A DNA stretch of 64,000 nucleotides from Bacteroidales bacterium (GTDB lineage Bacteria; Bacteroidota; Bacteroidia; Bacteroidales; Tenuifilaceae). A model generated the notes under the pieces. The model was not told the origin of the DNA, did no database searches, and worked only from the letters and a program-made list of their open reading frames with translations. The stretch spans positions 62,001 to 126,000 of the forward strand of contig JABFRB010000014.1 in the NCBI GenBank assembly GCA_013141385.1, read 5' to 3'. Made by a program: the position numbers and the translations under genes. Below are positions 1 to 64,000 of the stretch, piece by piece. Positions within the stretch are counted from its first letter, which is position 1, and each line of letters starts with the position of its first letter.

Positions 1-30
1 AAAGAATTAAAAGCAGCAGGAAAATTATAA
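1..30 (+). CDS. 3' tail of an upstream gene (partial)
   Basis: An open frame enters from the left edge and ends at TAA at 28-30 with the residues KELKAAGKL. A strong hairpin terminator begins about 20 bases later, which supports this being a genuine gene end. Too little is visible to name the product. Confidence 0.45.
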   Translation, partial: KELKAAGKL

Positions 31-50
31 GATTATTATTACTTATAGTT

Positions 51-80
51 AAAGGGGAAGAGCGAATCTTCCCCTTTTTT
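51..80 (+). terminator. Rho-independent terminator
   Basis: A perfect 11-bp stem (51-61 pairs with 67-77) with a GCGAA loop is followed by a run of T residues to 80. It closes the gene ending at 30. Confidence 0.85.
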
Positions 81-304
81 ATTTTATTTCATCACATCAT
101 TGTATAGGAATTAATTTTATACCTGATTCGTCAAATCTCCTATCTCTTAAGCAAATAAAACAACCAACACCATAATCTGTGTACTTGCGCATTTAAACTC
201 TCAAAACAGCTTATTTGGGAAAGTAACAAAAAGCGATTATACTGCTGGTTATCAATCACAAAAATCGACAAATCGCTGATTTTAGATAATATTATCTAAC
301 AAAA

Positions 305-976
305 TCAGTTCTCTATCTTTAATTCCCAGCCACCCGGTTGCGTTATTTCAAATTCAAGTTTACGATCAAAAAGGACAGACTTCATTTGATTCCAACTTTT
401 AAAATTTATTTTACATGTAAACGGAAAACCAATACCTCTAAACCCAATTGATACACCATTTGAAAACTCTGTACCTGAACTTGCAGACATACTAAAATCC
501 TCTACCGACTGCGATACTCCATTCATCGTAATTTTAATGGTTATTGAATTTCCATCACCCGTTCTAACAAAACTTGCAGAATTGATATTTGTTTTCTGAA
601 TTATTCGGGGCAATATGGGTTTTGGGCCCACATATTTATCATTTTTCCAAATGCCATCTTGAATAATCTCCTTTCCATTTTCGATGAATGCATACGTCCC
701 TTCACCATTCCTAACTCCCATTTCCCAACTACCATTATAAACTGCACCAGTTGACCAAATATATTTACCACGACCATTCGGGTAACCCTTCTTAAAAGAA
801 CCCTCATAACTATCAACTCCATTTGCCGTCCCCTTACCATGTGCAAGACCCTTTTTACATCCTCCATTATAAGCACCTTGTAGATTCTTAACCAACACTT
901 TACAAGAATCTTGTGCTTTTAGTGAACTAATAGAAACAAATAGGATTAAGCCAATCGTTAAATAAAATGTTTTCAT
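305..976 (-). CDS. MORN-repeat exported protein
   Basis: A 223-residue protein. The N-terminus is a Sec signal peptide (about residues 1-21, cleavage near LKAQ). Residues about 35-110 hold MORN-type repeats of the form YxGxxKxGxxxGxGxY, for example YEGSFKKGYPNGRGKY and YNGSWEMGVRNGEGTY. MORN repeats in bacteria are usually seen in exported or envelope proteins of unknown function. The C-terminal ~100 residues match nothing I recognise and contain alternating hydrophobic residues suggesting a beta-rich domain. A -7-like element (TACTTTTG on the minus strand, 1007-1014) lies 30 bases upstream of the start. It appears monocistronic, and a specific role cannot be assigned. Confidence 0.8.
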   Translation of the reverse strand: MKTFYLTIGLILFVSISSLKAQDSCKVLVKNLQGAYNGGCKKGLAHGKGTANGVDSYEGSFKKGYPNGRGKYIWSTGAVYNGSWEMGVRNGEGTYAFIENGKEIIQDGIWKNDKYVGPKPILPRIIQKTNINSASFVRTGDGNSITIKITMNGVSQSVEDFSMSASSGTEFSNGVSIGFRGIGFPFTCKINFKSWNQMKSVLFDRKLEFEITQPGGWELKIEN

Positions 977-1130
977 AACCTTTTAGATTTAATGTTAAAT
1001 AATATTCAAAAGTAAGAAATATTACAAATATTTAAACTGACCATTAACTTATAATTTATATATTTGATTTTTAATCCCTTGGCTAAATAAATTACTGATA
1101 TAGGCTTCTAAATTTGAGATAAAAAATATC

Positions 1131-1925
1131 ATGAGAATGTATTCTGTAATATTTCTTTTAACACTAATACCTATCATCCTTTTCTCTCAAAATAATAGTT
1201 GCAAATTCCTATCACAAACTGAAAAAGAATTAAGCACCGCCAATATTTTAAAAAAAAAGAGGAAAAAAAATAATTTTCCCATAATTTACGATCTGACAAC
1301 ATTTAAAACATCTAATAATCAATCTGATACAATATCTGATATCGACAAAAATCTATATAAAACTGTTCTGATTGGAAGTCAATTATGGATGGCTGAAAAC
1401 CTTAGAGTCACACATTATCAAGATGGTAGTGAAATAAAGTTAGTTTGTGATAATAAAACTTGGACCAACTTAAAAACTGGCTCATATTGTTGGTATAACA
1501 ACGATAGCATTCATAAGAATTTGTATGGTGCTATTTACAATTTTTATGCAGTTTGTAATTCGCATAAACTTTGCCCAATGGGTTGGCATGTGCCTACTGA
1601 TATAGAATGGACTATTTTAGTTGATTTTTTGGGTGGTAAAAACATTGCCGGTGGAAAACTCAAAGAGGTAGGTTTGTCAAACTGGAAATATCCAAATATC
1701 TGTGCAAATAATAGCACAGGATTCACTGCCCTTCCTGGAGGTTATAGAATTGGGAATAGTGGTAGTTTTTATGATTTCGGAAGCGTTGGCTTTTGGTGGA
1801 GTTCAACAGAATATAATTCAGAATATGCCTATCTTAGATATATTAACAACAATAATTCGAGCCTTAAGAAGAATTTTTATGTTAAAAAATTTGGATTTTC
1901 AGTCCGATGCATAAAAGATAATTGA
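1131..1925 (+). CDS. FISUMP-domain exported protein
   Basis: A 264-residue protein with a signal peptide (residues 1-19, hydrophobic core then FSQ). From about residue 85 to the end it matches the Fibrobacter succinogenes major paralogous (FISUMP) domain: IGSQLWMAENL, then CPMGWHVPTDIEW, TGFTALPGGYR, GFWWSSTE and a final GFSVRCIKD. FISUMP proteins are abundant surface or secreted proteins in Bacteroidota and Fibrobacterota with no defined activity. Residues 20-80 are lysine- and asparagine-rich and probably a linker. It converges on the methyltransferase gene downstream. Confidence 0.85.
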   Translation: MRMYSVIFLLTLIPIILFSQNNSCKFLSQTEKELSTANILKKKRKKNNFPIIYDLTTFKTSNNQSDTISDIDKNLYKTVLIGSQLWMAENLRVTHYQDGSEIKLVCDNKTWTNLKTGSYCWYNNDSIHKNLYGAIYNFYAVCNSHKLCPMGWHVPTDIEWTILVDFLGGKNIAGGKLKEVGLSNWKYPNICANNSTGFTALPGGYRIGNSGSFYDFGSVGFWWSSTEYNSEYAYLRYINNNNSSLKKNFYVKKFGFSVRCIKDN

Positions 1926-1934
1926 TCATCAAAC

Positions 1935-1955
1935 AATAGTTTCATATAAACTATT
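1935..1955. terminator. Bidirectional hairpin between convergent genes
   Basis: An 8-bp perfect inverted repeat (AATAGTTT / AAACTATT, 5-base loop) lies between the FISUMP gene and the convergent methyltransferase gene and overlaps the latter's stop. The stem is AT-rich and the U-tract is weak, so termination is inferred mostly from position. Confidence 0.4.
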
Positions 1956-2718
1956 AAACATACTCCCTCCTTCTAAACTCAGAACAAACTATTGAGGTAG
2001 CCATAGCTACATTTAACGATTCAACTGTACTACGATTGGTTGCAAAACTAGGGATGTGAATTCTATTAGTAATTAGTTTTTCAACATCAGAACTTATGCC
2101 ATTACCTTCATTTCCCATAACAATAATTCCCTTTGAACTTAAAATCTCTGAATAAATACTACCTCCAGTCATAAAGGTTCCAAATATTGGGAAATTAACT
2201 TTTCCCTTTAAGTCTTCGAATATTTCTATTAGGTTACAATAAATAATTTTCACTCTTGAAATTGCACCCATACACGATTGAACTACTTTAGGTGAGTATG
2301 CATCCACAGTTTCATTTGAACAAAGAATAGTATCAATTCCAAACCAATCGGCTAAACGAATTATTGTGCCCAAATTTCCTGGATCCTGAACCCCATCAAG
2401 CGCAAGAGAAAGGGTATTTGAAAAATCTATTTCTACAATATTGTAATCAGGTGTACTTACTATTGCAAATACATTCGATGGAGAAGATAATCCGCTAATC
2501 TTTTTCATCTCATCAATGGTTATACCAAATTTATTCGGAAACGAAATTTCCAAATTAGGACTCCAATCGGGAGTGTAGTATAATGATTCAACTTTTAGTG
2601 TAGAGTTTAGAATATCCTCAACCAATCTTTCTCCTTCAGCAATGAATAATCCCTTTTCATTGCGGTATTTTTTGATCCGTAACGAATTTATGGACTTGAT
2701 TGTGCTTTTGCTTAACAT
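1954..2718 (-). CDS. SpoU/TrmH-family RNA 2'-O-ribose methyltransferase
   Basis: A 254-residue SPOUT enzyme that would methylate a ribose 2'-OH in rRNA or tRNA using S-adenosylmethionine. The N-terminal ~95 residues resemble the SpoU substrate-binding domain (KYRNEKGLFIAEGERLVED). The three knot motifs are visible: LDGVQDPGNLGTIIRLADWF (about residues 109-128), IVMGNEGNGIS (about 199-209) and STVESLNVAMATSI (about 229-242). The gene is divergent from tamL, an arrangement also common in other Bacteroidota. The exact RNA target (RlmB-like or TrmH-like) cannot be told from sequence. Confidence 0.92.
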   Translation of the reverse strand: MLSKSTIKSINSLRIKKYRNEKGLFIAEGERLVEDILNSTLKVESLYYTPDWSPNLEISFPNKFGITIDEMKKISGLSSPSNVFAIVSTPDYNIVEIDFSNTLSLALDGVQDPGNLGTIIRLADWFGIDTILCSNETVDAYSPKVVQSCMGAISRVKIIYCNLIEIFEDLKGKVNFPIFGTFMTGGSIYSEILSSKGIIVMGNEGNGISSDVEKLITNRIHIPSFATNRSTVESLNVAMATSIVCSEFRRREYV

Positions 2719-2919
2719 ATTAAAGAATTAAAATAATATCGCTAAATTAAATAAACTTAGCTTTTTTAATGGATTATACGACATATTTTTATACCAGAAT
2801 GGACTTTCATATGTTTTTTGTTTACGAATAGACTTCTATTTTACTTAAAACAACACATAAGATTGAAAACCTTTTTCTATCTTTCACATGCTTTTATTTC
2901 AAATTTTTTGATTTTAAAA

Positions 2920-5322
2920 ATGGGACTTTGCTTTATAAAATTTAATCGAAAAAGACTTTTTAAAAGACCTCTTCCTGCATTAGCCCTATTCGTGATTCTT
3001 TTCTCCTCATGCAATATTACACGTAATGTACCTGAAGGAAAATATCTTTTAAATAAAACAACAATAAAAACAGAGTCTAAGGATGTCCCAGCAGGTGACT
3101 TAGAAGTTTACTTACGTCAGAAGCCTAATAAGCGAATAGTTGGCTTTCGCTTTCACCTCCGAGTTTATAATTCTGCAAATCCATATAAATATAAGGGGTT
3201 AAGCAAGTCTCTTAAAACCATTGGAGAGGAGCCTGTTATCTTAGACACCTTTCTTACTACCCAAGGACTAAAAAACATCAACTTATACTTACAAAGCAAA
3301 GGTTACTACCAATCTATTGTAAAAGATACAATAATTTTCAAAGGGAAAAAAGCCGATGTTATTTACTCAATAGATGCAAAAACCCCTTATATAATTGGAA
3401 GGATAAAGCATGTAATTGAAGATACAACTATTTATAAATTAATTCTTAAGGATTCACTTAATTCATTGGTTGGTAAAGGGAAAAGACTTGATATGGATCT
3501 ATTACAAGAAGAGAGAAATAGAATCCAAAACTTTTTACAAAACTCTGGTTATTACTTTTTCACTAAAGATTACATCACCTTTACCGCAGATACATCTGTT
3601 GGAAATCATCAGGTTAACCTCCTTTTAAACATCAAAAACGGATTTAAATTTTCTGAAACAGGTGATAAAATAGCTCTGAAATTCTTGAAGTATAAAGTTA
3701 GTAAGGTGTTTTTATATCCTAATTATGATGCTCGTAAATTAATTTCCTTACAGAATACTAATTTAATTGATACTGTAATTTACAATGGTATTAATTTTAT
3801 TTTCCCTTCTAATCCAGGGATTGATTTTAAAGTAGTGGATCAGCTTAACCGAATCAGACCTGGTGATTATTACTCCGACGAAATTGTAAAAAAAACACAA
3901 AACAATCTAAACTCGTTAAGACTCTTTAGAATGGTTAATATTTTTTTTAACGAGGTTATTGCTGACACTACAAAGAAAAACCAAGTAGATGATTTTTTGT
4001 TTTTTGCCGATACCATTAAAAAAAACCCAACACCATCCGGTCTATTGAATTGTTACATCCAGTTAACATCTCATACCCTTCAAAGTTATCAAGTTGAATT
4101 TGTTGGGACTAATACTTCAGGAGCCTTAGGAGCGGAAGGGAATTTAAATTATCAACATAAAAATCTTTTTAAAGGAGCAGAGATTTTTGATGTAAAATTG
4201 AGAGGATTAGTAGAGACAGTTCAAAAAACAAGTAATTTAACAAACTTTGATTTTAAATATTCCATTGAACTCGGGGGATCTGTGGGGCTAAGTACTCCAA
4301 AATTTCTAAGCCCCTTTGCAAATAAAGAGTTTGTTCAAAAGTATAGCCCCCGAACCCAAATAACTACATCCTATAATTTTCAGCGAAGACCCGATTATAC
4401 CAGAACAATTGCGAGTTTACTCTTTGGTTACAACTGGAAGAATTTTAAGTATCTAACACATACAATCAACCCTATTGAACTAAGTGTGATCAATATTACT
4501 AATTTAAGTGACACTTTAAAAGAGCAAATTGCAGGGAAATTCCTTGAAAACAGCTATAAAAATCAGATTATTACTCTTTCAAGCTATAGCTTTACATATA
4601 ATAACCAAAATCTTCAGAAGAGTTCGAGTTATACTTATCTTCGACTTAACTTAGAATCATCAGGAAATATCCTTTCGGCAATCTACTCAAAGTATGGAAA
4701 TAAATCTAGTGATAGCACATATCACATTCTGAATACAAGTTTTTCCCAGTATTTGAGATCCGATATCAATATAACATATCATCAAGTTATAGATAATAAT
4801 AACACATTTGTTTACAGGCTATTTGCAGGTGTTGGATATCCGTACGGAAACTCAAAAGCCCTACCCTTCGACAAAAAGTATTTTGCGGGTGGAGCAAATA
4901 GCATTCGAGCCTGGAGTGCCAGAAGTCTTGGACCCGGTTCAGTTAAAGCCTTAAGTTCTAGCTACTTTAACCAAACAGGCGATATAAAAATTGAAGCTAA
5001 TATTGAGTATCGCTATAAAATATTTTGGCAATTGGAAGGTGCATTATTTCTTGATGCTGGCAATATTTGGGCATTTAAAGATGAAAATGATAAAGCCATT
5101 TTCAAACCAAAAGAATTTTATAATCAAATTGCGCTTGGAACTGGCACCGGATTTAGGGCTAATCTAGGCTTTCTAACCATAAGATTCGATTTTGGTTTAC
5201 GGCTTTATGATCCTGCAATCCCTGATAATAACCCAAATATTCAAAGGTGGGTTTTTATGCGTAAGAACCGATTTACTAATCAGGATTGGGCGTTCAATTT
5301 TGGGATAGGTTATCCTTTCTAA
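2920..5322 (+). CDS. tamL: TamL-type BamA/TamA outer-membrane lipoprotein
   Basis: A BamA/Omp85-superfamily protein of about 800 residues. I prefer the ATG at 2920 over an in-frame TTG at 2818, because it places a lipoprotein signal (basic KRKRLFKRP, hydrophobic stretch, lipobox FSSC) within the first 31 residues. The N-terminal half has POTRA-like repeats (VDQLNRIRPGDYYSDEIVKKT). The C-terminal half is a 16-strand-type barrel with the family signature FAGGANSIRAWSARSLGPGS, ending in the barrel C-terminal motif GIGYPF. TamL replaces TamA in Bacteroidota and works with TamB in moving material across or into the outer membrane. Its neighbour, the divergent methyltransferase, is a commonly seen partner. 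Confidence 0.9.
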   Translation: MGLCFIKFNRKRLFKRPLPALALFVILFSSCNITRNVPEGKYLLNKTTIKTESKDVPAGDLEVYLRQKPNKRIVGFRFHLRVYNSANPYKYKGLSKSLKTIGEEPVILDTFLTTQGLKNINLYLQSKGYYQSIVKDTIIFKGKKADVIYSIDAKTPYIIGRIKHVIEDTTIYKLILKDSLNSLVGKGKRLDMDLLQEERNRIQNFLQNSGYYFFTKDYITFTADTSVGNHQVNLLLNIKNGFKFSETGDKIALKFLKYKVSKVFLYPNYDARKLISLQNTNLIDTVIYNGINFIFPSNPGIDFKVVDQLNRIRPGDYYSDEIVKKTQNNLNSLRLFRMVNIFFNEVIADTTKKNQVDDFLFFADTIKKNPTPSGLLNCYIQLTSHTLQSYQVEFVGTNTSGALGAEGNLNYQHKNLFKGAEIFDVKLRGLVETVQKTSNLTNFDFKYSIELGGSVGLSTPKFLSPFANKEFVQKYSPRTQITTSYNFQRRPDYTRTIASLLFGYNWKNFKYLTHTINPIELSVINITNLSDTLKEQIAGKFLENSYKNQIITLSSYSFTYNNQNLQKSSSYTYLRLNLESSGNILSAIYSKYGNKSSDSTYHILNTSFSQYLRSDINITYHQVIDNNNTFVYRLFAGVGYPYGNSKALPFDKKYFAGGANSIRAWSARSLGPGSVKALSSSYFNQTGDIKIEANIEYRYKIFWQLEGALFLDAGNIWAFKDENDKAIFKPKEFYNQIALGTGTGFRANLGFLTIRFDFGLRLYDPAIPDNNPNIQRWVFMRKNRFTNQDWAFNFGIGYPF

Positions 5323-5358
5323 ATTCAATTTTTTAGAACTTTTAGTTATACATTAAAA

Positions 5359-5366
5359 TAATTTTG
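5359..5366 (+). promoter_or_regulatory. Bacteroidota -7 element upstream of fbaB
   Basis: TAATTTTG matches the TAnnTTTG -7 consensus, 36 bases before the aldolase ATG. No convincing TTTG -33 element is at the expected distance, so this is a half-site call. Confidence 0.45.
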
Positions 5367-5402
5367 TAGGTTTGTTTTGAGGATAAATTAAAAATTAAAC
5401 AT

Positions 5403-6461
5403 ATGACTTACGATAAGATTGTTGAATTACTGGGAGACAAATCAAAATACTTGCTTGAACACAAATGCAACTCCATTGACAAACAGCATCTCCATCTCCC
5501 AGGATCTGATTTTTTAGACAGAGTGGTATCAAATTCAAACCGCTCAATTAGAACTATTTGCAGCCTTCAATCTATGTTTAATAATGGAAGGCTCGCTGGC
5601 AGTGGCTATCTATCAATACTTCCTGTGGATCAAGGAATTGAGCATTCGGCAGGTGCATCATTTGCACCAAATCCAATATACTTCGATCCTGAGAATATCG
5701 TTAAACTAGCTATAGAGGGGGGAGCGAATGCTGTTGCATCAACTTTTGGCGTACTTGCATCCGTATCTCGTAAGTACGCCCATAAAATACCTTTCATTGT
5801 TAAAATCAACCACAATGAACTTCTTTCCTTTCCAACCAAATATGATCAAATAATGTTTGGATCGGTTGAAGAGGCTTGGAATCTTGGTGCCGTTGCTGTT
5901 GGAGCCACTATTTATTTTGGTTCAGAAGAATCTACACGTCAAATTATTGAGATTGCTGAAGCATTTGAGCATGCACATAGACTTGGCATGGCAACTGTTT
6001 TATGGTGTTACCTTCGTAACAATGGATTTAAAAAGGATGGAATTGATTATCATACCGCATCTGATTTAACTGGTCAAGCAAACCATTTGGGTGTTACAAT
6101 TCAGGCTGATATTATTAAGCAAAAATTACCAGAGAATAATGGTGGTTATAAAGCCATTAATTTTGGTAAAACTCATGAAAAGGTTTATACCCAACTAACC
6201 ACTGATCACCCTATAGATTTAACCAGATACCAAGTAATTAACTGCTACAATGGTCGTTCGGGATTAATTAATTCGGGGGGTGCCTCTAGCGGTACAAGTG
6301 ATTTAGTTGAAGCAGTTTCAACAGCAGTTATCAATAAAAGAGCTGGAGGTATGGGATTAATAAGTGGTCGTAAAGCCTTTCAACGCCCAATGAATGATGG
6401 CATTAAAATATTAAATGCCATTCAGGATGTTTATCTTTGCAAAGAGATAGAAATCGCATAG
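5403..6461 (+). CDS. fbaB: Class I fructose-bisphosphate aldolase (FbaB/DhnA type)
   Basis: A 352-residue Schiff-base aldolase that interconverts fructose-1,6-bisphosphate with glyceraldehyde-3-phosphate and dihydroxyacetone phosphate in glycolysis and gluconeogenesis. Family features include [15 protein letters not shown] (about residues 76-90), [25 protein letters not shown] and the phosphate-binding region ending [13 protein letters not shown] near residues 318-330. Length fits the DhnA-type bacterial enzymes. It has its own -7-like element and a hairpin after the stop, so is probably transcribed alone. Confidence 0.93.
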
Positions 6462-6469
6462 AAAATTAA

Positions 6470-6499
6470 AAACAAGACTGGGTAATACTAGTCTTGTTT
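6470..6499 (+). terminator. Hairpin terminator after fbaB
   Basis: A perfect 10-bp stem (AAACAAGACT / AGTCTTGTTT) with a 10-base loop lies just after the aldolase stop. It overlaps a possible TTG start of the next gene at 6494, which is a reason to prefer the later ATG at 6590 for that gene. Confidence 0.6.
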
Positions 6500-6589
6500 C
6501 AATTATTATTTCTGCAACTTAGACTAATTATTGATCCAATTAAAAATCATACCAAAGCAAATCTTATTTTATTGAAAATTCATTCAGAA

Positions 6590-7519
6590 ATGTCCCCTAA
6601 ATCATCAGGAATAAAAGATTACCTAACATTTTCAAAAGGAGAGAGGAATGGAATAATTATTCTAATAATTCTTATTCTCATTTTACTATTTGCGCCCATA
6701 TTTTATAAATCCTTTGTAAATCCAATCCCCAGTAAAAATCAGAAATTTTACACTCAGGTTGATAGTTTCTTTTTAACGCTAAAAGCAAAACCAGAAGATG
6801 TTGCTAAAACGGTTACCTATCCCATCGAAAACGAAGAAATTAAAACTAATACATCCCATGGTTATTTTTCATTTGATCCAAACACAGTAACTATTGATGA
6901 AATGATTCAATTAGGTTTATCCCTAAAACAAGTAAAGGTAATTGAGAAATACAGAATTAAAGGTGGAAATTTTCATACCCCAGAAGATTTTTCAAAGATA
7001 TATGTGATAGACTCATCAACTTTTAAAAAGTTGAAACCTTGGATAACAATCAACAAATTTCCACTTGAATTACAACCAAAAATCAAGAATGATTCCTTAC
7101 ATAAGAGCGAAAAGACACCTATAATTGTTGAATTAAACTCTGCTGACACTATTGAATTAGGTAAAATAAAGGGTGTTGGAAAAGTTTTTGCAAGAAGAAT
7201 AATTGCCTACCGAAATCTATTGGGAGGGTACGTAAACTTTCACCAACTCAAAGAGGTTTATGGAATTAAACCTGAGTTAGTTATTTCAGTATCTTCACAA
7301 ATCATTGTTGATTCAACTAAAATAAAATTAATTAACCTTAACCTTATATCGTTTGAAGATCTTAAAAAACATCCATATATATCAGAATATCAAGCAAAGG
7401 CGATCATCTATTATAGAAGTAAAGTGGGTAATATTAAAAAAGTCTGCGAACTATTAGAAAATAAAATATTATCTCCTGAAAAGTATAGAAATATCAGAAG
7501 TTACTTAACAACCTATTAA
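6590..7519 (+). CDS. Membrane-anchored helix-hairpin-helix (ComEA-like) protein
   Basis: A 309-residue protein from the ATG at 6590; an upstream in-frame TTG at 6494 lies inside a terminator hairpin. One transmembrane segment follows about 15 residues of cytosolic N-terminus (NGIIILIILILILLFAPIFY). The rest would be outside the inner membrane and carries three helix-hairpin-helix-like units: about residues 95-140 (IDEMIQLGLSLKQVKVIEKY), about 185-230 (LGKIKGVGKVFARRIIAYR) and the C-terminus (HPYISEYQAKAIIYYR). These units resemble ComEA and the T2SS K-type HhH fold, which bind DNA or protein. Large HhH proteins like this are common in Bacteroidota; DNA uptake is a possible but unproven role. 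Confidence 0.75.
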   Translation: MSPKSSGIKDYLTFSKGERNGIIILIILILILLFAPIFYKSFVNPIPSKNQKFYTQVDSFFLTLKAKPEDVAKTVTYPIENEEIKTNTSHGYFSFDPNTVTIDEMIQLGLSLKQVKVIEKYRIKGGNFHTPEDFSKIYVIDSSTFKKLKPWITINKFPLELQPKIKNDSLHKSEKTPIIVELNSADTIELGKIKGVGKVFARRIIAYRNLLGGYVNFHQLKEVYGIKPELVISVSSQIIVDSTKIKLINLNLISFEDLKKHPYISEYQAKAIIYYRSKVGNIKKVCELLENKILSPEKYRNIRSYLTTY

Positions 7520-7607
7520 AAGAACTTTATTTTTTTACTTATTTATCTATTGAAAAGCCAACAAAATCCGTTAATCAAACCGAATGTAAAAAAAAATGCT
7601 AATTACT

Positions 7608-7638
7608 TTTGATTTATATTTGATAAAGTGTAATTTTG
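7608..7638 (+). promoter_or_regulatory. Bacteroidota promoter of rpsU
   Basis: TTTG at 7608-7611, a 19-bp spacer, then TAATTTTG at 7631-7638, a full match to the Bacteroidota housekeeping consensus TTTG-N19-21-TAnnTTTG. The rpsU ATG is at 7660. Confidence 0.8.
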
Positions 7639-7659
7639 CGGCTCATAAATTCAAACAAT

Positions 7660-7851
7660 ATGATCGTAGTACCTATAAAAGAAGGCGAAAACATTGAAAG
7701 AGCGCTAAAGAAGTTTAAGAGAAAATTCGAGAAAACTGGAATTATGAAGGAACTTCGCTCACGTCAAGCATTTACAAAACCCTCAATTAATAAAAGGGAA
7801 TCTGTAAAGAAGGCCATTTATATTCAGAAAATCCAGCAAAAAGAAGAATAA
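7660..7851 (+). CDS. rpsU: 30S ribosomal protein S21
   Basis: A 63-residue basic protein starting MIVVPIKEGENIERALKK and continuing FKRKFEKTGIMKELRSRQ, the canonical S21 signature. The ATG at 7660 is chosen over 7636 because the longer form would add eight residues and start within the promoter -7 element at 7631-7638. S21 sits near the anti-Shine-Dalgarno end of 16S rRNA. It is followed by a strong terminator, so it is essentially a single-gene unit. Confidence 0.95.
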   Translation: MIVVPIKEGENIERALKKFKRKFEKTGIMKELRSRQAFTKPSINKRESVKKAIYIQKIQQKEE

Positions 7852-7876
7852 TATTCATCTTTTTTGGATGCAACTC

Positions 7877-7902
7877 TCAGGCATTTTTGCCTGATTTTTT
7901 TT
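7877..7902 (+). terminator. Rho-independent terminator after rpsU
   Basis: A perfect 7-bp stem (TCAGGCA / TGCCTGA) with a TTTT loop is followed by eight T residues. It also covers a potential upstream start of the recombinase gene, supporting the later start. Confidence 0.88.
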
Positions 7903-7943
7903 GGTCTTTTCAAGGCAAAATCATTATATTGCATTCAAAGATT

Positions 7944-8825
7944 ATGCTGGCTTCTTTCTTAAAATATCTAAAAGTCGAAAAAGGTTTTTCTGCTCATACC
8001 GTTAGGTCATATGGTGACGATGTGAAGCAATTCTTGTTGTATTGTGGTTTAGATCCTGAAAAGAATCATCCTTGGAAACTTACCCATAGGCAAGTTCGGC
8101 ATTGGCTATCTTCAATTATCTCAAAGGATATTAGCCCGCGTTCAGCAAATCGAAAACTATCATCACTAAGAGCATTCTATCGCTATCTGCTTCGCGAGGG
8201 TGTTGTGAAAACCAACCCCCTTACTCGTATAACGCCTCCTAAATCAGGGAAACGTTTGCCCTCATTTGTGGGTGAAAGTGAAATGAATTTACTTTTAGAT
8301 CCCGAGCATTTCAACGATGATTTCATCGGGTTCAGAGACAGGCTAGTGCTTGGGATGATCTATTATACCGGTATACGATTATCAGAGGTTGTTGGTATGA
8401 CAATCGACAAAATTGATTTTTCATCCCAATCAATAAAAGTAATCGGCAAGGGCAATAAAGAAAGAGTATTACCAATACATCCTGAACTAAAAAAATTAAT
8501 TTCTCAATATTTATCCTTTAGAGATGAAATTAAATTAAACAAGGTTGAAAAATCTTTGTTTTTAACAGAAAAGGGCAAACCAATTTATCCAAAACTAGTA
8601 TACAGAATTGTAAAAGCGAATTTATCTAAAGTAACAACACTCGAAAAAAAAAGCCCACACGTTCTTCGACATACTTTTGCAACTCACCTATTAAATAACG
8701 GCGCTGAATTGAATGCAATAAAAGAACTTCTTGGACATGCCAATTTAAGCGCAACACAAATCTATACTCATAGTTCTTTTGAAAAATTAAAGAAGGTATA
8801 TAAACAAGCTCATCCACGAGCTTAA
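7944..8825 (+). CDS. xerC: Tyrosine recombinase XerC/XerD family
   Basis: A 293-residue site-specific recombinase from ATG at 7944; the open frame extends to 7887 but that part overlaps the rpsU terminator. The N-terminal SAM-like core-binding domain (FLKYLKVEKGFSAHTVRSYG) is followed by the catalytic domain with the full set of active-site residues: Arg in YTGIRLSEV, Lys in GKGNKERVLP, His-x-x-Arg in SPHVLRHTFATHL, His in LLGHANLSATQ and the nucleophile Tyr in QIYTH. The length is typical of XerC/XerD for chromosome dimer resolution rather than phage integrases. The XerC versus XerD assignment is uncertain. Confidence 0.9.
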   Translation: MLASFLKYLKVEKGFSAHTVRSYGDDVKQFLLYCGLDPEKNHPWKLTHRQVRHWLSSIISKDISPRSANRKLSSLRAFYRYLLREGVVKTNPLTRITPPKSGKRLPSFVGESEMNLLLDPEHFNDDFIGFRDRLVLGMIYYTGIRLSEVVGMTIDKIDFSSQSIKVIGKGNKERVLPIHPELKKLISQYLSFRDEIKLNKVEKSLFLTEKGKPIYPKLVYRIVKANLSKVTTLEKKSPHVLRHTFATHLLNNGAELNAIKELLGHANLSATQIYTHSSFEKLKKVYKQAHPRA

Positions 8826-8831
8826 ATTGAT

Positions 8832-8839
8832 AAAGGAGG
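8832..8839 (+). promoter_or_regulatory. Strong Shine-Dalgarno for hpf
   Basis: AAAGGAGG, seven bases ahead of the hpf ATG. Near-perfect SD sequences are uncommon in Bacteroidota, so this one stands out in the window. Confidence 0.7.
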
Positions 8840-8846
8840 ATTAAAT

Positions 8847-9143
8847 ATGAATGTAAAAATCCAATCGATCAAGTTCAATGCTGATAAGAAGCTGATCGAC
8901 TTCATTAACCAAAAAGTTAATAAGCTTGAACGGTATTTTGATAACATTATTGACGCTGATGTATATCTACGAGCTGAAAATCCACAAGAGATAACAAATA
9001 AAATTGTGGAAATTAGGTTGAATGTTCCAGGAGCAGATCTGTTTGCTCATAAACAATGTACAACTTTTGAAGAAGCCATTGATGAATGCGTTGGGGCTCT
9101 AAAAATTCAAATTAAAAAGCATAAAGAGAAATTAAAGAAGTAA
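8847..9143 (+). CDS. hpf: Ribosome hibernation-promoting factor, short form
   Basis: A 98-residue protein of the HPF/RaiA (YfiA) family. The N-terminal MNVKIQSIKFNADKKLIDFI and the middle KVNKLERYFDNIIDADVYLR follow the beta-alpha-beta-beta-beta-alpha fold, and it lacks the long C-terminal dimerisation domain. The short form binds the 30S decoding region of idle ribosomes. It lies 21 bases after the Xer gene with its own strong SD, so probably cotranscribed with it. Confidence 0.88.
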   Translation: MNVKIQSIKFNADKKLIDFINQKVNKLERYFDNIIDADVYLRAENPQEITNKIVEIRLNVPGADLFAHKQCTTFEEAIDECVGALKIQIKKHKEKLKK

Positions 9144-9180
9144 CAACCTTAATTAACTGCAATATTACTAACAGTTTACC

Positions 9181-9241
9181 AAGCCTTTTTTCCTAGCATT
9201 GTTTTTTATAAAGACTCATTGAAAACTAGGAAAAAGGGCTT
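9181..9241. repeat. 16-bp inverted repeat with long loop
   Basis: The 16 bases at 9181-9196 pair with 9226-9241 with a single G-U mismatch, around a 29-base loop. It lies between hpf and the tRNA promoter. It may end the hpf transcript in one or both directions, although the U-tract is poor. Confidence 0.6.
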
Positions 9242-9275
9242 AATAATTTTATAAGAAAAAAAATATTGAATTTAT

Positions 9276-9306
9276 TTTGCGTATAAATAAAATATATATA
9301 CATTTG
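9276..9306 (+). promoter_or_regulatory. Promoter of the tRNA-tuf operon
   Basis: TTTG at 9276-9279, a 19-bp spacer and TACATTTG at 9299-9306, a full Bacteroidota consensus. The first tRNA starts at 9362. It probably drives the four tRNAs and tuf, and possibly the ribosomal and RNA polymerase genes beyond. Confidence 0.8.
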
Positions 9307-9361
9307 CCCTCCGATTTTGAGGGGTATATATGTCCTGAAAAGTTGAAGTTCTCTATAGATT

Positions 9362-9435
9362 GCCGATGTAGCTCAGTTGGCCAGAGCAGCTGATTTGTAA
9401 TCAGCTGGTCGGGGGTTCGAATCCCTCCATCGGCT
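9362..9435 (+). tRNA. tRNA-Thr (anticodon TGT)
   Basis: Cloverleaf with a 7-bp acceptor stem GCCGATG / CATCGGC, D arm GCTC/GAGC, anticodon stem GCTGA/TCAGC and loop TTTGTAA giving anticodon TGT. The T loop is GTTCGAATC-like. CCA is not encoded. Confidence 0.95.
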
Positions 9436-9459
9436 CTTGTTTTTTTTAAATTTCTTGTT

Positions 9460-9542
9460 GGGGAGATACCTAAGTGGCCAACAGGGGCAGACTGTAAATC
9501 TGCTGGCGTACGCCTTCGTAGGTTCGAATCCTGCTCTCCCCA
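9460..9542 (+). tRNA. tRNA-Tyr (anticodon GTA)
   Basis: Acceptor GGGGAGA / TCTCCCC, anticodon stem GCAGA/TCTGC with loop CTGTAAA (anticodon GTA), and the long variable arm typical of class II bacterial tRNA-Tyr. CCA is not encoded. Confidence 0.95.
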
Positions 9543-9673
9543 CAATTGGTTGTGTTTTGTTCGTTGAAATCTGCCTTTTGGCAAATAAAGTTGAAAGTAG
9601 AAATTGATTGCAAACTTGAATTGTTGTCTGTTAACTACCAACAGCTATAAACACTAAACTATCAACCGTTAAA

Positions 9674-9746
9674 GCGGGAGTAGCTCAGTCGGTAGAGCAT
9701 CAGCCTTCCAAGCTGAGGGTCGCGGGTTCGAGTCTCGTCTCCCGCT
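9674..9746 (+). tRNA. tRNA-Gly (anticodon TCC)
   Basis: Acceptor GCGGGAG / CTCCCGC, D arm GCTC/GAGC, anticodon stem TCAGC/GCTGA around loop CTTCCAA (anticodon TCC). Third tRNA in the cluster before tuf. Confidence 0.95.
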
Positions 9747-9756
9747 CTAACTATAA

Positions 9757-9828
<72 letters not shown>

Positions 9829-9891
9829 CAAAACAATAAATGACGAATATCAAATTTTAAAAATTCTAATTGTAAATTAATATCTGGAGTT

Positions 9892-11079
9892 ATGGCAAAA
9901 GAAAAATTTGATAGGTCGAAACCACACGTTAACGTCGGAACCATTGGTCACGTAGATCATGGTAAGACCACTCTTACTGCAGCTATTACTAAAATTCTTG
10001 CAGAGAAAGGACTTTCCGAGTATCGTTCATTCGATTCTATCGACAATGCTCCTGAAGAGAAGGAGAGAGGTATTACCATTAATACTGCACACGTTGAATA
10101 TTCAACTGCAAATCGTCACTATGCTCACGTTGACTGTCCAGGTCACGCTGACTATGTAAAGAATATGGTTACTGGTGCTGCTCAGATGGACGGCGCAATT
10201 ATCGTTGTTGCTGCTACTGATGGTCCTATGCCACAAACTCGTGAACACATTCTACTTGCACGTCAGGTAAACGTTCCACGCATCGTTGTTTTTCTTAACA
10301 AATGCGATATGGTTGACGATCCTGAGATGCTTGAACTTGTTGAAATGGAAGTTCGCGAACTTTTAACTTTTTATAAATTCGATGGCGATAACGCTCCTGT
10401 TATTCGTGGTTCTGCACTTGGTGCTCTTAACGGGGAACAAGTATGGGTTGATAAAGTAATGGAGTTGATGGATGCTGTTGATACTTGGATTCCAATTCCT
10501 CCTCGTGAAAATGAAAAACCATTCCTAATGCCAGTTGAGGACGTATTCTCAATTACTGGTCGTGGAACAGTTGCTACTGGTAGAATTGAGACTGGCGTTA
10601 TTTTAACTAGTGAAGAAATTGAAATTGTAGGTTTAGGTGCTGAGAAAAGAAAATCTGTTGTTACTGGCGTTGAAATGTTTCGTAAGATTCTTGATAGAGG
10701 TGAAGCTGGTGATAACGTTGGTCTTTTACTTCGTGGTATTGATAAGAATGAAATTAAACGTGGCCAAGTTCTTGCTAAACCAGGTTCAATCACTCCTCAT
10801 ACCAAATTTAAAGCTGAGGTTTACGTTTTGAAAAAAGAAGAAGGTGGACGTCACACTCCTTTCCACAACAACTATCGTCCTCAGTTTTACTTACGTACTC
10901 TTGATATTACTGGAGAAATTCAACTTCCAGAAGGTGTTGAAATGGTAATGCCTGGCGATAATGTTACTATTACTGTTAACCTTATTTATTCAGTAGCCCT
11001 AAATCAAGGCTTACGTTTCGCTATTCGTGAAGGTGGACGTACTGTTGGAGCAGGTCAGGTTATTCAGATTCTTGAGTAA
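9892..11079 (+). CDS. tuf: Elongation factor Tu
   Basis: A 395-residue translational GTPase that delivers aminoacyl-tRNA to the ribosome. The G motifs are intact: GHVDHGKT (G1), the conserved RGITI threonine (G2), DCPGHADY (G3), NKCD (G4) and a SAL-type G5. Domains 2 and 3 follow, with [11 protein letters not shown] and the C-terminal [12 protein letters not shown]. It directly follows four tRNA genes, an old and common linkage, and precedes tRNA-Trp and secE. The length is normal. Confidence 0.98.
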
Positions 11080-11094
11080 TATTACTTATAAAAT

Positions 11095-11122
11095 AAGATT
11101 GATCCCATAAGGGATCAATCTT
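11095..11122 (+). terminator. Hairpin between tuf and tRNA-Trp
   Basis: A perfect 12-bp stem (11095-11106 with 11111-11122) and ATAA loop lie 15 bases after the tuf stop. The following U-tract is short (TTTG), so it may be an attenuator or an RNA-processing site rather than a full stop. Confidence 0.6.
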
Positions 11123-11127
11123 TGTAC

Positions 11128-11201
11128 ACGGGTGTAGCTCAATTTGGCAGAGTAGCGGTCTCCAAAACCGCGGGCTGGGAGTTCGAGTCTCTCCACCCGT
11201 G
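11128..11201 (+). tRNA. tRNA-Trp (anticodon CCA)
   Basis: Acceptor ACGGGTG / CACCCGT with discriminator G, anticodon stem GCGGT/ACCGC and loop CTCCAAA (anticodon CCA). It sits between tuf and secE as in many Bacteroidota and other bacteria. Confidence 0.95.
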
Positions 11202-11217
11202 CAAATAATATCCACAC

Positions 11218-11409
11218 ATGAAAATAGTAGAATATTTAAACGAAACGTATACTGAACTTGTTCATAAGGTTTCGTGGCCAACGTGGAAAGATCTTCAATC
11301 GAGCGCATTAATAGCAATGATTGCTTCCCTATTAATCGCAGTGGTTGTTTTCTCAATGGACATTACCTTTGAGAATTTGATGCAATTCATTTACAGATTG
11401 CTTTACTAA
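11218..11409 (+). CDS. secE: Preprotein translocase subunit SecE
   Basis: A 63-residue protein with the SecE signature: an amphipathic segment ETYTELVHKVSWPTWKDLQ followed by a single C-terminal transmembrane helix (ALIAMIASLLIAVVVFSMDI). SecE clamps SecY in the inner-membrane translocon. It begins 16 bases after tRNA-Trp and precedes nusG by 21 bases, the canonical order. Confidence 0.95.
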   Translation: MKIVEYLNETYTELVHKVSWPTWKDLQSSALIAMIASLLIAVVVFSMDITFENLMQFIYRLLY

Positions 11410-11430
11410 ATCCTTTAGGAATAAACTACA

Positions 11431-11979
11431 ATGGAAGAGAATGTAAAGAAATGGTATGTTCTTCGAGCCATTGGTGGGAAAGAAAAGAAGGTAAAGGAGT
11501 ATGTTGAAAACGAAATCAACCGTTTAAAACTAAACGACTTTATTACACAAGTTCTTATTCCTACTGAAAAGGTTTACCAAATTCGAAACGGTAAAAAGAT
11601 CAGCAAGGAAAGAATATTCTATCCCGGTTATGTTCTGATCGAAGCAAATCTGGTAGGTGAAATACCTCATATTCTTAAAGATATTCCTCATGTTATTGGC
11701 TTTTTAGGCGATCCTAAAACGAACGATCCTATCCCATTGCGTACCTCGGAAGTTAATCGTATCCTAGGTAAAGTTGATGAATTAGCTGGTAGTGAGGAAG
11801 AACTTAATGTTCCATTCTATGTCGGTGAAACGGTAAAAGTTATTGATGGTCCTTTTAACTCATTTTCCGGAGTAATCGAAGAAGTGAACGAGGAAAAGAA
11901 GAAGCTGAAGGTTATGGTGAAAATCTTCGGCAGAAAAACTCCTTTGGAGTTAAGTTTTATGCAAGTAGAAAAGGAATAA
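11431..11979 (+). CDS. nusG: Transcription termination/antitermination factor NusG
   Basis: A 182-residue NusG. The NGN domain starts KKWYVLRAIGGKEKKVKEY and contains ERIFYPGYVLIEA, and the C-terminal KOW domain is PFYVGETVKVIDGPFNSFSG. It binds RNA polymerase and either Rho or ribosomal S10. It lies in the secE-nusG-rplK order. Confidence 0.97.
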   Translation: MEENVKKWYVLRAIGGKEKKVKEYVENEINRLKLNDFITQVLIPTEKVYQIRNGKKISKERIFYPGYVLIEANLVGEIPHILKDIPHVIGFLGDPKTNDPIPLRTSEVNRILGKVDELAGSEEELNVPFYVGETVKVIDGPFNSFSGVIEEVNEEKKKLKVMVKIFGRKTPLELSFMQVEKE

Positions 11980-12000
11980 AAACTTAAGAGCTAAAGCATT

Positions 12001-12441
12001 ATGGCTAAGGAAGTTACTGGATTTATAAAACTCCAGATCAAGGGTGGTGCGGCTAATCCATCGCCACCTGTAGGTCCCGCTCTCGGCTCAAAAGGGGTGA
12101 ACATCATGGAGTTCTGCAAACAATTCAATGCAAGAACTCAAACATCAGCTGGAAAAGTATTGCCAGTTGTTATAACCGTGTATGGCGATAAATCATTTGA
12201 TTTTATTGTTAAAACCCCACCGGTAGCCGTTCAACTGTTAGAAGTATCGAAACAGAAGTCTGGTTCCGCAGAGCCTAATCGTATCAAAATTGCCACTGTT
12301 ACCTGGGATCAGGTACAGGAAATCGCAAAGGATAAAATGCCCGATCTGAACTGCTTCACTTTGGAGTCAGCGATGAAAATGGTGGCAGGAACTGCCCGCA
12401 GTATGGGTATAACTGTAACCGGTAATAATCCGGGTAATTAA
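12001..12441 (+). CDS. rplK: 50S ribosomal protein L11
   Basis: A 146-residue L11. The N-terminal domain contains [20 protein letters not shown], and the C-terminal rRNA-binding domain ends [16 protein letters not shown]. It forms the GTPase-associated centre with 23S rRNA and L10/L12. It lies 21 bases after nusG and 20 bases before rplA. Confidence 0.98.
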
Positions 12442-12461
12442 CCTCTAACCTCTATTGCGCA

Positions 12462-13163
12462 ATGACTAAACTGACTAAGAACAGGAAGCTTGCTCTGTCA
12501 AAATTAGAAGCCGATAAGCAGTACCGGCTTGCTGAAGCAGCTACCCTTTTGAAGGATATTACAACTACAAAGTTTGACGCTTCGGTTGACTTAGACATAC
12601 GTCTTGGTGTTGACCCTCGAAAAGCGAACCAAATGGTACGCGGTGTTGTTACCCTACCTCACGGTACAGGTAAAGTTACACGCGTATTAGTGTTGTGTAC
12701 CCCTGATAAAGAAGAAGCTGCTCGTCAAGCAGGTGCAGATTATGTTGGACTAGATGATTTTATCGAAAAGATAAAAGGTGGTTGGACAGATGTTGATGTT
12801 ATCATCACTATGCCAACCGTAATGGCTAAAGTGGGTGCACTTGGCCGTGTTCTAGGACCACGTGGTCTGATGCCAAACCCCAAAAGTGGTACAGTTACCA
12901 TGGATGTGGATAAGGCTGTAAAAGAGGTAAAACAGGGTAAGATTGACTTCAAGGTTGATAAGTTTGGGATTATCCACTCATCAATCGGGAAGGTTTCATT
13001 CGCACCGGAACAATTAGTCGATAACGCTCAGGAGTTTATTAATACAATTATTAAACTCAAGCCATCGTCAGCTAAAGGAACTTACGTTAAAAGCGTATAT
13101 ATTTCAAGCACGATGAGCCCTGGACTACAAGTCGATCCTAAATCAGTCTCCGAGACGAACTAA
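12462..13163 (+). CDS. rplA: 50S ribosomal protein L1
   Basis: A 233-residue L1. Signature regions are [20 protein letters not shown] and [20 protein letters not shown] (about residues 124-143). L1 forms the stalk at the ribosomal E site and represses its own operon in other bacteria. No obvious L1-mimic leader was identified here. Confidence 0.98.
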
Positions 13164-13190
13164 TAACCTTATTACAGACCCAATAGCACT

Positions 13191-13715
13191 ATGAGAAGGG
13201 AAGATAAAAATTTATTAATCGATAAGTTAACCGAGCAGATAAATCAATACCCACATTTTTATCTTGCAGACATTTCCGAATTGAATGCTGAAGTAACTAG
13301 CAAACTACGTAGGAAATGTTTCGAAAAACAGATAGAATTGGTAGTGGTAAAAAACACCCTCTTTATTAAGGCGTTGGAGCGTAGTGGAAAATCAGATTTC
13401 ACACAGCTCTACGACTCAATTAAAGGGTCTACATCTGTAATGTTTACCGAAACAGGTAACGTTCCGGCAAAACTTATCAAGGAATTCCGTAAGAAGAATC
13501 CTAAACCCTTACTGAAGGCCGCTTTTGTAGAAGAATCAATATATGTAGGTGAGAATCAACTAGACACACTCGTTAGCCTTAAGAGCAAGAATGAACTTGT
13601 TGCTGACGTTATCGCTCTGTTGCAATCACCCGCTAAAAACGTTGTTTCTGGATTACAATCCGGTCGTAACATTCTTGCAGGTGTTGTTAAAACACTATCA
13701 GAAAGAGAACAATAG
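13191..13715 (+). CDS. rplJ: 50S ribosomal protein L10
   Basis: A 174-residue L10: N-terminal MRREDKNLLIDKLTEQINQY, central rRNA-binding part VVVKNTLFIKALERSG, and a C-terminal helix for L12 dimers. The gap from rplA is only 27 bases, so the long L10-binding leader known from enteric bacteria is absent. Confidence 0.96.
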   Translation: MRREDKNLLIDKLTEQINQYPHFYLADISELNAEVTSKLRRKCFEKQIELVVVKNTLFIKALERSGKSDFTQLYDSIKGSTSVMFTETGNVPAKLIKEFRKKNPKPLLKAAFVEESIYVGENQLDTLVSLKSKNELVADVIALLQSPAKNVVSGLQSGRNILAGVVKTLSEREQ

Positions 13716-13750
13716 TTATAGTTTGGAATTAATTTAAACTCAAAGTAAAA

Positions 13751-14122
13751 ATGGCAGATCTTAAGAAATTTGCAGAAGATTTAGTTAACCTATCCGTGAA
13801 GGAAGTTAATGAGCTTGCTAAGATTCTGAAAGACGAATATGGCATTGAGCCTGCAGCTGCGGCTGTTGCTGTTGCTGCACCTGCTGCAAGCGAAGCAGCT
13901 GTTGTTGAAAAAAACACATTTGATGTGATTTTAAAATCAGCAGGTGGCACAAAATTACAAGTTGTAAAACTTGTTAAAGAGCTCACCGGTCTTGGTTTAA
14001 AAGAAGCTAAAGACTTAGTTGACGCTGCTCCAAAAGCTGTAAAAGAAGGCGTTTCTAAAGAAGAAGCACAATCTCTCAAAACACAACTCGAAGAGGCAGG
14101 AGCAGAAGTTGAACTTAAATAG
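13751..14122 (+). CDS. rplL: 50S ribosomal protein L7/L12
   Basis: A 123-residue stalk protein: N-terminal dimerisation domain, an alanine-rich hinge ([18 protein letters not shown], about residues 34-51) and the C-terminal factor-binding domain with [20 protein letters not shown]. It recruits translational GTPases. A hairpin attenuator lies between it and rpoB. Confidence 0.98.
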
Positions 14123-14147
14123 CGAAAGCCTGATATTAGGTATTTAG

Positions 14148-14185
14148 AGGTTTAGAATCTATTAAAATAGATTCTAAGCCTTTTT
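14148..14185 (+). terminator. Attenuator-like hairpin between rplL and rpoB
   Basis: A 16-bp inverted repeat (14148-14163 with 14166-14181, one G-U pair) with a very tight loop is followed by TTTTT. Its position matches the partial terminator known between rplL and rpoB in other bacteria, which lowers rpoBC expression relative to ribosomal proteins. No separate rpoB promoter is obvious, so read-through is expected. Confidence 0.75.
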
Positions 14186-14222
14186 ATTGTTATATTTATC
14201 GGTTCAACTAATTCGATCACAA

Positions 14223-17200
14223 ATGTTTCCAGACAATAAAAGAATTTGCTTCGCTAAAACCGAAACACCTATTAGGTATCCCGACTTTCTCGAGATACAG
14301 TTAAAATCCTTTGAGGAATTCTTCCAACTTGGAACGTCCCCAGAAGATCGTAAGAGAGAAGGTTTGTTCAAGGTTTTTGGCGAAAATTTCCCGATTACAG
14401 ATACCCGTAACAACTTTGTACTCGAGTTTCTCGATTACTATATTGACCCCCCTCGATATGCTATTGAGGAGTGTCTTGAGCGCGGCCTAACTTTTAGTGT
14501 TCCACTAAAGGCTAAGTTAAAACTCTATTGTACCGATCCCGAACACGAAGATTTTGATACCGTTGTTCAGGATGTTTATTTGGGGACTATTCCCTACATG
14601 ACCCCAAGGGGAACATTCGTTATTAACGGTGCTGAGCGTGTAGTTGTATCTCAGCTTCACCGTTCACCAGGTGTTTTCTTCGGTCAAAGCGTACACGCTA
14701 ATGGGACAAAACTCTATTCCGCACGTATTATCCCATTTAAGGGTTCGTGGATTGAGTTTGCCACCGATATAAACAACGTGATGTATGCCTATATCGATCG
14801 TAAAAAGAAACTACCTGTAACCACTCTTCTTAGAGCAATTGGTTACGAAAGTGATAAGAATATTCTTGAGATTTTCAACCTAGCTGACGAGATCAAGGTC
14901 TCGAAAGCCAACCTTAAAAAGGTTGTAGGTCAAAGACTTGCTGCAAGAGTTCTTAAAACTTGGGTTGAGGATTTTGTTGATGAGGATACTGGAGAAGTTG
15001 TATCCATTGAACGTAATGAAATTATCCTTGACCGTGAGACTATTCTAGAAAATGATCATATTGATGATATCGTTGATTCTGGAACTAAGTCTATCCTATT
15101 ACACAAAGAAAATCAGAGCATTTCGGATTACGCCATTATCTATAATACGCTTCAAAAGGACCCATGTAACTCTGAAAAAGAAGCTGTTATTCATATTTAT
15201 CGCCAGTTACGCAACTCAGAACCACCCGACGAAGCTACCGCTCGCGATGTTATTGATAAACTATTTTTCTCCGATAAACGTTATGACTTAGGTGAAGTTG
15301 GACGTTATCGTATCAATAAAAAGCTTAACCTTTCCACAGGAAAGGAAGTTAAAGTTCTTACCAGAGAGGATATTATTGAAATTATTAAGTATTTGATCGA
15401 GCTTATTAATTCAAAAGCTGATGTTGACGATATTGACCACTTAAGTAACCGCCGTGTTCGCACTGTTGGAGAGCAACTTGCTGGTCAATTTAGCGTTGGC
15501 TTAGCACGTATGGCAAGAACAATCCGTGAGAGGATGAACGTTCGCGACAATGAGGTATTTACACCCATAGACCTTATCAACTCGAAAACCCTTTCATCGG
15601 TAATTAACTCTTTCTTTGGCACCAACCAGCTTTCACAGTTCATGGATCAAACCAATCCTTTGGCTGAAATGACTCACAAACGTCGTTTATCAGCATTAGG
15701 ACCTGGTGGTCTATCACGTGAACGTGCGGGTTTTGAAGTTCGTGACGTACACTATACGCACTATGGACGTTTATGTCCAATAGAAACACCTGAAGGACCA
15801 AATATTGGTCTAATCTCTTCACTTTGTATTTATGCTAAAATTAATCAGTTAGGTTTTATTGAAACCCCATACCGTCAGGTTGAAAATGGCAAGGTTGGCT
15901 TAACAAAAGATGATGTAATATATTTAAGTGCAGAGGAAGAAGAAGCAAAAATTATTGCTCAGGCAAATGCAACTCTTGACGAGCAAGGTAATTTTACAAA
16001 TCCAAGAATCAAATCTCGTTACGAAGGTGACTTCCCTCTTGCAGAGAAAGAGAATATTGACCTGATGGATATTGCTCCTAACCAAATTGCCTCAATTGCT
16101 GCATCTCTTATTCCATTCCTTGAGCACGATGATGCAAACCGTGCACTTATGGGTTCGAACATGATGCGTCAAGCAGTACCATTGTTACAACCTGAAGATC
16201 CAATTGTTGGAACAGGACTTGAAGGTCCAGTTATTAGCGATAGCCGTGTTCAAGTTGTTGCTGAAGAGGATGGTATTGTTGAGTATGTTGATGCTGAGGA
16301 AATTGTAGTTCGATATAACAGAACAGAGGAAGAACGTTTTGTAAGTTTCAACCCTGAAATTAAACGCTATAAACTTCCTAAATTCAAGAAGACCAACCAA
16401 AGTACCTGTATTAACCTTAAACCAATGGTTGAAAAAGGACAAGAGGTTAAAAAGGGGCAAATTCTTACAGAAGGTTATGCAACTAAAAAAGGTGAACTTG
16501 CTCTTGGTCGCAACCTAAAGGTGGCGTTCATGCCTTGGAAAGGATACAACTTTGAGGATGCTATCGTAGTTAGTGAGCGCCTAGTTCGTGATGATATATT
16601 TACATCAATTCATATCGACGAGTATATTCTTGAAGTAAGAGATACCAAAAGAGGTTTAGAAGAGTTAACTGCTGATATACCTAACGTTTCGGAAGAGGCA
16701 ACAAAGGATCTTGACGAAAACGGTATGATTCGTATCGGTGCAAATGTTACCCCAGGTGATATTCTTATTGGTAAGATTACTCCAAAAGGCGAGTCAGATC
16801 CAACTCCAGAAGAAAAACTTCTAAGAGCTATCTTTGGAGATAAGGCAGGAGATGTAAAAGATGCATCGCTTAAAGCATCACCATCGTTATTTGGTGTTGT
16901 AATTGATAAGATGCTTTTTTCACGCTCAATTAAAGATCCCAAGAAAGGTAAAGCCACTGAAAAAACCCTTCTCACTAAAATTGATGAAGAGTTCGAAAAT
17001 ATCGCAAAAGATTTATTTGAGAGGTTAGTCGATAAACTATTCTTTATTGTGAATGGTAAGACATCTCAAGGAGTTTACGATAATTTCGATGCCGAGATTA
17101 TTCCTCGTGGTGTTAAGTTTACCCATAAGATGTTGGTTGACATTGATTACATGAATGTTAATCCCAACAAGTGGACTACCGATAAGAAGAAAAACGATAC

Positions 17201-18032
17201 AATTAGAGCGGTCATCCATAATTACATACTCAAGTGGAAAGAGTATGATGCTGAATATAAACGTAAGAAGTTCAATATCACCATTGGTGATGAACTACCT
17301 GCAGGTATTGTTCAGCTTGCCAAAGTCTATATCGCTAAAAAGAGAAAAGTTAAAGTTGGTGATAAGATGGCTGGTCGTCACGGTAACAAAGGTATTGTTG
17401 CTAAGATTGTTCGCGATGAAGATATGCCATACTTAGCGGATGGTACAACTGTAGATATCGTGCTCAACCCACTTGGTGTACCTTCACGTATGAACCTTGG
17501 ACAGATCTACGAAACAGTTCTAGGATGGGCTGGAAAAGAGTTAGGTGTTAAATTTAGCACTCATATCTTTGACGGAGCATCTCTTGATGATATTTGCGAG
17601 TATACTGATAAAGCAGGTATTCCAAGATTTGGGAAAACCTATCTATATGATGGTGGAACTGGAGAACGATTTGATCAACCTGCAACCGTTGGCATGATTT
17701 ACATGCTAAAACTGGGTCACATGGTTGACGATAAGATGCATGCTCGTTCAATTGGTCCTTACTCACTAATTACCCAGCAGCCACTTGGCGGTAAGGCTCA
17801 ATTTGGTGGTCAACGTTTTGGTGAGATGGAGGTATGGGCACTTGAAGCATTTGGTGCATCACATATCCTACAAGAAATCCTAACAATTAAGTCCGATGAC
17901 GTAGTTGGCCGTGCTAAAGCTTACGAATCTATAGTTAAGGGAGAAGCTATGCCTCAACCCGGTATACCCGAGTCGTTGAATGTGCTCCTACACGAACTAC
18001 GTGGACTTGGATTAAGCGTTAACCTTGAATAG
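14223..18032 (+). CDS. rpoB: DNA-directed RNA polymerase subunit beta
   Basis: About 1269 residues from the ATG at 14223; an earlier in-frame TTG at 14187 lies next to the attenuator and is unlikely. Family landmarks are visible: [15 protein letters not shown] near the start, the rifampicin-pocket region [19 protein letters not shown] and [19 protein letters not shown], the fork-loop and [19 protein letters not shown], and [20 protein letters not shown] near the C-terminus. In the visible rifampicin region the usual sensitive-type residues (Q, D, H, S) are present. It is followed by rpoC after a 78-base gap. Confidence 0.98.
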
Positions 18033-18110
18033 TAGCATGTTTTGCTGAACATTTTGCCATTGTTTAAATGGCTTTAACTGCAAAACTTAACTTATTAACA
18101 TACAGAGATT

Positions 18111-21100
18111 ATGTCGTTCAGAAGGGAAAATAAGGTTAAAAGCAACTTTACAAAGATTACAATCAGCCTCTCTTCTCCTGAAGAGGTGCTTGAACGTTCT
18201 AGTGGTGAGGTGCTAAAACCTGAAACCATCAATTATAGAACTTATAAACCTGAACGTGACGGACTATTCTGCGAAAGAATATTCGGTCCTGTAAAGGACT
18301 ATGAATGCCATTGCGGTAAATACAAACGTATCCGTTATAAGGGTATTGTTTGCGACCGTTGCGGTGTTGAAGTAACCGAAAAGAAAGTACGTCGCGAAAG
18401 GATGGGTCACATTAACTTAGTTGTTCCTGTGGCTCATATCTGGTATTTCCGTTCATTGCCTAATAAAATTGGATACCTTCTTGGATTGCCAACTAAAAAA
18501 CTTGACGTAGTTATTTACTACGAACGTTTTGTTGTCATCAACCCAGGTATCAAGGCGGTAGATGGTGTAAAATACTTAGATTTTCTTACAGAAGAGGAAT
18601 ATTTAGACATTTTGGATACGCTACCAAAAGAGAATCAACATCTTGATGATAGTGATCCTAATAAATTTATTGCAGGAATGGGCGCTGAGGCATTATTTAC
18701 GCTTCTTTCACGCCTTCAACTCGATGATCTATCATATGATCTTCGTAATAGAGCAAATACTGAAACTTCTCAACAGAGAAAAAATGAAGCACTTAAGAGG
18801 CTTAATGTTGTTGAAGCTTTCCGTGAATCAACCCAGGTAAATAGACCTGAATGGATGATTCTTAAGGTTATTCCTGTAATTCCACCAGAACTTCGTCCAT
18901 TAGTTCCACTCGATGGAGGCCGTTTTGCAACATCTGACCTTAATGACCTATACCGTAGGGTTATTATTCGTAACAATCGTCTTAAAAGACTTATCGAGAT
19001 TAAAGCTCCTGAGGTTATTCTCCGAAATGAGAAACGTATGCTTCAGGAAGCTGTTGACTCTTTATTCGATAACTCACGTAAGGCAAACGCCGTTAAAACG
19101 GATGCTAACCGTCCTCTAAAATCATTAAGTGATAGTTTAAAAGGTAAACAAGGTCGTTTCCGTCAGAACTTGCTCGGTAAACGTGTTGACTATTCAGCTC
19201 GTTCGGTAATTGTCGTAGGTCCTGAATTAAAGATGCACGAATGCGGTTTACCAAAGGATATGGCTGCTGAACTTTACAAGCCATTTGTTATCCGTAAACT
19301 TATTGAGCGTGGTATTGTTAAAACTGTAAAATCGGCCAAGAAAATAGTAGATCGCAAGGATCCAGTAGTTTGGGATATTCTTGAGAATGTTCTTAAAGGA
19401 CACCCTGTTCTGCTAAACCGTGCTCCTACCCTTCACCGCTTAGGTATTCAGGCATTCCAACCTAAATTGATTGAAGGTAAAGCTATCCAACTTCACCCAC
19501 TATCATGTACTGCGTTCAACGCAGACTTTGACGGTGACCAGATGGCAGTTCACCTCCCACTTGGAAACGAGGCAATTCTTGAAGCTCAACTTTTGATGCT
19601 TGGTTCGCACAACATTCTTAACCCAGCAAATGGTGCACCTATCACTGTTCCTTCACAGGACATGGTATTAGGTTTGTACTATATCACGAAAGCTCGTAAG
19701 GATGCTAAAGGTCAAGGGCTAATCTTTTACTCGCCTGAAGAGGCTATCATTGCTTACAATGAGAAAGCAGCCGATCTTCATGCTATAGTTAAGGTTCGCA
19801 TCGGCAAGGAGGATGAAAATGGTGTTATGGTTTATAAAATTATGGATACCACAATCGGTAGGATAATTTTCAACCAGAATGTTCCAAAAGAAATTGGCTA
19901 CATCAACGATATCTTAACAAAGAAATCGTTACGCGATATTATTGGTAAAGTATTAAAGAAAACCGGAACAGCCAAAACAGCCCAATTCCTAGATGATATC
20001 AAAGATTTAGGTTATTTTATGGCGTTTAAGGGTGGTCTTTCATTCAATATCGATGATGTAATTATCCCAGTTGATAAAGCAGAACTTGTTGAAGAAGGCT
20101 ATGTTCAGGTTGATGAGGTTATGGCCAACTACAACATGGGTCTTATCACCAACAATGAACGTTACAATCAAATTATTGACATCTGGACACATACAAATGC
20201 TAAGCTAACTCTTATTCTGCTTAAGAAACTATCGGAAGATAATCAAGGTTTCAACTCGGTTTACATGATGCTTGATTCAGGTGCCCGTGGATCGAAGGAA
20301 CAGATTCGTCAGCTTTGCGGAATGCGTGGTCTAATGGCTAAACCTCAAAAATCAGGATCAACAGGAAGTGAGATTATCGAAAACCCAATTCTTTCAAACT
20401 TTAAAGAAGGTCTATCGGTTCTTGAGTACTTTATCTCAACCCACGGTGCTCGTAAAGGTCTTGCCGATACAGCATTGAAAACTGCTGATGCTGGTTATCT
20501 AACCCGTCGTTTGGTTGACGTTTCTCAGGATGTTATTATTACTGAAAATGACTGTGGTACACTTCGCGGATTGGTTGCAACAGCAATTAAGAAAAACGAA
20601 GAGGTTGTAGAATCGCTATACGAGCGTATACTCGGACGTACAACTGTTCATAATGTTTATCACCCACTTACCGGTGAGCTAATTATCGCTTCGGGGGAAG
20701 AACTAACGGAAGAGATTTCAAAAGAAATTGATAATTCTCCAATAGAACAGGTAGAAATTCGTTCAGTGTTAACCTGCGAATCGAAAAAGGGTGTTTGCGC
20801 TAAGTGTTACGGGCGTAACCTTGCCAATGGCCGTATGGTTCAGATTGGTGAAGCAACAGGTGTTATCGCTGCACAAAGTATCGGTGAACCTGGAACACAG
20901 CTTACTCTACGTACATTCCACGTTGGGGGTACTGCATCGAATATTATTTCCGATTCAAAAATTATTGCACGTTTCGACGGTAGAGCAGAAATTGAAGAGT
21001 TAAAGACCGTTGAACGTACAGATGATTCTGGAAATAAATTCTTCATTGTAATTGGTCGTTTAGCAGAGATGCGTATTATTGATAAGAATACAGGTATTAC

Positions 21101-22400
21101 GCTTTCTACTCATACAATTCCATACGGTTCTAAGTTATATATTGATAATAATGAAAGCGTTACAAAAGGTCAACTCATTTGCGAATGGGATCCATGGAAT
21201 GCGGTTATTATTTCAGAATCAGAAGGTACTGTTGAATTTGATGCTGTTATCAAAGATGTAACATTTAGAGAAGAATCTGATGAACAAACAGGCTATCGCG
21301 AAAAGGTTATTATTGACTCTCGCGATAAGACCAAGAACCCAATGATTAAAATTCTAGATAGTAAAGGAAATGTTTTCCGCTCATATAGTCTTCCAGTTTC
21401 ATCACACATTGTTGTTGATGATGCTAAAAAGGTTAATGCAGGGGATATTATTTCTAAGATTCCTAGAGCAATGGGTAAATCAGGTGATATCACCGGTGGT
21501 CTTCCACGTGTAACCGAACTATTTGAGGCTCGTAATCCTTCTAATCCTGCTGTTGTTTCCGAAATTGATGGTGAAGTATCATTTGGGAAAATTAAGCGTG
21601 GAAATAGAGAGGTTATTGTTACTTCAAAGACTGGAGAAGTTAAGAAATATCTTGTTCAACTTTCAAAACAAATTCTGGTTCAGGAGAACGATTACGTTAA
21701 AGCAGGTACTCCACTTTCAGACGGTGCAATTACACCTTCAGATATCCTAGCAATTAAAGGTCCAACAAAGGTTCAGGAATATATCGTAAACGAGGTTCAA
21801 GAGGTTTACCGTATGCAGGGTGTTAAGATTAATGATAAGCATTTTGAAATTATCGTTCGTCAAATGATGCGTAAGGTAGAAATTGAGGACCCAGGCGATA
21901 CACGTTTCCTTGAACGTCAGATAGTTGACAAATGGGATTTCATGGATGAGAATGATTGGATCTATGACAAGAAAATTGTTATTGATTCAGGAGATTCAAC
22001 GGTAGTTCGTCCTGGTATGGTTATCACAGCACGTAAACTTCGTGATGAAAACTCAGTTCTGAAACGAAAAGACTTGAAGCTAATCACCGCTCGTGATGCC
22101 GTTCCTGCAACCTCAAGTCAGGTATTGCAGGGTATTACAAGAGCAGCCTTACAAACAAATAGTTTTATGTCTGCTGCATCGTTCCAAGAAACAACAAAGG
22201 TTCTAAACGAGGCTGCAATCTTAGGTAAGGTTGATAATCTTGAGGGTCTGAAGGAGAATGTAATCTGCGGTCACTTAATTCCTGCAGGTACTGGTCTTCG
22301 TGAGTTCGATAATCTTGTTGTTTTCTCAAAAGAGGATTATGAACAGACTTCTCCAACTAGTCATACTGTTGCAGTTGGTGTTGATGAAGAAGATGATTAA
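18111..22400 (+). CDS. rpoC: DNA-directed RNA polymerase subunit beta'
   Basis: A 1429-residue catalytic subunit. The N-terminal zinc ribbon [20 protein letters not shown], the catalytic magnesium loop [17 protein letters not shown] (about residues 463-479), the bridge and trigger helices, and a second zinc site ([13 protein letters not shown]) are all present. It ends in an acidic tail (VGVDEEDD) and is followed by a strong terminator. It is the last gene of the tuf-to-rpoC block, with DUF3467 behind it. Confidence 0.98.
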
Positions 22401-22415
22401 ACTAATATTTATCAG

Positions 22416-22452
22416 AAAGAGAGGCTGCTTTGAGCAGCCTCTCTTTTTTTTA
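22416..22452 (+). terminator. Rho-independent terminator after rpoC
   Basis: A perfect 14-bp stem (22416-22429 with 22433-22446), a three-base loop and a long T-tract. One of the strongest terminators in the window. Confidence 0.92.
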
Positions 22453-22515
22453 TGTAATGTGTTGTTTAAATAACAATCAAGTTTTATACCTTTACTCAAA
22501 TTAATTCATTAAGCC

Positions 22516-22827
22516 ATGACAGATAAAAATAACCCAATCAATATTGAGATTAACGATGAAGTTGCTCAAGGAACTTATTCAAATCTAGCAGTAATAACAC
22601 ACTCAGCATCTGAGTTTATTGTAGATTTTGTTCGAATTATGCCTGGAATGCCTAAAGCTCAGGTAAAGTCAAGAATTATTCTTACACCTGACCATGCTAA
22701 GCGTTTGTTTTTAGCTTTGCAAGACAATATTTCTAAGTTTGAATCAACACATGGACCAATTAAATTAGTTGAAGGTGGCGGTGCTCCTGCATTCCCAATT
22801 AATTTTGGCGGGGTTGGTGAAGCCTAA
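22516..22827 (+). CDS. DUF3467 family protein
   Basis: A 103-residue protein typical of DUF3467: INIEINDEVAQGTYSNLAVI, then SEFIVDFVRIMPGMPKAQVK and ILTPDHAKRLFLALQDN. It is cytosolic (no signal peptide). The family is small, widespread in Bacteroidota and often sits directly behind rpoC, as here, but its function is unknown. A weak promoter candidate (TTG, 22-bp spacer, TACCTTTA at 22487-22494) and flanking terminators suggest it is transcribed on its own. Confidence 0.9.
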   Translation: MTDKNNPINIEINDEVAQGTYSNLAVITHSASEFIVDFVRIMPGMPKAQVKSRIILTPDHAKRLFLALQDNISKFESTHGPIKLVEGGGAPAFPINFGGVGEA

Positions 22828-22850
22828 TTCTATATACTGTAATAAACGTA

Positions 22851-22880
22851 ATGCCGAATTTACTTCGGCATTTTTGTTTT
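22851..22880 (+). terminator. Terminator between DUF3467 and the convergent thiamine operon
   Basis: An 8-bp GC-rich stem (ATGCCGAA / TTCGGCAT), a 5-base loop and TTTTTG. It serves the plus-strand gene and may also stop the convergent thiN transcript. Confidence 0.82.
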
Positions 22881-22908
22881 ATGGTGACTTGCATAATGCA
22901 AACCATTT

Positions 22909-23577
22909 CTAGAGATATTTTAGAAAAAGAATTAGTGGATCAGGTTCAAACTCAAGAGTAAATTTTTCTCCTAAACTTTCGTTTAAGGTACCCATCCAAT
23001 ATTCATTTAGTATACTCCTATTAATTGGATATTTGAGGTTTATTGAAGTAACTTTTGTGAGGTTATTCGGCGAAAATATAGAAACTTGTTGCCCGACGAA
23101 ACTGTCAACAGATTGTGATTCTAATAGAGGTATAATGTATCCGTTATCAGTAAACATTCTAACCCTTGCTCCCATTCGTGCATAAAGTGGTAAAAGGCCT
23201 ATATTTCCTAATGTATGATCCTCTCGAAGCCCTGTTGCACCGACAATATCTATGGTAGTATATTTTCTACTTAAGCACCACTTAATCGATTTAGTTAAAT
23301 CATTTGTGTTTTGATCTGGATCATGATGAAGCTTATCAGCATATTTAGTTTTTAAAAACGAAGTTAATGAATCCAAATCACCTACAATTGCTGTTGGAAT
23401 TATCCCATGCTTATCAAGATTAGCTGCTGCGCCATCACAGCAAACAACAACATCGGCATTGGCAAGAGCATTCAATGGGATTTCATGATCTGGAAACTTG
23501 CCATTGGCCACAACAACAACTTTTTCAACTTGTTGCTCGTTAATCGTTGCTCGCTGTTCGTTATTACTATTTTTCAC
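22909..23577 (-). CDS. thiN: Thiamine pyrophosphokinase
   Basis: A 222-residue enzyme that pyrophosphorylates thiamine with ATP to give thiamine diphosphate. The catalytic region is intact: VVCCDGAAANL (about residues 45-55), IPTAIVGDLDSLTSF (acidic metal-binding DLDS) and DQNTNDLTKSIKW. The C-terminal beta domain carries the thiamine-pocket SxGxxVSIFS-type stretch (FVGQQVSIFSPN). It is the third gene of a TPP-riboswitch-controlled operon, 24 bases after the permease gene, so it traps imported thiamine. The first ~16 residues are not conserved-looking and the true start could be slightly later. Confidence 0.92.
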   Translation of the reverse strand: MKNSNNEQRATINEQQVEKVVVVANGKFPDHEIPLNALANADVVVCCDGAAANLDKHGIIPTAIVGDLDSLTSFLKTKYADKLHHDPDQNTNDLTKSIKWCLSRKYTTIDIVGATGLREDHTLGNIGLLPLYARMGARVRMFTDNGYIIPLLESQSVDSFVGQQVSIFSPNNLTKVTSINLKYPINRSILNEYWMGTLNESLGEKFTLEFEPDPLILFLKYL

Positions 23578-23601
23578 GTTTCATTTATCGCTTTTCATTA
23601 T

Positions 23602-24180
23602 TCATTTCTCCATCTCTTTTTTCCACTGATAATAGCCAACCACAGCCATTGTAAAGTAGAAAAAGAACAGAATTGATGTTGGGTATAGTTCCTTCCAGAT
23701 AAACAGTCCTAAAGATACAATATTTACTACAACCCAAATCCACCATTGTTCTATCAGTTTTCGGGCAAGCATCCATGTGGCTGTAATGCTTAATGCGGTG
23801 ACAAACGCATCACCATAGGGAACGGGAGAATCTGTAAAATTTATTAGAACTACAGCCATCACTCCAAATAAGGCGATTGAAACTAAAGATAAAATCACCC
23901 AAGTTTTTAATGATGTCCGAGTAATTGGTAATTCTTCCTTACCTAAAGAATCTCCACCATACAACCAATGCCACCACCCATAAATGCTGATAACGAGATA
24001 ATATACCTGTAAACCCATATCAGCATAAAACTTAGATGTAAAAAAAACATAGACATAGAATGCTGATGTTACAATACCTAAAGGCCAAAGCCAGATATTC
24101 TGCTTGATTTCAAGATAAAGGTAGATGAGGCCAGTTACAGCCCCAAGTACCTCGATATAATTATTCAGTAACCAATTCAT
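23602..24180 (-). CDS. pnuT: PnuT-type thiamine transporter (PnuC family)
   Basis: A 192-residue inner-membrane protein with about seven hydrophobic segments. It belongs to the PnuC vitamin-transporter family, as shown by the substrate motif region QVYYLVISIYGWWHWLYGG (WxxW-type) and WLWPLGIVTSAFYVYVFF near the N-terminus. PnuC members carry nicotinamide riboside, but those next to TPP riboswitches and thiamine kinases are called PnuT and move thiamine by facilitated diffusion. The location between a TonB receptor and thiN, all behind a TPP riboswitch, makes thiamine the expected substrate. Confidence 0.9.
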   Translation of the reverse strand: MNWLLNNYIEVLGAVTGLIYLYLEIKQNIWLWPLGIVTSAFYVYVFFTSKFYADMGLQVYYLVISIYGWWHWLYGGDSLGKEELPITRTSLKTWVILSLVSIALFGVMAVVLINFTDSPVPYGDAFVTALSITATWMLARKLIEQWWIWVVVNIVSLGLFIWKELYPTSILFFFYFTMAVVGYYQWKKEMEK

Positions 24181-24209
24181 AGACTGGTTAATAGTTTTAT
24201 AATATAAGT

Positions 24210-26660
24210 TTAAAACTCAACACCTAATCGAAGCATAAAGTTGATTCCCGCTTGTGGAAAAAATCCATCCTCACGATATTCAGAGCCGTTGTTTACAAAT
24301 TGTGCGCGATAAACCCAAGCATTAGCTTCGTACTTTAAATTAAAGAGATTATTGACAAAAAATTGCAGGTTGACCGTTTTAATACTTTTCATTTTTAATG
24401 AATAGTCAATCTTTAAATTATTCACTAAATAATCATCTAATCTTCTGGCAGCACTTCCTGTATTATCGTAGTATTGTTCACCAACATATTTAGTGATCAA
24501 AGAAAGATTTAAATTCTTTACAGGTGTTAAACATATTTGGCTTGATCCAATAACCGATGGAGAGAATGAAATCGGCGTATTTCCTAAATGATTTTCCTGC
24601 TGACCAACAAAGTTAAAATCAATTGAATTATCATATAAATCAACATATTCAACAAAACTTTTAATTCTATTAGAACTAAATGTTCCATTCAAATTCCATT
24701 GTAGCCATGTAGCTGGCTTAAATCCAGCAGTAATCTCCACTCCTGTTCTGTAACTTTTATCAACATTTGTCATCAATGGGTATCCAACATCACTTAGTTT
24801 TCCTGTCAATACAAGTTGATCCTTATAATCCATATAGTATAGATTTAAGCCCAATGCAAAAACGGGTGCTTTAAAGGTATAACCCAATTCATAATCAAAA
24901 AGTCGTTCAGATTGAGGAGTATTGCTTGAGCCATATTTCATCGCATCTTTTATATCTGACCTCGTAGGCTCCCGATGACCAACACCATAAGAGAAATAGA
25001 CTTCCTGATTCGAAGATATCTTGTAGAATGATCCAAACTTTGGATTAAAGAAATTCCACTGATGTTTTTGATCCAGACTCGCCAGATCATCATCCAAACC
25101 GGCTAAATCGTAATTTATCGAACGATACTGCAAATCACCATAAAGGCTAATCTGGTTGGTTAGCTGCCAAGTTGTTTTCCCATAAAAATTATAATCGGTC
25201 TTTTCGCTGGTATTCCTGTACCACTCTTTACCCTTTGGAATTCCTGCATTCACATTCGACCATAGAATTCTGCCAAAGTGGTTACCATCATAACGATTCC
25301 ATCCGCCTCCAAAAGATGCATCAATTGATCCTTTCCGATAGTTTAAGGAAATGGTTGTGCCATAAAAATTATTGTCCATCCATTTTTGGGTAATAAAATC
25401 GGATCTTTTTATGGTATCGTTACCAAAGATTGGCGTTCCAACGCCGTAACTGCTGAACTTCTTATCAACCTTATACTCTTCATAGTAACCAGCCCCTTTT
25501 GTCAAAAAAAACGCTGAAGACAAACTAAGAGAATTTGATAGCTGATAGCTATATAAAAGATGATAATGGGTTTGAATGTAGTTATCCTTCTGATTTTTAT
25601 AGTATTGGGTATTACCATTGGCATCGGTATATTCACCAGCAGGGTTGTATGTTCTATTCAAATCTAACATATAGCCAGGATTACCCTCCCATGTAATACC
25701 AGTGTGCTCCTCACCATGAATAATATTAAAGCGAAGTAAACTCTTCGAAGTATGCCAAGCACCGGTTAGAAACATCGACCTATCATCAGAGGTTCCCCTA
25801 TCGATATACCCATCCGATTTTAGCTGTGAGAATCTCCCTTCAAAGCTAAATTTATTCCTTATCAAACCTGTACCAACCTTTGCTGTTGTTCTCCAAGTTC
25901 CGAATGAACCTGTCATAAGTTCGATATTTGTGAAAGGATCTGGGTTTAAGGTAGATGTCTGAAGATTTATTGATGCCCCAAAAGCGGCCGCACCATTGGT
26001 GGATGTCCCTACTCCTCTTTGCACCTGAATATTATCAACGGAACTTGTGAAATCGGGTAAATCGACCCAGTAAACGCCCTGCGATTCGGCATCATTTAGA
26101 GGAATACCATTAACGGTAACGTTAATCCGGCTCATATCGCTCCCCCTAATTCTAAAAGCGGTATTGCCAACCCCCGTTCCACCCTCCGATGTAGCAACCA
26201 CGGATGGGATTGATTCTAAAAGATATGGAATATCAAAACCAACGCTGGTTGTTTTAATCTCATCTTTCTTCAACGATGATTGAGCAATCGGCATTCGACT
26301 TGTTGCTCTGGTAGAACTAACAACAATCTCCTCTCCCATTATTGACGATGGTGTAAGGGTTATATTAACCTCCATGTCCCTATCAAGGTTAACCTCTTCC
26401 GATTTTTTCTCGTAACCAATAAATGATACAATAACAATATACCTACCAGATTTTAATTTATTTAAACTAAATCCTCCGTTTAGTCCAGTTGTAGTGCCCT
26501 GCAAAGAATTCTCAATGGCAATGGTAGCACCAACAAGAGGATTTCCCTTCTCGTCTGTTATCCTGCCATAAATTTTTAGTGAACCACCAAAATCATTTGA
26601 ATTTGCGAAAATCCACAAACCCATAAGCTGCAAAAGCAGCATCAAAGCGAATTTTTTCAT
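24210..26660 (-). CDS. TonB-dependent outer-membrane receptor, predicted thiamine uptake
   Basis: An 816-residue receptor: signal peptide (1-19), a CarboxypepD_reg-like domain (about 28-112, KIYGRITDEKGNPLVGATIA), plug (about 118-225, with NTAFRIRGSDMSRINVTVNG and VQRGVGTSTNGAAAFGASIN) and a beta-barrel ending LRLGVEF. An AGGAG Shine-Dalgarno (CTCCTT on the plus strand, 26671-26676) lies ten bases ahead of the ATG. First gene of an operon whose leader carries a TPP riboswitch, so thiamine or thiamine phosphates are the predicted ligands. There is no SusD partner, consistent with a vitamin receptor rather than a glycan system. Confidence 0.92.
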   Translation of the reverse strand: MKKFALMLLLQLMGLWIFANSNDFGGSLKIYGRITDEKGNPLVGATIAIENSLQGTTTGLNGGFSLNKLKSGRYIVIVSFIGYEKKSEEVNLDRDMEVNITLTPSSIMGEEIVVSSTRATSRMPIAQSSLKKDEIKTTSVGFDIPYLLESIPSVVATSEGGTGVGNTAFRIRGSDMSRINVTVNGIPLNDAESQGVYWVDLPDFTSSVDNIQVQRGVGTSTNGAAAFGASINLQTSTLNPDPFTNIELMTGSFGTWRTTAKVGTGLIRNKFSFEGRFSQLKSDGYIDRGTSDDRSMFLTGAWHTSKSLLRFNIIHGEEHTGITWEGNPGYMLDLNRTYNPAGEYTDANGNTQYYKNQKDNYIQTHYHLLYSYQLSNSLSLSSAFFLTKGAGYYEEYKVDKKFSSYGVGTPIFGNDTIKRSDFITQKWMDNNFYGTTISLNYRKGSIDASFGGGWNRYDGNHFGRILWSNVNAGIPKGKEWYRNTSEKTDYNFYGKTTWQLTNQISLYGDLQYRSINYDLAGLDDDLASLDQKHQWNFFNPKFGSFYKISSNQEVYFSYGVGHREPTRSDIKDAMKYGSSNTPQSERLFDYELGYTFKAPVFALGLNLYYMDYKDQLVLTGKLSDVGYPLMTNVDKSYRTGVEITAGFKPATWLQWNLNGTFSSNRIKSFVEYVDLYDNSIDFNFVGQQENHLGNTPISFSPSVIGSSQICLTPVKNLNLSLITKYVGEQYYDNTGSAARRLDDYLVNNLKIDYSLKMKSIKTVNLQFFVNNLFNLKYEANAWVYRAQFVNNGSEYREDGFFPQAGINFMLRLGVEF

Positions 26661-26797
26661 TTTTAGTAAACTCCTTTTTTTGGTTAAAAACTAAAATAAT
26701 TTCGCTGATGATATTATGCTATAAACAGTGTGCACTATCCGTTTTGCTTATATCCTCAGCAACCAAGAAAAGGGGGAATAATAAGGTCATTTAAAAA

Positions 26798-26878
26798 CTC
26801 TTGTCCCTTCGCCGGTACTAACCGGATCAGGTTCAAAGGGTATGATCTCAGCCCGTTGTATTAAGGCACCCCCAAAAG
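26798..26878 (-). promoter_or_regulatory. TPP riboswitch (THI element)
   Basis: Read on the minus strand, the segment has the conserved THI-box parts in order: a P1 strand CTTTTG, GGGGGTGCC, the CTGAGA motif, ACCCTTTGAACCTGATC, then GGTTAGTACCGGCGAAGGGA and the closing P1 strand CAAGAG. Core bases that contact thiamine diphosphate (CUGAGA and ACCUGAUC) are unchanged. It ends about 137 bases ahead of the TonB receptor start. When TPP is abundant it should shut off the receptor-pnuT-thiN operon. The expression platform is not clear by eye. Confidence 0.95.
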
Positions 26879-26885
26879 ACGGGTA

Positions 26886-26917
26886 CAAAGATATATTTAA
26901 AAGAATCATTCAACAAA
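26886..26917 (-). promoter_or_regulatory. Promoter of the thiamine operon
   Basis: On the minus strand, TTTG (26914-26917), a 20-bp spacer and TATCTTTG (26886-26893) match the Bacteroidota consensus. Transcription would start just before the riboswitch P1 stem. Confidence 0.8.
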
Positions 26918-27118
26918 ATAATATACTAACTATTATCGATTCGTTCTGATTTACAATTTGATAGTTACTCATAATTAACCAAACACTAACTTTTAAGATC
27001 AAATTATTGATAATTCTTGTCTTATCTTTCCATAATTTAAATTTATAGCATCTTAGTATTCTATTCGGAATTTTTGGTAATTTCGTTTGCTTTGATTCTC
27101 ACATTATAAATTTAAACC

Positions 27119-27961
27119 ATGGCGGAGGATAAAATCGTAGTTTTTGAGAGTAAAAACATTCGTAGATTATGGTACGAAGGTGAATGGTTTTTTTCTGTAA
27201 TAGATGTAGTGGGAGCACTAACAGAAAGTGTAAATCCCCGCGATTATTGGTTTAAGATGAAATCAAGGGTGGCAACAGAGGATGAATTTCAACTGTCGAC
27301 AATTTGTCGACAGTTGAAACTTGAAGCTCCTGATGGAAAGAATCGATTGACCGATTGTGCCAACACCCAAGCCCTGTTTCGTATAATTCAATCTATTCCA
27401 TCGCCTAAAGCTGAGCCCTTTAAACAATGGTTGGCTAAAGTAGGATATGAACGAGTACTTGAGATTGAAAATCCAGAACTTGCTCAAGAACGCATGAAGC
27501 AATTTTACGAACTGAAAGGTTATCCGAAGGATTGGATTGACAAGCGTTTGAGAGGAATAGCCATACGGCAAAATCTCACAGATGAGTGGAAAGAAAGAGG
27601 GATTAAGCATGATAGTGATTTTGCAATTCTTACATCTGAGATTACAAAGGCTACATTTGGTCTAACTCCATCAGAATACAAAGAATTTAAGGGGTTGAAA
27701 AAGAAAAATCAAAACCTACGAGATCACATGAATGATCTGGAACTAATATTTACAATGCTTGGTGAAAAAGTTACAACTGAAATATCTCAAATTGAAAAAC
27801 CAGATACACTCGACAAAAACAAGAAAGTGGCTAAACGAGGTGGAGGTGTTGCTGGCAAAGCCCGAAAAGAAACGGAAAAAGAATTGGGAAGGAGTATTAT
27901 CACGAATCAAAATTTTTTATCAAATACAGATACTACTAAACATATATCGGACAATGAATAG
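27119..27961 (+). CDS. Bro-N domain, DinD/antirepressor-like protein
   Basis: A 280-residue protein. Residues about 5-110 form a Bro-N domain (RRLWYEGEWFFSVIDVVGAL and SIPSPKAEPFKQWLAKVGYE). The middle (LKGYPKDWIDKRLRGIAIRQ, DFAILTSEITKATFGLTP) matches the DinD/phage-antirepressor-like family. DinD of E. coli is SOS-induced and inhibits RecA filament activity; whether this homologue does so is unknown. The C-terminus is lysine-rich with GGGVAGKARKETEKELG. There are no phage genes nearby, so this is a chromosomal stand-alone copy. It contains a 33-bp palindrome in its coding sequence (listed separately). Confidence 0.8.
   Translation: MAEDKIVVFESKNIRRLWYEGEWFFSVIDVVGALTESVNPRDYWFKMKSRVATEDEFQLSTICRQLKLEAPDGKNRLTDCANTQALFRIIQSIPSPKAEPFKQWLAKVGYERVLEIENPELAQERMKQFYELKGYPKDWIDKRLRGIAIRQNLTDEWKERGIKHDSDFAILTSEITKATFGLTPSEYKEFKGLKKKNQNLRDHMNDLELIFTMLGEKVTTEISQIEKPDTLDKNKKVAKRGGGVAGKARKETEKELGRSIITNQNFLSNTDTTKHISDNE
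27287..27319. repeat. Perfect 16-bp inverted repeat within the Bro-N gene
   Basis: The 16 bases 27287-27302 are the exact reverse complement of 27304-27319, centred on one T at 27303. The core CTGTCGACA / TGTCGACAG contains two SalI-type GTCGAC sites. It encodes the conserved FQLSTICRQLKL stretch of the family. It may be an operator, a recombination relic or a consequence of the repeated protein motif. Confidence 0.75.
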
Positions 27962-28151
27962 CTACCTTGTTAAGTCGCCCTTTACACATAAACAACACAT
28001 ATTCACTCCGAACAAAATGAATGTTGCCTTTTAACTTTTGATCTTTATCTTTTGTCTTTTGCACTAATTTAAAAGGATATATATTTATTTACATAACCCT
28101 TTTCCATTTGCCTATTTTATTCGCAACTTTATACCCTTAAATCTTGAGCTA

Positions 28152-29333
28152 ATGATTACGTTAAATCAAGCAATTGATATTATCCTATCAGAAACAAAAC
28201 TATCAGCAAAAACTGAAAAAATTCCCCTTTGGAACTCTTTAGGGCGAGTTCTTGCAGAGGATATCATTTCCGATATGAATATGCCTCCTTTCGATAAAAC
28301 TGCTGTGGATGGATATGCATGTAGAATGATTGACGCAAGAAAGGAACTTGAGGTAATTGAGATTATTTCAGCAGGAAGTGTTCCAAAGAAAGCGATTGGT
28401 GTGGGACAATGCTCCAAGATAATGACTGGGGCTATGATACCAAAGGGGGCAGATTGCGTTCTTATGGTTGAAGATACTGTTGAGGTTGCAAAAGATAGAA
28501 TTAGATTCAATGGCGATAAGCCAAAGTCAAATATTTGTATTCTTGGTGAAGATATTAAAACTGGAGACCTAGCAATTCCCAGAGGCACAACAATTTCAAA
28601 TCAGCATATTGCAATTATGGCAGCACTAGGTTGCTCGCAACCTGTTGTTACCCAAAAACCTTCGGTAGCAGTACTTATAACTGGTGATGAACTCGTTGAA
28701 CCAGAAATAATGCCCCAAGGTGGACAAATACGAAATAGCAATGGTCATCAACTCGTAACGCAAGTAATTAGTGCAAATGCAGAACCCAACTATTTTGGAA
28801 TTATTAAGGATACTGAAGATGATACCTATAGAGCATTATCAGAAGCATTATCGAAAAATGATATTGTAATCCTTACTGGTGGCGTATCAATGGGCGATTA
28901 TGACTATGTACCAATGGTTATGCAAAAATTGGGTATTCAAATCCTATTCGATAGCATTGCCATTCAGCCCGGGAAGCCCACTAAATTTGGAGTCAAGAAT
29001 GGAAAACTAATTTTTGGATTGCCTGGAAATCCTGTTTCATCATATATGCAGTTTGAGATATTGGTGAAACCTGCAATTCAAAAAATAATGGGCGCAAAAA
29101 CCAGCACTGAATTTATTGCCCGATTACCAATGTCTACTAATTTCTCACGAAAAAAAGTTGAACGGCAAGGCTTAATCCCAGTGGCAATTACAAACGATAA
29201 GAAGGTTATACCTGTTGAATTTCATGGCTCGGCTCACATATTCGCCCTTGCCAAAGCCGATGGTTATATTATGATTCCATTAGGTGTTGCAGAAATTAAA
29301 GAAGGAGAATTAGTTGATGTTAGACCACTATAA
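28152..29333 (+). CDS. moeA: Molybdopterin molybdenumtransferase MoeA
   Basis: A 393-residue enzyme that inserts molybdate into adenylated molybdopterin. Visible features: MPPFDKTAVDGYA (substrate region, about residues 45-57), IMTGAMIPKGADCVLMVEDT, VLITGDELVEP, NDIVILTGGVSMGDYDYVP (MoCF-type active site), QPGKPTKFGVKNGKLIFGLP and the C-terminal domain IV. It overlaps moaA by 17 bases, so the two are translationally coupled. It starts a molybdenum-cofactor cluster. Confidence 0.95.
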   Translation: MITLNQAIDIILSETKLSAKTEKIPLWNSLGRVLAEDIISDMNMPPFDKTAVDGYACRMIDARKELEVIEIISAGSVPKKAIGVGQCSKIMTGAMIPKGADCVLMVEDTVEVAKDRIRFNGDKPKSNICILGEDIKTGDLAIPRGTTISNQHIAIMAALGCSQPVVTQKPSVAVLITGDELVEPEIMPQGGQIRNSNGHQLVTQVISANAEPNYFGIIKDTEDDTYRALSEALSKNDIVILTGGVSMGDYDYVPMVMQKLGIQILFDSIAIQPGKPTKFGVKNGKLIFGLPGNPVSSYMQFEILVKPAIQKIMGAKTSTEFIARLPMSTNFSRKKVERQGLIPVAITNDKKVIPVEFHGSAHIFALAKADGYIMIPLGVAEIKEGELVDVRPL

Positions 29334-30117
29334 TCGCAATATAAATTACTTAAGGGTTTCAATCACCGACAGATGCAACCTCAGATGCACCTACTGTATG
29401 CCAGAGGAAGGTGTTGCCCTTCTCTCACATAATGAAATTTTATCATTTGATGAGATCGTTGCATTCATTAAAGAGGCTGTTTCACTGGGGATAACCAAGG
29501 TTCGAATTACTGGCGGAGAACCTTTGGTTAGAAAAGGGGTTGTTGAACTTGTAAGGATGATTGCCCAAATCCCAGGGATTGAAGACTTAAGTATGACAAC
29601 AAATGCCATTCTAATGTCTCAATTCGCAGAACCTCTTTGGGCTGCGGGGCTACGAAGAATCAACGTAAGCCTTGATACTGTTGACCCCATCAAATTTAAA
29701 TTGATTACAAGAGGAGGTGATGTTAATCAAGTTTTACAAGGTTTAGAGGAGGCGAAAAGGGTTGGATTCAACCCTATCAAACTAAATTGCGTGATAGATA
29801 AATCCTCCGATGAACCCGATGCACAAGAGCTAAAGGATTTTGCAAATAGAAATGGATTTGATGTTCGGTTTATCCCAAAAATGAATCTTGAAAAGGGGAT
29901 TTTTGGTCAAGTTGAGGGCGGCGAAGGTGGCAATTGCGCCAGCTGCAACAGATTAAGATTAACTGCTAACGGTTTGGTTAAGCCTTGTCTTTTCAGCGAT
30001 ATCGGTTATAGCGTTCGTGAACTTGGTTCAAAGGAAGCAATTATTAAGGCAATTGGAATAAAACCTGAAAGCGGTACTACAAATCAAAAAGGAAAGTTTT
30101 ATAATATTGGAGGTTAA
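29317..30117 (+). CDS. moaA: GTP 3',8-cyclase MoaA
   Basis: A 266-residue radical-SAM enzyme for the first step of molybdopterin synthesis. The start is the ATG at 29317, with AAGGAG nine bases upstream; the TTG at 29314 is less likely. The N-terminal Fe-S motif CNLRCTYC (CxxxCxxC) and the SAM-binding GGEP (TGGEPLVRKG) are present. The C-terminal second cluster is CASCNRLRLTANGLVKPC (CxxCx13C). The C-terminus has GTTNQKGKFYNIGG rather than the usual double glycine GG alone, but a GG end is kept. The protein is shorter than the ~330-residue E. coli enzyme, as in many Bacteroidota. Confidence 0.93.
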   Translation: MLDHYNRNINYLRVSITDRCNLRCTYCMPEEGVALLSHNEILSFDEIVAFIKEAVSLGITKVRITGGEPLVRKGVVELVRMIAQIPGIEDLSMTTNAILMSQFAEPLWAAGLRRINVSLDTVDPIKFKLITRGGDVNQVLQGLEEAKRVGFNPIKLNCVIDKSSDEPDAQELKDFANRNGFDVRFIPKMNLEKGIFGQVEGGEGGNCASCNRLRLTANGLVKPCLFSDIGYSVRELGSKEAIIKAIGIKPESGTTNQKGKFYNIGG

Positions 30118-30223
30118 AATTTTGTGATGCAGTATTGCTGTTATGTTGTGTTGCCGTATTACCGTGTTGCTGTGTTGTTTTTGAACTTTCTACTTTTAAT
30201 TTTTAATTTTTAATTCTTGTAAA

Positions 30224-30673
30224 ATGGAATTTTCACATATCGACGATAAGGGTAAGGCCAACATGGTAGACGTTGGTAATAAGCCCAACCAACAACGTCT
30301 GGCAAAGGCAGCTGGTTTTATTAGACTTAACAATGAAGTTGTAAAACTTATTCAGGAGAATCAGATAAAAAAGGGCGATGTTCTTACATTGAGCGAGATT
30401 GCCGGAATCCAAGCGGCAAAACAAACCCAGCATCTAATTCCACTTTGTCACACCCTAATGCTTACCAAGGTTGATGTTAAAGCAACCCTCACCGATAATG
30501 GGGTTAAAATTGAAAGCCTTGTTAAATGCGTTGGTCAAACTGGCGTTGAAATGGAGGCGTTAACAGCCGTTTCTGTTGCTCTTTTAACAGTCTATGATAT
30601 GTGCAAAGCGGTTGATAAAGAGATGGAGATAAGTAGTATTAGACTTATTGAAAAAACTAAAAAGGATATTTAA
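30224..30673 (+). CDS. moaC: Cyclic pyranopterin monophosphate synthase MoaC
   Basis: A 149-residue enzyme that, with MoaA, makes cyclic pyranopterin monophosphate. Family signatures are MVDVGNKPNQQRLAKAAG, AAKQTQHLIPLCHTLMLTKV (His residues of the active site), GQTGVEMEALTAVSVALLTV and YDMCKAVDKEM. The 106-base gap from moaA holds a low-complexity T/G-rich stretch with repeated GTGTTG words but no obvious gene. Confidence 0.95.
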   Translation: MEFSHIDDKGKANMVDVGNKPNQQRLAKAAGFIRLNNEVVKLIQENQIKKGDVLTLSEIAGIQAAKQTQHLIPLCHTLMLTKVDVKATLTDNGVKIESLVKCVGQTGVEMEALTAVSVALLTVYDMCKAVDKEMEISSIRLIEKTKKDI

Positions 30674-30721
30674 AAACTATTAATATTCATGTTTAGTAAA
30701 CTTATAATGATAAGTTCAATT

Positions 30722-30850
30722 GCCGTCGGCTTTAGCCAACGGTCGCAAAAGATGAAACTGAATTTAGGGCTTTAGCCCCTATTTGCTTCCCAAGATACGG
30801 TTAAAACTTTTTGTTTTACAATATATCTTAAAATTAGGGCTCATAGCCCA
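30722..30850. repeat. REP-like hairpins upstream of the RAYT gene
   Basis: Three short palindromes stand in a row: GTCGGCTTTAGCCAAC (about 30724-30740), TAGGGCTTTAGCCCCTA (30765-30781) and AGGGCTCATAGCCC (30836-30849). The GGCTTTAGCC core recurs in the downstream block. Such hairpins are the usual recognition sites of the adjacent REP-associated transposase. Confidence 0.7.
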
Positions 30851-30867
30851 GTTTAAAACATACAAAC

Positions 30868-31314
30868 ATGAGTTGGGTTAGAATATGGATACACATGGTT
30901 TTTTCCACAAAAAATGGAGAGCCCTGCCTAAATTCTTCATTAATCAGAGATCAACTCTTTCAACACATCAGAAATAATGCTGAAAAGAAAGGAATATGGT
31001 TGGATTGTGTTAATGGCTATCAAGAACATGTCCATTGCCTAATTTCAGTAGGGAAAGATCAAACAATAAGTAATGTTGCTCAACTGATTAAGGGTGAATC
31101 ATCGTACTGGATAAATCAGCAAAAACTAATACCTTATAAGTTTGCTTGGCAAGATGATTACTGGGCAGTTGGAGTCAGCGAAAGCCATTTAGATTCGGTC
31201 AGAAATTATATCAATACCCAGTATGAGCATCACCGAATGAAACCATTTGCCGAGGAAATAGATGAGTTTATGAGAAAATATGGTTGGGAAACAGTAAAAG
31301 CATCTAAGAAATGA
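30868..31314 (+). CDS. REP-associated / IS200-like tyrosine transposase (Y1, RAYT)
   Basis: A 148-residue HUH-family single-strand nuclease. The metal-binding HUH motif is HVHCL (His54 and His56) and the nucleophile region is YINTQ (Tyr114), followed by YEHH. The N-terminus SWVRIWIHMVFSTKNGEP is typical of Bacteroidota RAYT/IS200-like proteins. It lies between moaC and the MOSC-MogA gene and is flanked on both sides by hairpins with the same GGCTTTAGCC core. There is no accompanying TnpB. Confidence 0.9.
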   Translation: MSWVRIWIHMVFSTKNGEPCLNSSLIRDQLFQHIRNNAEKKGIWLDCVNGYQEHVHCLISVGKDQTISNVAQLIKGESSYWINQQKLIPYKFAWQDDYWAVGVSESHLDSVRNYINTQYEHHRMKPFAEEIDEFMRKYGWETVKASKK

Positions 31315-31411
31315 GGCTAAAGCCATATTGTAGTTTATTATACCCGTTGGCTAAAGCCAACGGGAATTAATGGCGATTAAAAAGACAAACTACAATCTAG
31401 CTTTAGGCCAA
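31315..31411. repeat. Nested REP-like hairpins downstream of the RAYT gene
   Basis: Right after the stop there is GGCTAAAGCC (31315-31324). A perfect palindrome with 10-bp arms CCCGTTGGCT / AGCCAACGGG lies at 31343-31364. Outer arms ATTGTAGTTT (31328-31337) and AAACTACAAT (31387-31396) pair with each other, with a further AGCTTTAGGCC behind. Together they form a large cruciform-like structure with the small hairpin nested inside. Confidence 0.75.
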
Positions 31412-31439
31412 TTGTATTAATTAAACTAAAAACTAAATC

Positions 31440-32381
31440 ATGCTAGAAGAACAAAAAATTACCATCCTTTCAGTAAATATATCAGAAAAGAAAGGCACCA
31501 TAAAAACCCCAATAGATAAAATAGCATTAAACGAACTTGGCGTTTTAGGCGATGCTCACGCTGGTGAATGGCATCGTCAGGTAAGCCTATTGGGGTTGGA
31601 AAGTATTGATCGGTTTAGATCAACAACTAAACGTGAAATAAATTTTGGCGATTTTGCAGAAAATATTACCACCCAGGGTATAGAACTGGTTAACACAAAA
31701 CCAGGCGACCTATTTATTGGAAACGGTGTTGAACTTGAAGTTACCCAAATAGGTAAATCGTGCCATGGCGATGGTTGTGCAATATACCGCGAAGTTGGCA
31801 ACTGCGTTATGCCCAAAGAGGGTATATTTTGCAGGGTTTTAAAAAACGGAACACTGAAAGCGGGCGATGAGTTAACCTTTTACCCGAAAATCTACAAAGT
31901 ACAGGTTTTAACCCTTAGCGATAGGGGAAGTCGTGGTGTGTATGAGGATAAAAGCGGACCAGAAGTGATTAATCTAGTTAAAGAGTTTTTCGATAGCATT
32001 AGCTGGCAGCATACCATTGACTATGGGGTAATTCCAGATGATGAGAATATGCTACGAGTTCACCTCGAAAAAGCAAAAGATTTAAACTACGATTTGCTTA
32101 TAACAACAGGTGGCACAGGAATTGGCCCAAGGGATATTACCCCAGATATAGTAAAGCAGGTAATGGATAAAGAAATTCCGGGTATCATGGAGATGATAAG
32201 AGTAAAATATGGTGCCGAAAAACCAAATGCATTGCTAAGCCGTGGTGTTGCTGGGTTAATGGGAAACACATTTGTTTACACCCTACCGGGAAGTGTAAAA
32301 GCGGTAAAAGAGTATATGACCGAGATTATAAAAACCCAAAAGCACCTATTTTTAATGAGAATGGGGATTGATAGTCATTAA
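31440..32381 (+). CDS. MOSC - MogA/MoaB fusion protein (molybdenum cofactor)
   Basis: A 313-residue two-domain protein. Residues about 1-145 are a MOSC domain (GVLGDAHAGEWHRQVSLL, FAENITTQGI, a Cys-rich stretch around CHGDGC and CRVL), a sulfur-carrier fold also found in Moco sulfurases and YiiM. Residues about 150-313 are a MogA/MoaB-type molybdopterin adenylyltransferase (VLTLSDRGSRGVYEDKSGPE, LLITTGGTGIGPRDITPD, and PGSVKAVKEY). The MogA half adenylates molybdopterin for MoeA, encoded in the same cluster. The fusion is known in Bacteroidota. Confidence 0.92.
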   Translation: MLEEQKITILSVNISEKKGTIKTPIDKIALNELGVLGDAHAGEWHRQVSLLGLESIDRFRSTTKREINFGDFAENITTQGIELVNTKPGDLFIGNGVELEVTQIGKSCHGDGCAIYREVGNCVMPKEGIFCRVLKNGTLKAGDELTFYPKIYKVQVLTLSDRGSRGVYEDKSGPEVINLVKEFFDSISWQHTIDYGVIPDDENMLRVHLEKAKDLNYDLLITTGGTGIGPRDITPDIVKQVMDKEIPGIMEMIRVKYGAEKPNALLSRGVAGLMGNTFVYTLPGSVKAVKEYMTEIIKTQKHLFLMRMGIDSH

Positions 32382-32445
32382 TTAAGGGAAAGTGAAAAGC
32401 GGAAAGTGAAAAGTTGACAATTAACGACTAAAGTATAATAATCCC

Positions 32446-33399
32446 ATGAATCGTTTCGATAGGGTTTCGGCAATACTTATTCTGCTTCAAACAAAGAAGT
32501 GGGTTACTGCCAATGAAATATCGGAGCGGTTTGATGTTAGCAAAAGAACCATTTATAGAGATCTTCAAACACTCCAAGAAGCAGGAATCCCAATAGGTGC
32601 CGAAGCAGGAAAAGGATATTTTATAGTTGAAGGTTTTCATCTGCCCCCTGTAATGTTTACCCCCGATGAGGCAAGTTCGCTCATTCTTGCAGGAAAACTT
32701 ATCGAAAAGATGGCCGATCAATCTATCGGGAAAGGATACAATTCTGCCCTTGAAAAAATTCGTGCAATACTTCCTGAGAAAGAGAAGATCTACTTAGAAA
32801 AACTAGATAAAGGAATCGAGGTTTTTTATAGTTCCTCTTTAATTTCACCCGATTTAGCTAGTAATATTCTATCTGAAATTCAACGTGCTCTTGCCAATAA
32901 ACAGGTTATTACTATCGATTACCATTCGCTTCATAAAGACGAAACCATTACAAATCGTGATATTGAGCCCATAGTCCTGTGCTTTTACAGCATGCACTGG
33001 CATCTAATAGCCTATTGTAGGCTACGTAGTGAGTTTCGTGATTTCAGAGTCGATAGAATGAAAAGGGTAACCCTAACCAATGAAATCGCTCCAAAAAGGG
33101 AAATCCAAAATGCTCGACAATTCTTCAGCACCCTAGATGAAAAGGCTGATTTAAGAGAGATTGTTCTAAAAATTGATAAGAAAACCTCCGCACATCTTTC
33201 AAACTCCAAATACTACTACGGCTTTATATCCGAAACTGAATTTGAGGATTACAATGAGTTGTACCTTATCTCCTCCGATCTGGATTATACCGCACGCTGG
33301 CTTCTATCGTTACCCGAAGGTTTAGAAATCATCTCGCCCGATGAGTTAAAAACAAAATTCATCGATCTAATAAAATCTCTCAAAAATCGATTTCTATAA
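32446..33399 (+). CDS. HTH-WYL transcriptional regulator (YafY/PafC type)
   Basis: A 317-residue regulator. Residues about 3-58 form a winged helix (NEISERFDVSKRTIYRDLQT) with a following wing (GAEAGKGYF). Residues about 145-215 are a WYL domain (VITIDYHSLHKDE, then WHLIAYCRLRSEFRDFRVDR), and a WCX-like C-terminal extension follows (YTARWLLSLPEGLEIISPDE). WYL domains sense ligands, often nucleic acids or nucleotides. It lies 64 bases after the MOSC-MogA gene, but no functional link to molybdenum is shown. Confidence 0.9.
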   Translation: MNRFDRVSAILILLQTKKWVTANEISERFDVSKRTIYRDLQTLQEAGIPIGAEAGKGYFIVEGFHLPPVMFTPDEASSLILAGKLIEKMADQSIGKGYNSALEKIRAILPEKEKIYLEKLDKGIEVFYSSSLISPDLASNILSEIQRALANKQVITIDYHSLHKDETITNRDIEPIVLCFYSMHWHLIAYCRLRSEFRDFRVDRMKRVTLTNEIAPKREIQNARQFFSTLDEKADLREIVLKIDKKTSAHLSNSKYYYGFISETEFEDYNELYLISSDLDYTARWLLSLPEGLEIISPDELKTKFIDLIKSLKNRFL

Positions 33400-33477
33400 A
33401 ACCTACTGACATAGGGTTGTCACTTCCGTTTATTAAATTTGCACTAAGAAACTCAAACTAGAATAAAAAATTAGCAA

Positions 33478-33600
33478 CCTAACGTCAGCTCTATGTAAGG
33501 TGTCATCCTGAGAGAAGCGAAGGATCTACAGATGCTTCACTCCGTTCAGCATGACAAAGCAACAATCTAGTGCTATACTTAGATCGAATTCACGTTAGGT
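33478..33600. repeat. MITE/REP-like element with 9-bp terminal inverted repeats
   Basis: ACCTAACGT (33478-33486) and ACGTTAGGT (33592-33600) bracket a 123-bp segment. Inside, TGTCATCCTGA (33501) pairs imperfectly with TCAGCATGACA (33546-33556), one mismatch. The inner GTCATCCTGAG...ATGACA unit is a familiar dispersed intergenic repeat type in Bacteroidota. The whole 33400-33890 stretch has no credible gene. Confidence 0.6.
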
Positions 33601-33652
33601 AATATGAATAATGGTTTTGTTTTAAGATGTTGTGGAAAAATAAAGAAATATC

Positions 33653-33720
33653 GCCACTAAGACTCAAAGGCACAAAAAAATAAACTTGCTTGAACTTCGT
33701 GTCTTCGTGACTTTGTGGCA
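33653..33720. repeat. Imperfect inverted repeat of GCCACTAAGACT type
   Basis: GCCACTAAGACTCAAAGGCA (33653-33672) is an imperfect reverse complement of the segment 33699-33720, which reads GTGTCTTCGTGACTTTGTGG and so on. This is a second, unrelated dispersed-repeat type in the same gap. It is followed at about 33785-33860 by a low-complexity TCTTC/GGTCTTC-rich run. Confidence 0.55.
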
Positions 33721-33890
33721 AAACCTATTACACAATTTGCTAAAACACAACCTGAAAAATTAACAACTTAATATCTGTATCCAATGCCCGACTTCCGTCA
33801 TCGTTCTTTCGACCTCGGTCTTCATTCTCCCGTCTTCGGACTTCGGTCTTCCGTCTTCTTACCCTCAAACACCCATAAAAAACCAAACAT

Positions 33891-34241
33891 ATGAAAGAAA
33901 TTGTAACCGACACAAAACAAATTGCTTACTGCGGACTTTACTGTGGTTCTTGTAATAGATACCTTAAAGGCTCATGCCCCGGATGCGCTGGCAACGAAAA
34001 AGCAACATGGTGTAAAATTCGTTCCTGCAATATGGAACATGGTTATGCCAGCTGCGCCGATTGCAAAGAATTCTCCAACCCGATGGACTGCAAAAAATTC
34101 AACAACTTTGTATCCAAAATCTTTGCATTTGTCTTTAAATCCGACAGAGCCGCCTGTATCAACATGATTAAAAGCAATGGATACGAGAGTTTTGCAAACT
34201 ATATGGCCGAAAATAAACTTCAAAGTGTTAAGAGGAAATAG
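33891..34241 (+). CDS. DUF3795 cysteine-rich protein
   Basis: A 116-residue protein, cytosolic by sequence. It holds eleven cysteines arranged as YCGLYCGSCNRYLKGSCPGC, then WCKIRSC, CADCKEF and DCKKF, the pattern of DUF3795, which probably binds zinc or an iron-sulfur cluster. The C-terminus ends SYESFANYMAENKL-like. Its biological role is unknown. It is flanked by repeat-rich intergenic DNA and a strong terminator. Confidence 0.85.
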   Translation: MKEIVTDTKQIAYCGLYCGSCNRYLKGSCPGCAGNEKATWCKIRSCNMEHGYASCADCKEFSNPMDCKKFNNFVSKIFAFVFKSDRAACINMIKSNGYESFANYMAENKLQSVKRK

Positions 34242-34297
34242 GTTTGTACTTTCTAACCTAAACTGACAATAATTTACAGTCAATCTCTTTCCATTAT

Positions 34298-34336
34298 AAA
34301 AGAGGATACTTCAAAACCGAAGAGTATCCTCTTTTT
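34298..34336 (+). terminator. Rho-independent terminator after DUF3795
   Basis: A 13-bp perfect stem (34298-34310 with 34323-34335) with a 12-base loop and a terminal T run. It ends the DUF3795 transcript and isolates the RHS locus that follows. Confidence 0.85.
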
Positions 34337-34712
34337 CTATACCATCCACTTCGATTTCTAAATAAATATGAGCTATCATGGAAAGAATCCATTTTATAAT
34401 TCCCCCTAAGTGTCAGACAGACTGTGATATTGAATATATATCCAAACCATTAAAGTCCTATAGTATAACAAAATAAATTCATTTTTGCAAAGTGTTTAGA
34501 AACACTTGATTATTTAGGCAATAGATTGGCGTTTTTATATAATTTTAATATTGGCTTTGTTTTTGATGTAATAATTCTAATAGAAGCACATTAAAACAAC
34601 TTATTTTCCGTTTCCAATAGAAAACAATAAAAAAATATTGTACTTAAAAGACCGTTAAATTCCGATTTAAAGGCACACAAACTTAAAACGAGGTATACTA
34701 AAAACTAATATT
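34337..34712. other. AT-rich leader ahead of the RHS locus
   Basis: No gene is visible. An 8-bp perfect dyad AAGTGTTT/AAACACTT stands at 34490-34507, directly after CATTTTTG, a near-match to the -7 consensus. The dyad could be an operator for the toxin locus. Otherwise only AT-rich sequence is seen. Confidence 0.35.
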
Positions 34713-37700
34713 ATGAGTAAATTTAAACCATCCTTAATGATTTTTTTCCTATCTCTTGCTTTCTACATTGACCTTAATGCCCAGGAGAAGGACTTTGTCC
34801 CTAATTTCATTCCACCTTCACCTACCGCTTACGAGCTAGGAAAATATGGGCAGATACCTATTGGAATGTTTACAGGAACACCAAATATTAGCATACCTCT
34901 CTACGAGTATAAAACAAAAAATTTATCTGTCCCAATCTCTTTGAGTTATAGTTCCAATGGGATAAAGGTAGATCAGATCGAAACTAATGTTGGACAAAGT
35001 TGGAGCCTAAATGCTGGTGGGGTAATAACTAGAATTGTTAGAGGAAAGCCCGATGAACAGGAACAATCCTATTTCCCAGAGCAGGATATTGCAACAGCAG
35101 GAGTTCAAAGTCCAATGGCAATTCAATATTTTTATAATATTGGTAATAGTAATGGTGAATTGGATTCAGAAACTGATCTTTTCATGTTCAACTTTAAGAG
35201 TCACTCCGGTAAATTCGTTTACGATCATCATAAAAAAATTATACTAATACCTTATCAGGATCTAAAAATTGAACCATATTCTGAATTAGATAATCTAGGG
35301 CAAGAACGATTAGGGTTCAGAATTACTACCTCCGATGGAATAAACTACTATTTTTTGGATGATGAGCAAACCATTTATAGGACTTCGAATGCAGGACATT
35401 CAACACCTGAAACGCAAACTACAGCATGGTACCTCTCTCGGATTGAGCATCCAACAGGTGATAAAATTGAATTTGTGTATGATAGTCAGGGCTACGAATA
35501 TGTTTCCTCTCAATCAGAAACACTTGATGTTATTTTCCCCGATGGACAAAGAGGGTGTAGTGGGCAATTTTATGGGGGATATACTTATGCAACAATATTA
35601 AACCACTCCCAGATACGCGGTAAAGTCTTGAAGGAAATAAAGAGTAACAATCCTTACAGCGGGAGGTTAAACTTTGAATCAACGTTTCAGCACCCAGACC
35701 CTGACTTGGGTGGTTATAAACTGATAAACGCAATAACAGTTAGCGATAAAGACAATAATATTGTTGAACAAAATTCCTTTCAATACATTACAACTAGTAA
35801 TTATAGAGTATTCCTAAGTAAGATTACTTTTAAAGATCCTTCAAAGAACTATCAGTTTGACTACATCAATTCTGAGGGTTTACCTAAACGACTCTCGTTT
35901 AGTCAGGATCATTGGGGATACTACAATGGACAACAAAACACACATTTAGTTCCTCATATAACAGACCATTTTGCCTTCATGCTTCGGGATGGAGCCAATA
36001 AGGAAGTAAATAGTACTGTCTCAATGAATGGGATATTAAGAAAAGTGATCTATCCTACAAAAGGTTATAATTTGCTGGAATACGAACAGAACTCATACTA
36101 TGGTAGCAAGGTAATACCTGCTCATGGAACATCTATAGATTTAGAAGCAATAACCCCTGACGAGTTTGGATCTTCCTATGACCAAGTTCAAACTATACAT
36201 GTTGGATTCAACCAAACACTTTCAGTTAACGTAGTTGTCAACTTCAATATAGCCTGCGATACTACATTGAATACCGGATTTCATACCGCTGCAACGCTTA
36301 CCGTTAAAAATCTCCAAACCAATGAGATTCTAAACTTTTCCACTCGAAATAGTAGCGGGATTTATATCCCTCGCGAAGAAGGAAACTTGTTTTCACCAGG
36401 GGGCATTCATAATAACTGCTTTTTAACAAATGTTCCCGTTGGTGATTATGAAGTAAAACTTCATCCAACTTATCAGTGCGTATTCTCAAGTGCACATTTA
36501 TCCTATTATGATCAACCTGAAACCACCATTCAAGCCAATATCGAAACAGGGGGTATACGAATAAAAAGGGTGACAGCCCATGATCCTGTTCAAAATATTG
36601 ATAATGTTACCCGTTACTACTATGGCCCTATGAATAACCTTACACAGTTTAGTGCCGATGAAGGACAAAAAGCGTATTACATATCAAATAGTATAGAAAG
36701 ATTTCCATGTATAGCTGCGGGGGAGCATGCCGATATTGAACATGTTATTCTTAGTTCGAGCAGTTTAACAAACCTATTCAACACAGGAAGTAATAATATA
36801 TACTACCCATATGTTACACTTAGCCAGGGTGGAGATAATTTTGAGAATGGAGGTGAGGAGCATGAATTCATTTTACACCGAGATAGTCCTGGAAATTCTA
36901 GATGGGGTGAAGATATCAAAGGTGCCCCTTGGACAAATTTTGGTTGGGACAACGGGTTAGAGAAAAACATTAAGGTTTTTAAAAAAGATGCCAGCAATGG
37001 TTTGGTTGTTTTAAATGAAACTAATAATCACTATAAAACGGATGAACGAAATTATAGTGAGGTATCTGGTTTTTCGGTTAGAAAAAAATTCGAAATGGTT
37101 TTAGGTGCAAATCCAGTTTATACTTGTACGGATGATGATGTCACTTCAAAAACCATTGATTTTTATTGCTCAACAGACCATGTTCATTCTTGGTATTTAG
37201 GAGAACCCATGCTATGCATAGCCAGAAATGCCAATAATACATTCCGATTTATTTATCATCCATGTTACGGACTGGCACCATACACAGTAATCACTCTTCC
37301 GCAAAACCTCTCTAACCTTGATATAACAGAATATAAAAATCTCTCCTACTGGAACTACCTCGATAGTACTGCAACCAAGCAGTACGATATTAACGGTGAG
37401 AACCCCGTTACGACTACAACTCGCTATTTCTACGACAACCCATCTCATATCCAACTCACACGCACAGAGACTACTGGTAGCGATGGTAAAACTATAACAA
37501 CCAAAACTCATTACCCCGATGATGACCTAACCAGCCTAGGATTTACCTCAACCCAAAATCAGCTAATTAAACGGTTAGGTGGTGGAGAAAACGGTCTACA
37601 CCGTATAGCAGAAGCCGTTCAGACCGAGCAGATGGTTGATGGCAATATAACATCCACTCAACGAACCCTTTATAAGGATTGGGTTCAAAACGGCGATACC

Positions 37701-38207
37701 CTCATCCTCCCTGAGATAATTCAAACATCAACAAGAGGTAGCAGTTTGGAAAACCGTGCCAGATATAAACAATACGATGAACATGGGAATCCACTTGAGG
37801 TATCAAAGGAAAATGATGTTGTTAGCTCATACTATTGGGGTTATGGCTACCGTTTCCCTGTAGTAAAGGCAGATAATATCTCCTATAATATTCTGGCAAC
37901 AGCCATTCAAAACTCGCTGCCTGCCAGCTTTACCTCTTTGGATGCACTTCTCGATGTAATTGTTTCATCGGGAGCATCAGATTCGCGATGGACTCTATTC
38001 AACAGAAACCTAAGGGCTAACTCCTCTCTCAGTGGCAGGATGATTACCACCTATACCTTTAGCCCAATGATAGGCATCACCTCTCAAACCGATCCCAACG
38101 GTATCACTACCTACTACGAGTACGACAGTTTTGGAAGGCTTTACCAAATCAAGGATCACGAGGGTAACATCCTAAAGAGATACGATTACAACTATAAACA
38201 ACCTTAA
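34713..38207 (+). CDS. YD/RHS-repeat protein with SpvB/TcB-like N-terminus
   Basis: A 1164-residue exported protein with a signal peptide (1-23, cut near LNAQ). The N-terminus (ELGKYGQIPIGMFTGTPNIS, then LSVPISLSYSSNGIKVDQ and GQSWSLNAGGVITRIVRG, residues about 43-111) resembles the start of SpvB/TcB proteins, where SLSYSSG...GWSL is the hallmark. YD-type repeats accumulate in the last ~300 residues (DEHGNPLEVSKENDV, DPNGITTYYEYDSFGRLYQI). It ends in a YD repeat with no RHS core and no toxin tip, so it looks like the B half of a bipartite cocoon. The next gene, 57 bases on, is the C-type half. Confidence 0.8.
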   Translation: MSKFKPSLMIFFLSLAFYIDLNAQEKDFVPNFIPPSPTAYELGKYGQIPIGMFTGTPNISIPLYEYKTKNLSVPISLSYSSNGIKVDQIETNVGQSWSLNAGGVITRIVRGKPDEQEQSYFPEQDIATAGVQSPMAIQYFYNIGNSNGELDSETDLFMFNFKSHSGKFVYDHHKKIILIPYQDLKIEPYSELDNLGQERLGFRITTSDGINYYFLDDEQTIYRTSNAGHSTPETQTTAWYLSRIEHPTGDKIEFVYDSQGYEYVSSQSETLDVIFPDGQRGCSGQFYGGYTYATILNHSQIRGKVLKEIKSNNPYSGRLNFESTFQHPDPDLGGYKLINAITVSDKDNNIVEQNSFQYITTSNYRVFLSKITFKDPSKNYQFDYINSEGLPKRLSFSQDHWGYYNGQQNTHLVPHITDHFAFMLRDGANKEVNSTVSMNGILRKVIYPTKGYNLLEYEQNSYYGSKVIPAHGTSIDLEAITPDEFGSSYDQVQTIHVGFNQTLSVNVVVNFNIACDTTLNTGFHTAATLTVKNLQTNEILNFSTRNSSGIYIPREEGNLFSPGGIHNNCFLTNVPVGDYEVKLHPTYQCVFSSAHLSYYDQPETTIQANIETGGIRIKRVTAHDPVQNIDNVTRYYYGPMNNLTQFSADEGQKAYYISNSIERFPCIAAGEHADIEHVILSSSSLTNLFNTGSNNIYYPYVTLSQGGDNFENGGEEHEFILHRDSPGNSRWGEDIKGAPWTNFGWDNGLEKNIKVFKKDASNGLVVLNETNNHYKTDERNYSEVSGFSVRKKFEMVLGANPVYTCTDDDVTSKTIDFYCSTDHVHSWYLGEPMLCIARNANNTFRFIYHPCYGLAPYTVITLPQNLSNLDITEYKNLSYWNYLDSTATKQYDINGENPVTTTTRYFYDNPSHIQLTRTETTGSDGKTITTKTHYPDDDLTSLGFTSTQNQLIKRLGGGENGLHRIAEAVQTEQMVDGNITSTQRTLYKDWVQNGDTLILPEIIQTSTRGSSLENRARYKQYDEHGNPLEVSKENDVVSSYYWGYGYRFPVVKADNISYNILATAIQNSLPASFTSLDALLDVIVSSGASDSRWTLFNRNLRANSSLSGRMITTYTFSPMIGITSQTDPNGITTYYEYDSFGRLYQIKDHEGNILKRYDYNYKQP

Positions 38208-38264
38208 AGAGTAGAGCAATCATATTGTATATAAGCGAAACCAAAAGAATTTAACACTACCGCT

Positions 38265-41200
38265 ATGAAAATAAAAAATATAATACTTAACATACTCACA
38301 TTAGCCCTTACACTATTGCTAAACCATAGAGCGTACTCAATTCCGCTAGCAGATGAAATTTATAACAAAACCACTCTCATTGGTGAAAATACGAAGGGTA
38401 GTAATCCATATTTTGGTGTTTGTTACGTTGTCAATATCGACGTTTCAGATCCAGCGATGACGTTTAATTGTGACGATACTGGAACCAAAACGATAACAGT
38501 AACTACGACAAATGGCTGTACCAATTGGGGTTACGAAACTGACTGTGCATGGTTATTATTGACACGAAATGGTTCAACCCTCTCTGTCATGGCTCAAAAC
38601 AACACAGGTATAGAGCGGATAGGGCACATAACTTTTCTAGGTGACGAAGAATATGGAAATATAGTACTCAAAGTAACTCAGAAAGCACCGTGTCCAGTTC
38701 CAACAGTTGGACCAATATACGGCACCATCAGTCCATGTGCAGGGAGCAGTGGAATTTCCTACTACGTCACCCCTATAGCAGGGGTAACCAGTTACACGTG
38801 GACGCTCCCGAGTGGGGCTTCCATAGCATCAGGTGCAGGTTCAAGTAGCATCACAGTAAACTTCTCCTCCTCAGCAGCATCAGGGAATATCTACGTGAAA
38901 GCGACCAACGCTTGCGGAATCAGCCCGCAAGTAGCCAGTTTGCTTTATGTAACTAGTATTCCCCAAACCCCAGGAGCAATCAGCGGTTCTACCTCGTTAT
39001 GCATAGGCAACAGTGCGGCTTACAGTATTTCACCTGTTACCGGTGCAACAACCTATAATTGGAGTGTTACCGGGGGAACTATTACCTCCTCGTTTGGTAA
39101 TGGAGCCAATATTACATTCCCCTCTACCGGAACCTCCACAGTATCGGTAACAGCGGGGAATGGCTGTGGTAACAGTTCAGCCAGTATACGTTCGGTAACC
39201 GTAAATGCCTTACCCACTCCCACCATCAGCGGATCTGCTAGCGTTTGCACAGGTAGTACTGGCAATATATATACAACCCAAACAGGAATGACAGCCTATA
39301 GCTGGACAGTAACAGGCGGAACCGTAACCGCTGGGGGTACTGCCACTAGCAATTCGGTTACTATTACTTGGGGAGCTGCAGGAACGGGTCATGTTAAGGT
39401 AAACTACACCAATGCCAGCGGTTGTACTGCCACATCTCAGGTTGATAAAAGTGTAACAATTAACGCATTATCAACCCCTACTATCAGCGGCACGGCTAAC
39501 GTTTGCTCAGGCAGTGCTGGCAACGTTTATACAACCCAAACCGGGATGACAGCCTATAGCTGGGCTGTAACTGGAGGAACTATAACCGCAGGAGGAACTA
39601 CAACCAGTAACACGGTTACGATAACGTGGGGTGCAGCTGGAACTGGACACGTTAAGGTGAACTATACCAACGCTAACGGTTGTTCAGCCGCAGCCCAAAC
39701 GGATATGAGCGTAATAATCAACGCCCTACCAGTCCCTACAATCAGCGGTTCTACTAGCTCCTGCACTGGCAGTACTGGCAATATCTACACAACACAAGCT
39801 GGAATGACAAATTACTCCTGGACTGTAACCGGGGGAACCATAACTGCCGGGGGTAATACCACTAGCAGTTCGGTAACAATAACATGGGGTGCAGCTGGAA
39901 CGGGTCATGTAAAGGTGAACTATACCAATGCCAGCGGATGTACAGCCACATCTCAGGTTGATAAAAGTGTAACTATTAACGCATTACCAACCCCCACCAT
40001 TAGCGGGCCTACTAGCGCATGCGCAAGCAGCACGGGCAACACCTACACAACCCAAACTAGCATGACAAGCTACTCTTGGGCTGTAACTGGCGGAACCATA
40101 AGCGCTGGGGGAACAACCACCAGCACCTCAGCTACGGTAACATGGGGCGCAGCCGGAACGGGGCATGTTAAAGTAAACTACATCAACGCCAGCGGTTGCG
40201 CTTCAACAGCCCAAACGGATATGAGCGTTACAATCAACAGCGCACCAACCATTCCAACCAACGGTCAACCCCAAAGTGTTCAGGTAGCCGAGGGCAGCAC
40301 AGCCACCTTTAGCATAACAGCAACGGGTACGGGTATCACCTACAAATGGCAGATTTACACGGTTAGCTCTGGAATTTGGGTCGATATTGCCAACGCAACA
40401 GGGAGTAGCCACAGCTTCACCACCACCTATTCTCAGAACGGGAATCAGTACCGCTGTGTGGTGAGCGGAACATGCCTACCAAGCGTTACCTCAAGCAGCG
40501 CAACCCTAACCGTGAATAGCAACCCGAATAAGGTTAGCATAACCTACATACCGCTAATCAAGGATTATGCGTACAACTTTGTTCAGGAGATTCAACCACA
40601 GGTAAAATTACAATCCAGTAGGCTCGACAGCCTACTACAAGGGAAAATCGCCACTCTAAAGGTTGGGGATGTAACCCAATCCATCAGCTACTTCGATGGG
40701 CTTGGAAGACCTATACAAACACTCGGCTACCGTACCAGCCCCTCTGGGAACGATATAATCCAACCCATTGCCTACGATAACATGGGACGTGAAAAGCTAA
40801 AATACCTCCCCTACTCGGGCGGATACGATGGTAAATTCAAACCCAATGCGCTGGGTAGCGGCGGAAACTATAGCACCAGCGATCATCTTAGCTTCTACCA
40901 GAACACCACCCAAACCGATTTACCCACTGCCGAGCCAAATCCCTATTCCGATGCAGTATTTGAACCATCGCCCATTAACCGTGTACTTGAGCAGGGCGCA
41001 CCGGGTTCCACATGGCAACCCACCAACCAAACAGGCTCAAGCAACGGGCATACACAGCGAATGGTTTACAGCGCAAACGGGCAGTACGAGGTACTACAGC
41101 TAACATCCGATACAACAGGGTTGCTAACCAACAGCACAGGCGAGCTCTCTGGTAGCCGTCGCTACTACCCTGCCAATCAGCTCTACAAAACAATAGTGAA

Positions 41201-43919
41201 GAGCGAAAACTGGCAAACTACAGACGGTAGCCTTAACACCACCGAGGAGTTCAAGGATAAGCAGGGTCAGGTGATACTTAAGAGAACCTTCGTAAAGAAT
41301 AGCCTTAACGCAACGGTTTCCGTTAGCACCTACTACGTTTACGATGACCTAAACCTGCTACGCTACGTAATCCCCCCAGCAGCAGCTGATATTATTACCT
41401 TCCCCGCCAACAAGGATAACAGCGTGGTTAAAAACCTCTGCTACTACTACCGCTACGATGGGCGTAAACGCATGATCGAGAAGCAACTCCCCGGTGCCGA
41501 CCCCGTGTATATGGTTTACGACAAGCGAGATAGGCTCGTAGCCACTCAAGACGGGAATATGCGGTTGAGTGGTAAGTGGCTAATCACCAAGTACGATGAA
41601 CTGAACCGCTCCGTTGCCACCGCAGAGTTTGCCAACTCATCCAGCCCTGATGCGATGCAAACCCTAGCAAACAGCTACATGGGGAGTAACCTCTTTGAGG
41701 TGCGTGATAATAGCACCCTACACGGCTACACCAAGCGATCCTTCCCCGGTATTGTGGCGGATGATTGCTACCTTACGGTAACCTACTATGACGACTACCT
41801 CTACAAAGATCAACCATCAGTAAGTTTCGACAATAGCCAGAAGATAGATTCTTACAGGCTATTCGAGTCGGTGAAGTACAATCAAGCAGTACTGGGTCAG
41901 GCTACTGGAACCAAGGTAAAGGTACTAAAGGATGGTGCTGCCACTTGGCTTCGCTCTGCGATTTACTACGATGATCGCTACCGAACCATTCAGACGGTAC
42001 GTGAGACCTACCCCTCCGGGCTTGAGTATACCTCCAGCCGTTACAGTTTCAACAACTCCATAGCCGAAACAAAGACCTACCAGAGCTACGGGCACGTTAC
42101 GATGGACAACCTCTACTCCTACGACCATGCTTGGCGACCCCTAAAGACCGTTCAAACCATCAGCAAGGGTAGCGTTACCAAGGTGGAAACGCTTGCCGAG
42201 CAGGAGTACAACGAGATTGGCCAACTTAAAAGCAAGAGGTTGAGCGGGGGAGCGCAGCAGCTCGACTACGCCTACAACATACGCGGGTGGCTAACGACCA
42301 TCAATAATATTGGCAGCGCATCGTCCAACGTAAGACAATTTTCACTATCTTTACGCTACAACGATAGCAGCATGGGGGTTCTACCGCAGTTCAACGGGAA
42401 TATCAGCTCGATCAGCTGGCGTATGCCGGGTGGTACGGGAGCTGTAGCCAACGGAGCGCAGCAGAACTATTCGTTTACCTATGACGCTTTAAACCGCCTC
42501 CGAAATTGCCATTACAGCGAAGGGCTAGCAGGGAATCTAACCAATGAGGGGAATTACGATGAGAGCATCGGGAACTATGACCTTAACGGAAATATCCTCT
42601 CGCTCTCCCGAAAGAAGGTTGGGGTTGAGAAGGATGCGCTCGTCTACACCTACGAGGGCAACCGCCTAGTGGCTGTGAACGATGCCGCCGATGACAACAC
42701 CCTTTTCACCGAGAAGAGTCAGTCTGGTATCGAGTACACGTACGATGTCAACGGGAATATGATCACCGACCTCAACAAGGGGATTAGCGTAGCCTACAAC
42801 GTGCTGAATCTCCCTAAACAGGTAGAATCGGGGAGCGATTTTGCCAGCTACATCTACGATGCCAGCGGTAACAAGCTGGCTCAGATGATCAGGAGCGGCA
42901 GCGCAAGAGATACCCTTTACTACTCGGGGGCTTTCATATATAACGATGCCAAGCTGGACTATGCGCTCACGGGCGAAGGGCGGGTGGTCTACGCCAATGG
43001 CCTTTTCAGCTACGAGTACTTTTTGAAGGATCACCTCGGGAGTACCCGCGTGGCCACCGCAGCCAGCGGCACGGTGAACACCAGCACGTTCTACTACCCC
43101 TTCGGGCTTGCCCTAAAGGAGGTTAACAGCCAAGGTGATAACCGCTACCTCTACAACGGCAAGGAACTGCAGGATATCAGCCTAGGAGGTGTTGAGCTGG
43201 GATGGGTTGATTACGGGGCGCGGTTCTACGACCCGCAAATCGGCAGGTGGATGAGCATTGATCCTCTTGCTGAGAAATATATTAGTATTACACCCTATAA
43301 TTACGTTGGTAATAATCCAATTGTCTACTTTGATCCTGATGGTAGAATAAAAGTTGATAGCAAAGGTAATGTCGTATTTACTCCTACGGGAAATCCTGTA
43401 GAAGTGTCTCATCCTTCTGGCTCCACTGCTACTGTTCAACAGGGCTATGTTTATGCTGATGATGGAACTAAAATTGAATCTTTTAAAAATTTAACTGGAG
43501 ACAAAGGTTGGGATACAGACTGCCATGGTGTAACATTTGCAAATGGTCAAGTATGGATAAATAATGACCAAGTGGATAAAATCTTGAACGGCGATGGATA
43601 TGTTGCAGTTAACAAATCAGACACTAAAGAAGGTGACAAGGTTGTTTATCGTGATGGCGAAGGAAATGCTGAACACTCTGTAACTGTTGTCGATAAAGAA
43701 AATGGTGCTATAACAGTTGAAGGACAAGGAGGATTAGAGACAGAGAATCACAAAGATAATGTAGATAAGGCCTGGGATAAAAACTCCAAACAGACGTATT
43801 ATAGAAAACAAGAGAAGAAAAAAGAATTAAAAGATATTGTTAAATTGCCAAGTACTGCCGCAAAAGATAATACAAATGTTGGTTCGGGCGGTAATGCTGC
43901 AAATGGAATAGGGTTCTAA
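38265..43919 (+). CDS. Exported BACON / PKD-Ig / DUF6443 / RHS polymorphic toxin with papain-like tip
   Basis: An 1884-residue protein. A signal peptide (1-25) is followed by a BACON-like domain (about 45-148), PKD/Ig-like repeats (about 150-662, four of them 86-residue near-copies), an Ig-like domain (about 663-755), DUF6443 (about 757-900, ISYFDGLGRPIQTLGYRTSP), YD repeats and the RHS core (YGARFYDPQIGRWMSIDPL, then NNPIVYFDPDG at 1690-1693). The tip (1694-1884) has Cys1753 in DTDCHGVTFANGQVW, GDKVVYRDGEGNAEHSVTVV with His1804, and a final TYYRK, pointing to an NlpC/P60- or CHAP-like papain-fold hydrolase. A small lipoprotein gene follows 16 bases later. The tip is AT-rich compared with the GC-rich core, a sign of exchange. 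Confidence 0.85.
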   Translation: MKIKNIILNILTLALTLLLNHRAYSIPLADEIYNKTTLIGENTKGSNPYFGVCYVVNIDVSDPAMTFNCDDTGTKTITVTTTNGCTNWGYETDCAWLLLTRNGSTLSVMAQNNTGIERIGHITFLGDEEYGNIVLKVTQKAPCPVPTVGPIYGTISPCAGSSGISYYVTPIAGVTSYTWTLPSGASIASGAGSSSITVNFSSSAASGNIYVKATNACGISPQVASLLYVTSIPQTPGAISGSTSLCIGNSAAYSISPVTGATTYNWSVTGGTITSSFGNGANITFPSTGTSTVSVTAGNGCGNSSASIRSVTVNALPTPTISGSASVCTGSTGNIYTTQTGMTAYSWTVTGGTVTAGGTATSNSVTITWGAAGTGHVKVNYTNASGCTATSQVDKSVTINALSTPTISGTANVCSGSAGNVYTTQTGMTAYSWAVTGGTITAGGTTTSNTVTITWGAAGTGHVKVNYTNANGCSAAAQTDMSVIINALPVPTISGSTSSCTGSTGNIYTTQAGMTNYSWTVTGGTITAGGNTTSSSVTITWGAAGTGHVKVNYTNASGCTATSQVDKSVTINALPTPTISGPTSACASSTGNTYTTQTSMTSYSWAVTGGTISAGGTTTSTSATVTWGAAGTGHVKVNYINASGCASTAQTDMSVTINSAPTIPTNGQPQSVQVAEGSTATFSITATGTGITYKWQIYTVSSGIWVDIANATGSSHSFTTTYSQNGNQYRCVVSGTCLPSVTSSSATLTVNSNPNKVSITYIPLIKDYAYNFVQEIQPQVKLQSSRLDSLLQGKIATLKVGDVTQSISYFDGLGRPIQTLGYRTSPSGNDIIQPIAYDNMGREKLKYLPYSGGYDGKFKPNALGSGGNYSTSDHLSFYQNTTQTDLPTAEPNPYSDAVFEPSPINRVLEQGAPGSTWQPTNQTGSSNGHTQRMVYSANGQYEVLQLTSDTTGLLTNSTGELSGSRRYYPANQLYKTIVKSENWQTTDGSLNTTEEFKDKQGQVILKRTFVKNSLNATVSVSTYYVYDDLNLLRYVIPPAAADIITFPANKDNSVVKNLCYYYRYDGRKRMIEKQLPGADPVYMVYDKRDRLVATQDGNMRLSGKWLITKYDELNRSVATAEFANSSSPDAMQTLANSYMGSNLFEVRDNSTLHGYTKRSFPGIVADDCYLTVTYYDDYLYKDQPSVSFDNSQKIDSYRLFESVKYNQAVLGQATGTKVKVLKDGAATWLRSAIYYDDRYRTIQTVRETYPSGLEYTSSRYSFNNSIAETKTYQSYGHVTMDNLYSYDHAWRPLKTVQTISKGSVTKVETLAEQEYNEIGQLKSKRLSGGAQQLDYAYNIRGWLTTINNIGSASSNVRQFSLSLRYNDSSMGVLPQFNGNISSISWRMPGGTGAVANGAQQNYSFTYDALNRLRNCHYSEGLAGNLTNEGNYDESIGNYDLNGNILSLSRKKVGVEKDALVYTYEGNRLVAVNDAADDNTLFTEKSQSGIEYTYDVNGNMITDLNKGISVAYNVLNLPKQVESGSDFASYIYDASGNKLAQMIRSGSARDTLYYSGAFIYNDAKLDYALTGEGRVVYANGLFSYEYFLKDHLGSTRVATAASGTVNTSTFYYPFGLALKEVNSQGDNRYLYNGKELQDISLGGVELGWVDYGARFYDPQIGRWMSIDPLAEKYISITPYNYVGNNPIVYFDPDGRIKVDSKGNVVFTPTGNPVEVSHPSGSTATVQQGYVYADDGTKIESFKNLTGDKGWDTDCHGVTFANGQVWINNDQVDKILNGDGYVAVNKSDTKEGDKVVYRDGEGNAEHSVTVVDKENGAITVEGQGGLETENHKDNVDKAWDKNSKQTYYRKQEKKKELKDIVKLPSTAAKDNTNVGSGGNAANGIGF
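39219..40250 (+). repeat. Four tandem 258-bp (86-residue) PKD-like repeats
   Basis: In-frame units at 39219-39476, 39477-39734, 39735-39992 and 39993-40250, each containing SWxVTGGTxxAGG and TWGAAGTGHVKVNY. Units 1 and 3 share ATSQVDKSVTINAL, and units 2 and 4 share SWAVTGG and AQTDMSV, so the array looks like a duplicated 516-bp dimer. Such repeats form adhesive or spacer stalks and can change in number by recombination. Confidence 0.9.
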
Positions 43920-43935
43920 ATTAAACCAGTGATCA

Positions 43936-44385
43936 ATGAAAACGGTTATTAGCATAATATTAACTATTATCTTATTTAATAGTTGTAATGCACAAAAAAA
44001 GGCTATGGTAGAAATTGGTGATAAGGTTACAGACTCTATAACCTTCAAAAAAGGTTCATTTATCATGATTAGCCCAGCTCAATTAGAAGTTGGTTATACT
44101 ACTGTTATCGAAGGAATAAAATTTACTATTTGTAAGGATAAAAATAATCTTGTAAAATATATAGAAACTAAAGATAATGTTTTTATTACTGAGGATAGTA
44201 TCAAGATAGGAATGTCTTTAACAGAAGTAAAAAAATTAACAAATAATGAGTTACGTTTAGAAAGAGGATGGGCTTTTGTTATGCCTTTACCTTCAGGATG
44301 GAATGTTGCTTTTGAATTTTCAAAGGATGATTTTAATAAAATTTCTCCCGACTCTACTATAAAATGGATATTTAAGAGGAAGTAA
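43936..44385 (+). CDS. Small predicted lipoprotein, candidate immunity to the papain-like tip
   Basis: A 149-residue protein with lipoprotein signal (MKTVISIILTIILFNSC, lipobox FNSC, residue 17 Cys) followed by NAQKKA. No acidic LES motif follows the cysteine, so it is predicted to stay in the periplasm rather than reach the surface. The rest (VEIGDKVTDSITFKKGSFIM, then LPSGWNVAFEFSKDDF) matches no family I recognise. It starts 16 bases after the RHS gene and is followed by a terminator, the classical position of a cognate immunity gene. Immunity function is inferred from position only. Confidence 0.7.
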   Translation: MKTVISIILTIILFNSCNAQKKAMVEIGDKVTDSITFKKGSFIMISPAQLEVGYTTVIEGIKFTICKDKNNLVKYIETKDNVFITEDSIKIGMSLTEVKKLTNNELRLERGWAFVMPLPSGWNVAFEFSKDDFNKISPDSTIKWIFKRK

Positions 44386-44427
44386 CTTCGCACTAAGCCT
44401 CCGTGGTTGAGTGAAATGAAAACGAAG

Positions 44428-44452
44428 ACCCGCCTAACCAGCGGGTTTTTTA
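44428..44452 (+). terminator. Cassette terminator 1 (GCGGGT type)
   Basis: ACCCGC / GCGGGT stem (44428-44433 with 44441-44446), 7-base loop, then six or more T residues. The same ACCCGC...GCGGGT design recurs after the next two candidate immunity genes. Confidence 0.85.
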
Positions 44453-44465
44453 TTTTATATAGTTT

Positions 44466-45005
44466 CTAATAATTAACATTACAAACCGTCAAGATTTTTT
44501 CATTAGGAACTGTAAAGTGCGAGAACATTTGCCAGAACCTTGCTTTTCTTTCCTTTAAGGTCATTAAATACCTATTGTGCGTGATGCTCTTCCGCATGTA
44601 CCACCAAACCCGTTCGATGGGATTAAGGTTGGGCGAATAAGGAGGCAGGTACATGATTTCAATTTTTGGATTCCTCTCAATGAATGCCCCCAGCAGCTTG
44701 GCATGGTGGTACCGAACGTTATCAACAATTAGCACGATTTTGCCTGTCGCTCGGTATGCCCTGAGAAGTTTCTTGAGGTGCTTTCTAAAGGTCAGGTAAT
44801 TGCCCTTGTCAGCAAAGCTTATCGTGATCTGGCCCGAGGCAATATTCAGGCTACCGAAGGTGGTCTGCCGTTCTCTTTGCCTCTGCTTGCATTCAATCAC
44901 GGGCTGTTGCCCCTTCACGCCCCACGTATAGGAAAGGGTTGCAGTATTGCTCAGGCTGAACTCGTCCTCGAACAGGAAAACCGTATCAAGGGGTTCTTCC
45001 AGCAG
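44466..45005 (-). CDS. IS630 transposase, DDE part (frame B)
   Basis: The 179-codon second frame of the transposase, expressed only as a fusion. The catalytic triad is complete: Asp in DTVFLFEDEFSL, Asp in KIVLIVDNVRYHHAK and Glu in SPNLNPIERVWWYMRKS. The upstream HTH frame ends just past an A8 run at plus 45006-45013 (T8 on the plus strand). This frame is reached by a +1 shift at that run, either programmed or by transcriptional slippage. An internal ATG at 44918 exists but would omit the first catalytic Asp. Confidence 0.8.
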   Translation of the reverse strand: MLEEPLDTVFLFEDEFSLSNTATLSYTWGVKGQQPVIECKQRQRERQTTFGSLNIASGQITISFADKGNYLTFRKHLKKLLRAYRATGKIVLIVDNVRYHHAKLLGAFIERNPKIEIMYLPPYSPNLNPIERVWWYMRKSITHNRYLMTLKERKARFWQMFSHFTVPNEKILTVCNVNY

Positions 45006-45531
45006 TTTTTTTTAACGACTCGACGAACGCTGCTTGCTGGATGGGATCCGCTTCAGGGTACCTGCCTCTTGCCTTTTGGAAGGAGAACCCAAGCGCCTTG
45101 AGTATGTTGTATACCTGGGCCCTCTTGTATTCTACCCCAAAGGTTTTCTTGATGTACTCACCGATCAGGGGGCCGCTCCAGGTGGCGGAATTGAAGCCAA
45201 ACTCATCCGGTCTATTATTTGTCAATACGCACTTCAACGCTTCCTGCTGGGCGAGATCCAGTTTGGGTTTTCGCCCGCTTCTGGGCTTATCCCTGAGCCC
45301 TTCTACGCCATCCTTGTTGAAGTTTTTTACCCATACGCAAAATCGCGAATGGGATTTGTAGTAAAGCCCCTCAAGTTTCCTAGAAGATAACCCTTTTTTT
45401 ATTTGAATTAAGGCCATAATCCTTGACCCTACAACATAATCGGGGTTGCTGTTCAGGATGTTTTCGAGCTCTTCAACGGTAATGTTTGGAATGGATAATT
45501 TTTGCATAAGCGGTTTTATGCAAATATACAA
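44986..45531 (-). CDS. IS630 transposase, N-terminal HTH part (frame A)
   Basis: A 181-residue frame with two helix-turn-helix parts (SRIMALIQIKKGLSSRKLEG, then KDGVEGLRDKPRSGRKPKLD) that bind the terminal repeats, and a linker region ending AAFVESLKKTAGRTP. After ESLKK it enters the A8 run and terminates soon after, while the DDE domain continues in the +1 frame. The actual start may be the second Met (about 45507). A real transposase needs frameshifting here, otherwise the copy is inactive. Confidence 0.8.
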   Translation of the reverse strand: MYICIKPLMQKLSIPNITVEELENILNSNPDYVVGSRIMALIQIKKGLSSRKLEGLYYKSHSRFCVWVKNFNKDGVEGLRDKPRSGRKPKLDLAQQEALKCVLTNNRPDEFGFNSATWSGPLIGEYIKKTFGVEYKRAQVYNILKALGFSFQKARGRYPEADPIQQAAFVESLKKTAGRTP

Positions 45532-45562
45532 ATATTGTATTGTTATATATTAGATTATATGT

Positions 45563-45615
45563 AAACGGCAAGCTGCCGCCGAACATTATCCTCGAACAAG
45601 CAAGAATCGAAGAAC
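45563..45615 (+). repeat. Shared 5' boundary of orphan RHS modules (copy 1)
   Basis: AAACGGCAAGCTGCC at the left and ATCGAAGAAC just before the ATG at 45616; the matching copy stands at 50406-50446 ahead of module 4. The copies differ by a 12-base indel. In a shifted frame both read NGKLP...HAPKQ, so this may derive from coding DNA of a parent RHS gene. Confidence 0.7.
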
Positions 45616-47946
45616 ATGCGCCCAAACAAAGAGTGGCTCTTCACCAAGTACGATGTATTCAACCGCCCAGTAATGACGGGTGTTTACACCCACAGTTCGG
45701 CTGCAACGCAGGCGCAGATGCAGGGATTCGTGGATGCCCTTTACAACCCGACTCCACCCGCTACCGCCAGAGCGTACTTCGTAACCCGCAACAACATAGG
45801 GGAAACAGGGTATACCGATGAGTCTTTCCCTATTACGGCCGATGGGATCACCGAGTACCTCTCTGTCACATACTACGACAACTACGGATTTCCCGGTGTA
45901 CTGCCGTTCTACGATGCCAATGGCATGAACATCTCTGGCTATAGCGATGGCGAAGGGGCTGATACTCGGTACTTCGAGGAGCTCAAGGGGCAGGTAACTG
46001 GAAGCCGAACCAAAGTTTTAAACTCCAGTATCTGGCTCACCACGACCAACTACTACGATGATAAATACCGGGCAATCCAGTCACGGGGCGATCTGTACGA
46101 TGGATCGAACAGTGGGAAGGAGACCACCTCCACCCTCTACGATTTCTTGGGGAAGGTTAAGCAAGCCAAACTAAGGCAGGAACTCAACGGGGCCTCCACC
46201 ACGGTGGCGAAGTACCTCACCTATGACCATGCTGGCAGATTGCTTAAAGTAGAGCAGGAGATCGACGGGGCGAATCGCACCACGCTCTCCGATCTAACCT
46301 ACAACGAGCTGGGGCAGCTACAACAAAAGAAACTGGGTGGAAACATACAATCTGTCGACTATAAATACAATATTAGGGGATGGCTAACAAGAATAAATGA
46401 TCCCGATAATCTAGGAGTTGACCTGTTTGGCATGATGTTGAACTACAACACCGCCGAGGCGCAATTCACCTCACAGCCTCAGTACAACGGCAATATCTCA
46501 TCCGCTGTTTGGAATACAACTGGTAAGGTTAAGAGTGCCTACGGTTACACCTATGATGCGCTAAACCGCCTCATAGAATCCGACTATAAGACCACCATCA
46601 GCGGAACACTCGCAGAGAGCGGTGCATACGAGGAGCGCAACCTAGCGTACGACCTGAACGGCAATATTAACCGCCTAGTGCGAACCAACGTTAGCGGTAC
46701 TGTGTCCGATGATTTCACATATACCTACAACGGCAACCAGCTAAGTTCTATCAACAGCGGCACAGCCTACGTTTACGACCACAACGGCAATATGACCTCC
46801 GATGGGTTAAAAGGTTTCAACATTACCTACAACCAGCTAAACTTACCCTCACAGGTAAGCAAAAGTTCCGAAAATGTTTCATACATTTACAATGCGGCGG
46901 GTACTAAATTAGCCAAACTCCAAAATGGAACGCTAAAGCAGCTGTACGCAGGTTCTTTGGTTTATAATGAGAGCAAGGTGTTAGACTACATCCTGCACGA
47001 TGAGGGAATGGTTGTAAAGCAAAGCGGAGGGTTCGAATACCAATATTTTATTAAGGATCACCTTGGTAATACACGGGTTGTATTCAACGGGAGTGGTAGC
47101 ACATTACAGATAGCCGATTACTACCCATTTGGTAGCAGGTTTGTACCGTTTAGCCCCGAAAGCAGCAATAAGTACCTCTACAACGGTAAGGAGTTGCAAG
47201 ATGATGTGATTGGTGGAGCTCAACTGGGTTGGTTGGATTACGGGGCACGGTTCTATGACCCGCAGATAGGACGATGGATGGTGATAGATCCGAAAGCTGA
47301 TAAATATTTTCAAATATCTCCATTAGCTTATGTTGCAAATAATCCGTTGAAATTCATAGACCCTGATGGTAAAGAAATTCGCATAGTAATAAAAAATGAT
47401 GGAAATGTATTAGAAACTGTTAAATATTCCAAGGGGAAATTATATACAAATGATGGAAAGGAATATACTGGAAAAAACTCATTCGCTTTAAAGATTCAAA
47501 ACACTCTAAATAATCTTAATAAGGTTGATGATAAGAAAGTAAAAAACGTTCTTTCTACGTTAGAAAACAGTGAATTGAAACATTATATTCAATTTAATCC
47601 TTTTGGTCAGGATAACGCACATCCAAAGACTGATGATAGAAGTGCTGTTAACAAAGGCGAACGTTGCGGTTCTCGTATAGATGTAACTCTTGGTAAAGAA
47701 GAAACGGAAAAAGATGTTCCTAGTACTAATGAAACAATATTAGGACATGAACTTCAACATTCTTATGATTACGATCAAGGAAATATGGCTGGTGAAATGG
47801 ATATTGAATCGTCGAATACAGATCCTAAAGAAATTAGAGCAGTTAATTTTGAAAATAGAATAAGATCTTTCTTTCATTTAAAAAGAAGAACTACTTATGG
47901 TGGCGAACCTATTGATAAATCTAAATTAGAGGAACAAAAAAAATGA
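45616..47946 (+). CDS. Orphan RHS module 2 with HExxH metallopeptidase tip
   Basis: A 776-residue C-terminal RHS fragment without signal peptide. It begins MRPNKEWLFTKYDVFNRPVM, equivalent to about residue 1099 of the intact 1884-residue protein, runs through YD repeats to the core YGARFYDPQIGRWMVIDPK, and reaches DPDG at residues 582-585. The tip (586-776) contains HELQHSYDYDQGN (His711, Glu712, His715) and a downstream EIRAVNFENRIR that could give the third zinc ligand, so it is a predicted zincin, M91-like in layout. It lacks secretion signals, so it is likely a silent cassette that recombines into a full-length gene. The last four bases overlap the next lipoprotein gene. Confidence 0.8.
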   Translation: MRPNKEWLFTKYDVFNRPVMTGVYTHSSAATQAQMQGFVDALYNPTPPATARAYFVTRNNIGETGYTDESFPITADGITEYLSVTYYDNYGFPGVLPFYDANGMNISGYSDGEGADTRYFEELKGQVTGSRTKVLNSSIWLTTTNYYDDKYRAIQSRGDLYDGSNSGKETTSTLYDFLGKVKQAKLRQELNGASTTVAKYLTYDHAGRLLKVEQEIDGANRTTLSDLTYNELGQLQQKKLGGNIQSVDYKYNIRGWLTRINDPDNLGVDLFGMMLNYNTAEAQFTSQPQYNGNISSAVWNTTGKVKSAYGYTYDALNRLIESDYKTTISGTLAESGAYEERNLAYDLNGNINRLVRTNVSGTVSDDFTYTYNGNQLSSINSGTAYVYDHNGNMTSDGLKGFNITYNQLNLPSQVSKSSENVSYIYNAAGTKLAKLQNGTLKQLYAGSLVYNESKVLDYILHDEGMVVKQSGGFEYQYFIKDHLGNTRVVFNGSGSTLQIADYYPFGSRFVPFSPESSNKYLYNGKELQDDVIGGAQLGWLDYGARFYDPQIGRWMVIDPKADKYFQISPLAYVANNPLKFIDPDGKEIRIVIKNDGNVLETVKYSKGKLYTNDGKEYTGKNSFALKIQNTLNNLNKVDDKKVKNVLSTLENSELKHYIQFNPFGQDNAHPKTDDRSAVNKGERCGSRIDVTLGKEETEKDVPSTNETILGHELQHSYDYDQGNMAGEMDIESSNTDPKEIRAVNFENRIRSFFHLKRRTTYGGEPIDKSKLEEQKK

Positions 47947-48485
47947 AAAATAGTTTATTTTTGATAATCATAATTCTTTTTCTTCAAAACTGTAGTATTC
48001 CGCAGAATAAGAAATATATTTTCAACATATCAAAGAAGTACAAAGACTTTGATTTACTATTGGTAATTCCTGCGAATAATGGAAGCGAAACGGTAAATGT
48101 ATGTATAAGTAACACTGAATTATTTAAGAATGTTTTCTCTGCTCACTATATTTCTGAGTACAATGATTTTACAAACTTTATTCAGTCGGTAATCAATAAT
48201 AAAAAGAGTATTGATTTTAATAATTTAAAAGAACTCCCTTACAAAATAATTAATCCTAAAGCTGTTGTGTTTGATTATTACAAAGAAAAAGGATTAAATG
48301 GTTTAGTTGGTAGTTATTTAAACAAAGAAGGAAATCGTTTCAGTTCTGTTTACTCAATTAGTGAAGATGACAAATATGGTTTAATTAAGATTATGTTTGA
48401 AAATCATTATTATGTCTCATGGAATGATTATCGTGCTTGCTTTGTTTTCACGAAAGAGTTGGATAGTGAAGATGATCAAAAGTAA
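47943..48485 (+). CDS. Small predicted lipoprotein, candidate immunity to tip 2
   Basis: A 180-residue protein starting with a lipoprotein signal (MKNSLFLIIIILFLQNC, lipobox LQNC) and then SIPQNKK, without acidic residues after the cysteine. It overlaps the RHS module 2 stop by an ATGA junction, so translation is coupled. The body (KYKDFDLLLVIPANNGSETV, ELPYKIINPKAVVFDYYKEK) matches no family I recognise. Role as cognate immunity is inferred from the coupling and location. Confidence 0.7.
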   Translation: MKNSLFLIIIILFLQNCSIPQNKKYIFNISKKYKDFDLLLVIPANNGSETVNVCISNTELFKNVFSAHYISEYNDFTNFIQSVINNKKSIDFNNLKELPYKIINPKAVVFDYYKEKGLNGLVGSYLNKEGNRFSSVYSISEDDKYGLIKIMFENHYYVSWNDYRACFVFTKELDSEDDQK

Positions 48486-48504
48486 GTAAGATATACAAAA
48501 ACAG

Positions 48505-48535
48505 AAAACCCGCTATTGATGATTGGCGGGTTTTT
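48505..48535 (+). terminator. Cassette terminator 2 (GCGGGT type)
   Basis: AAAACCCGC (48505-48513) and GCGGGTTTTT (48526-48535), with a 12-base loop and T-tract, again closing a candidate immunity gene. Confidence 0.85.
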
Positions 48536-48583
48536 GTTTTTATGATGTCAGGCTGATTGCGTTAGATAGGTTATCGCTATGTT

Positions 48584-49783
48584 TTAAAGGGATTTAGCAT
48601 TGCCTACAATCAACTAAATCTACCCTCACAGATAAGCAAAAACTCCGAAAATGTTTCTTACATTTACAATGCGGCGGGTGCTAAACTGGCTAAATTCCAG
48701 AACGGAACGCTAAAGCAGCTGTACGCAGGTTCTTTGGTATATAATGAGAGCAAGGTGTTAGACTACATCCTGCATGATGAAGGGATGGTTGTAAAAACCA
48801 GCAGTGGTTTTCAATACCAGTACTTCCTAAAGGATCACCTTGGTAATACTCGGGTGGTGTTTGAAGGAAGCGGTAACACGCTACAGGTAGCAGATTACTA
48901 CCCATTCGGGAGTAGGTTTGTGCCGTTCAATCCTGAGAGTAGCAATAAGTACCTCTACAACGGCAAGGAGCTGCAGGATGATGTGATTGGTGGAGCTCAA
49001 CTGGGTTGGTTGGATTACGGGGCTCGGTTCTACGACCCACAAATCGGCAGGTGGCATGTCATTGATAATAAAACTGAAAAATACTACTCTTGGAGCCCTT
49101 ACGTCTACGCAATCAACGACCCTGTCAAGTTCACCGACCCAGACGGGAATGATATTTACATCTGGTATCCTGGCGATGATGGCAAACAAACACCTTTTAG
49201 ATTTAATGGTACAAACGGGTCATCCGCACCAAGCAATGCCTATGTTCAAAGCGTGTTGAAGGCATATGATTACGATGTAAAAAATGGCGGCGGTGATAAC
49301 CTAAAAGAAGCAGCGTCTAATTCGAAAATAAGGGTTTCAGTAGTAGAATCAAATGTTGAAACTGGAAGTTTCTATGACAATAACGGTAATGTCTATTGGA
49401 ATCCTTTAGAAGGAACTCTTTCTGAAGACGGTTCATTAATTAGTTCGGCTGCAACTACTCTTGAACACGAGATGGATCATGCTGTTGATGATGCTAAAGA
49501 CCCTGAAGCCCATAAGGAACGGGGCAGACAGGAAGATAAAAAATATGGTAATAAAGAAGAAGAAAGAGTAATAACTGGATCTGAAGCTAAAACGGCTCAA
49601 GCCAATAAAGAATATAAACCTGGGCAAAAGCAACAAAGTCATGGAGGAACTAGAATTATTTTAGAAAACCCAACTTCAACAAAAGTTGATAAAGCCAAAT
49701 CTCTTAACATTTACGAAACATTGAAGAAAGCAGGATTTGATGTTGATAAATTTTTGAAAAATATAAACCAAAACATTAAATAA
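48584..49783 (+). pseudogene. Orphan RHS module 3, start-less, with HExxH tip
   Basis: RHS homology starts abruptly at 48584 (LKGFSIAYNQLN) with no start codon; the first usable in-frame start is TTG at 48734 (LVYNESKVLDYILHDEG). It closely matches module 2 at DNA level up to GARFYDPQIGRW. Counting from 48734, DPDG is at residues 135-138 and the tip (139-349) contains LEHEMDHAVDDAKDP (His245, Glu246, His249) plus KEEERVITGSEAKTAQ, a second, unrelated metallopeptidase-type tip. It has no signal peptide, so it is probably a silent cassette. Confidence 0.75.
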
Positions 49784-49797
49784 TTAAAACTACAAAT

Positions 49798-50340
49798 ATG
49801 AATAGAGTAGTAATATTATTAGTTCTTTCATTTTTTCTTATTGTTTCTTGTATAAGAAAGAAGGAGAAAGCATCTAATATTGATAATATCAGCATCTCTT
49901 ATATTACTGGATATATCAATACGCAGGTACCATTCGTTTGTGGCCAAATACCTGCAATATTACCTGCAATAAGAAAAGATACTATATTGGTTGATGAAAA
50001 AATTCTTTCTGAGGTAGAGCAACAGATTAAAGTATTACAGAATTTAAAAATGGATAGTACAACTTGTGACATTAGATTACAATGCAAAATTTTTTATAGA
50101 AACAAGACGTCTTCTAGTATATGTATTGGAATGTTTAATTGTATTATAAAAGACAATCTTAGAATGTGTAAGAATGACAACTTAACTTATTTAATAAAAA
50201 GGCATTCAGGTTATTATAATTATTTTTCTAAAGAAGATCTGGCCTACTTTGATGAACTAAAGCAATTTGGAATACCTAATGATTATAAAGATTTAAGGAG
50301 GGTAAATAGCCTTGATAGCATCCCATTATCGCCTCAATGA
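49798..50340 (+). CDS. Small predicted lipoprotein, candidate immunity to tip 3
   Basis: A 180-residue protein with lipoprotein signal (MNRVVILLVLSFFLIVSC, lipobox IVSC) followed by IRKKEK, no acidic LES. It contains several cysteines (FVCGQIPAI, TTCDIRLQCK, ICIGMFNCIIKD). It follows module 3 after 14 bases. No family recognised; immunity role is inferred from position. Confidence 0.7.
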   Translation: MNRVVILLVLSFFLIVSCIRKKEKASNIDNISISYITGYINTQVPFVCGQIPAILPAIRKDTILVDEKILSEVEQQIKVLQNLKMDSTTCDIRLQCKIFYRNKTSSSICIGMFNCIIKDNLRMCKNDNLTYLIKRHSGYYNYFSKEDLAYFDELKQFGIPNDYKDLRRVNSLDSIPLSPQ

Positions 50341-50374
50341 ACAAAGACTTTAGGTACAATAATGATCAACAGAG

Positions 50375-50398
50375 AACCCGCCTAACGGTGGGTTTTTT
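50375..50398 (+). terminator. Cassette terminator 3 (GCGGGT type)
   Basis: AACCCGCC / GGTGGGTT (50375-50382 with 50387-50394), TAAC loop and a T-tract. Module 4 begins immediately after it. Confidence 0.85.
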
Positions 50399-50405
50399 GC
50401 ATTTT

Positions 50406-50446
50406 AAACGGCAAGCTACCACTGAACAAGGAAATAATCGAGCAAC
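50406..50446 (+). repeat. Shared 5' boundary of orphan RHS modules (copy 2)
   Basis: AAACGGCAAGCTACCACTG followed by AATCGAGCAAC, aligned with 45563-45615 ahead of module 2. It joins terminator 3 directly to module 4, with ten intervening bases, a junction uninterrupted by an IS. Confidence 0.7.
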
Positions 50447-51625
50447 ATGCGCCCAAACAAAAAGTGGCTCTTCACCAAGTACGATGCGTTTAACCGCCCA
50501 GTGATGACAGGCGTTTACACCAACACCACCAGCCTAACCCGTGAGCAGGTACAATCCGTAGTAGAAACATTCTACAGCAACAGCAACAACAAATACTACG
50601 AAGAGACAGGCTCAGCAATCCTAGGCTACACAAACCAATCGTTCCCCAGCACTACCGCAGAATCCCTGCTCACCATCACGTACTACGATGGCTACCAGCA
50701 GCTAACCACCGCCAACGGATTTGGCACACTGGGGTTCCTAGCAAGCGGAATAATCGCATTCTGCGATAATGATGGGAACACCAACGGTTACCACGATTCC
50801 GTACGAGGGCAGGTAACAGGAACACGTGTAAAAGTGCTGGATGGCAACGAGCATACGGCCAACGCAAAATGGTTAGCCACAGCCACCTACTACGATGACC
50901 GCTACCGACCAATCCAAACCCGTGGAACCCTCTACGATGGGGCTACCGGGGGGATATTCACCACCTCCACCCGCTACCGATTTAATGGCTTGGTTGAGCA
51001 GGTTGCGGAGAGCCAAACCCTCAACAGCGTAACCACTGAGCGTAATACCTTCATGATCTACGACCATGCTGGAAGACTAACCAAAAAGGAGCAGCAAATT
51101 ACTGGTGATGCTTCCAACGGCAGAGTCGCCATCGCCGAAATGACCTACAACGAACTGGGGCAGCTTCAGCAGAAGAAGTTGGGAGGAAACATACAATCGG
51201 TTGACTATAAATACAATATTCGGGGATGGTTAACAAGAATAAATGATCCCGATAACCTAGGGGCTGACCTGTTTGGTATGAAACTGTTGTACAACGATAC
51301 CGATGCAAGCCTCGGGGGTACAGCCCAGTACAATGGAAACATATCAGCAACCGTTTGGAAAACACAGAGTAAAAAGAAGCGAGCCTACTCCTACTCCTAC
51401 GATGAGCTAAGCCGTTTGCTCAGCTCAAATCATAAGGTATACAGCACTACCTGGGGGGATAGCACCTCGTACGAGGAGAAAAATATTTCCTATGATAAGA
51501 ATGGGAATATCACCCACCTGCTCAGAACAAATCAAACTGGGGGTACATTAAATGATTTCACCTATACCTACAACGAAACCAAACTTAAACACTTTCAAAA
51601 ACCAGAGTTAACACAAGCAAAATAA
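50447..51625 (+). pseudogene. Orphan RHS module 4, truncated before the core
   Basis: A 392-residue fragment starting MRPNKKWLFTKYDAFNRPVM like module 2 and matching it closely around GGNIQSVDYKYNIRGWLTRI. The RHS homology stops at FTYTYN near 51575-51590, and the frame then runs into an unrelated dispersed repeat that supplies the last residues (FQKPELTQAK) and the stop. There is no RHS core, tip or immunity gene. It is most simply a truncated cassette. Confidence 0.75.
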
Positions 51626-51645
51626 TCGCATTTTGCGATAGTAAT
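51596..51645. repeat. Dispersed palindromic repeat, copy A
   Basis: AAAACCAGAGTTAACACAAG followed by AAAATAATCGCATTTTGCGA; the 15-base palindrome ATCGCATTTTGCGAT is at 51625-51639. A ~45-bp near-copy stands at about 60800-60850 and a core-only copy at 59840-59854. It forms the end of RHS module 4. Confidence 0.75.
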
Positions 51646-51941
51646 CGGTTAACAATGCGTTACACCATCCATTCCTCTCGTCTTGCCTTAGGTACAGGTA
51701 GCACAAAGTAAACTTCATTAAATAAAGACAGAAACTTTAATTTAAAGAACAACGGCGGTATAAAATACAATCGTTCTTTTATCAAAAAGTTGCATAGTTA
51801 TTAGTGTATGCTGTAATTAATTAAAACATATTATGCTATATTATTATAGCATATACTTATTTAAAACATTTATAAATATTATAAATACATATTAAATCTA
51901 TATTTAATATATTTGTTAACAAAATATAAAAAATAAACATA
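51646..51941. other. Intergenic region ahead of preA with an operator-like dyad
   Basis: A very AT-rich, gene-free stretch. A perfect 9-bp dyad TATGCTATA / TATAGCATA with TTAT loop lies at 51832-51853. A -7 element TATATTTG is at 51908-51915, 26 bases ahead of the preA ATG, without a clear -33. The dyad upstream of the promoter is a candidate regulator site for the pyrimidine-degradation genes. Confidence 0.5.
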
Positions 51942-53138
51942 ATGGAGTTGTTAAAGGTAAATTTCTTAGGCTTCAATTTAATTAATCCTTTTGTGCTTGC
52001 ATCAGCCCCACCCACAAAAGATTACGATACTATAAAAAAAGCTTTCGACTTAGGATGGGCTGGTATAATCACAAAGAGCATTGTAATTGATGGATTACGT
52101 GACAAAACACCACGCATCGGTCATCTTAAATATAAAAACAGAATACTAGCAACTCAGAATTTTGAAATGGGTACTGAACATTCCGTCAGCCAATGGATGG
52201 AATGGGTCCAACGGCTAAGACAAGAGTATCCCGATCGGTTAATATATGTCTCCCTATTTGCAAGTTCAAATATTGATGACTGGAAAACACTTGCCTCCAA
52301 CTGCCTAAATACTGGCATTCAAGGCTTGGAATTGAATTTCTCCTGCCCCCACAGCGACCATAACGGAAAAGGATCTGTTATTGGGCAAAATGAAGAATTA
52401 TGTGCCGAAATAACATCCGAAGTAAAGAAAGTTGTTGGTAACGAGCTTAAAATCATGCCAAAACTTCCCTATCTGGTGCATCCAAACGAATCACATATAT
52501 GTAAACTTTTAGTTGAATCTGGAGCCGATGCTTTTGCTGCCATAAACAGCATTGCAGGTTTATGCGAGTTTGATATATACAGCATGCAACCCAAGCTGAA
52601 TGTTGGAGGCAAAACTACTGCTGGAGGAATCACATACGATTTGATAAGACCTTTCGGAAGGCTGATTATTGCAAACATTGCCAACGCTGTAGATCCAAAA
52701 AAATATCCAATATCGGCAACAGGCGGAGTTTCCAGAAAAATCGAATCCATGATTGAATATTTCTCGTTAGGTGCAAACCATTTACAGGTATGCTCCGAAG
52801 CAATGAATTATGGGTTGGAAGTTATTGATGATATGAAGAAAAATCTCACTTCTTATCTAAACGAAACAGGCAAAACACTCGATGAAATTCGTGGATGTGC
52901 GCTCCCGAAAGTAGTTGCTTGGGATAAACTTGATAAAACAACTCGTACTGCCCAGATTATTGAAGAGAATTGCACAAAATGTTACGATTGTACAACTTTC
53001 TGTATGTACAATGCAATCTCAGTCACTAAAGGCTCAGTTCCTAAAATAGATGCGAATGCTTGCGAAGGATGCGGTAGTTGTTATGCTGCTTGTTCCAAGA
53101 ATTCAATTATATTAGATGATTTATCTCTTAAAATATAA
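51942..53138 (+). CDS. preA: Dihydropyrimidine dehydrogenase, PreA-type catalytic subunit
   Basis: A 398-residue protein that reduces uracil or thymine to the 5,6-dihydro form. Residues about 1-330 are a dihydroorotate-dehydrogenase-like FMN barrel (NPFVLASAPPTKDY, GWAGIITKSI, LELNFSCPHSDHNGKGSVIG, KIMPKLP, GKTTAGGITYDLIRPFG, ISATGGV). The C-terminus carries two [4Fe-4S] motifs, CTKCYDCTTFC and CEGCGSCYAAC. In E. coli PreA works with PreT; no preT is in this window, so the electron partner must be elsewhere. First gene of a complete reductive pyrimidine pathway. Confidence 0.93.
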   Translation: MELLKVNFLGFNLINPFVLASAPPTKDYDTIKKAFDLGWAGIITKSIVIDGLRDKTPRIGHLKYKNRILATQNFEMGTEHSVSQWMEWVQRLRQEYPDRLIYVSLFASSNIDDWKTLASNCLNTGIQGLELNFSCPHSDHNGKGSVIGQNEELCAEITSEVKKVVGNELKIMPKLPYLVHPNESHICKLLVESGADAFAAINSIAGLCEFDIYSMQPKLNVGGKTTAGGITYDLIRPFGRLIIANIANAVDPKKYPISATGGVSRKIESMIEYFSLGANHLQVCSEAMNYGLEVIDDMKKNLTSYLNETGKTLDEIRGCALPKVVAWDKLDKTTRTAQIIEENCTKCYDCTTFCMYNAISVTKGSVPKIDANACEGCGSCYAACSKNSIILDDLSLKI

Positions 53139-53236
53139 GGGTTGAATCAAAACTGACGAAAAAATTTTGCACTCAAATCTTGTGTGTACAAAATCAGGAC
53201 TTGAAAAGAAATAAATTTTTCAAATAAAAATAGTTT

Positions 53237-54709
53237 ATGGCAAATACGAAAATGAAATACCCAGAAGTGATGAATTACATAGGAGGCAAATTGATTCCAT
53301 GTAAAAACGGGAAATATTTTGATAAAATCTCACCCGTTGACGGATCGCTACTTTCAAAAGTTCACATTTCTTTATCCGATGATTTGGATGAAGCGGTCAA
53401 TGTCGCTCAAAAAGCATTTATTGAATGGTCCGATAAAACAGTAAAAGATCGCGTTCAGATTTTATACAGATACAGGAACTTGCTCGAAAAATATCACGAA
53501 GATCATGCTCGAATTATTCACGAAGAAATTGGTAAAACTATTGAAGAGGGCAGACAGGAAGTTAGTAAAAGTCTTGAGCTGCTAGAGTTTGCATGCTCAA
53601 TGCCGCAAGTAGCAACTGGTTCAAACCTATACGTAAGCGCAGGGGTGGAATGCAGAACCGAGCATATCCCTTTGGGTGTAGTTGCTAGTATTACACCCTT
53701 TAATTTTCCACACATGGTGCCTCACTGGACTTTTCCCAACGCATTAGCATTAGGCAATACCATGATACTTAAACCATCGCCAGCAGCACCAATATCTCCT
53801 ATAAGAATAGCAGAATTACTACATGATGCAGGTTTACCCACCGGGGTATTAAACATTATAAACGGAGAAAAAGAGCTAGTAGATGCTATATGCGATAACC
53901 CAGGAATACAAGCGGTAACATTTGTTGGATCAACGCCTGTTGCAAAAGCAATATACACCAGAGCCTCGGCAAACCTAAAACGTGTTCTAACCCTAGGAAG
54001 TGCCAATAACCACCTAATTCTACTACCCGATGCAAACCTAGAGATGGCTGCCACAAACATTATAGCATCATTTACTGGAACAGCAGGGCAAAGGTGCATG
54101 TCTGCATGTGTTTTGGTAGCTGTAGGCGACTGTAATCCTATCATCGATAGAATTATTGAAATAGCAAGAGGAATAAAAGTGGGTATTGATATGGGTGCCA
54201 TTATAAACGCAGAAGCAAGGGATAGAGTTAAGGGATTCATTGATCGGGCTGAACGTGACAGCGCAAAAATTATTGTTGACGGGCGCAATGCTGTGGTTCA
54301 AGGCAAAGAGAACGGTACGTATTTTGGGCCAACTATCGTAGATTTTGCAAATCCCGAATCTGAAATAGTTAAAAAAGAAAATTTTGGGCCAGTTCTAACC
54401 ATAGTAAGAGTAAAAACCTTAGAGGAAGCGCTAGAAATCGCAAATTCATCGCCTTACGGGAATGGCAGTTCGATATTTACACAAAGCGGAAAATCAGCTC
54501 AAATCTTTGTTCAAAAAATTGAAGCGGGAATGGTTGGTATCAACGTTGGAGTACCTGTGCCCAGAGAGCCTTTTGGTTTTGGTGGATGGAAAGATTCTAA
54601 ATTCGGTGCTGGCGATATAACCGGCGAGAGTTCTATAGGTTTTTGGACTAAGGCCAAAAAGATTACCACCAAGTGGAATCCTGAAGCAAAAGTAAATTGG
54701 ATGAGTTAA
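53237..54709 (+). CDS. mmsA: CoA-acylating (methyl)malonate-semialdehyde dehydrogenase
   Basis: A 490-residue aldehyde dehydrogenase of the MmsA/IolA group. Key parts: NYIGGKLIPC near the start, TPFNFPHMVPHWTFPNALAL (about residues 155-174), TFVGSTPVAKAIY, the catalytic cysteine in GTAGQRCMSACVLV and the C-terminal PFGFGGWKDSKFGAGD. MmsA-type enzymes turn malonate semialdehyde (from beta-alanine) into acetyl-CoA and methylmalonate semialdehyde (from thymine) into propionyl-CoA, with NAD+ and CoA. This gives the pathway its final step. Confidence 0.93.
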   Translation: MANTKMKYPEVMNYIGGKLIPCKNGKYFDKISPVDGSLLSKVHISLSDDLDEAVNVAQKAFIEWSDKTVKDRVQILYRYRNLLEKYHEDHARIIHEEIGKTIEEGRQEVSKSLELLEFACSMPQVATGSNLYVSAGVECRTEHIPLGVVASITPFNFPHMVPHWTFPNALALGNTMILKPSPAAPISPIRIAELLHDAGLPTGVLNIINGEKELVDAICDNPGIQAVTFVGSTPVAKAIYTRASANLKRVLTLGSANNHLILLPDANLEMAATNIIASFTGTAGQRCMSACVLVAVGDCNPIIDRIIEIARGIKVGIDMGAIINAEARDRVKGFIDRAERDSAKIIVDGRNAVVQGKENGTYFGPTIVDFANPESEIVKKENFGPVLTIVRVKTLEEALEIANSSPYGNGSSIFTQSGKSAQIFVQKIEAGMVGINVGVPVPREPFGFGGWKDSKFGAGDITGESSIGFWTKAKKITTKWNPEAKVNWMS

Positions 54710-54810
54710 TCAGCAATGACACCTATAAGCAAAACGCAATCCATTGTCATTGGCTGCGCCGAACTCGTAAACTCGGTTACAGTCGAAGTCTTAGAATCTG
54801 AGTTTGAAAA

Positions 54811-54845
54811 AAGGGGATTCCGGGACTTCGCCCGGAATGACAGGT
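54811..54845. repeat. REP-like hairpin between mmsA and the aminotransferase
   Basis: ATTCCGGG / CCCGGAAT (54817-54824 with 54831-54838) with ACTTCG loop, followed by GACA. This matches the GATTCC...GGAATGACA type of dispersed hairpin. Confidence 0.7.
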
Positions 54846-54896
54846 AAGTTAGTTTATCAAGTTGGTTATCTATACGAATATCATAAAAAATAAATT

Positions 54897-56255
54897 ATGG
54901 ACGAAATAATATCTTTAGAAGAAAGTGCTGCCTTGATAAACGAATCAAAGCAGTATACATTTTTCCCATGGAGTAAGCAATCAGGCTTAAACCCAGAACT
55001 TATAGACAGGGCTGAGGGAGTATATTTCTACACCGCAACAGGAAAAAAGTTTCTCGATTTTGCCTCCCAACTAGTTAACATGAATATTGGTCACGGCAAC
55101 AAGTGGGTTACCAAAGCTATTGTAAAGCAAATGGATAAAGTGGCATTTGTTTGTCCGGCATTGTTCACAACCAAAATCCGTGGCGAAGTCGGTCGTAAAA
55201 TTGCAGAAATTGCTCCTGGGGATCTCAATAAAACATTTTTCACTCTAGGAGGTGCTGAGGCTATTGAGAATGCTATGAAAATAGCAAGGCTTTATACCGG
55301 AAAACAAAAAATACTAACTCAATATCGGTCATATCATGGCGCAACTTACGGGGCAATAGCTGCCGGAGGCGATCCAAGAAAATTTTCGACCTATCAAAGC
55401 CTGATGCCCAATGTTGTACATTTCGAAGGGCCTTTCCCCTACCGCTGCCCTTGGGGAAGCAAAACCGAAGAGGAAGGAAAAGAACTTGCCCTGCAACATT
55501 TAGAACGCGTTATTCAGTTCGAAGGGCCAGGCACAATTGCAGCCATACTACTCGAAGGTGAATCGGGAACATCAGGATGTGTAAAATTTCCCGAAGGTTA
55601 CTGGAAAGGCGTTAAAGCGTTGTGTGAAAAATACAACATCCTTGCAATTGCCGATGAGGTTATGAGCGGTTTTGGAAGAACAGGACATTGGTTTGGCGTT
55701 GATTATCATGGTGTAGTTCCAGATCTTTTAGTATTTGCAAAAGGTATAACTGCTGGATATCTTCCCCTTGGAGGAATAATTGTTTCAGATAAAATAGCTG
55801 CCCATTTCGACAATAATCCTCTGCCTATGGGTCTAACACATTACGCACATCCTGTATGCCTTGCAGCCGCTAGCGAAGTACTCGAAATTTACAAGGATGA
55901 TAACATCATTGAAAATGCCTTTGAAATGGGGAAATATATCGATTCTCGCATGGTAGAATTAATGGCAAAACATCCTTCAATCGGCAGTTTCAGAAATCGC
56001 GGGTTACTTGGGTGCATCGAACTTGTTAAAAATAGGGCTAACAAAGAACCAATGGCTCCTTGGAATGCAACACCTGCCGAAATGGAAATTATGAGCAAAG
56101 TATCAGCTAAAATAAGGGAAAGTGGCGTTTACGCAATGGTTCGTTGGAATTGGATTTTCACAGCCCCCCCATTAACAGTTACAAAAGAGCAGATTGACGA
56201 AGGGTTGGCTGCAATTTCAAAAGGAATTTCTATTGCTGACCAGTATTGCTATTAA
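54897..56255 (+). CDS. Class III aminotransferase, predicted beta-alanine/3-aminoisobutyrate transaminase
   Basis: A 452-residue PLP enzyme. Family marks: FFTLGGAEAIENAMKIARLY (cofactor phosphate region), YRSYHGATYGAIAAGGDPRK, LAIADEVMSGFGRTGHWFGV (Asp that contacts the pyridine nitrogen), LLVFAKGITAGYLPLGG (Schiff-base Lys) and LTHYAHPVCLAAA. Its position between mmsA and the dihydropyrimidinase gene implies that it deaminates beta-alanine or 3-aminoisobutyrate to the semialdehyde. The acceptor (pyruvate or 2-oxoglutarate) cannot be told from sequence. Confidence 0.88.
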   Translation: MDEIISLEESAALINESKQYTFFPWSKQSGLNPELIDRAEGVYFYTATGKKFLDFASQLVNMNIGHGNKWVTKAIVKQMDKVAFVCPALFTTKIRGEVGRKIAEIAPGDLNKTFFTLGGAEAIENAMKIARLYTGKQKILTQYRSYHGATYGAIAAGGDPRKFSTYQSLMPNVVHFEGPFPYRCPWGSKTEEEGKELALQHLERVIQFEGPGTIAAILLEGESGTSGCVKFPEGYWKGVKALCEKYNILAIADEVMSGFGRTGHWFGVDYHGVVPDLLVFAKGITAGYLPLGGIIVSDKIAAHFDNNPLPMGLTHYAHPVCLAAASEVLEIYKDDNIIENAFEMGKYIDSRMVELMAKHPSIGSFRNRGLLGCIELVKNRANKEPMAPWNATPAEMEIMSKVSAKIRESGVYAMVRWNWIFTAPPLTVTKEQIDEGLAAISKGISIADQYCY

Positions 56256-56332
56256 TTAAAATATTTAGAACGCTGAAAACGATAAATTAGGAACTGGTAA
56301 CAAGTGTTATGTTAAGTGTTAAACTAGTAATA

Positions 56333-56410
56333 CCACCCCTACCCCTCCTTAAAAAGGAGGGGAAACCACCGCACTACTCTGTTATAGCCCCTTTAAGGGG
56401 TTGGGGTTTG
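56333..56410. repeat. MITE-like repeat with two hairpins
   Basis: CCCCTCCTT / AAGGAGGGG (56342-56350 with 56354-56362) and CCCCTT / AAGGGG (56388-56400) lie inside outer arms CACCCCTACCCC and GGGGTTGGGGTTTG. This CCCCTCCTTAAAAAGGAGGG type is a frequent intergenic repeat in Bacteroidota. Confidence 0.7.
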
Positions 56411-56491
56411 TTTATTATATTAAAATAGCACTTGTATCTGGCAACAAACAAAACATTTACCCAGCAAATAAAACATTCAATACTTTTTTAT

Positions 56492-57859
56492 ATGTCAACA
56501 TTAATTAAAAATGGAAGAATAATTACTGCTGCCGATGATTACTTAGCAGATATCTTCATCGAAAATGACAAGATAACATCTATCGGAAAAAACCTAAATT
56601 CAAAAGCAGATCAAACTATTGATGCCAGTAACAAATTGATTTTCCCCGGCGGTATTGATCCACATGTTCATTTGGACATGCCGTTTATGGGTACCTCATC
56701 AAGCGATAATTTTGAAACAGGAACAAGAGCGGCCCTATTTGGTGGAACAACCACTGTTATTGATTTCGTTATCCAAAAGAAAGGAAATTCTTTATACTCT
56801 GCCCTTGAAGAGTGGCGAAGCAGATCGGATGGAAAAACCTTAGGCGATTACGCCTTCCACTTTGCAGTTACCGATTTCAACGAGAATGTTAGAACCGAAA
56901 TTAAGGATATGATTGAGAAGGAAGGCATAACCTCCTTTAAAGCATTCATGGCATACAAGGGTGCGTTAATGATTGATGACTCGCAGATGTTGGAACTCAT
57001 GACTGAGATTAAGAAATACAACGGCATTGTTTCTGTGCATGCTACAAATGGCGGTATGATCGATTTTCTGGTTGCTAAACACAAATCCGAAGGTAAACTC
57101 TCTCCCCTATATCATTATCTTTCTCAACCCGAAATTACTGAAGCCGAGGCTACTGGAAGGTTTACCGATATGGCAAATCTAACGGGTGTAAAAAGTTATG
57201 TAGTTCATCTAACATGCGAAGGTGCTCTTAATCAAATCCTTGATGCAGCCAAGAGAAACCAAAAAGTATATGCTGAAACATGTATACAGTATCTGCTTCT
57301 TGATGCATCGCTGTATGACAAAGGATTTGAATCGGCTAAATGGGTGATGAGCCCTCCGTTAAGAGAAAAAAAGGATCAAGCAGCATTATGGTCAGGCATA
57401 AACAGCGGGTTAATTCAGGTTGTTGCCTCCGATCATTGTCCTTTTATGTGGGAAAAGAAGAAAATGGGAGAAGATGATTTCTCTAAAATACCAAATGGGT
57501 TTCCTGGAATTGAACACCGCATGGAATTGTTGTATTCCGAAGGGGTGAATAAAAATAGAATTACTCACTCCAAATTTGTAGAAATCACCTCAACAAATGG
57601 CGCTAAGATATTCGGAATGTCCCCTCAGAAAGGCACCATTGCGGTTGGTTCTGATGCCGATTTGGTAATCTTTGATCCAAACGAGAAACATATCCTATCA
57701 TCAAAAACACATCATATGAATTGCGATTATTCAGGATTTGAAGGATGGGAAGTAACAGGGAAATGTAAAACAATACTTGTTCGTGGAAAAATTGCGGTGG
57801 ACAACAATAAACTATTGATAGAAAAAGGGTACGGTAAATACATAAAGAGAAAAGCATAG
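56492..57859 (+). CDS. hydA: Dihydropyrimidinase
   Basis: A 455-residue cyclic amidohydrolase that opens dihydrouracil to N-carbamoyl-beta-alanine. I use the ATG at 56492 (MSTLIKNGRIITAADDY), which gives the usual family start; upstream in-frame ATG at 56432 would add 20 unconserved residues. Metal ligands: His58 and His60 in GIDPHVHLDM, the carbamylated Lys150 in TSFKAFMAYKG, His183 in VSVHATNGG (where many relatives have HAEN), His in VVHLTCEGA, and Asp in VASDHCPFMW. The length is normal. Confidence 0.92.
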   Translation: MSTLIKNGRIITAADDYLADIFIENDKITSIGKNLNSKADQTIDASNKLIFPGGIDPHVHLDMPFMGTSSSDNFETGTRAALFGGTTTVIDFVIQKKGNSLYSALEEWRSRSDGKTLGDYAFHFAVTDFNENVRTEIKDMIEKEGITSFKAFMAYKGALMIDDSQMLELMTEIKKYNGIVSVHATNGGMIDFLVAKHKSEGKLSPLYHYLSQPEITEAEATGRFTDMANLTGVKSYVVHLTCEGALNQILDAAKRNQKVYAETCIQYLLLDASLYDKGFESAKWVMSPPLREKKDQAALWSGINSGLIQVVASDHCPFMWEKKKMGEDDFSKIPNGFPGIEHRMELLYSEGVNKNRITHSKFVEITSTNGAKIFGMSPQKGTIAVGSDADLVIFDPNEKHILSSKTHHMNCDYSGFEGWEVTGKCKTILVRGKIAVDNNKLLIEKGYGKYIKRKA

Positions 57860-57912
57860 CTGAATTTAAAGAATTCATTTTTAGAATACATTTCAATGTC
57901 GCTTAGCTAAAG

Positions 57913-57986
57913 AGATTCCGCATCAAGTGAGGAATGACAAGGGGTGACACCATTCTTACTGTCATTCCTGCGAAGGCAGGAATCCC
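57913..57986. repeat. Pair of REP-like units (ATTCC / GGAAT)
   Basis: A first unit has ATTCC (57915-57919) and GGAAT (57931-57935) ending in GACA. A second is ATTCCTGC GAAG GCAGGAAT (57964-57983) in opposite orientation. They fill the gap between hydA and the amidohydrolase gene. Confidence 0.7.
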
Positions 57987-58072
57987 TAACTTAATAGGAA
58001 TTATACCTTAGCCAAACAACATTGAAATACATAATTACAAATAAATTTATTAACCTATTAAAAAAATATTTT

Positions 58073-58939
58073 ATGCCAAGATTTATCAAATCAGGACTCA
58101 TCCAAATGAGTATTCCTAAAACCGAAGGCGACGGAACTATCCCCGAAATAATTGATGCAATGATTCAAAAGCACATTCCATTTATAGAAGATGCAGGGAA
58201 AAAAGGTGTCCAAATCTTATGCCTTCAGGAAATATTTAGCACTCCATATTTTTGTCCGGGTCAGGACAGAAAATGGTACGTATCGGCAGAATCTGTACCC
58301 GGGCCAACCACCGACCTATTGGCAACCTATGCAAAAAAATACAGCATGGTAATAATTGTTCCTATTTATGAAAAAGAACAACCTGGCGTTTTATACAACA
58401 CCGCCGCAGTTATTGATGCCGATGGAACATACCTTGGAAAATATCGCAAAAACCACATCCCTCACACATCAGGTTTTTGGGAAAAATTCTTTTTTAAACC
58501 CGGAAATTTAGGATACCCTGTATTCCAAACAAAATATGCCAAAGTAGGCGTTTACATTTGCTACGACAGGCATTTCCCCGATGGAGCAAGATGTTTAGGC
58601 CTTAACGGTGCCGAAATTGTATACAATCCTTCAGCCACAGTTGCAGGACTATCACAGCATTTATGGAAATTGGAACAACCCGCACACGCCGTTGCCAACG
58701 GCTATTTTATGGGTTGCATCAACAGGGTTGGAACAGAAAAACCTTGGAACCTCGGCAAATTTTTCGGAAGCTCATATTTTGTTGACCCAAGAGGTCAAAT
58801 TATCGCCTGTGCTTCCGATAGCAAAGACGAATTACTAGTAGCCGATTTCGATCTCGATTTAATTGATGATGTAAGATCGACATGGCAATTCTTCCGTGAT
58901 AGAAGACCTGAAACATATGGCAGGTTGGTTGATTTATAG
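58073..58939 (+). CDS. Beta-ureidopropionase (N-carbamoyl-beta-alanine amidohydrolase), nitrilase family
   Basis: A 288-residue nitrilase-superfamily enzyme; start at ATG 58073 (an upstream TTG at 58022 gives unlikely extra residues). The triad is intact: Glu53 in LCLQEIFSTPYFCP, Lys126 in GKYRKNHIPH and Cys163 in GVYICYDRHFPDG. It hydrolyses N-carbamoyl-beta-alanine to beta-alanine, CO2 and ammonia. The close match to beta-ureidopropionases (LVADFDLDLIDDVRSTWQFF) and its position after hydA fit this role. It is the last gene of the cluster. Confidence 0.92.
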   Translation: MPRFIKSGLIQMSIPKTEGDGTIPEIIDAMIQKHIPFIEDAGKKGVQILCLQEIFSTPYFCPGQDRKWYVSAESVPGPTTDLLATYAKKYSMVIIVPIYEKEQPGVLYNTAAVIDADGTYLGKYRKNHIPHTSGFWEKFFFKPGNLGYPVFQTKYAKVGVYICYDRHFPDGARCLGLNGAEIVYNPSATVAGLSQHLWKLEQPAHAVANGYFMGCINRVGTEKPWNLGKFFGSSYFVDPRGQIIACASDSKDELLVADFDLDLIDDVRSTWQFFRDRRPETYGRLVDL

Positions 58940-58985
58940 GATGCCTCTGCCCAAACAGACGTTCTCATCTGTATTTCAACAACAT

Positions 58986-59024
58986 AACAAAACCCTTAGA
59001 TGTAACAAACTAGGGTTTTTGTTG
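58986..59024 (+). terminator. Hairpin terminator after the pyrimidine cluster
   Basis: AAAACCCT (58989-58996) and AGGGTTTT (59012-59019), with a loop containing TGTAACAAACT. The same TGTAACAA...CT loop design recurs at 60135-60164. Confidence 0.65.
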
Positions 59025-59094
59025 TGAAAGAGATTAATTTGGTCTAAAAATATTACATTGACCATGGGTATACGTCAACAGTAAGGCTATAATT

Positions 59095-59805
59095 TTATCT
59101 TCGTTTTCCTTTCAGCGGTGTATATCTATGGCGTTTGTGCCTAGGTTGTGAAAAATGCCTGTTAAGGGGTTTATGCTTGGTATAAAAGGTTTTGGGTCGT
59201 CGGGCATTTCCTATTGTGAATCCTATCCCAATATCAACAGTATAATATAAATTGCCCAACTTACTATTTACCTTTCGCAGGTTGGAGTAGGTTAATGTAT
59301 TATCGATGTACATATAGGGATCAAAAGATTTCCCCTTTTCACTAAGGTAGATATTGTACATTAAACCAAGGCTATAGCCAATCTTTGAATCATAAACCCG
59401 GTTATTCCTGTTTTGTCGCGCCAGAACCGTTCTATTAACCCCAAGGTATGGGTTTATTGAATATCTCCTTCTTGCCTTAAAAAAGCTGTACCCAATGGTG
59501 TATCTATCAATATCTAGCCCAAATTTCTCACTACTTAAGTGGTAAACAGTTCCAATTTTTAGCGAATCCTTAAAGTAAGAGTTTGCCGAACTGGAGGAAA
59601 TTCCTATAAAAAAATTTTGTATGTAAAAGTAGCTGTGAAACTTCCCTCCCAATGGGCTTTGAAAGTATTTTGCAGTATTGGGATCAACAATTGTATAGCA
59701 CCCGCCAAGCCTTAAATCCAATCCAATTGGGGGTTGATCGGCAAATACCCTCAACGTTAAAGTAAGTAAAAAGATGAAACCTCCTATTTTCCTCCCTACT
59801 CCCAT
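59095..59805 (-). CDS. Predicted outer-membrane beta-barrel-like protein
   Basis: A 236-residue exported protein with signal peptide (MGVGRKIGGFIFLLTLTLRVFA, cut about residue 22). Residues 28-205 alternate hydrophobic and polar residues with many aromatics (FHSYFYIQNFFIGISS, IGYSLGLMYNIYL), suggesting a small beta-barrel. The last ~35 residues are strongly basic (KTFYTKHKPLNRHFSQPRHK and KGKRR), unusual for an outer-membrane barrel end. No family was recognised. It is monocistronic and convergent with the pyrimidine genes. Confidence 0.55.
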   Translation of the reverse strand: MGVGRKIGGFIFLLTLTLRVFADQPPIGLDLRLGGCYTIVDPNTAKYFQSPLGGKFHSYFYIQNFFIGISSSSANSYFKDSLKIGTVYHLSSEKFGLDIDRYTIGYSFFKARRRYSINPYLGVNRTVLARQNRNNRVYDSKIGYSLGLMYNIYLSEKGKSFDPYMYIDNTLTYSNLRKVNSKLGNLYYTVDIGIGFTIGNARRPKTFYTKHKPLNRHFSQPRHKRHRYTPLKGKRR

Positions 59806-59839
59806 TCTACATTGGTTTAATAAACCTCAACTACCAAAT

Positions 59840-59854
59840 ATCGCATTTTGCGAT
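59840..59854. repeat. Dispersed palindromic repeat, core-only copy
   Basis: ATCGCATTTTGCGAT, the same 15-base palindrome as at 51625-51639 and 60829-60843, about 35 bases upstream of the minus-strand gene ending at 59805. Flanks differ from the other copies. Confidence 0.7.
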
Positions 59855-60348
59855 GGGTAAAATCAATACCTTGTTTAGTATTCCTAGTGAATTTGTTATT
59901 TTTACTTGCCATTAAGATTAAAAATCAAAGATACAAATCTTTTAAATCGTTGTTTTCCTATAAGTTAAACAACTTCATCAAAACAGTTTTTGTTCATTAC
60001 AATATAATAATTCTATTGATTAGTTGAACGATAATGGATTACAGTTAATGAAACAGCATACGGAATATCCTATAACCTCTCTTGCCTATGCAAACGCTTA
60101 TGATTGTGTATCAAATACATAATAAAAACAAATAATAAACCTAATTGTAACAAGCTAGGTTTATCATTTAATATGTCTAAACCTTGATTGAAGCAGATTG
60201 TAGGATTAAGCAGATTTTGTATATTTACAGTTAGAGTAGCAAAGTAAACAGCTATAATACCTTAAGCAGTTAGCAGAAAAGAAAAGCTTACTAATTCTGC
60301 GAAATCTGCTTAATCATTTAAAATCTGTGGTTAAGACTTTTTTTTGCG
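59855..60348. other. Gene-free intergenic region
   Basis: About 490 bases with no credible coding frame. It contains one hairpin, ATAAACCTA / TAGGTTTAT (60135-60164) with TTGTAACAAGC in the loop, which looks like a terminator relic and resembles the hairpins at 58986 and 60944. A T-tract and AAAATCTG-type sequence lie ahead of the next gene. Confidence 0.5.
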
Positions 60349-60756
60349 ATGGAAGATTATAAATACAAAGATATTACCGGAAAAATTATCGGAGCAGCTA
60401 TGCAGGTACACAAAGTACTTGGAAATGGTTTTCAAGAGGTTATCTATCAAAGAGCATTGGAGATTGAATTCCCATTGGCAGGGCTAGACCATAAGCGTGA
60501 ATTTGAAATGCCAATCCATTACCGAAATCAACAGATTGGAACAAGACGGGTTGATTTTCTTATTGAAGAAATTATATCAGTAGAAATAAAGGCGGTTACA
60601 AAACTTGAACCTGTTCATTTGGCACAAGCCATTAATTACCTCGAAGCCTATAATATTGAGGTTGGCCTACTAATTAACTTTGGTTGTAAAAGTTTAGAAT
60701 TTAAACGGCTAATCAATTCAAAATACAAAAACTCCTCATCTGCAAATCCTTACTAA
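60349..60756 (+). CDS. GxxExxY family protein (PD-(D/E)XK-like)
   Basis: A 135-residue protein of the GxxExxY family. The name motif appears as GNGFQEVIYQRALEIEF. The REFEMPIHYRNQQIGTRRVDF and EEIISVEIKAVTKLEPVHLAQ parts carry the D...ExK-type residues of a nuclease-like fold. The C-terminus has QAINYLEAYNIEVGLLINFG. Members are common stand-alone genes near repeats in Bacteroidota; the function is unknown and nuclease activity is not shown. Confidence 0.88.
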   Translation: MEDYKYKDITGKIIGAAMQVHKVLGNGFQEVIYQRALEIEFPLAGLDHKREFEMPIHYRNQQIGTRRVDFLIEEIISVEIKAVTKLEPVHLAQAINYLEAYNIEVGLLINFGCKSLEFKRLINSKYKNSSSANPY

Positions 60757-60799
60757 AGCAATGCAGCAAGCAAACAATAAACCCCACCCCAACAAATTA

Positions 60800-60850
60800 C
60801 AAAACCAGAATTAGCAACAAGTAAAATAATCGCATTTTGCGATAATAAAA
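60800..60850. repeat. Dispersed palindromic repeat, copy B
   Basis: AAAACCAGAATTAGCAACAA followed by GTAAAATAATCGCATTTTGC, with ATCGCATTTTGCGAT at 60829-60843. It aligns over about 45 bases with 51596-51645, differing at a few positions. Confidence 0.75.
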
Positions 60851-60943
60851 GGGATGGTGCACATAGTATAGGACGTTGTGAGAATTTTATTTTTTGATGC
60901 TCGTTTATCAAAGCATAATCTGTGCTAAGACAACACCAAACAA

Positions 60944-60971
60944 TAAACCCAGCCGTAATAAGCTGGGTTTA
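60944..60971. terminator. Hairpin between GxxExxY gene and trxA
   Basis: TAAACCCAGC / GCTGGGTTTA (60944-60953 with 60962-60971), perfect 10-bp stem. It lies between convergent genes and could end either transcript. Confidence 0.7.
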
Positions 60972-61011
60972 CTGTTTTTATTGCAACTTTATGGTAAAGC
61001 CATCGTTTGGG

Positions 61012-61368
61012 TTACTCCACACCCAAAACTTCCTTAAAAGCCTTTTTAAATGAATCTTTCGGAAGGGCTCCTTGTGCCATTTGGGGTTGTGCATCCTTTG
61101 GAACAAATAGTAATGAGGGAATGCTTTTAATTCCAAACACGGAGGCTAACTCTTGTTCGCTCTCAGTATCTACCTTATAGATATTTAGCTTACCATCGTA
61201 CTCCTTTGAAAGTTCCTCTAATATTGGAGCAACCATTTTACAGGGTCCACACCAATCAGCATAAAAATCGATAATGGCAGGTTTATCGCCTTCAAATTTC
61301 CACTCGGTATTCTTTTCGTAGTTAAATACCTTTTGCTTAAATGTTTCTAAAGTTAAGTGTTCAATCAT
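61012..61368 (-). CDS. trxA: Thioredoxin
   Basis: A 118-residue thioredoxin from the Met at 61368 (an 11-residue lysine-rich extension to 61401 is unlikely). The active site is ADWCGPCKM with the cis-Pro loop KSIPSLLFVPKD; Asp in DFYAD precedes it. There is no signal peptide, so it is cytosolic and reduces protein disulfides. It is a single gene with a hairpin beyond its stop. Confidence 0.93.
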   Translation of the reverse strand: MIEHLTLETFKQKVFNYEKNTEWKFEGDKPAIIDFYADWCGPCKMVAPILEELSKEYDGKLNIYKVDTESEQELASVFGIKSIPSLLFVPKDAQPQMAQGALPKDSFKKAFKEVLGVE

Positions 61369-61641
61369 ATTTTTAAATTTATTTGGTTTCCTTTTTAACA
61401 AATTAACATATCTACATATATCAAATTATATACCAAAACCAAAGTTATGCCCTTTTGTTCTATGAAATGTAATTGATATTTATCAAGAGTTGTGAATTTT
61501 TTGGTTATTGAGTTATTTTTTGAATATCGGCAATATTGTCACTCTTAACTATTCATTTTTAATTTTTCACTTTTAACTTTCCTCTTTATACTCGTCCGTT
61601 AATGAATTTATAATCGGTATTAGTTGTATTTTTGTCACTGG

Positions 61642-61649
61642 TAAATTTG
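61642..61649 (+). promoter_or_regulatory. Candidate -7 element ahead of the CCA-adding enzyme
   Basis: TAAATTTG matches the TAnnTTTG consensus 15 bases ahead of the ATG at 61665. No TTTG -33 at the expected spacing was found. Confidence 0.4.
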
Positions 61650-61664
61650 TATTTCCCATTGATA

Positions 61665-63104
61665 ATGCAGCAATATCTAAAGCAAGATATTTTCAAAATT
61701 GTATCAGAAGTAGCTGATATTGAAAACACACAGGCATTTGTGATTGGTGGTTTTGTTCGCGATATTTTTCTGAAACGAAACTCGAAGGATATTGATATTG
61801 TTGTACTAGGAAATGGAATTGATATTGCAAAAAAGGTATCAAAAAGGATAAAAAGATCAACAGTATCCGTTTTTAAGAATTTTGGTACAGCCCAACTGAA
61901 GTCCGATGATCTTGAGGTTGAATTTGTTGGTGCAAGGAAAGAGTCGTACCGCCTAGATTCCAGGAAACCAATAGTAGAAAACGGAACGCTTGAGGATGAT
62001 CTTATGCGCAGAGATTTTACTATTAATGCGCTTGCCATCAGCCTAAATTCCAAAACCTACGGGAAACTGCTAGATCATTTCAAGGGACTAGAGGATATTG
62101 AGGATCGGATTATAAGAACACCGCTTGATCCTGACCAAACTTTCTCCGATGATCCTCTTCGGATGATTAGGGCAATAAGGTTTGCCACACAGCTGAACTT
62201 TACAATTGAGCAAAAGACTTTTAAGTCAATTCATCGGAACCGAAGTCGCATAGAGATTGTATCGCAGGAGCGAATTGTTGAGGAACTTAACAAGATTTTA
62301 CTTTCGAATCGCCCATCAACTGGCTTTTTGCTACTGGACCAATCGGGATTACTCGAGCTGATTTTTCCAAAACTATTCAACCTAAAGGGAAGCGAAACAA
62401 AGAATGGCTTAAGCCATAAGGATAATTTTATGCATACCCTTCAGGTACTCGATAATGTTTCCAAAAAAACCGACAATTTATGGTTACGTTGGTCGGCATT
62501 ACTACACGATATTGCTAAACCAGATACAAAACGTTATTTTCCTAAGCAAGGATGGACTTTTCATGGGCATGAGTTCCTCGGTGCAAAAATGGTTCCTATC
62601 ATTTTCAGAGATTTAAAGCTACCACTTAACGAGAAGATGAAGTATGTTCAAAAAATGGTTCAGCTTCACCTACGCCCTATTATACTTTCGCTTGAGATAG
62701 TTACCGATTCAGCAGTTCGTAGGCTACTTTTTGATGCTGGTGATGATATAGATGATTTAATGATTCTTTGCGAGGCCGATATTACCTCAAAGAACGATAG
62801 TACCGTTCGTAAGCATCTTGCCAACTTTAAAATTGTAAGGCAAAAACTTAAAGAGCTAGAGGAACGGGATACTATCCGAAATTTCCAACCACCAATAACT
62901 GGCGAACTTATTATGGAGACTTTTGATATTAAGCCATGCAGGGAGATTGGTATTATTAAGATTGCAATAAAGGATGCTATCCTCGATGGTATTATTCACA
63001 ATAATTTTGATGAGGCTTACGCACTAATGCTTGAAAAGGGGAAGGAGTTAAAGCTGACACCAAAGTCAGAATCACAAAAAGGAAAAAAGAAAGAGTTGGA
63101 ATAA
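61665..63104 (+). CDS. cca: CCA tRNA nucleotidyltransferase / poly(A) polymerase family with HD domain
   Basis: A 479-residue class II nucleotidyltransferase from ATG 61665; a TTG at 61632 would add 11 residues inside the leader. The head holds VIGGFVRDIFL with catalytic DIDIVV, and EDDLMRRDFTINALAI and DPLRMIRAIRFATQL. After about residue 250 there is an HD-type phosphohydrolase domain (WSALLHDIAKPDTKR and FHGHEFLGAK). These enzymes add or repair CCA on tRNA 3' ends, needed because the tRNAs here do not encode CCA. Confidence 0.93.
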   Translation: MQQYLKQDIFKIVSEVADIENTQAFVIGGFVRDIFLKRNSKDIDIVVLGNGIDIAKKVSKRIKRSTVSVFKNFGTAQLKSDDLEVEFVGARKESYRLDSRKPIVENGTLEDDLMRRDFTINALAISLNSKTYGKLLDHFKGLEDIEDRIIRTPLDPDQTFSDDPLRMIRAIRFATQLNFTIEQKTFKSIHRNRSRIEIVSQERIVEELNKILLSNRPSTGFLLLDQSGLLELIFPKLFNLKGSETKNGLSHKDNFMHTLQVLDNVSKKTDNLWLRWSALLHDIAKPDTKRYFPKQGWTFHGHEFLGAKMVPIIFRDLKLPLNEKMKYVQKMVQLHLRPIILSLEIVTDSAVRRLLFDAGDDIDDLMILCEADITSKNDSTVRKHLANFKIVRQKLKELEERDTIRNFQPPITGELIMETFDIKPCREIGIIKIAIKDAILDGIIHNNFDEAYALMLEKGKELKLTPKSESQKGKKKELE

Positions 63105-63119
63105 TTATCCAACTCTTTT
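63090..63119 (+). terminator. Terminator overlapping the cca stop
   Basis: AAGAGTTGGA / TCCAACTCTT (63091-63100 with 63108-63117) with TTTC after it. The stem starts inside the last codons of cca. Confidence 0.7.
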
Positions 63120-63130
63120 CAGTTAATCTA

Positions 63131-63162
63131 GAGTTCTGAACTTTTTAAAAAGTTCGGAACTC
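63131..63162. terminator. Bidirectional hairpin between cca and the C1 peptidase
   Basis: A 16-bp inverted repeat with one G-U mismatch (63131-63146 with 63147-63162). Inner TTTTT/AAAAA pairs allow termination in either direction for the convergent genes. Confidence 0.6.
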
Positions 63163-63193
63163 TTATCAAACTCAAAATGGTTTAATCAAAAAA

Positions 63194-64000
63194 TTACTTA
63201 TTAAACTTCGCTAAGATATCTTTCACAGCATCCTTATGAATGGTAAAGCCCATCATTTTTAGTTTCACATAATCCTCATGGAAAAAATAGTAACCAAACT
63301 CAGGAGCATTAGTATCTCCATTGCGTGAACCAGAGCCAGAGTCTTTAATAAGATACCAATCTTTTCCATCGCGCTCACAGTAACCAACTATGTGGATTCC
63401 ATGATCGTCGGTTGTTGTTTCGTTTGTAAAGCGGAATTGACGTGCATCGTCGTTAATATATGCCGATGGGATATCGAATGAAGGTATCATAGCCGCTTGA
63501 GTGGTACGTGAAAAACCTGGTTCAGATACGTCTCCCCCAATGCTCATGGTATACCCATTGCGAATAGCCTTCTTAATAGCATCCATAAATACATCAAGGG
63601 GAACATTGTAATAATCGGTACTATGCCACCAGTTATCGGGAACCTTATATTCCACCTGCTTCCAGTACGGTTCTTGTTTTATGGAAAGAATATCAACATA
63701 ATCACTTGGATAAATTTTAACATAGTCTTTTAGGAATGATATTGGAGTATATTCTTTGCCTTCGTATGTAAATTTGACAGGTGGCTCACCCAAATATTTA
63801 TTCATAATGGATTTAAAGGTAGATAAAACCCATTCTTCGTTCCAAGAATTGGAGGCTTTAACTGATTCCAAAAATGATTTTAGCTCATTATACAACGCTT
63901 CATGGGTGTGATATTTACGCCCAACAGGTAAGGCTGAATATACCGAAAGAGGCATACAACCATATTTTTCGTACATACGAGTTAAGGCATTGCCCTCGGA
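63194..64000 (-). CDS. C1-family (bleomycin-hydrolase-like) cysteine peptidase, 5' end outside the window
   Basis: A partial gene: the minus-strand frame is open up to the window edge, beyond the Met at 63976 (SEGNALTRMYEKYGCMPLSV), so the catalytic cysteine lies outside. The visible 3' part has the papain-fold His in TDDHGIHIVGYCERDGKDWY and, in place of the usual NSWG, KDSGSGSRNG. Bleomycin-hydrolase/PepC-type proteins are cytosolic or exported aminopeptidases. Whether this one has a signal peptide cannot be seen. Confidence 0.82.
   Translation of the reverse strand, partial: SEGNALTRMYEKYGCMPLSVYSALPVGRKYHTHEALYNELKSFLESVKASNSWNEEWVLSTFKSIMNKYLGEPPVKFTYEGKEYTPISFLKDYVKIYPSDYVDILSIKQEPYWKQVEYKVPDNWWHSTDYYNVPLDVFMDAIKKAIRNGYTMSIGGDVSEPGFSRTTQAAMIPSFDIPSAYINDDARQFRFTNETTTDDHGIHIVGYCERDGKDWYLIKDSGSGSRNGDTNAPEFGYYFFHEDYVKLKMMGFTIHKDAVKDILAKFNK

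Follow-up and report, generated by a model that had tools for sequence, protein, structure and literature searches.

An RHS locus of a Bacteroidales bacterium with three peptidase-type tips, each followed by a candidate lipoprotein immunity gene

RHS polymorphic toxins with downstream immunity genes were described by Zhang 2012 (PMC3482391). These systems share with the present locus a long RHS carrier, a variable tip behind a conserved core, a small downstream partner and extra tip cassettes that lack the front of the carrier. Our locus differs in that all three partners are predicted lipoproteins, and in its carrier, which begins like a signal peptide, contains PKD_6 repeats and shows no PAAR match. 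Imm65 is the sole lipoprotein immunity family named in this survey, the main one on polymorphic toxins; like the proteins studied here, it is a lipobox immunity protein adjoining a Bacteroidetes polymorphic toxin (Tox-JAB-1), but the tip families differ, and the likeness is one of description (PMC3482391).

The VgrG2b metallopeptidase and the PA0261 immunity family likewise combine an HExxH toxin with an exported partner. Experiments show that toxicity of VgrG2b is seen when it is in the periplasm but not when it is in the cytoplasm, that killing and immunity both take place in the periplasm, and that the immunity protein needs its signal peptide (PMC6899460). That toxin is carried by VgrG and delivered by a T6SS (PMC6899460); a profile of 13 M91 tips (A7) has no match among PDB chains at E up to 10, and thus shows no sequence link to VgrG2b. 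The Salmonella Dublin PAAR-RHS-M91 effector SED_RS06335 resembles our locus in its RHS carrier, M91 tip and membrane-located predicted immunity, and differs in its PAAR domain, its T6SS delivery and its partner, a 110 aa transmembrane protein (PMC8867033).

Organization of the locus

The window, a stretch of 64 000 nt from a Bacteroidales genome, contains three sets of a tip, a lipoprotein gene and a hairpin (table 1); this overall observation of the initial annotation is confirmed. According to Pfam and NCBIfam domain matches, P0001 comprises six PKD_6 stretches, DUF6443, the RHS core and tip 1, and its start resembles a signal peptide (judged by eye). The RHS-associated core TIGR03696 matches P0001, P0002 and P0003 (E 4e-17 to 1.7e-14). 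The motif DPDG (nt 43332, 47359 and 49136) precedes tips of 191, 191 and 211 aa. The locus thus has the arrangement of an RHS polymorphic toxin, with a variable C-terminal tip behind the core domain, and the three tips differ.

Table 1. Features of the RHS locus, in positions of the window.
Feature	Coordinates	Strand	Basis or detail
Intact RHS toxin gene, P0001, 1884 aa	38265..43919	+	Domain searches
Tip 1, probably papain-like (NlpC/P60/CHAP-like)	43344..43916	+	Cys1753 codon 43521, His1804 codon 43674
P0004 (FNSC), predicted immunity to tip 1	43936..44385	+	Lipobox prediction
Terminator-like hairpin 1	44424..44450	+	Fold and pattern search (position 44428)
Transposase, split in two ORFs (DDE_3; HTH_33/HTH_32), between cassettes 1 and 2	44466..45531	-	
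Module 2, RHS fragment bearing tip 2, without signal peptide	45616..47946	+	
Tip 2, Peptidase_M91-type	47371..47943	+	HELQH at 47746, distal Glu739 codon 47830
P0005 (LQNC), predicted immunity to tip 2	47943..48485	+	Lipobox prediction
Terminator-like hairpin 2	48504..48535	+	Fold and pattern search (position 48508)
Module 3, RHS fragment (open frame) bearing tip 3	48566..49783	+	First listed start 48734
Tip 3, Peptidase_M91-type	49148..49780	+	HEMDH at 49466, distal Glu codon 49583
P0006 (IVSC), predicted immunity to tip 3	49798..50340	+	Lipobox prediction
Terminator-like hairpin 3, GTGGGT arm	50376..50397	+	Fold and pattern search
Module 4, RHS fragment with neither a tip nor a match to the RHS core	50447..51625	+	

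The hairpins fold at -13.8, -19.8 and -19.7 kcal/mol, respectively (z -4.3 to -6.0). The pattern ACCCGC-N3..20-GYGGGTTTTT occurs three times in the window against 0.00 expected, and a looser form has no occurrence in 400 kb of control DNA. An ACCCGC/GCGGGT hairpin had been proposed behind each lipoprotein gene; this describes hairpins 1 and 2, whereas the arm of hairpin 3 is GTGGGT, with a G-U wobble. The transposase is outside the mechanism proposed below.

C-terminal displacement is a known process in rhs genes. The signal peptide and the N-terminal RHS half are both missing from modules 2 and 3. Most likely these modules are cassettes that were displaced or serve as donors, and their immunity genes may still be protective. 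The same absence, together with the tipless module 4, would also fit dead relics, with P0005 and P0006 unexpressed and only tip 1 and P0004 of consequence. This alternative is unlikely: decay would be expected to hit the frames, the zinc-site residues and the hairpins, but the tip and lipoprotein frames of both modules are open, the four invariant zinc-site residues are kept and each module has its own hairpin. Even so, relic status would be compatible with the function proposed for the pairs.

P0001 has no PAAR match and no C-terminal sorting domain of the T9SS (Pfam, NCBIfam), its C-terminus being the tip; the T9SS protein SprA is present in the genome. For the T6SS, VipB (PF05943) was not found in the genome by a search that detected the E. 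coli positive control; TssC (PF17541) gave no match, and neither did its positive control.

The three tips

Tips 2 and 3 carry the HExxH motifs HELQH and HEMDH, as first annotated. They had been described as unrelated to each other, which we reject: both match Pfam Peptidase_M91 (1.4e-5 and 1.1e-5), with 26.0 and 26.3 bits passing the 25-bit cut-off by a narrow margin, and at 15% identity they have in common the HExxH motif and an invariant distal Glu. The zinc site (H, E, H and the distal E) is invariant in 13/13 aligned M91 tips. On this sequence evidence, tips 2 and 3 are M91 zincins. Searches of PDB sequences with tip 2 and the queries A3, A7, A6 and A4 gave no useful match; A3 gave two weak matches to YenC2 (E 0.41 and 0.84) over the first ~30 residues. 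Three M91 tips (L163, L093 and L103) have an unsure position in the tree, L163 grouping with tip 2 but through a very long branch. The P0005-type profile does not recognise the partner of L093 or that of L103, and the partner of L163 gave no hit.

In tip 1, said initially to be papain-like, Cys1753 is present, His1804 is its aligned partner, and both are conserved in the alignment. Its structure model is closest to hydrolases of the NlpC/P60 and CHAP types, with borderline significance. The profile searches suggested at the outset thus placed tips 2 and 3 in M91, but tip 1 reaches no Pfam cut-off and has no CHAP or NlpC match; CHAP appears below the cut-off in three of five tip 1 relatives (E 0.015, 0.23 and 0.12). 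From the model, tip 1 is probably papain-like, of NlpC/P60 or CHAP type.

The lipoprotein partners

The lipoprotein genes lie +16, -4 and +14 nt from the tip stops (-4 to +17 had been given), and the lipoboxes FNSC, LQNC and IVSC of P0004, P0005 and P0006 were recovered by a crude in-house predictor. Lipoboxes are found in 5/109 control genes of at most 230 aa and in 21/301 control genes (400 kb, same genome); with so low a background, three in a row are unlikely by chance. P0004, P0005 and P0006 have no Pfam or NCBIfam match above cut-off and no significant similarity to one another. A low-confidence model of P0004 (pLDDT 59.8) is YfeY/DUF1131-like, with 11% identity to E. coli YfeY (PDB 2qzb) and with BamE and BLIP-like structures lower in the list; a fold common to P0004 and YfeY, if the model is right, does not show common function.

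The location of such partners was compared across loci. RHS-borne M91 tips from other loci have a downstream ORF (at least 60 aa, within 100 nt) in 25 of 28 cases, the exceptions being L099, L100 and L156. A lipobox is predicted in 13 of these 25 partners and a hydrophobic N-terminus in the other 12, so that all 25 have one or the other, against 18 of 109 control genes; the 28 tips are not independent (tree; L090 and L091 are near-identical), and the significance of these counts is therefore overstated. Of the other RHS tips of one Bacteroidota family, 16/33 have a partner with a lipobox or hydrophobic N-terminus (including L044, a doubtful 65 aa ORF) and 11/33 have a partner with a lipobox. 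Lipobox partners are thus common among the RHS loci of this family. Two JAB1 tips of the family have partners with a lipobox (L076) or a hydrophobic start (L053). By eye, the partners of tip 1 relatives in Curvibacter, Lysobacteraceae and Pyrinomonadaceae MAGs also look exported, and the one Ntox50 tip that has a partner fits cytosolic immunity for tips acting in the cytoplasm.

The family search gave 42 cores, of which 39 were kept after removal of L050 (contig end), L079 and L084 (no tip read); three of the 39 come from the window, and L049 was moved to the M91 set. The 28 M91 tips are L049, 17 of 21 rows from the order search (dropped: L096 and L105, from the window; L101 and L104, no RHS core) and 10 of 19 rows from the phylum search (dropped: three own-genome rows already covered by the preceding searches; L157, L162, L165, L166, L169 and L170, whose frames contain no recognised RHS core). 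Among the dropped rows, the neighbours of L169 and L170 look exported by eye, and those of L101, L157 and L165 do not. Judged by eye, L158, scored as lipobox, is closer to an ordinary signal peptide, and L167 is the opposite case. At L057, a lipobox ORF lies 265 nt downstream, beyond the distance limit; at L100, the next P0006-family gene starts ~570 nt downstream. A rule linking a long hydrophobic pre-tip segment to cytosolic immunity showed a weak trend (length p 0.061; hydrophobicity p 0.013; length cut-off p 0.17, window left out), and we make no claim for it.

Many Bacteroidetes lipoproteins are placed on the cell surface, with K-(D/E)2 or Q-A-(D/E)2 as the export signal (PMC5080379), and the three lipoproteins could accordingly neutralize the tip at the cell exterior, ahead of its entry into the periplasm. 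We consider this improbable. The residues behind the lipobox Cys are NAQKK, SIPQN and IRKKE, with a single E in the third; as annotated, they contain no acidic export motif of either form, and in none of the three do positions +2 to +6 hold two acidic residues. At most one acidic residue is found in 24/25 lipobox proteins flagged in both sets, a weak test because control lipoproteins are mostly alike (17/20). The 12 M91 partners with a hydrophobic N-terminus and no lipobox also fit a periplasmic site.

The partners follow their tips across genomes. Among 54 downstream proteins compared without signal peptides, 19/1431 pairs show similarity at E<0.01, and in each of the 19 the tips resemble each other as well (E<1e-3); with signal peptides left on, the proportion is 18/19. 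The pair of tip 1 and P0004 is found again in a Sphingobacteriia MAG, where the tip is 60% identical, and in a Bacteroidales MAG. A profile built from four tip 3-type partners has P0006 as its top held-out hit (1.5e-7; next 0.046), and one built from three tip 2-type partners has P0005 (6.6e-4; next 0.0091). A small gene thus stands behind each tip and its family tracks the tip family, weakly for P0005; judged by sequence, the evidence for co-occurrence with the same tips elsewhere is strong in the case of pair 1, moderate in that of pair 3 and weak in that of pair 2. Because relatives of the lipoproteins follow relatives of the same tips in other genomes, the lipoproteins behave as cognate immunity genes, and a purely local pairing is rejected.

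Lipoproteins found elsewhere without tips had been named as evidence against immunity. Some exist: one P0005 relative and 3/13 P0006-family matches are tipless in the stretch examined. Orphan immunity genes are normal for such toxin systems, so these cases do not overturn the immunity reading. As a single query against 149 genomes, P0004 found its own match and three weak fragments. Weak matches to the P0004 profile are L152-L154; L152, a frame of 187 residues, begins with a hydrophobic segment and has no RHS tip within the stretch examined. The match L137 sits inside a long frame of a different protein kind.

A role in export, folding or anchoring of the RHS protein has a parallel in MafA, the constant secreted lipobox protein that accompanies the Neisseria MafB toxins and is believed to anchor them (PMC3482391), but is very improbable here: MafA is upstream and constant, whereas the window lipoproteins are downstream, show no significant mutual similarity and change with the tip, so constant anchors are rejected. 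NleD, whose protein substrates are cut within eukaryotic cells, also belongs to M91 (PMC9846239), but a similar intracellular action of tips 2 and 3, with the lipoprotein unconnected or protecting by another route, is very improbable, given the lipobox or hydrophobic N-terminus in the partners of all 25 RHS-borne M91 tips with a downstream ORF and given VgrG2b, labelled M91 in one paper (PMC8867033) and active in the periplasm (PMC6899460).

Proposed mechanism and implications

Our preferred explanation, to which we give a probability of roughly three in four as a whole, is that the locus encodes a polymorphic RHS toxin with one complete tip-immunity cassette and two more in store, whose peptidase tips would hit the envelope of neighbours and whose cognate lipoproteins would block them in the periplasm. 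The intact RHS protein would be exported by Sec and then displayed, and its peptidase-type tip delivered to the envelope of nearby cells. Tip 1, as an NlpC/P60-CHAP papain-like hydrolase, would probably cut peptidoglycan peptides, and tips 2 and 3, as M91 zinc metallopeptidases, envelope proteins. Each tip would travel with its own lipoprotein and terminator, and the mature lipoprotein, presumably facing the periplasm, would bind and block the tip there; immunity most likely acts in the periplasm. Of this, the sequence itself gives gene order, M91 membership, the conserved Cys/His and HExxH, the lipoboxes, the tracking of tip by partner similarity and the lipobox or hydrophobic N-terminus of M91 partners, whereas we infer the fold of tip 1, toxicity, target, binding, the orientation of the lipoproteins towards the periplasm, expression and delivery.

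The envelope reading of the initial annotation therefore holds for peptidase-like tips with envelope-located immunity, but not for its view that lipoprotein immunity is unusual: the 11/33 lipobox partners and the Imm65 and VgrG2b precedents indicate that it was known before and is not unusual in this lineage.

The locus supplies three defined candidate toxin-antidote pairs, and prompts one to ask how an RHS protein presumably exported by Sec, and without a PAAR match, reaches the periplasm of a neighbour. The location of the partner is a readable clue to the site of action of the tip. Tentatively, and at a little less than even odds, Bacteroidota RHS toxins may have a periplasm-directed arm (RHS-borne M91, tip 1-type, CHAP, M23 and JAB1 tips) with an exported, often lipid-anchored immunity protein for each tip class, while cytoplasmic tips have cytosolic immunity. 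If this is true, M91/NleD would be mainly an envelope-attacking family in Bacteroidota, and the signal peptide of the neighbouring gene alone would predict the compartment in which an unknown tip acts.

Organization of the cassettes at the RHS locus

Tip 1 of the intact RHS protein (P0001) and tips 2 and 3 of the RHS modules 2 and 3, the latter two of the Peptidase_M91 type (M91), extend 191, 191 and 211 aa beyond the DPDG motif. The initial annotation placed a lipobox protein within -4 to +17 bases of each tip, in agreement with the distances measured here from tip stop to next gene start (+16, -4 and +14 nt). The three genes (P0004, P0005 and P0006; 149, 180 and 180 aa) all carry the lipoboxes described (FNSC, LQNC and IVSC), as recognized by a crude predictor.

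Features of the RHS locus and their positions in the window
Feature	Position	Strand	Description
Second large RHS-repeat protein	34713-38207		directly upstream of toxin gene; apparently secreted
Intact RHS gene	38265-43919		signal-peptide-like start (by eye), six PKD_6 stretches, DUF6443, RHS-associated core
Repeated 300 nt stretch	39195-40268		PKD_6 part of intact RHS gene; four copies, 258 nt spacing
Hairpin 1	44428		3' of P0004 gene
Transposase, two-ORF split	44466-45531	minus	one ORF DDE_3, the other HTH; lies between the first and second cassettes
Module 2	45616-47946		RHS fragment: core and tip, without signal peptide
Hairpin 2	48508		3' of P0005 gene
Module 3	open frame ~48566 to 49783		RHS fragment: core and tip, without signal peptide
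Hairpin 3	50376		3' of P0006 gene
Fourth RHS fragment	50447-51625		without core match, without tip

A 300 nt stretch 5' of the core is shared by modules 2 and 3 at 84% identity. The 300 nt copies within the intact gene show 71-80% identity to the reference copy.

Each hairpin folds well below its own shuffles. The window has three occurrences of the pattern against 0.00 expected. The initial annotation gave GCGGGT for all three; the arm of the third reads GTGGGT. A looser pattern (CCCGC/GCGGG), with no occurrence in 400 kb of control DNA from the window's genome, recurs in RHS loci of three other genomes of the family (G149, G153 and G169). Scored by presence alone, terminator-like hairpins of this type are found at loci L053, L054, L066, L074, L076, L081 and L082. 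Our guess is that the hairpins are cassette-borne terminators, which might mark the cassette ends.

Correspondence between tips and partners

A set of 54 downstream proteins from RHS and M91 loci, including the three of the window, was compared. After removal of the signal peptides, the 1431 partner pairs include 19 with similarity at E<0.01, every one of them belonging to tips that also resemble each other (E<1e-3); with signal peptides kept, this holds for 18 of 19 similar pairs. The converse is looser: similar partners are found in 19 of the 75 similar-tip pairs in which both tips have a downstream protein.

In a Sphingobacteriia MAG and a Bacteroidales MAG, the gene directly 3' of the tip 1 relative encodes a relative of P0004 (39% and 31% identity, respectively). 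P0006 is similar to the partners of L095 (E 0.005) and L098 (E 0.004), and is the best held-out match to a profile of four tip 3-type partners (1.5e-7; next 0.046). P0005 is likewise the best held-out match (6.6e-4; next 0.0091) to a profile of three tip 2-type partners (L102, L164 and L167, chosen partly by eye); the value of 8e-10 obtained when P0005's own relative L136 is added is partly circular. Direct BLAST of P0005 gave nothing significant, and neither L093 nor L103 has a partner that fits the P0005-type profile. Judged by these comparisons, pair 2 is the weakest of the three predicted pairings.

Lipoproteins found elsewhere without tips were named in the initial annotation as evidence against the pairing. 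The single P0005 relative (L136, 28% identity) has no tip in the stretch examined. A search of 291 genomes with the P0006 profile gave 13 matches, spread over 9 of them. Five, all at M91 tips, are the members of the profile itself, and three others belong to tip loci of a single genome. Another two sit in groups of small exported-looking proteins next to RHS-type genes, and for the remaining three (L143, L144 and L146) the stretch examined shows no tip. Both strong matches of the P0004 profile are at tip 1; three others are weak. The tipless relatives match the objection in part and do not refute the pairing.

On contig C11 of G078 (L147 and L149), P0006-family genes occur in tandem and flank one M91 tip module on both sides, an arrangement that resembles a compact store of immunity genes. 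Two tip 1 relatives, in a Lysobacteraceae MAG (L110) and a Pyrinomonadaceae MAG (L111), are followed by members of another exported-looking family, which share 33% identity; one tip family is thus associated with more than one partner family. The tip 1 relative L107, from a genome of the same order and the same protein as L112 (Bacteroidales MAG JAOZQN010000217.1), is encoded by a short 346-residue frame (~1083-2124 in L107) with its own signal-peptide-like start and just the last bit of the RHS core, again with a P0004-type lipoprotein directly 3'. This frame appears to encode a short form of the toxin that is secreted.

Frequency of exported partners

The family sample comprised 42 RHS cores in 14 of the 27 genomes of the GTDB family; the M91 tips came from 14 of 295 genomes of the order and 13 of 345 of the phylum, the window's genome being counted in both. 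One crude predictor assigned partners to four classes: lipobox, hydrophobic N-terminus without further membrane spans (either a signal peptide or an anchor), multi-span and no signal.

A downstream ORF is present at 25 RHS-borne M91 tips, and in every case it encodes a protein with a lipobox (13) or with a hydrophobic N-terminus (12); three further tips have no nearby ORF. Partners of 33 other RHS tips of the family were divided into 11 lipobox, 5 hydrophobic-start, 7 multi-span and 10 no-signal proteins, two more tips having no ORF. Of the 109 control genes of up to 230 aa, drawn from 400 kb of the same genome as the window, 5 encode a lipobox and 13 a hydrophobic start. Exported partners are more frequent at M91 tips than at other tips (p 6e-6) or among controls (p 7e-16), both values overstating the difference because rows are related.

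Most of the 36 family tips scanned against Pfam have no match. Those identified beside lipobox partners are M91 (L049), CHAP (L067), M23 (L068), JAB1 (L076), Ntox23 (L058, L069) and DUF6973 (L051). Another JAB1 tip (L053) is followed by a hydrophobic-start protein, and the two Ntox50 tips have a cytosolic partner (L064) or none (L054). The window's genome contains eight RHS cores, with a lipobox partner within 100 nt only at the three of this locus. In an M91 match on contig C21 of G318 (L162), the open frame continues into what seems to be a protein with a signal peptide, as though both tip and partner were encoded in a single frame.

Zhang 2012 (PMC3482391) gives Imm65 as the only lipoprotein immunity protein of its collection, and its tip list includes a HopH1/NleD-like metallopeptidase. 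Among the open-licence papers listed for RHS with lipoprotein immunity, polymorphic toxins or RHS with T9SS, M91 with immunity, Imm65, and NlpC P60 with RHS, no title or abstract opening describes an RHS tip with lipoprotein immunity in Bacteroidota, which does not establish absence from print.

Delivery route and upstream gene

The start of P0001 is signal-peptide-like, and the protein matches neither a T9SS sorting domain nor PAAR. SprA was found in the window's genome, which this and the L107/L112 match place in the Bacteroidota, probably the Bacteroidales. VipB was not found in a search whose positive control did match, and TssC (PF17541) gave no match in a search without positive control. 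The TANFOR toxins of Bacteroidetes carry Sec signals, and a T9SS route is proposed for them (PMC7073777); they raise the same delivery question as P0001. The N-terminal type of the RHS-repeat protein encoded upstream of the toxin gene also starts beside P0006-family genes in two other loci (L145 and L148, by eye), and this protein may be a regular partner.
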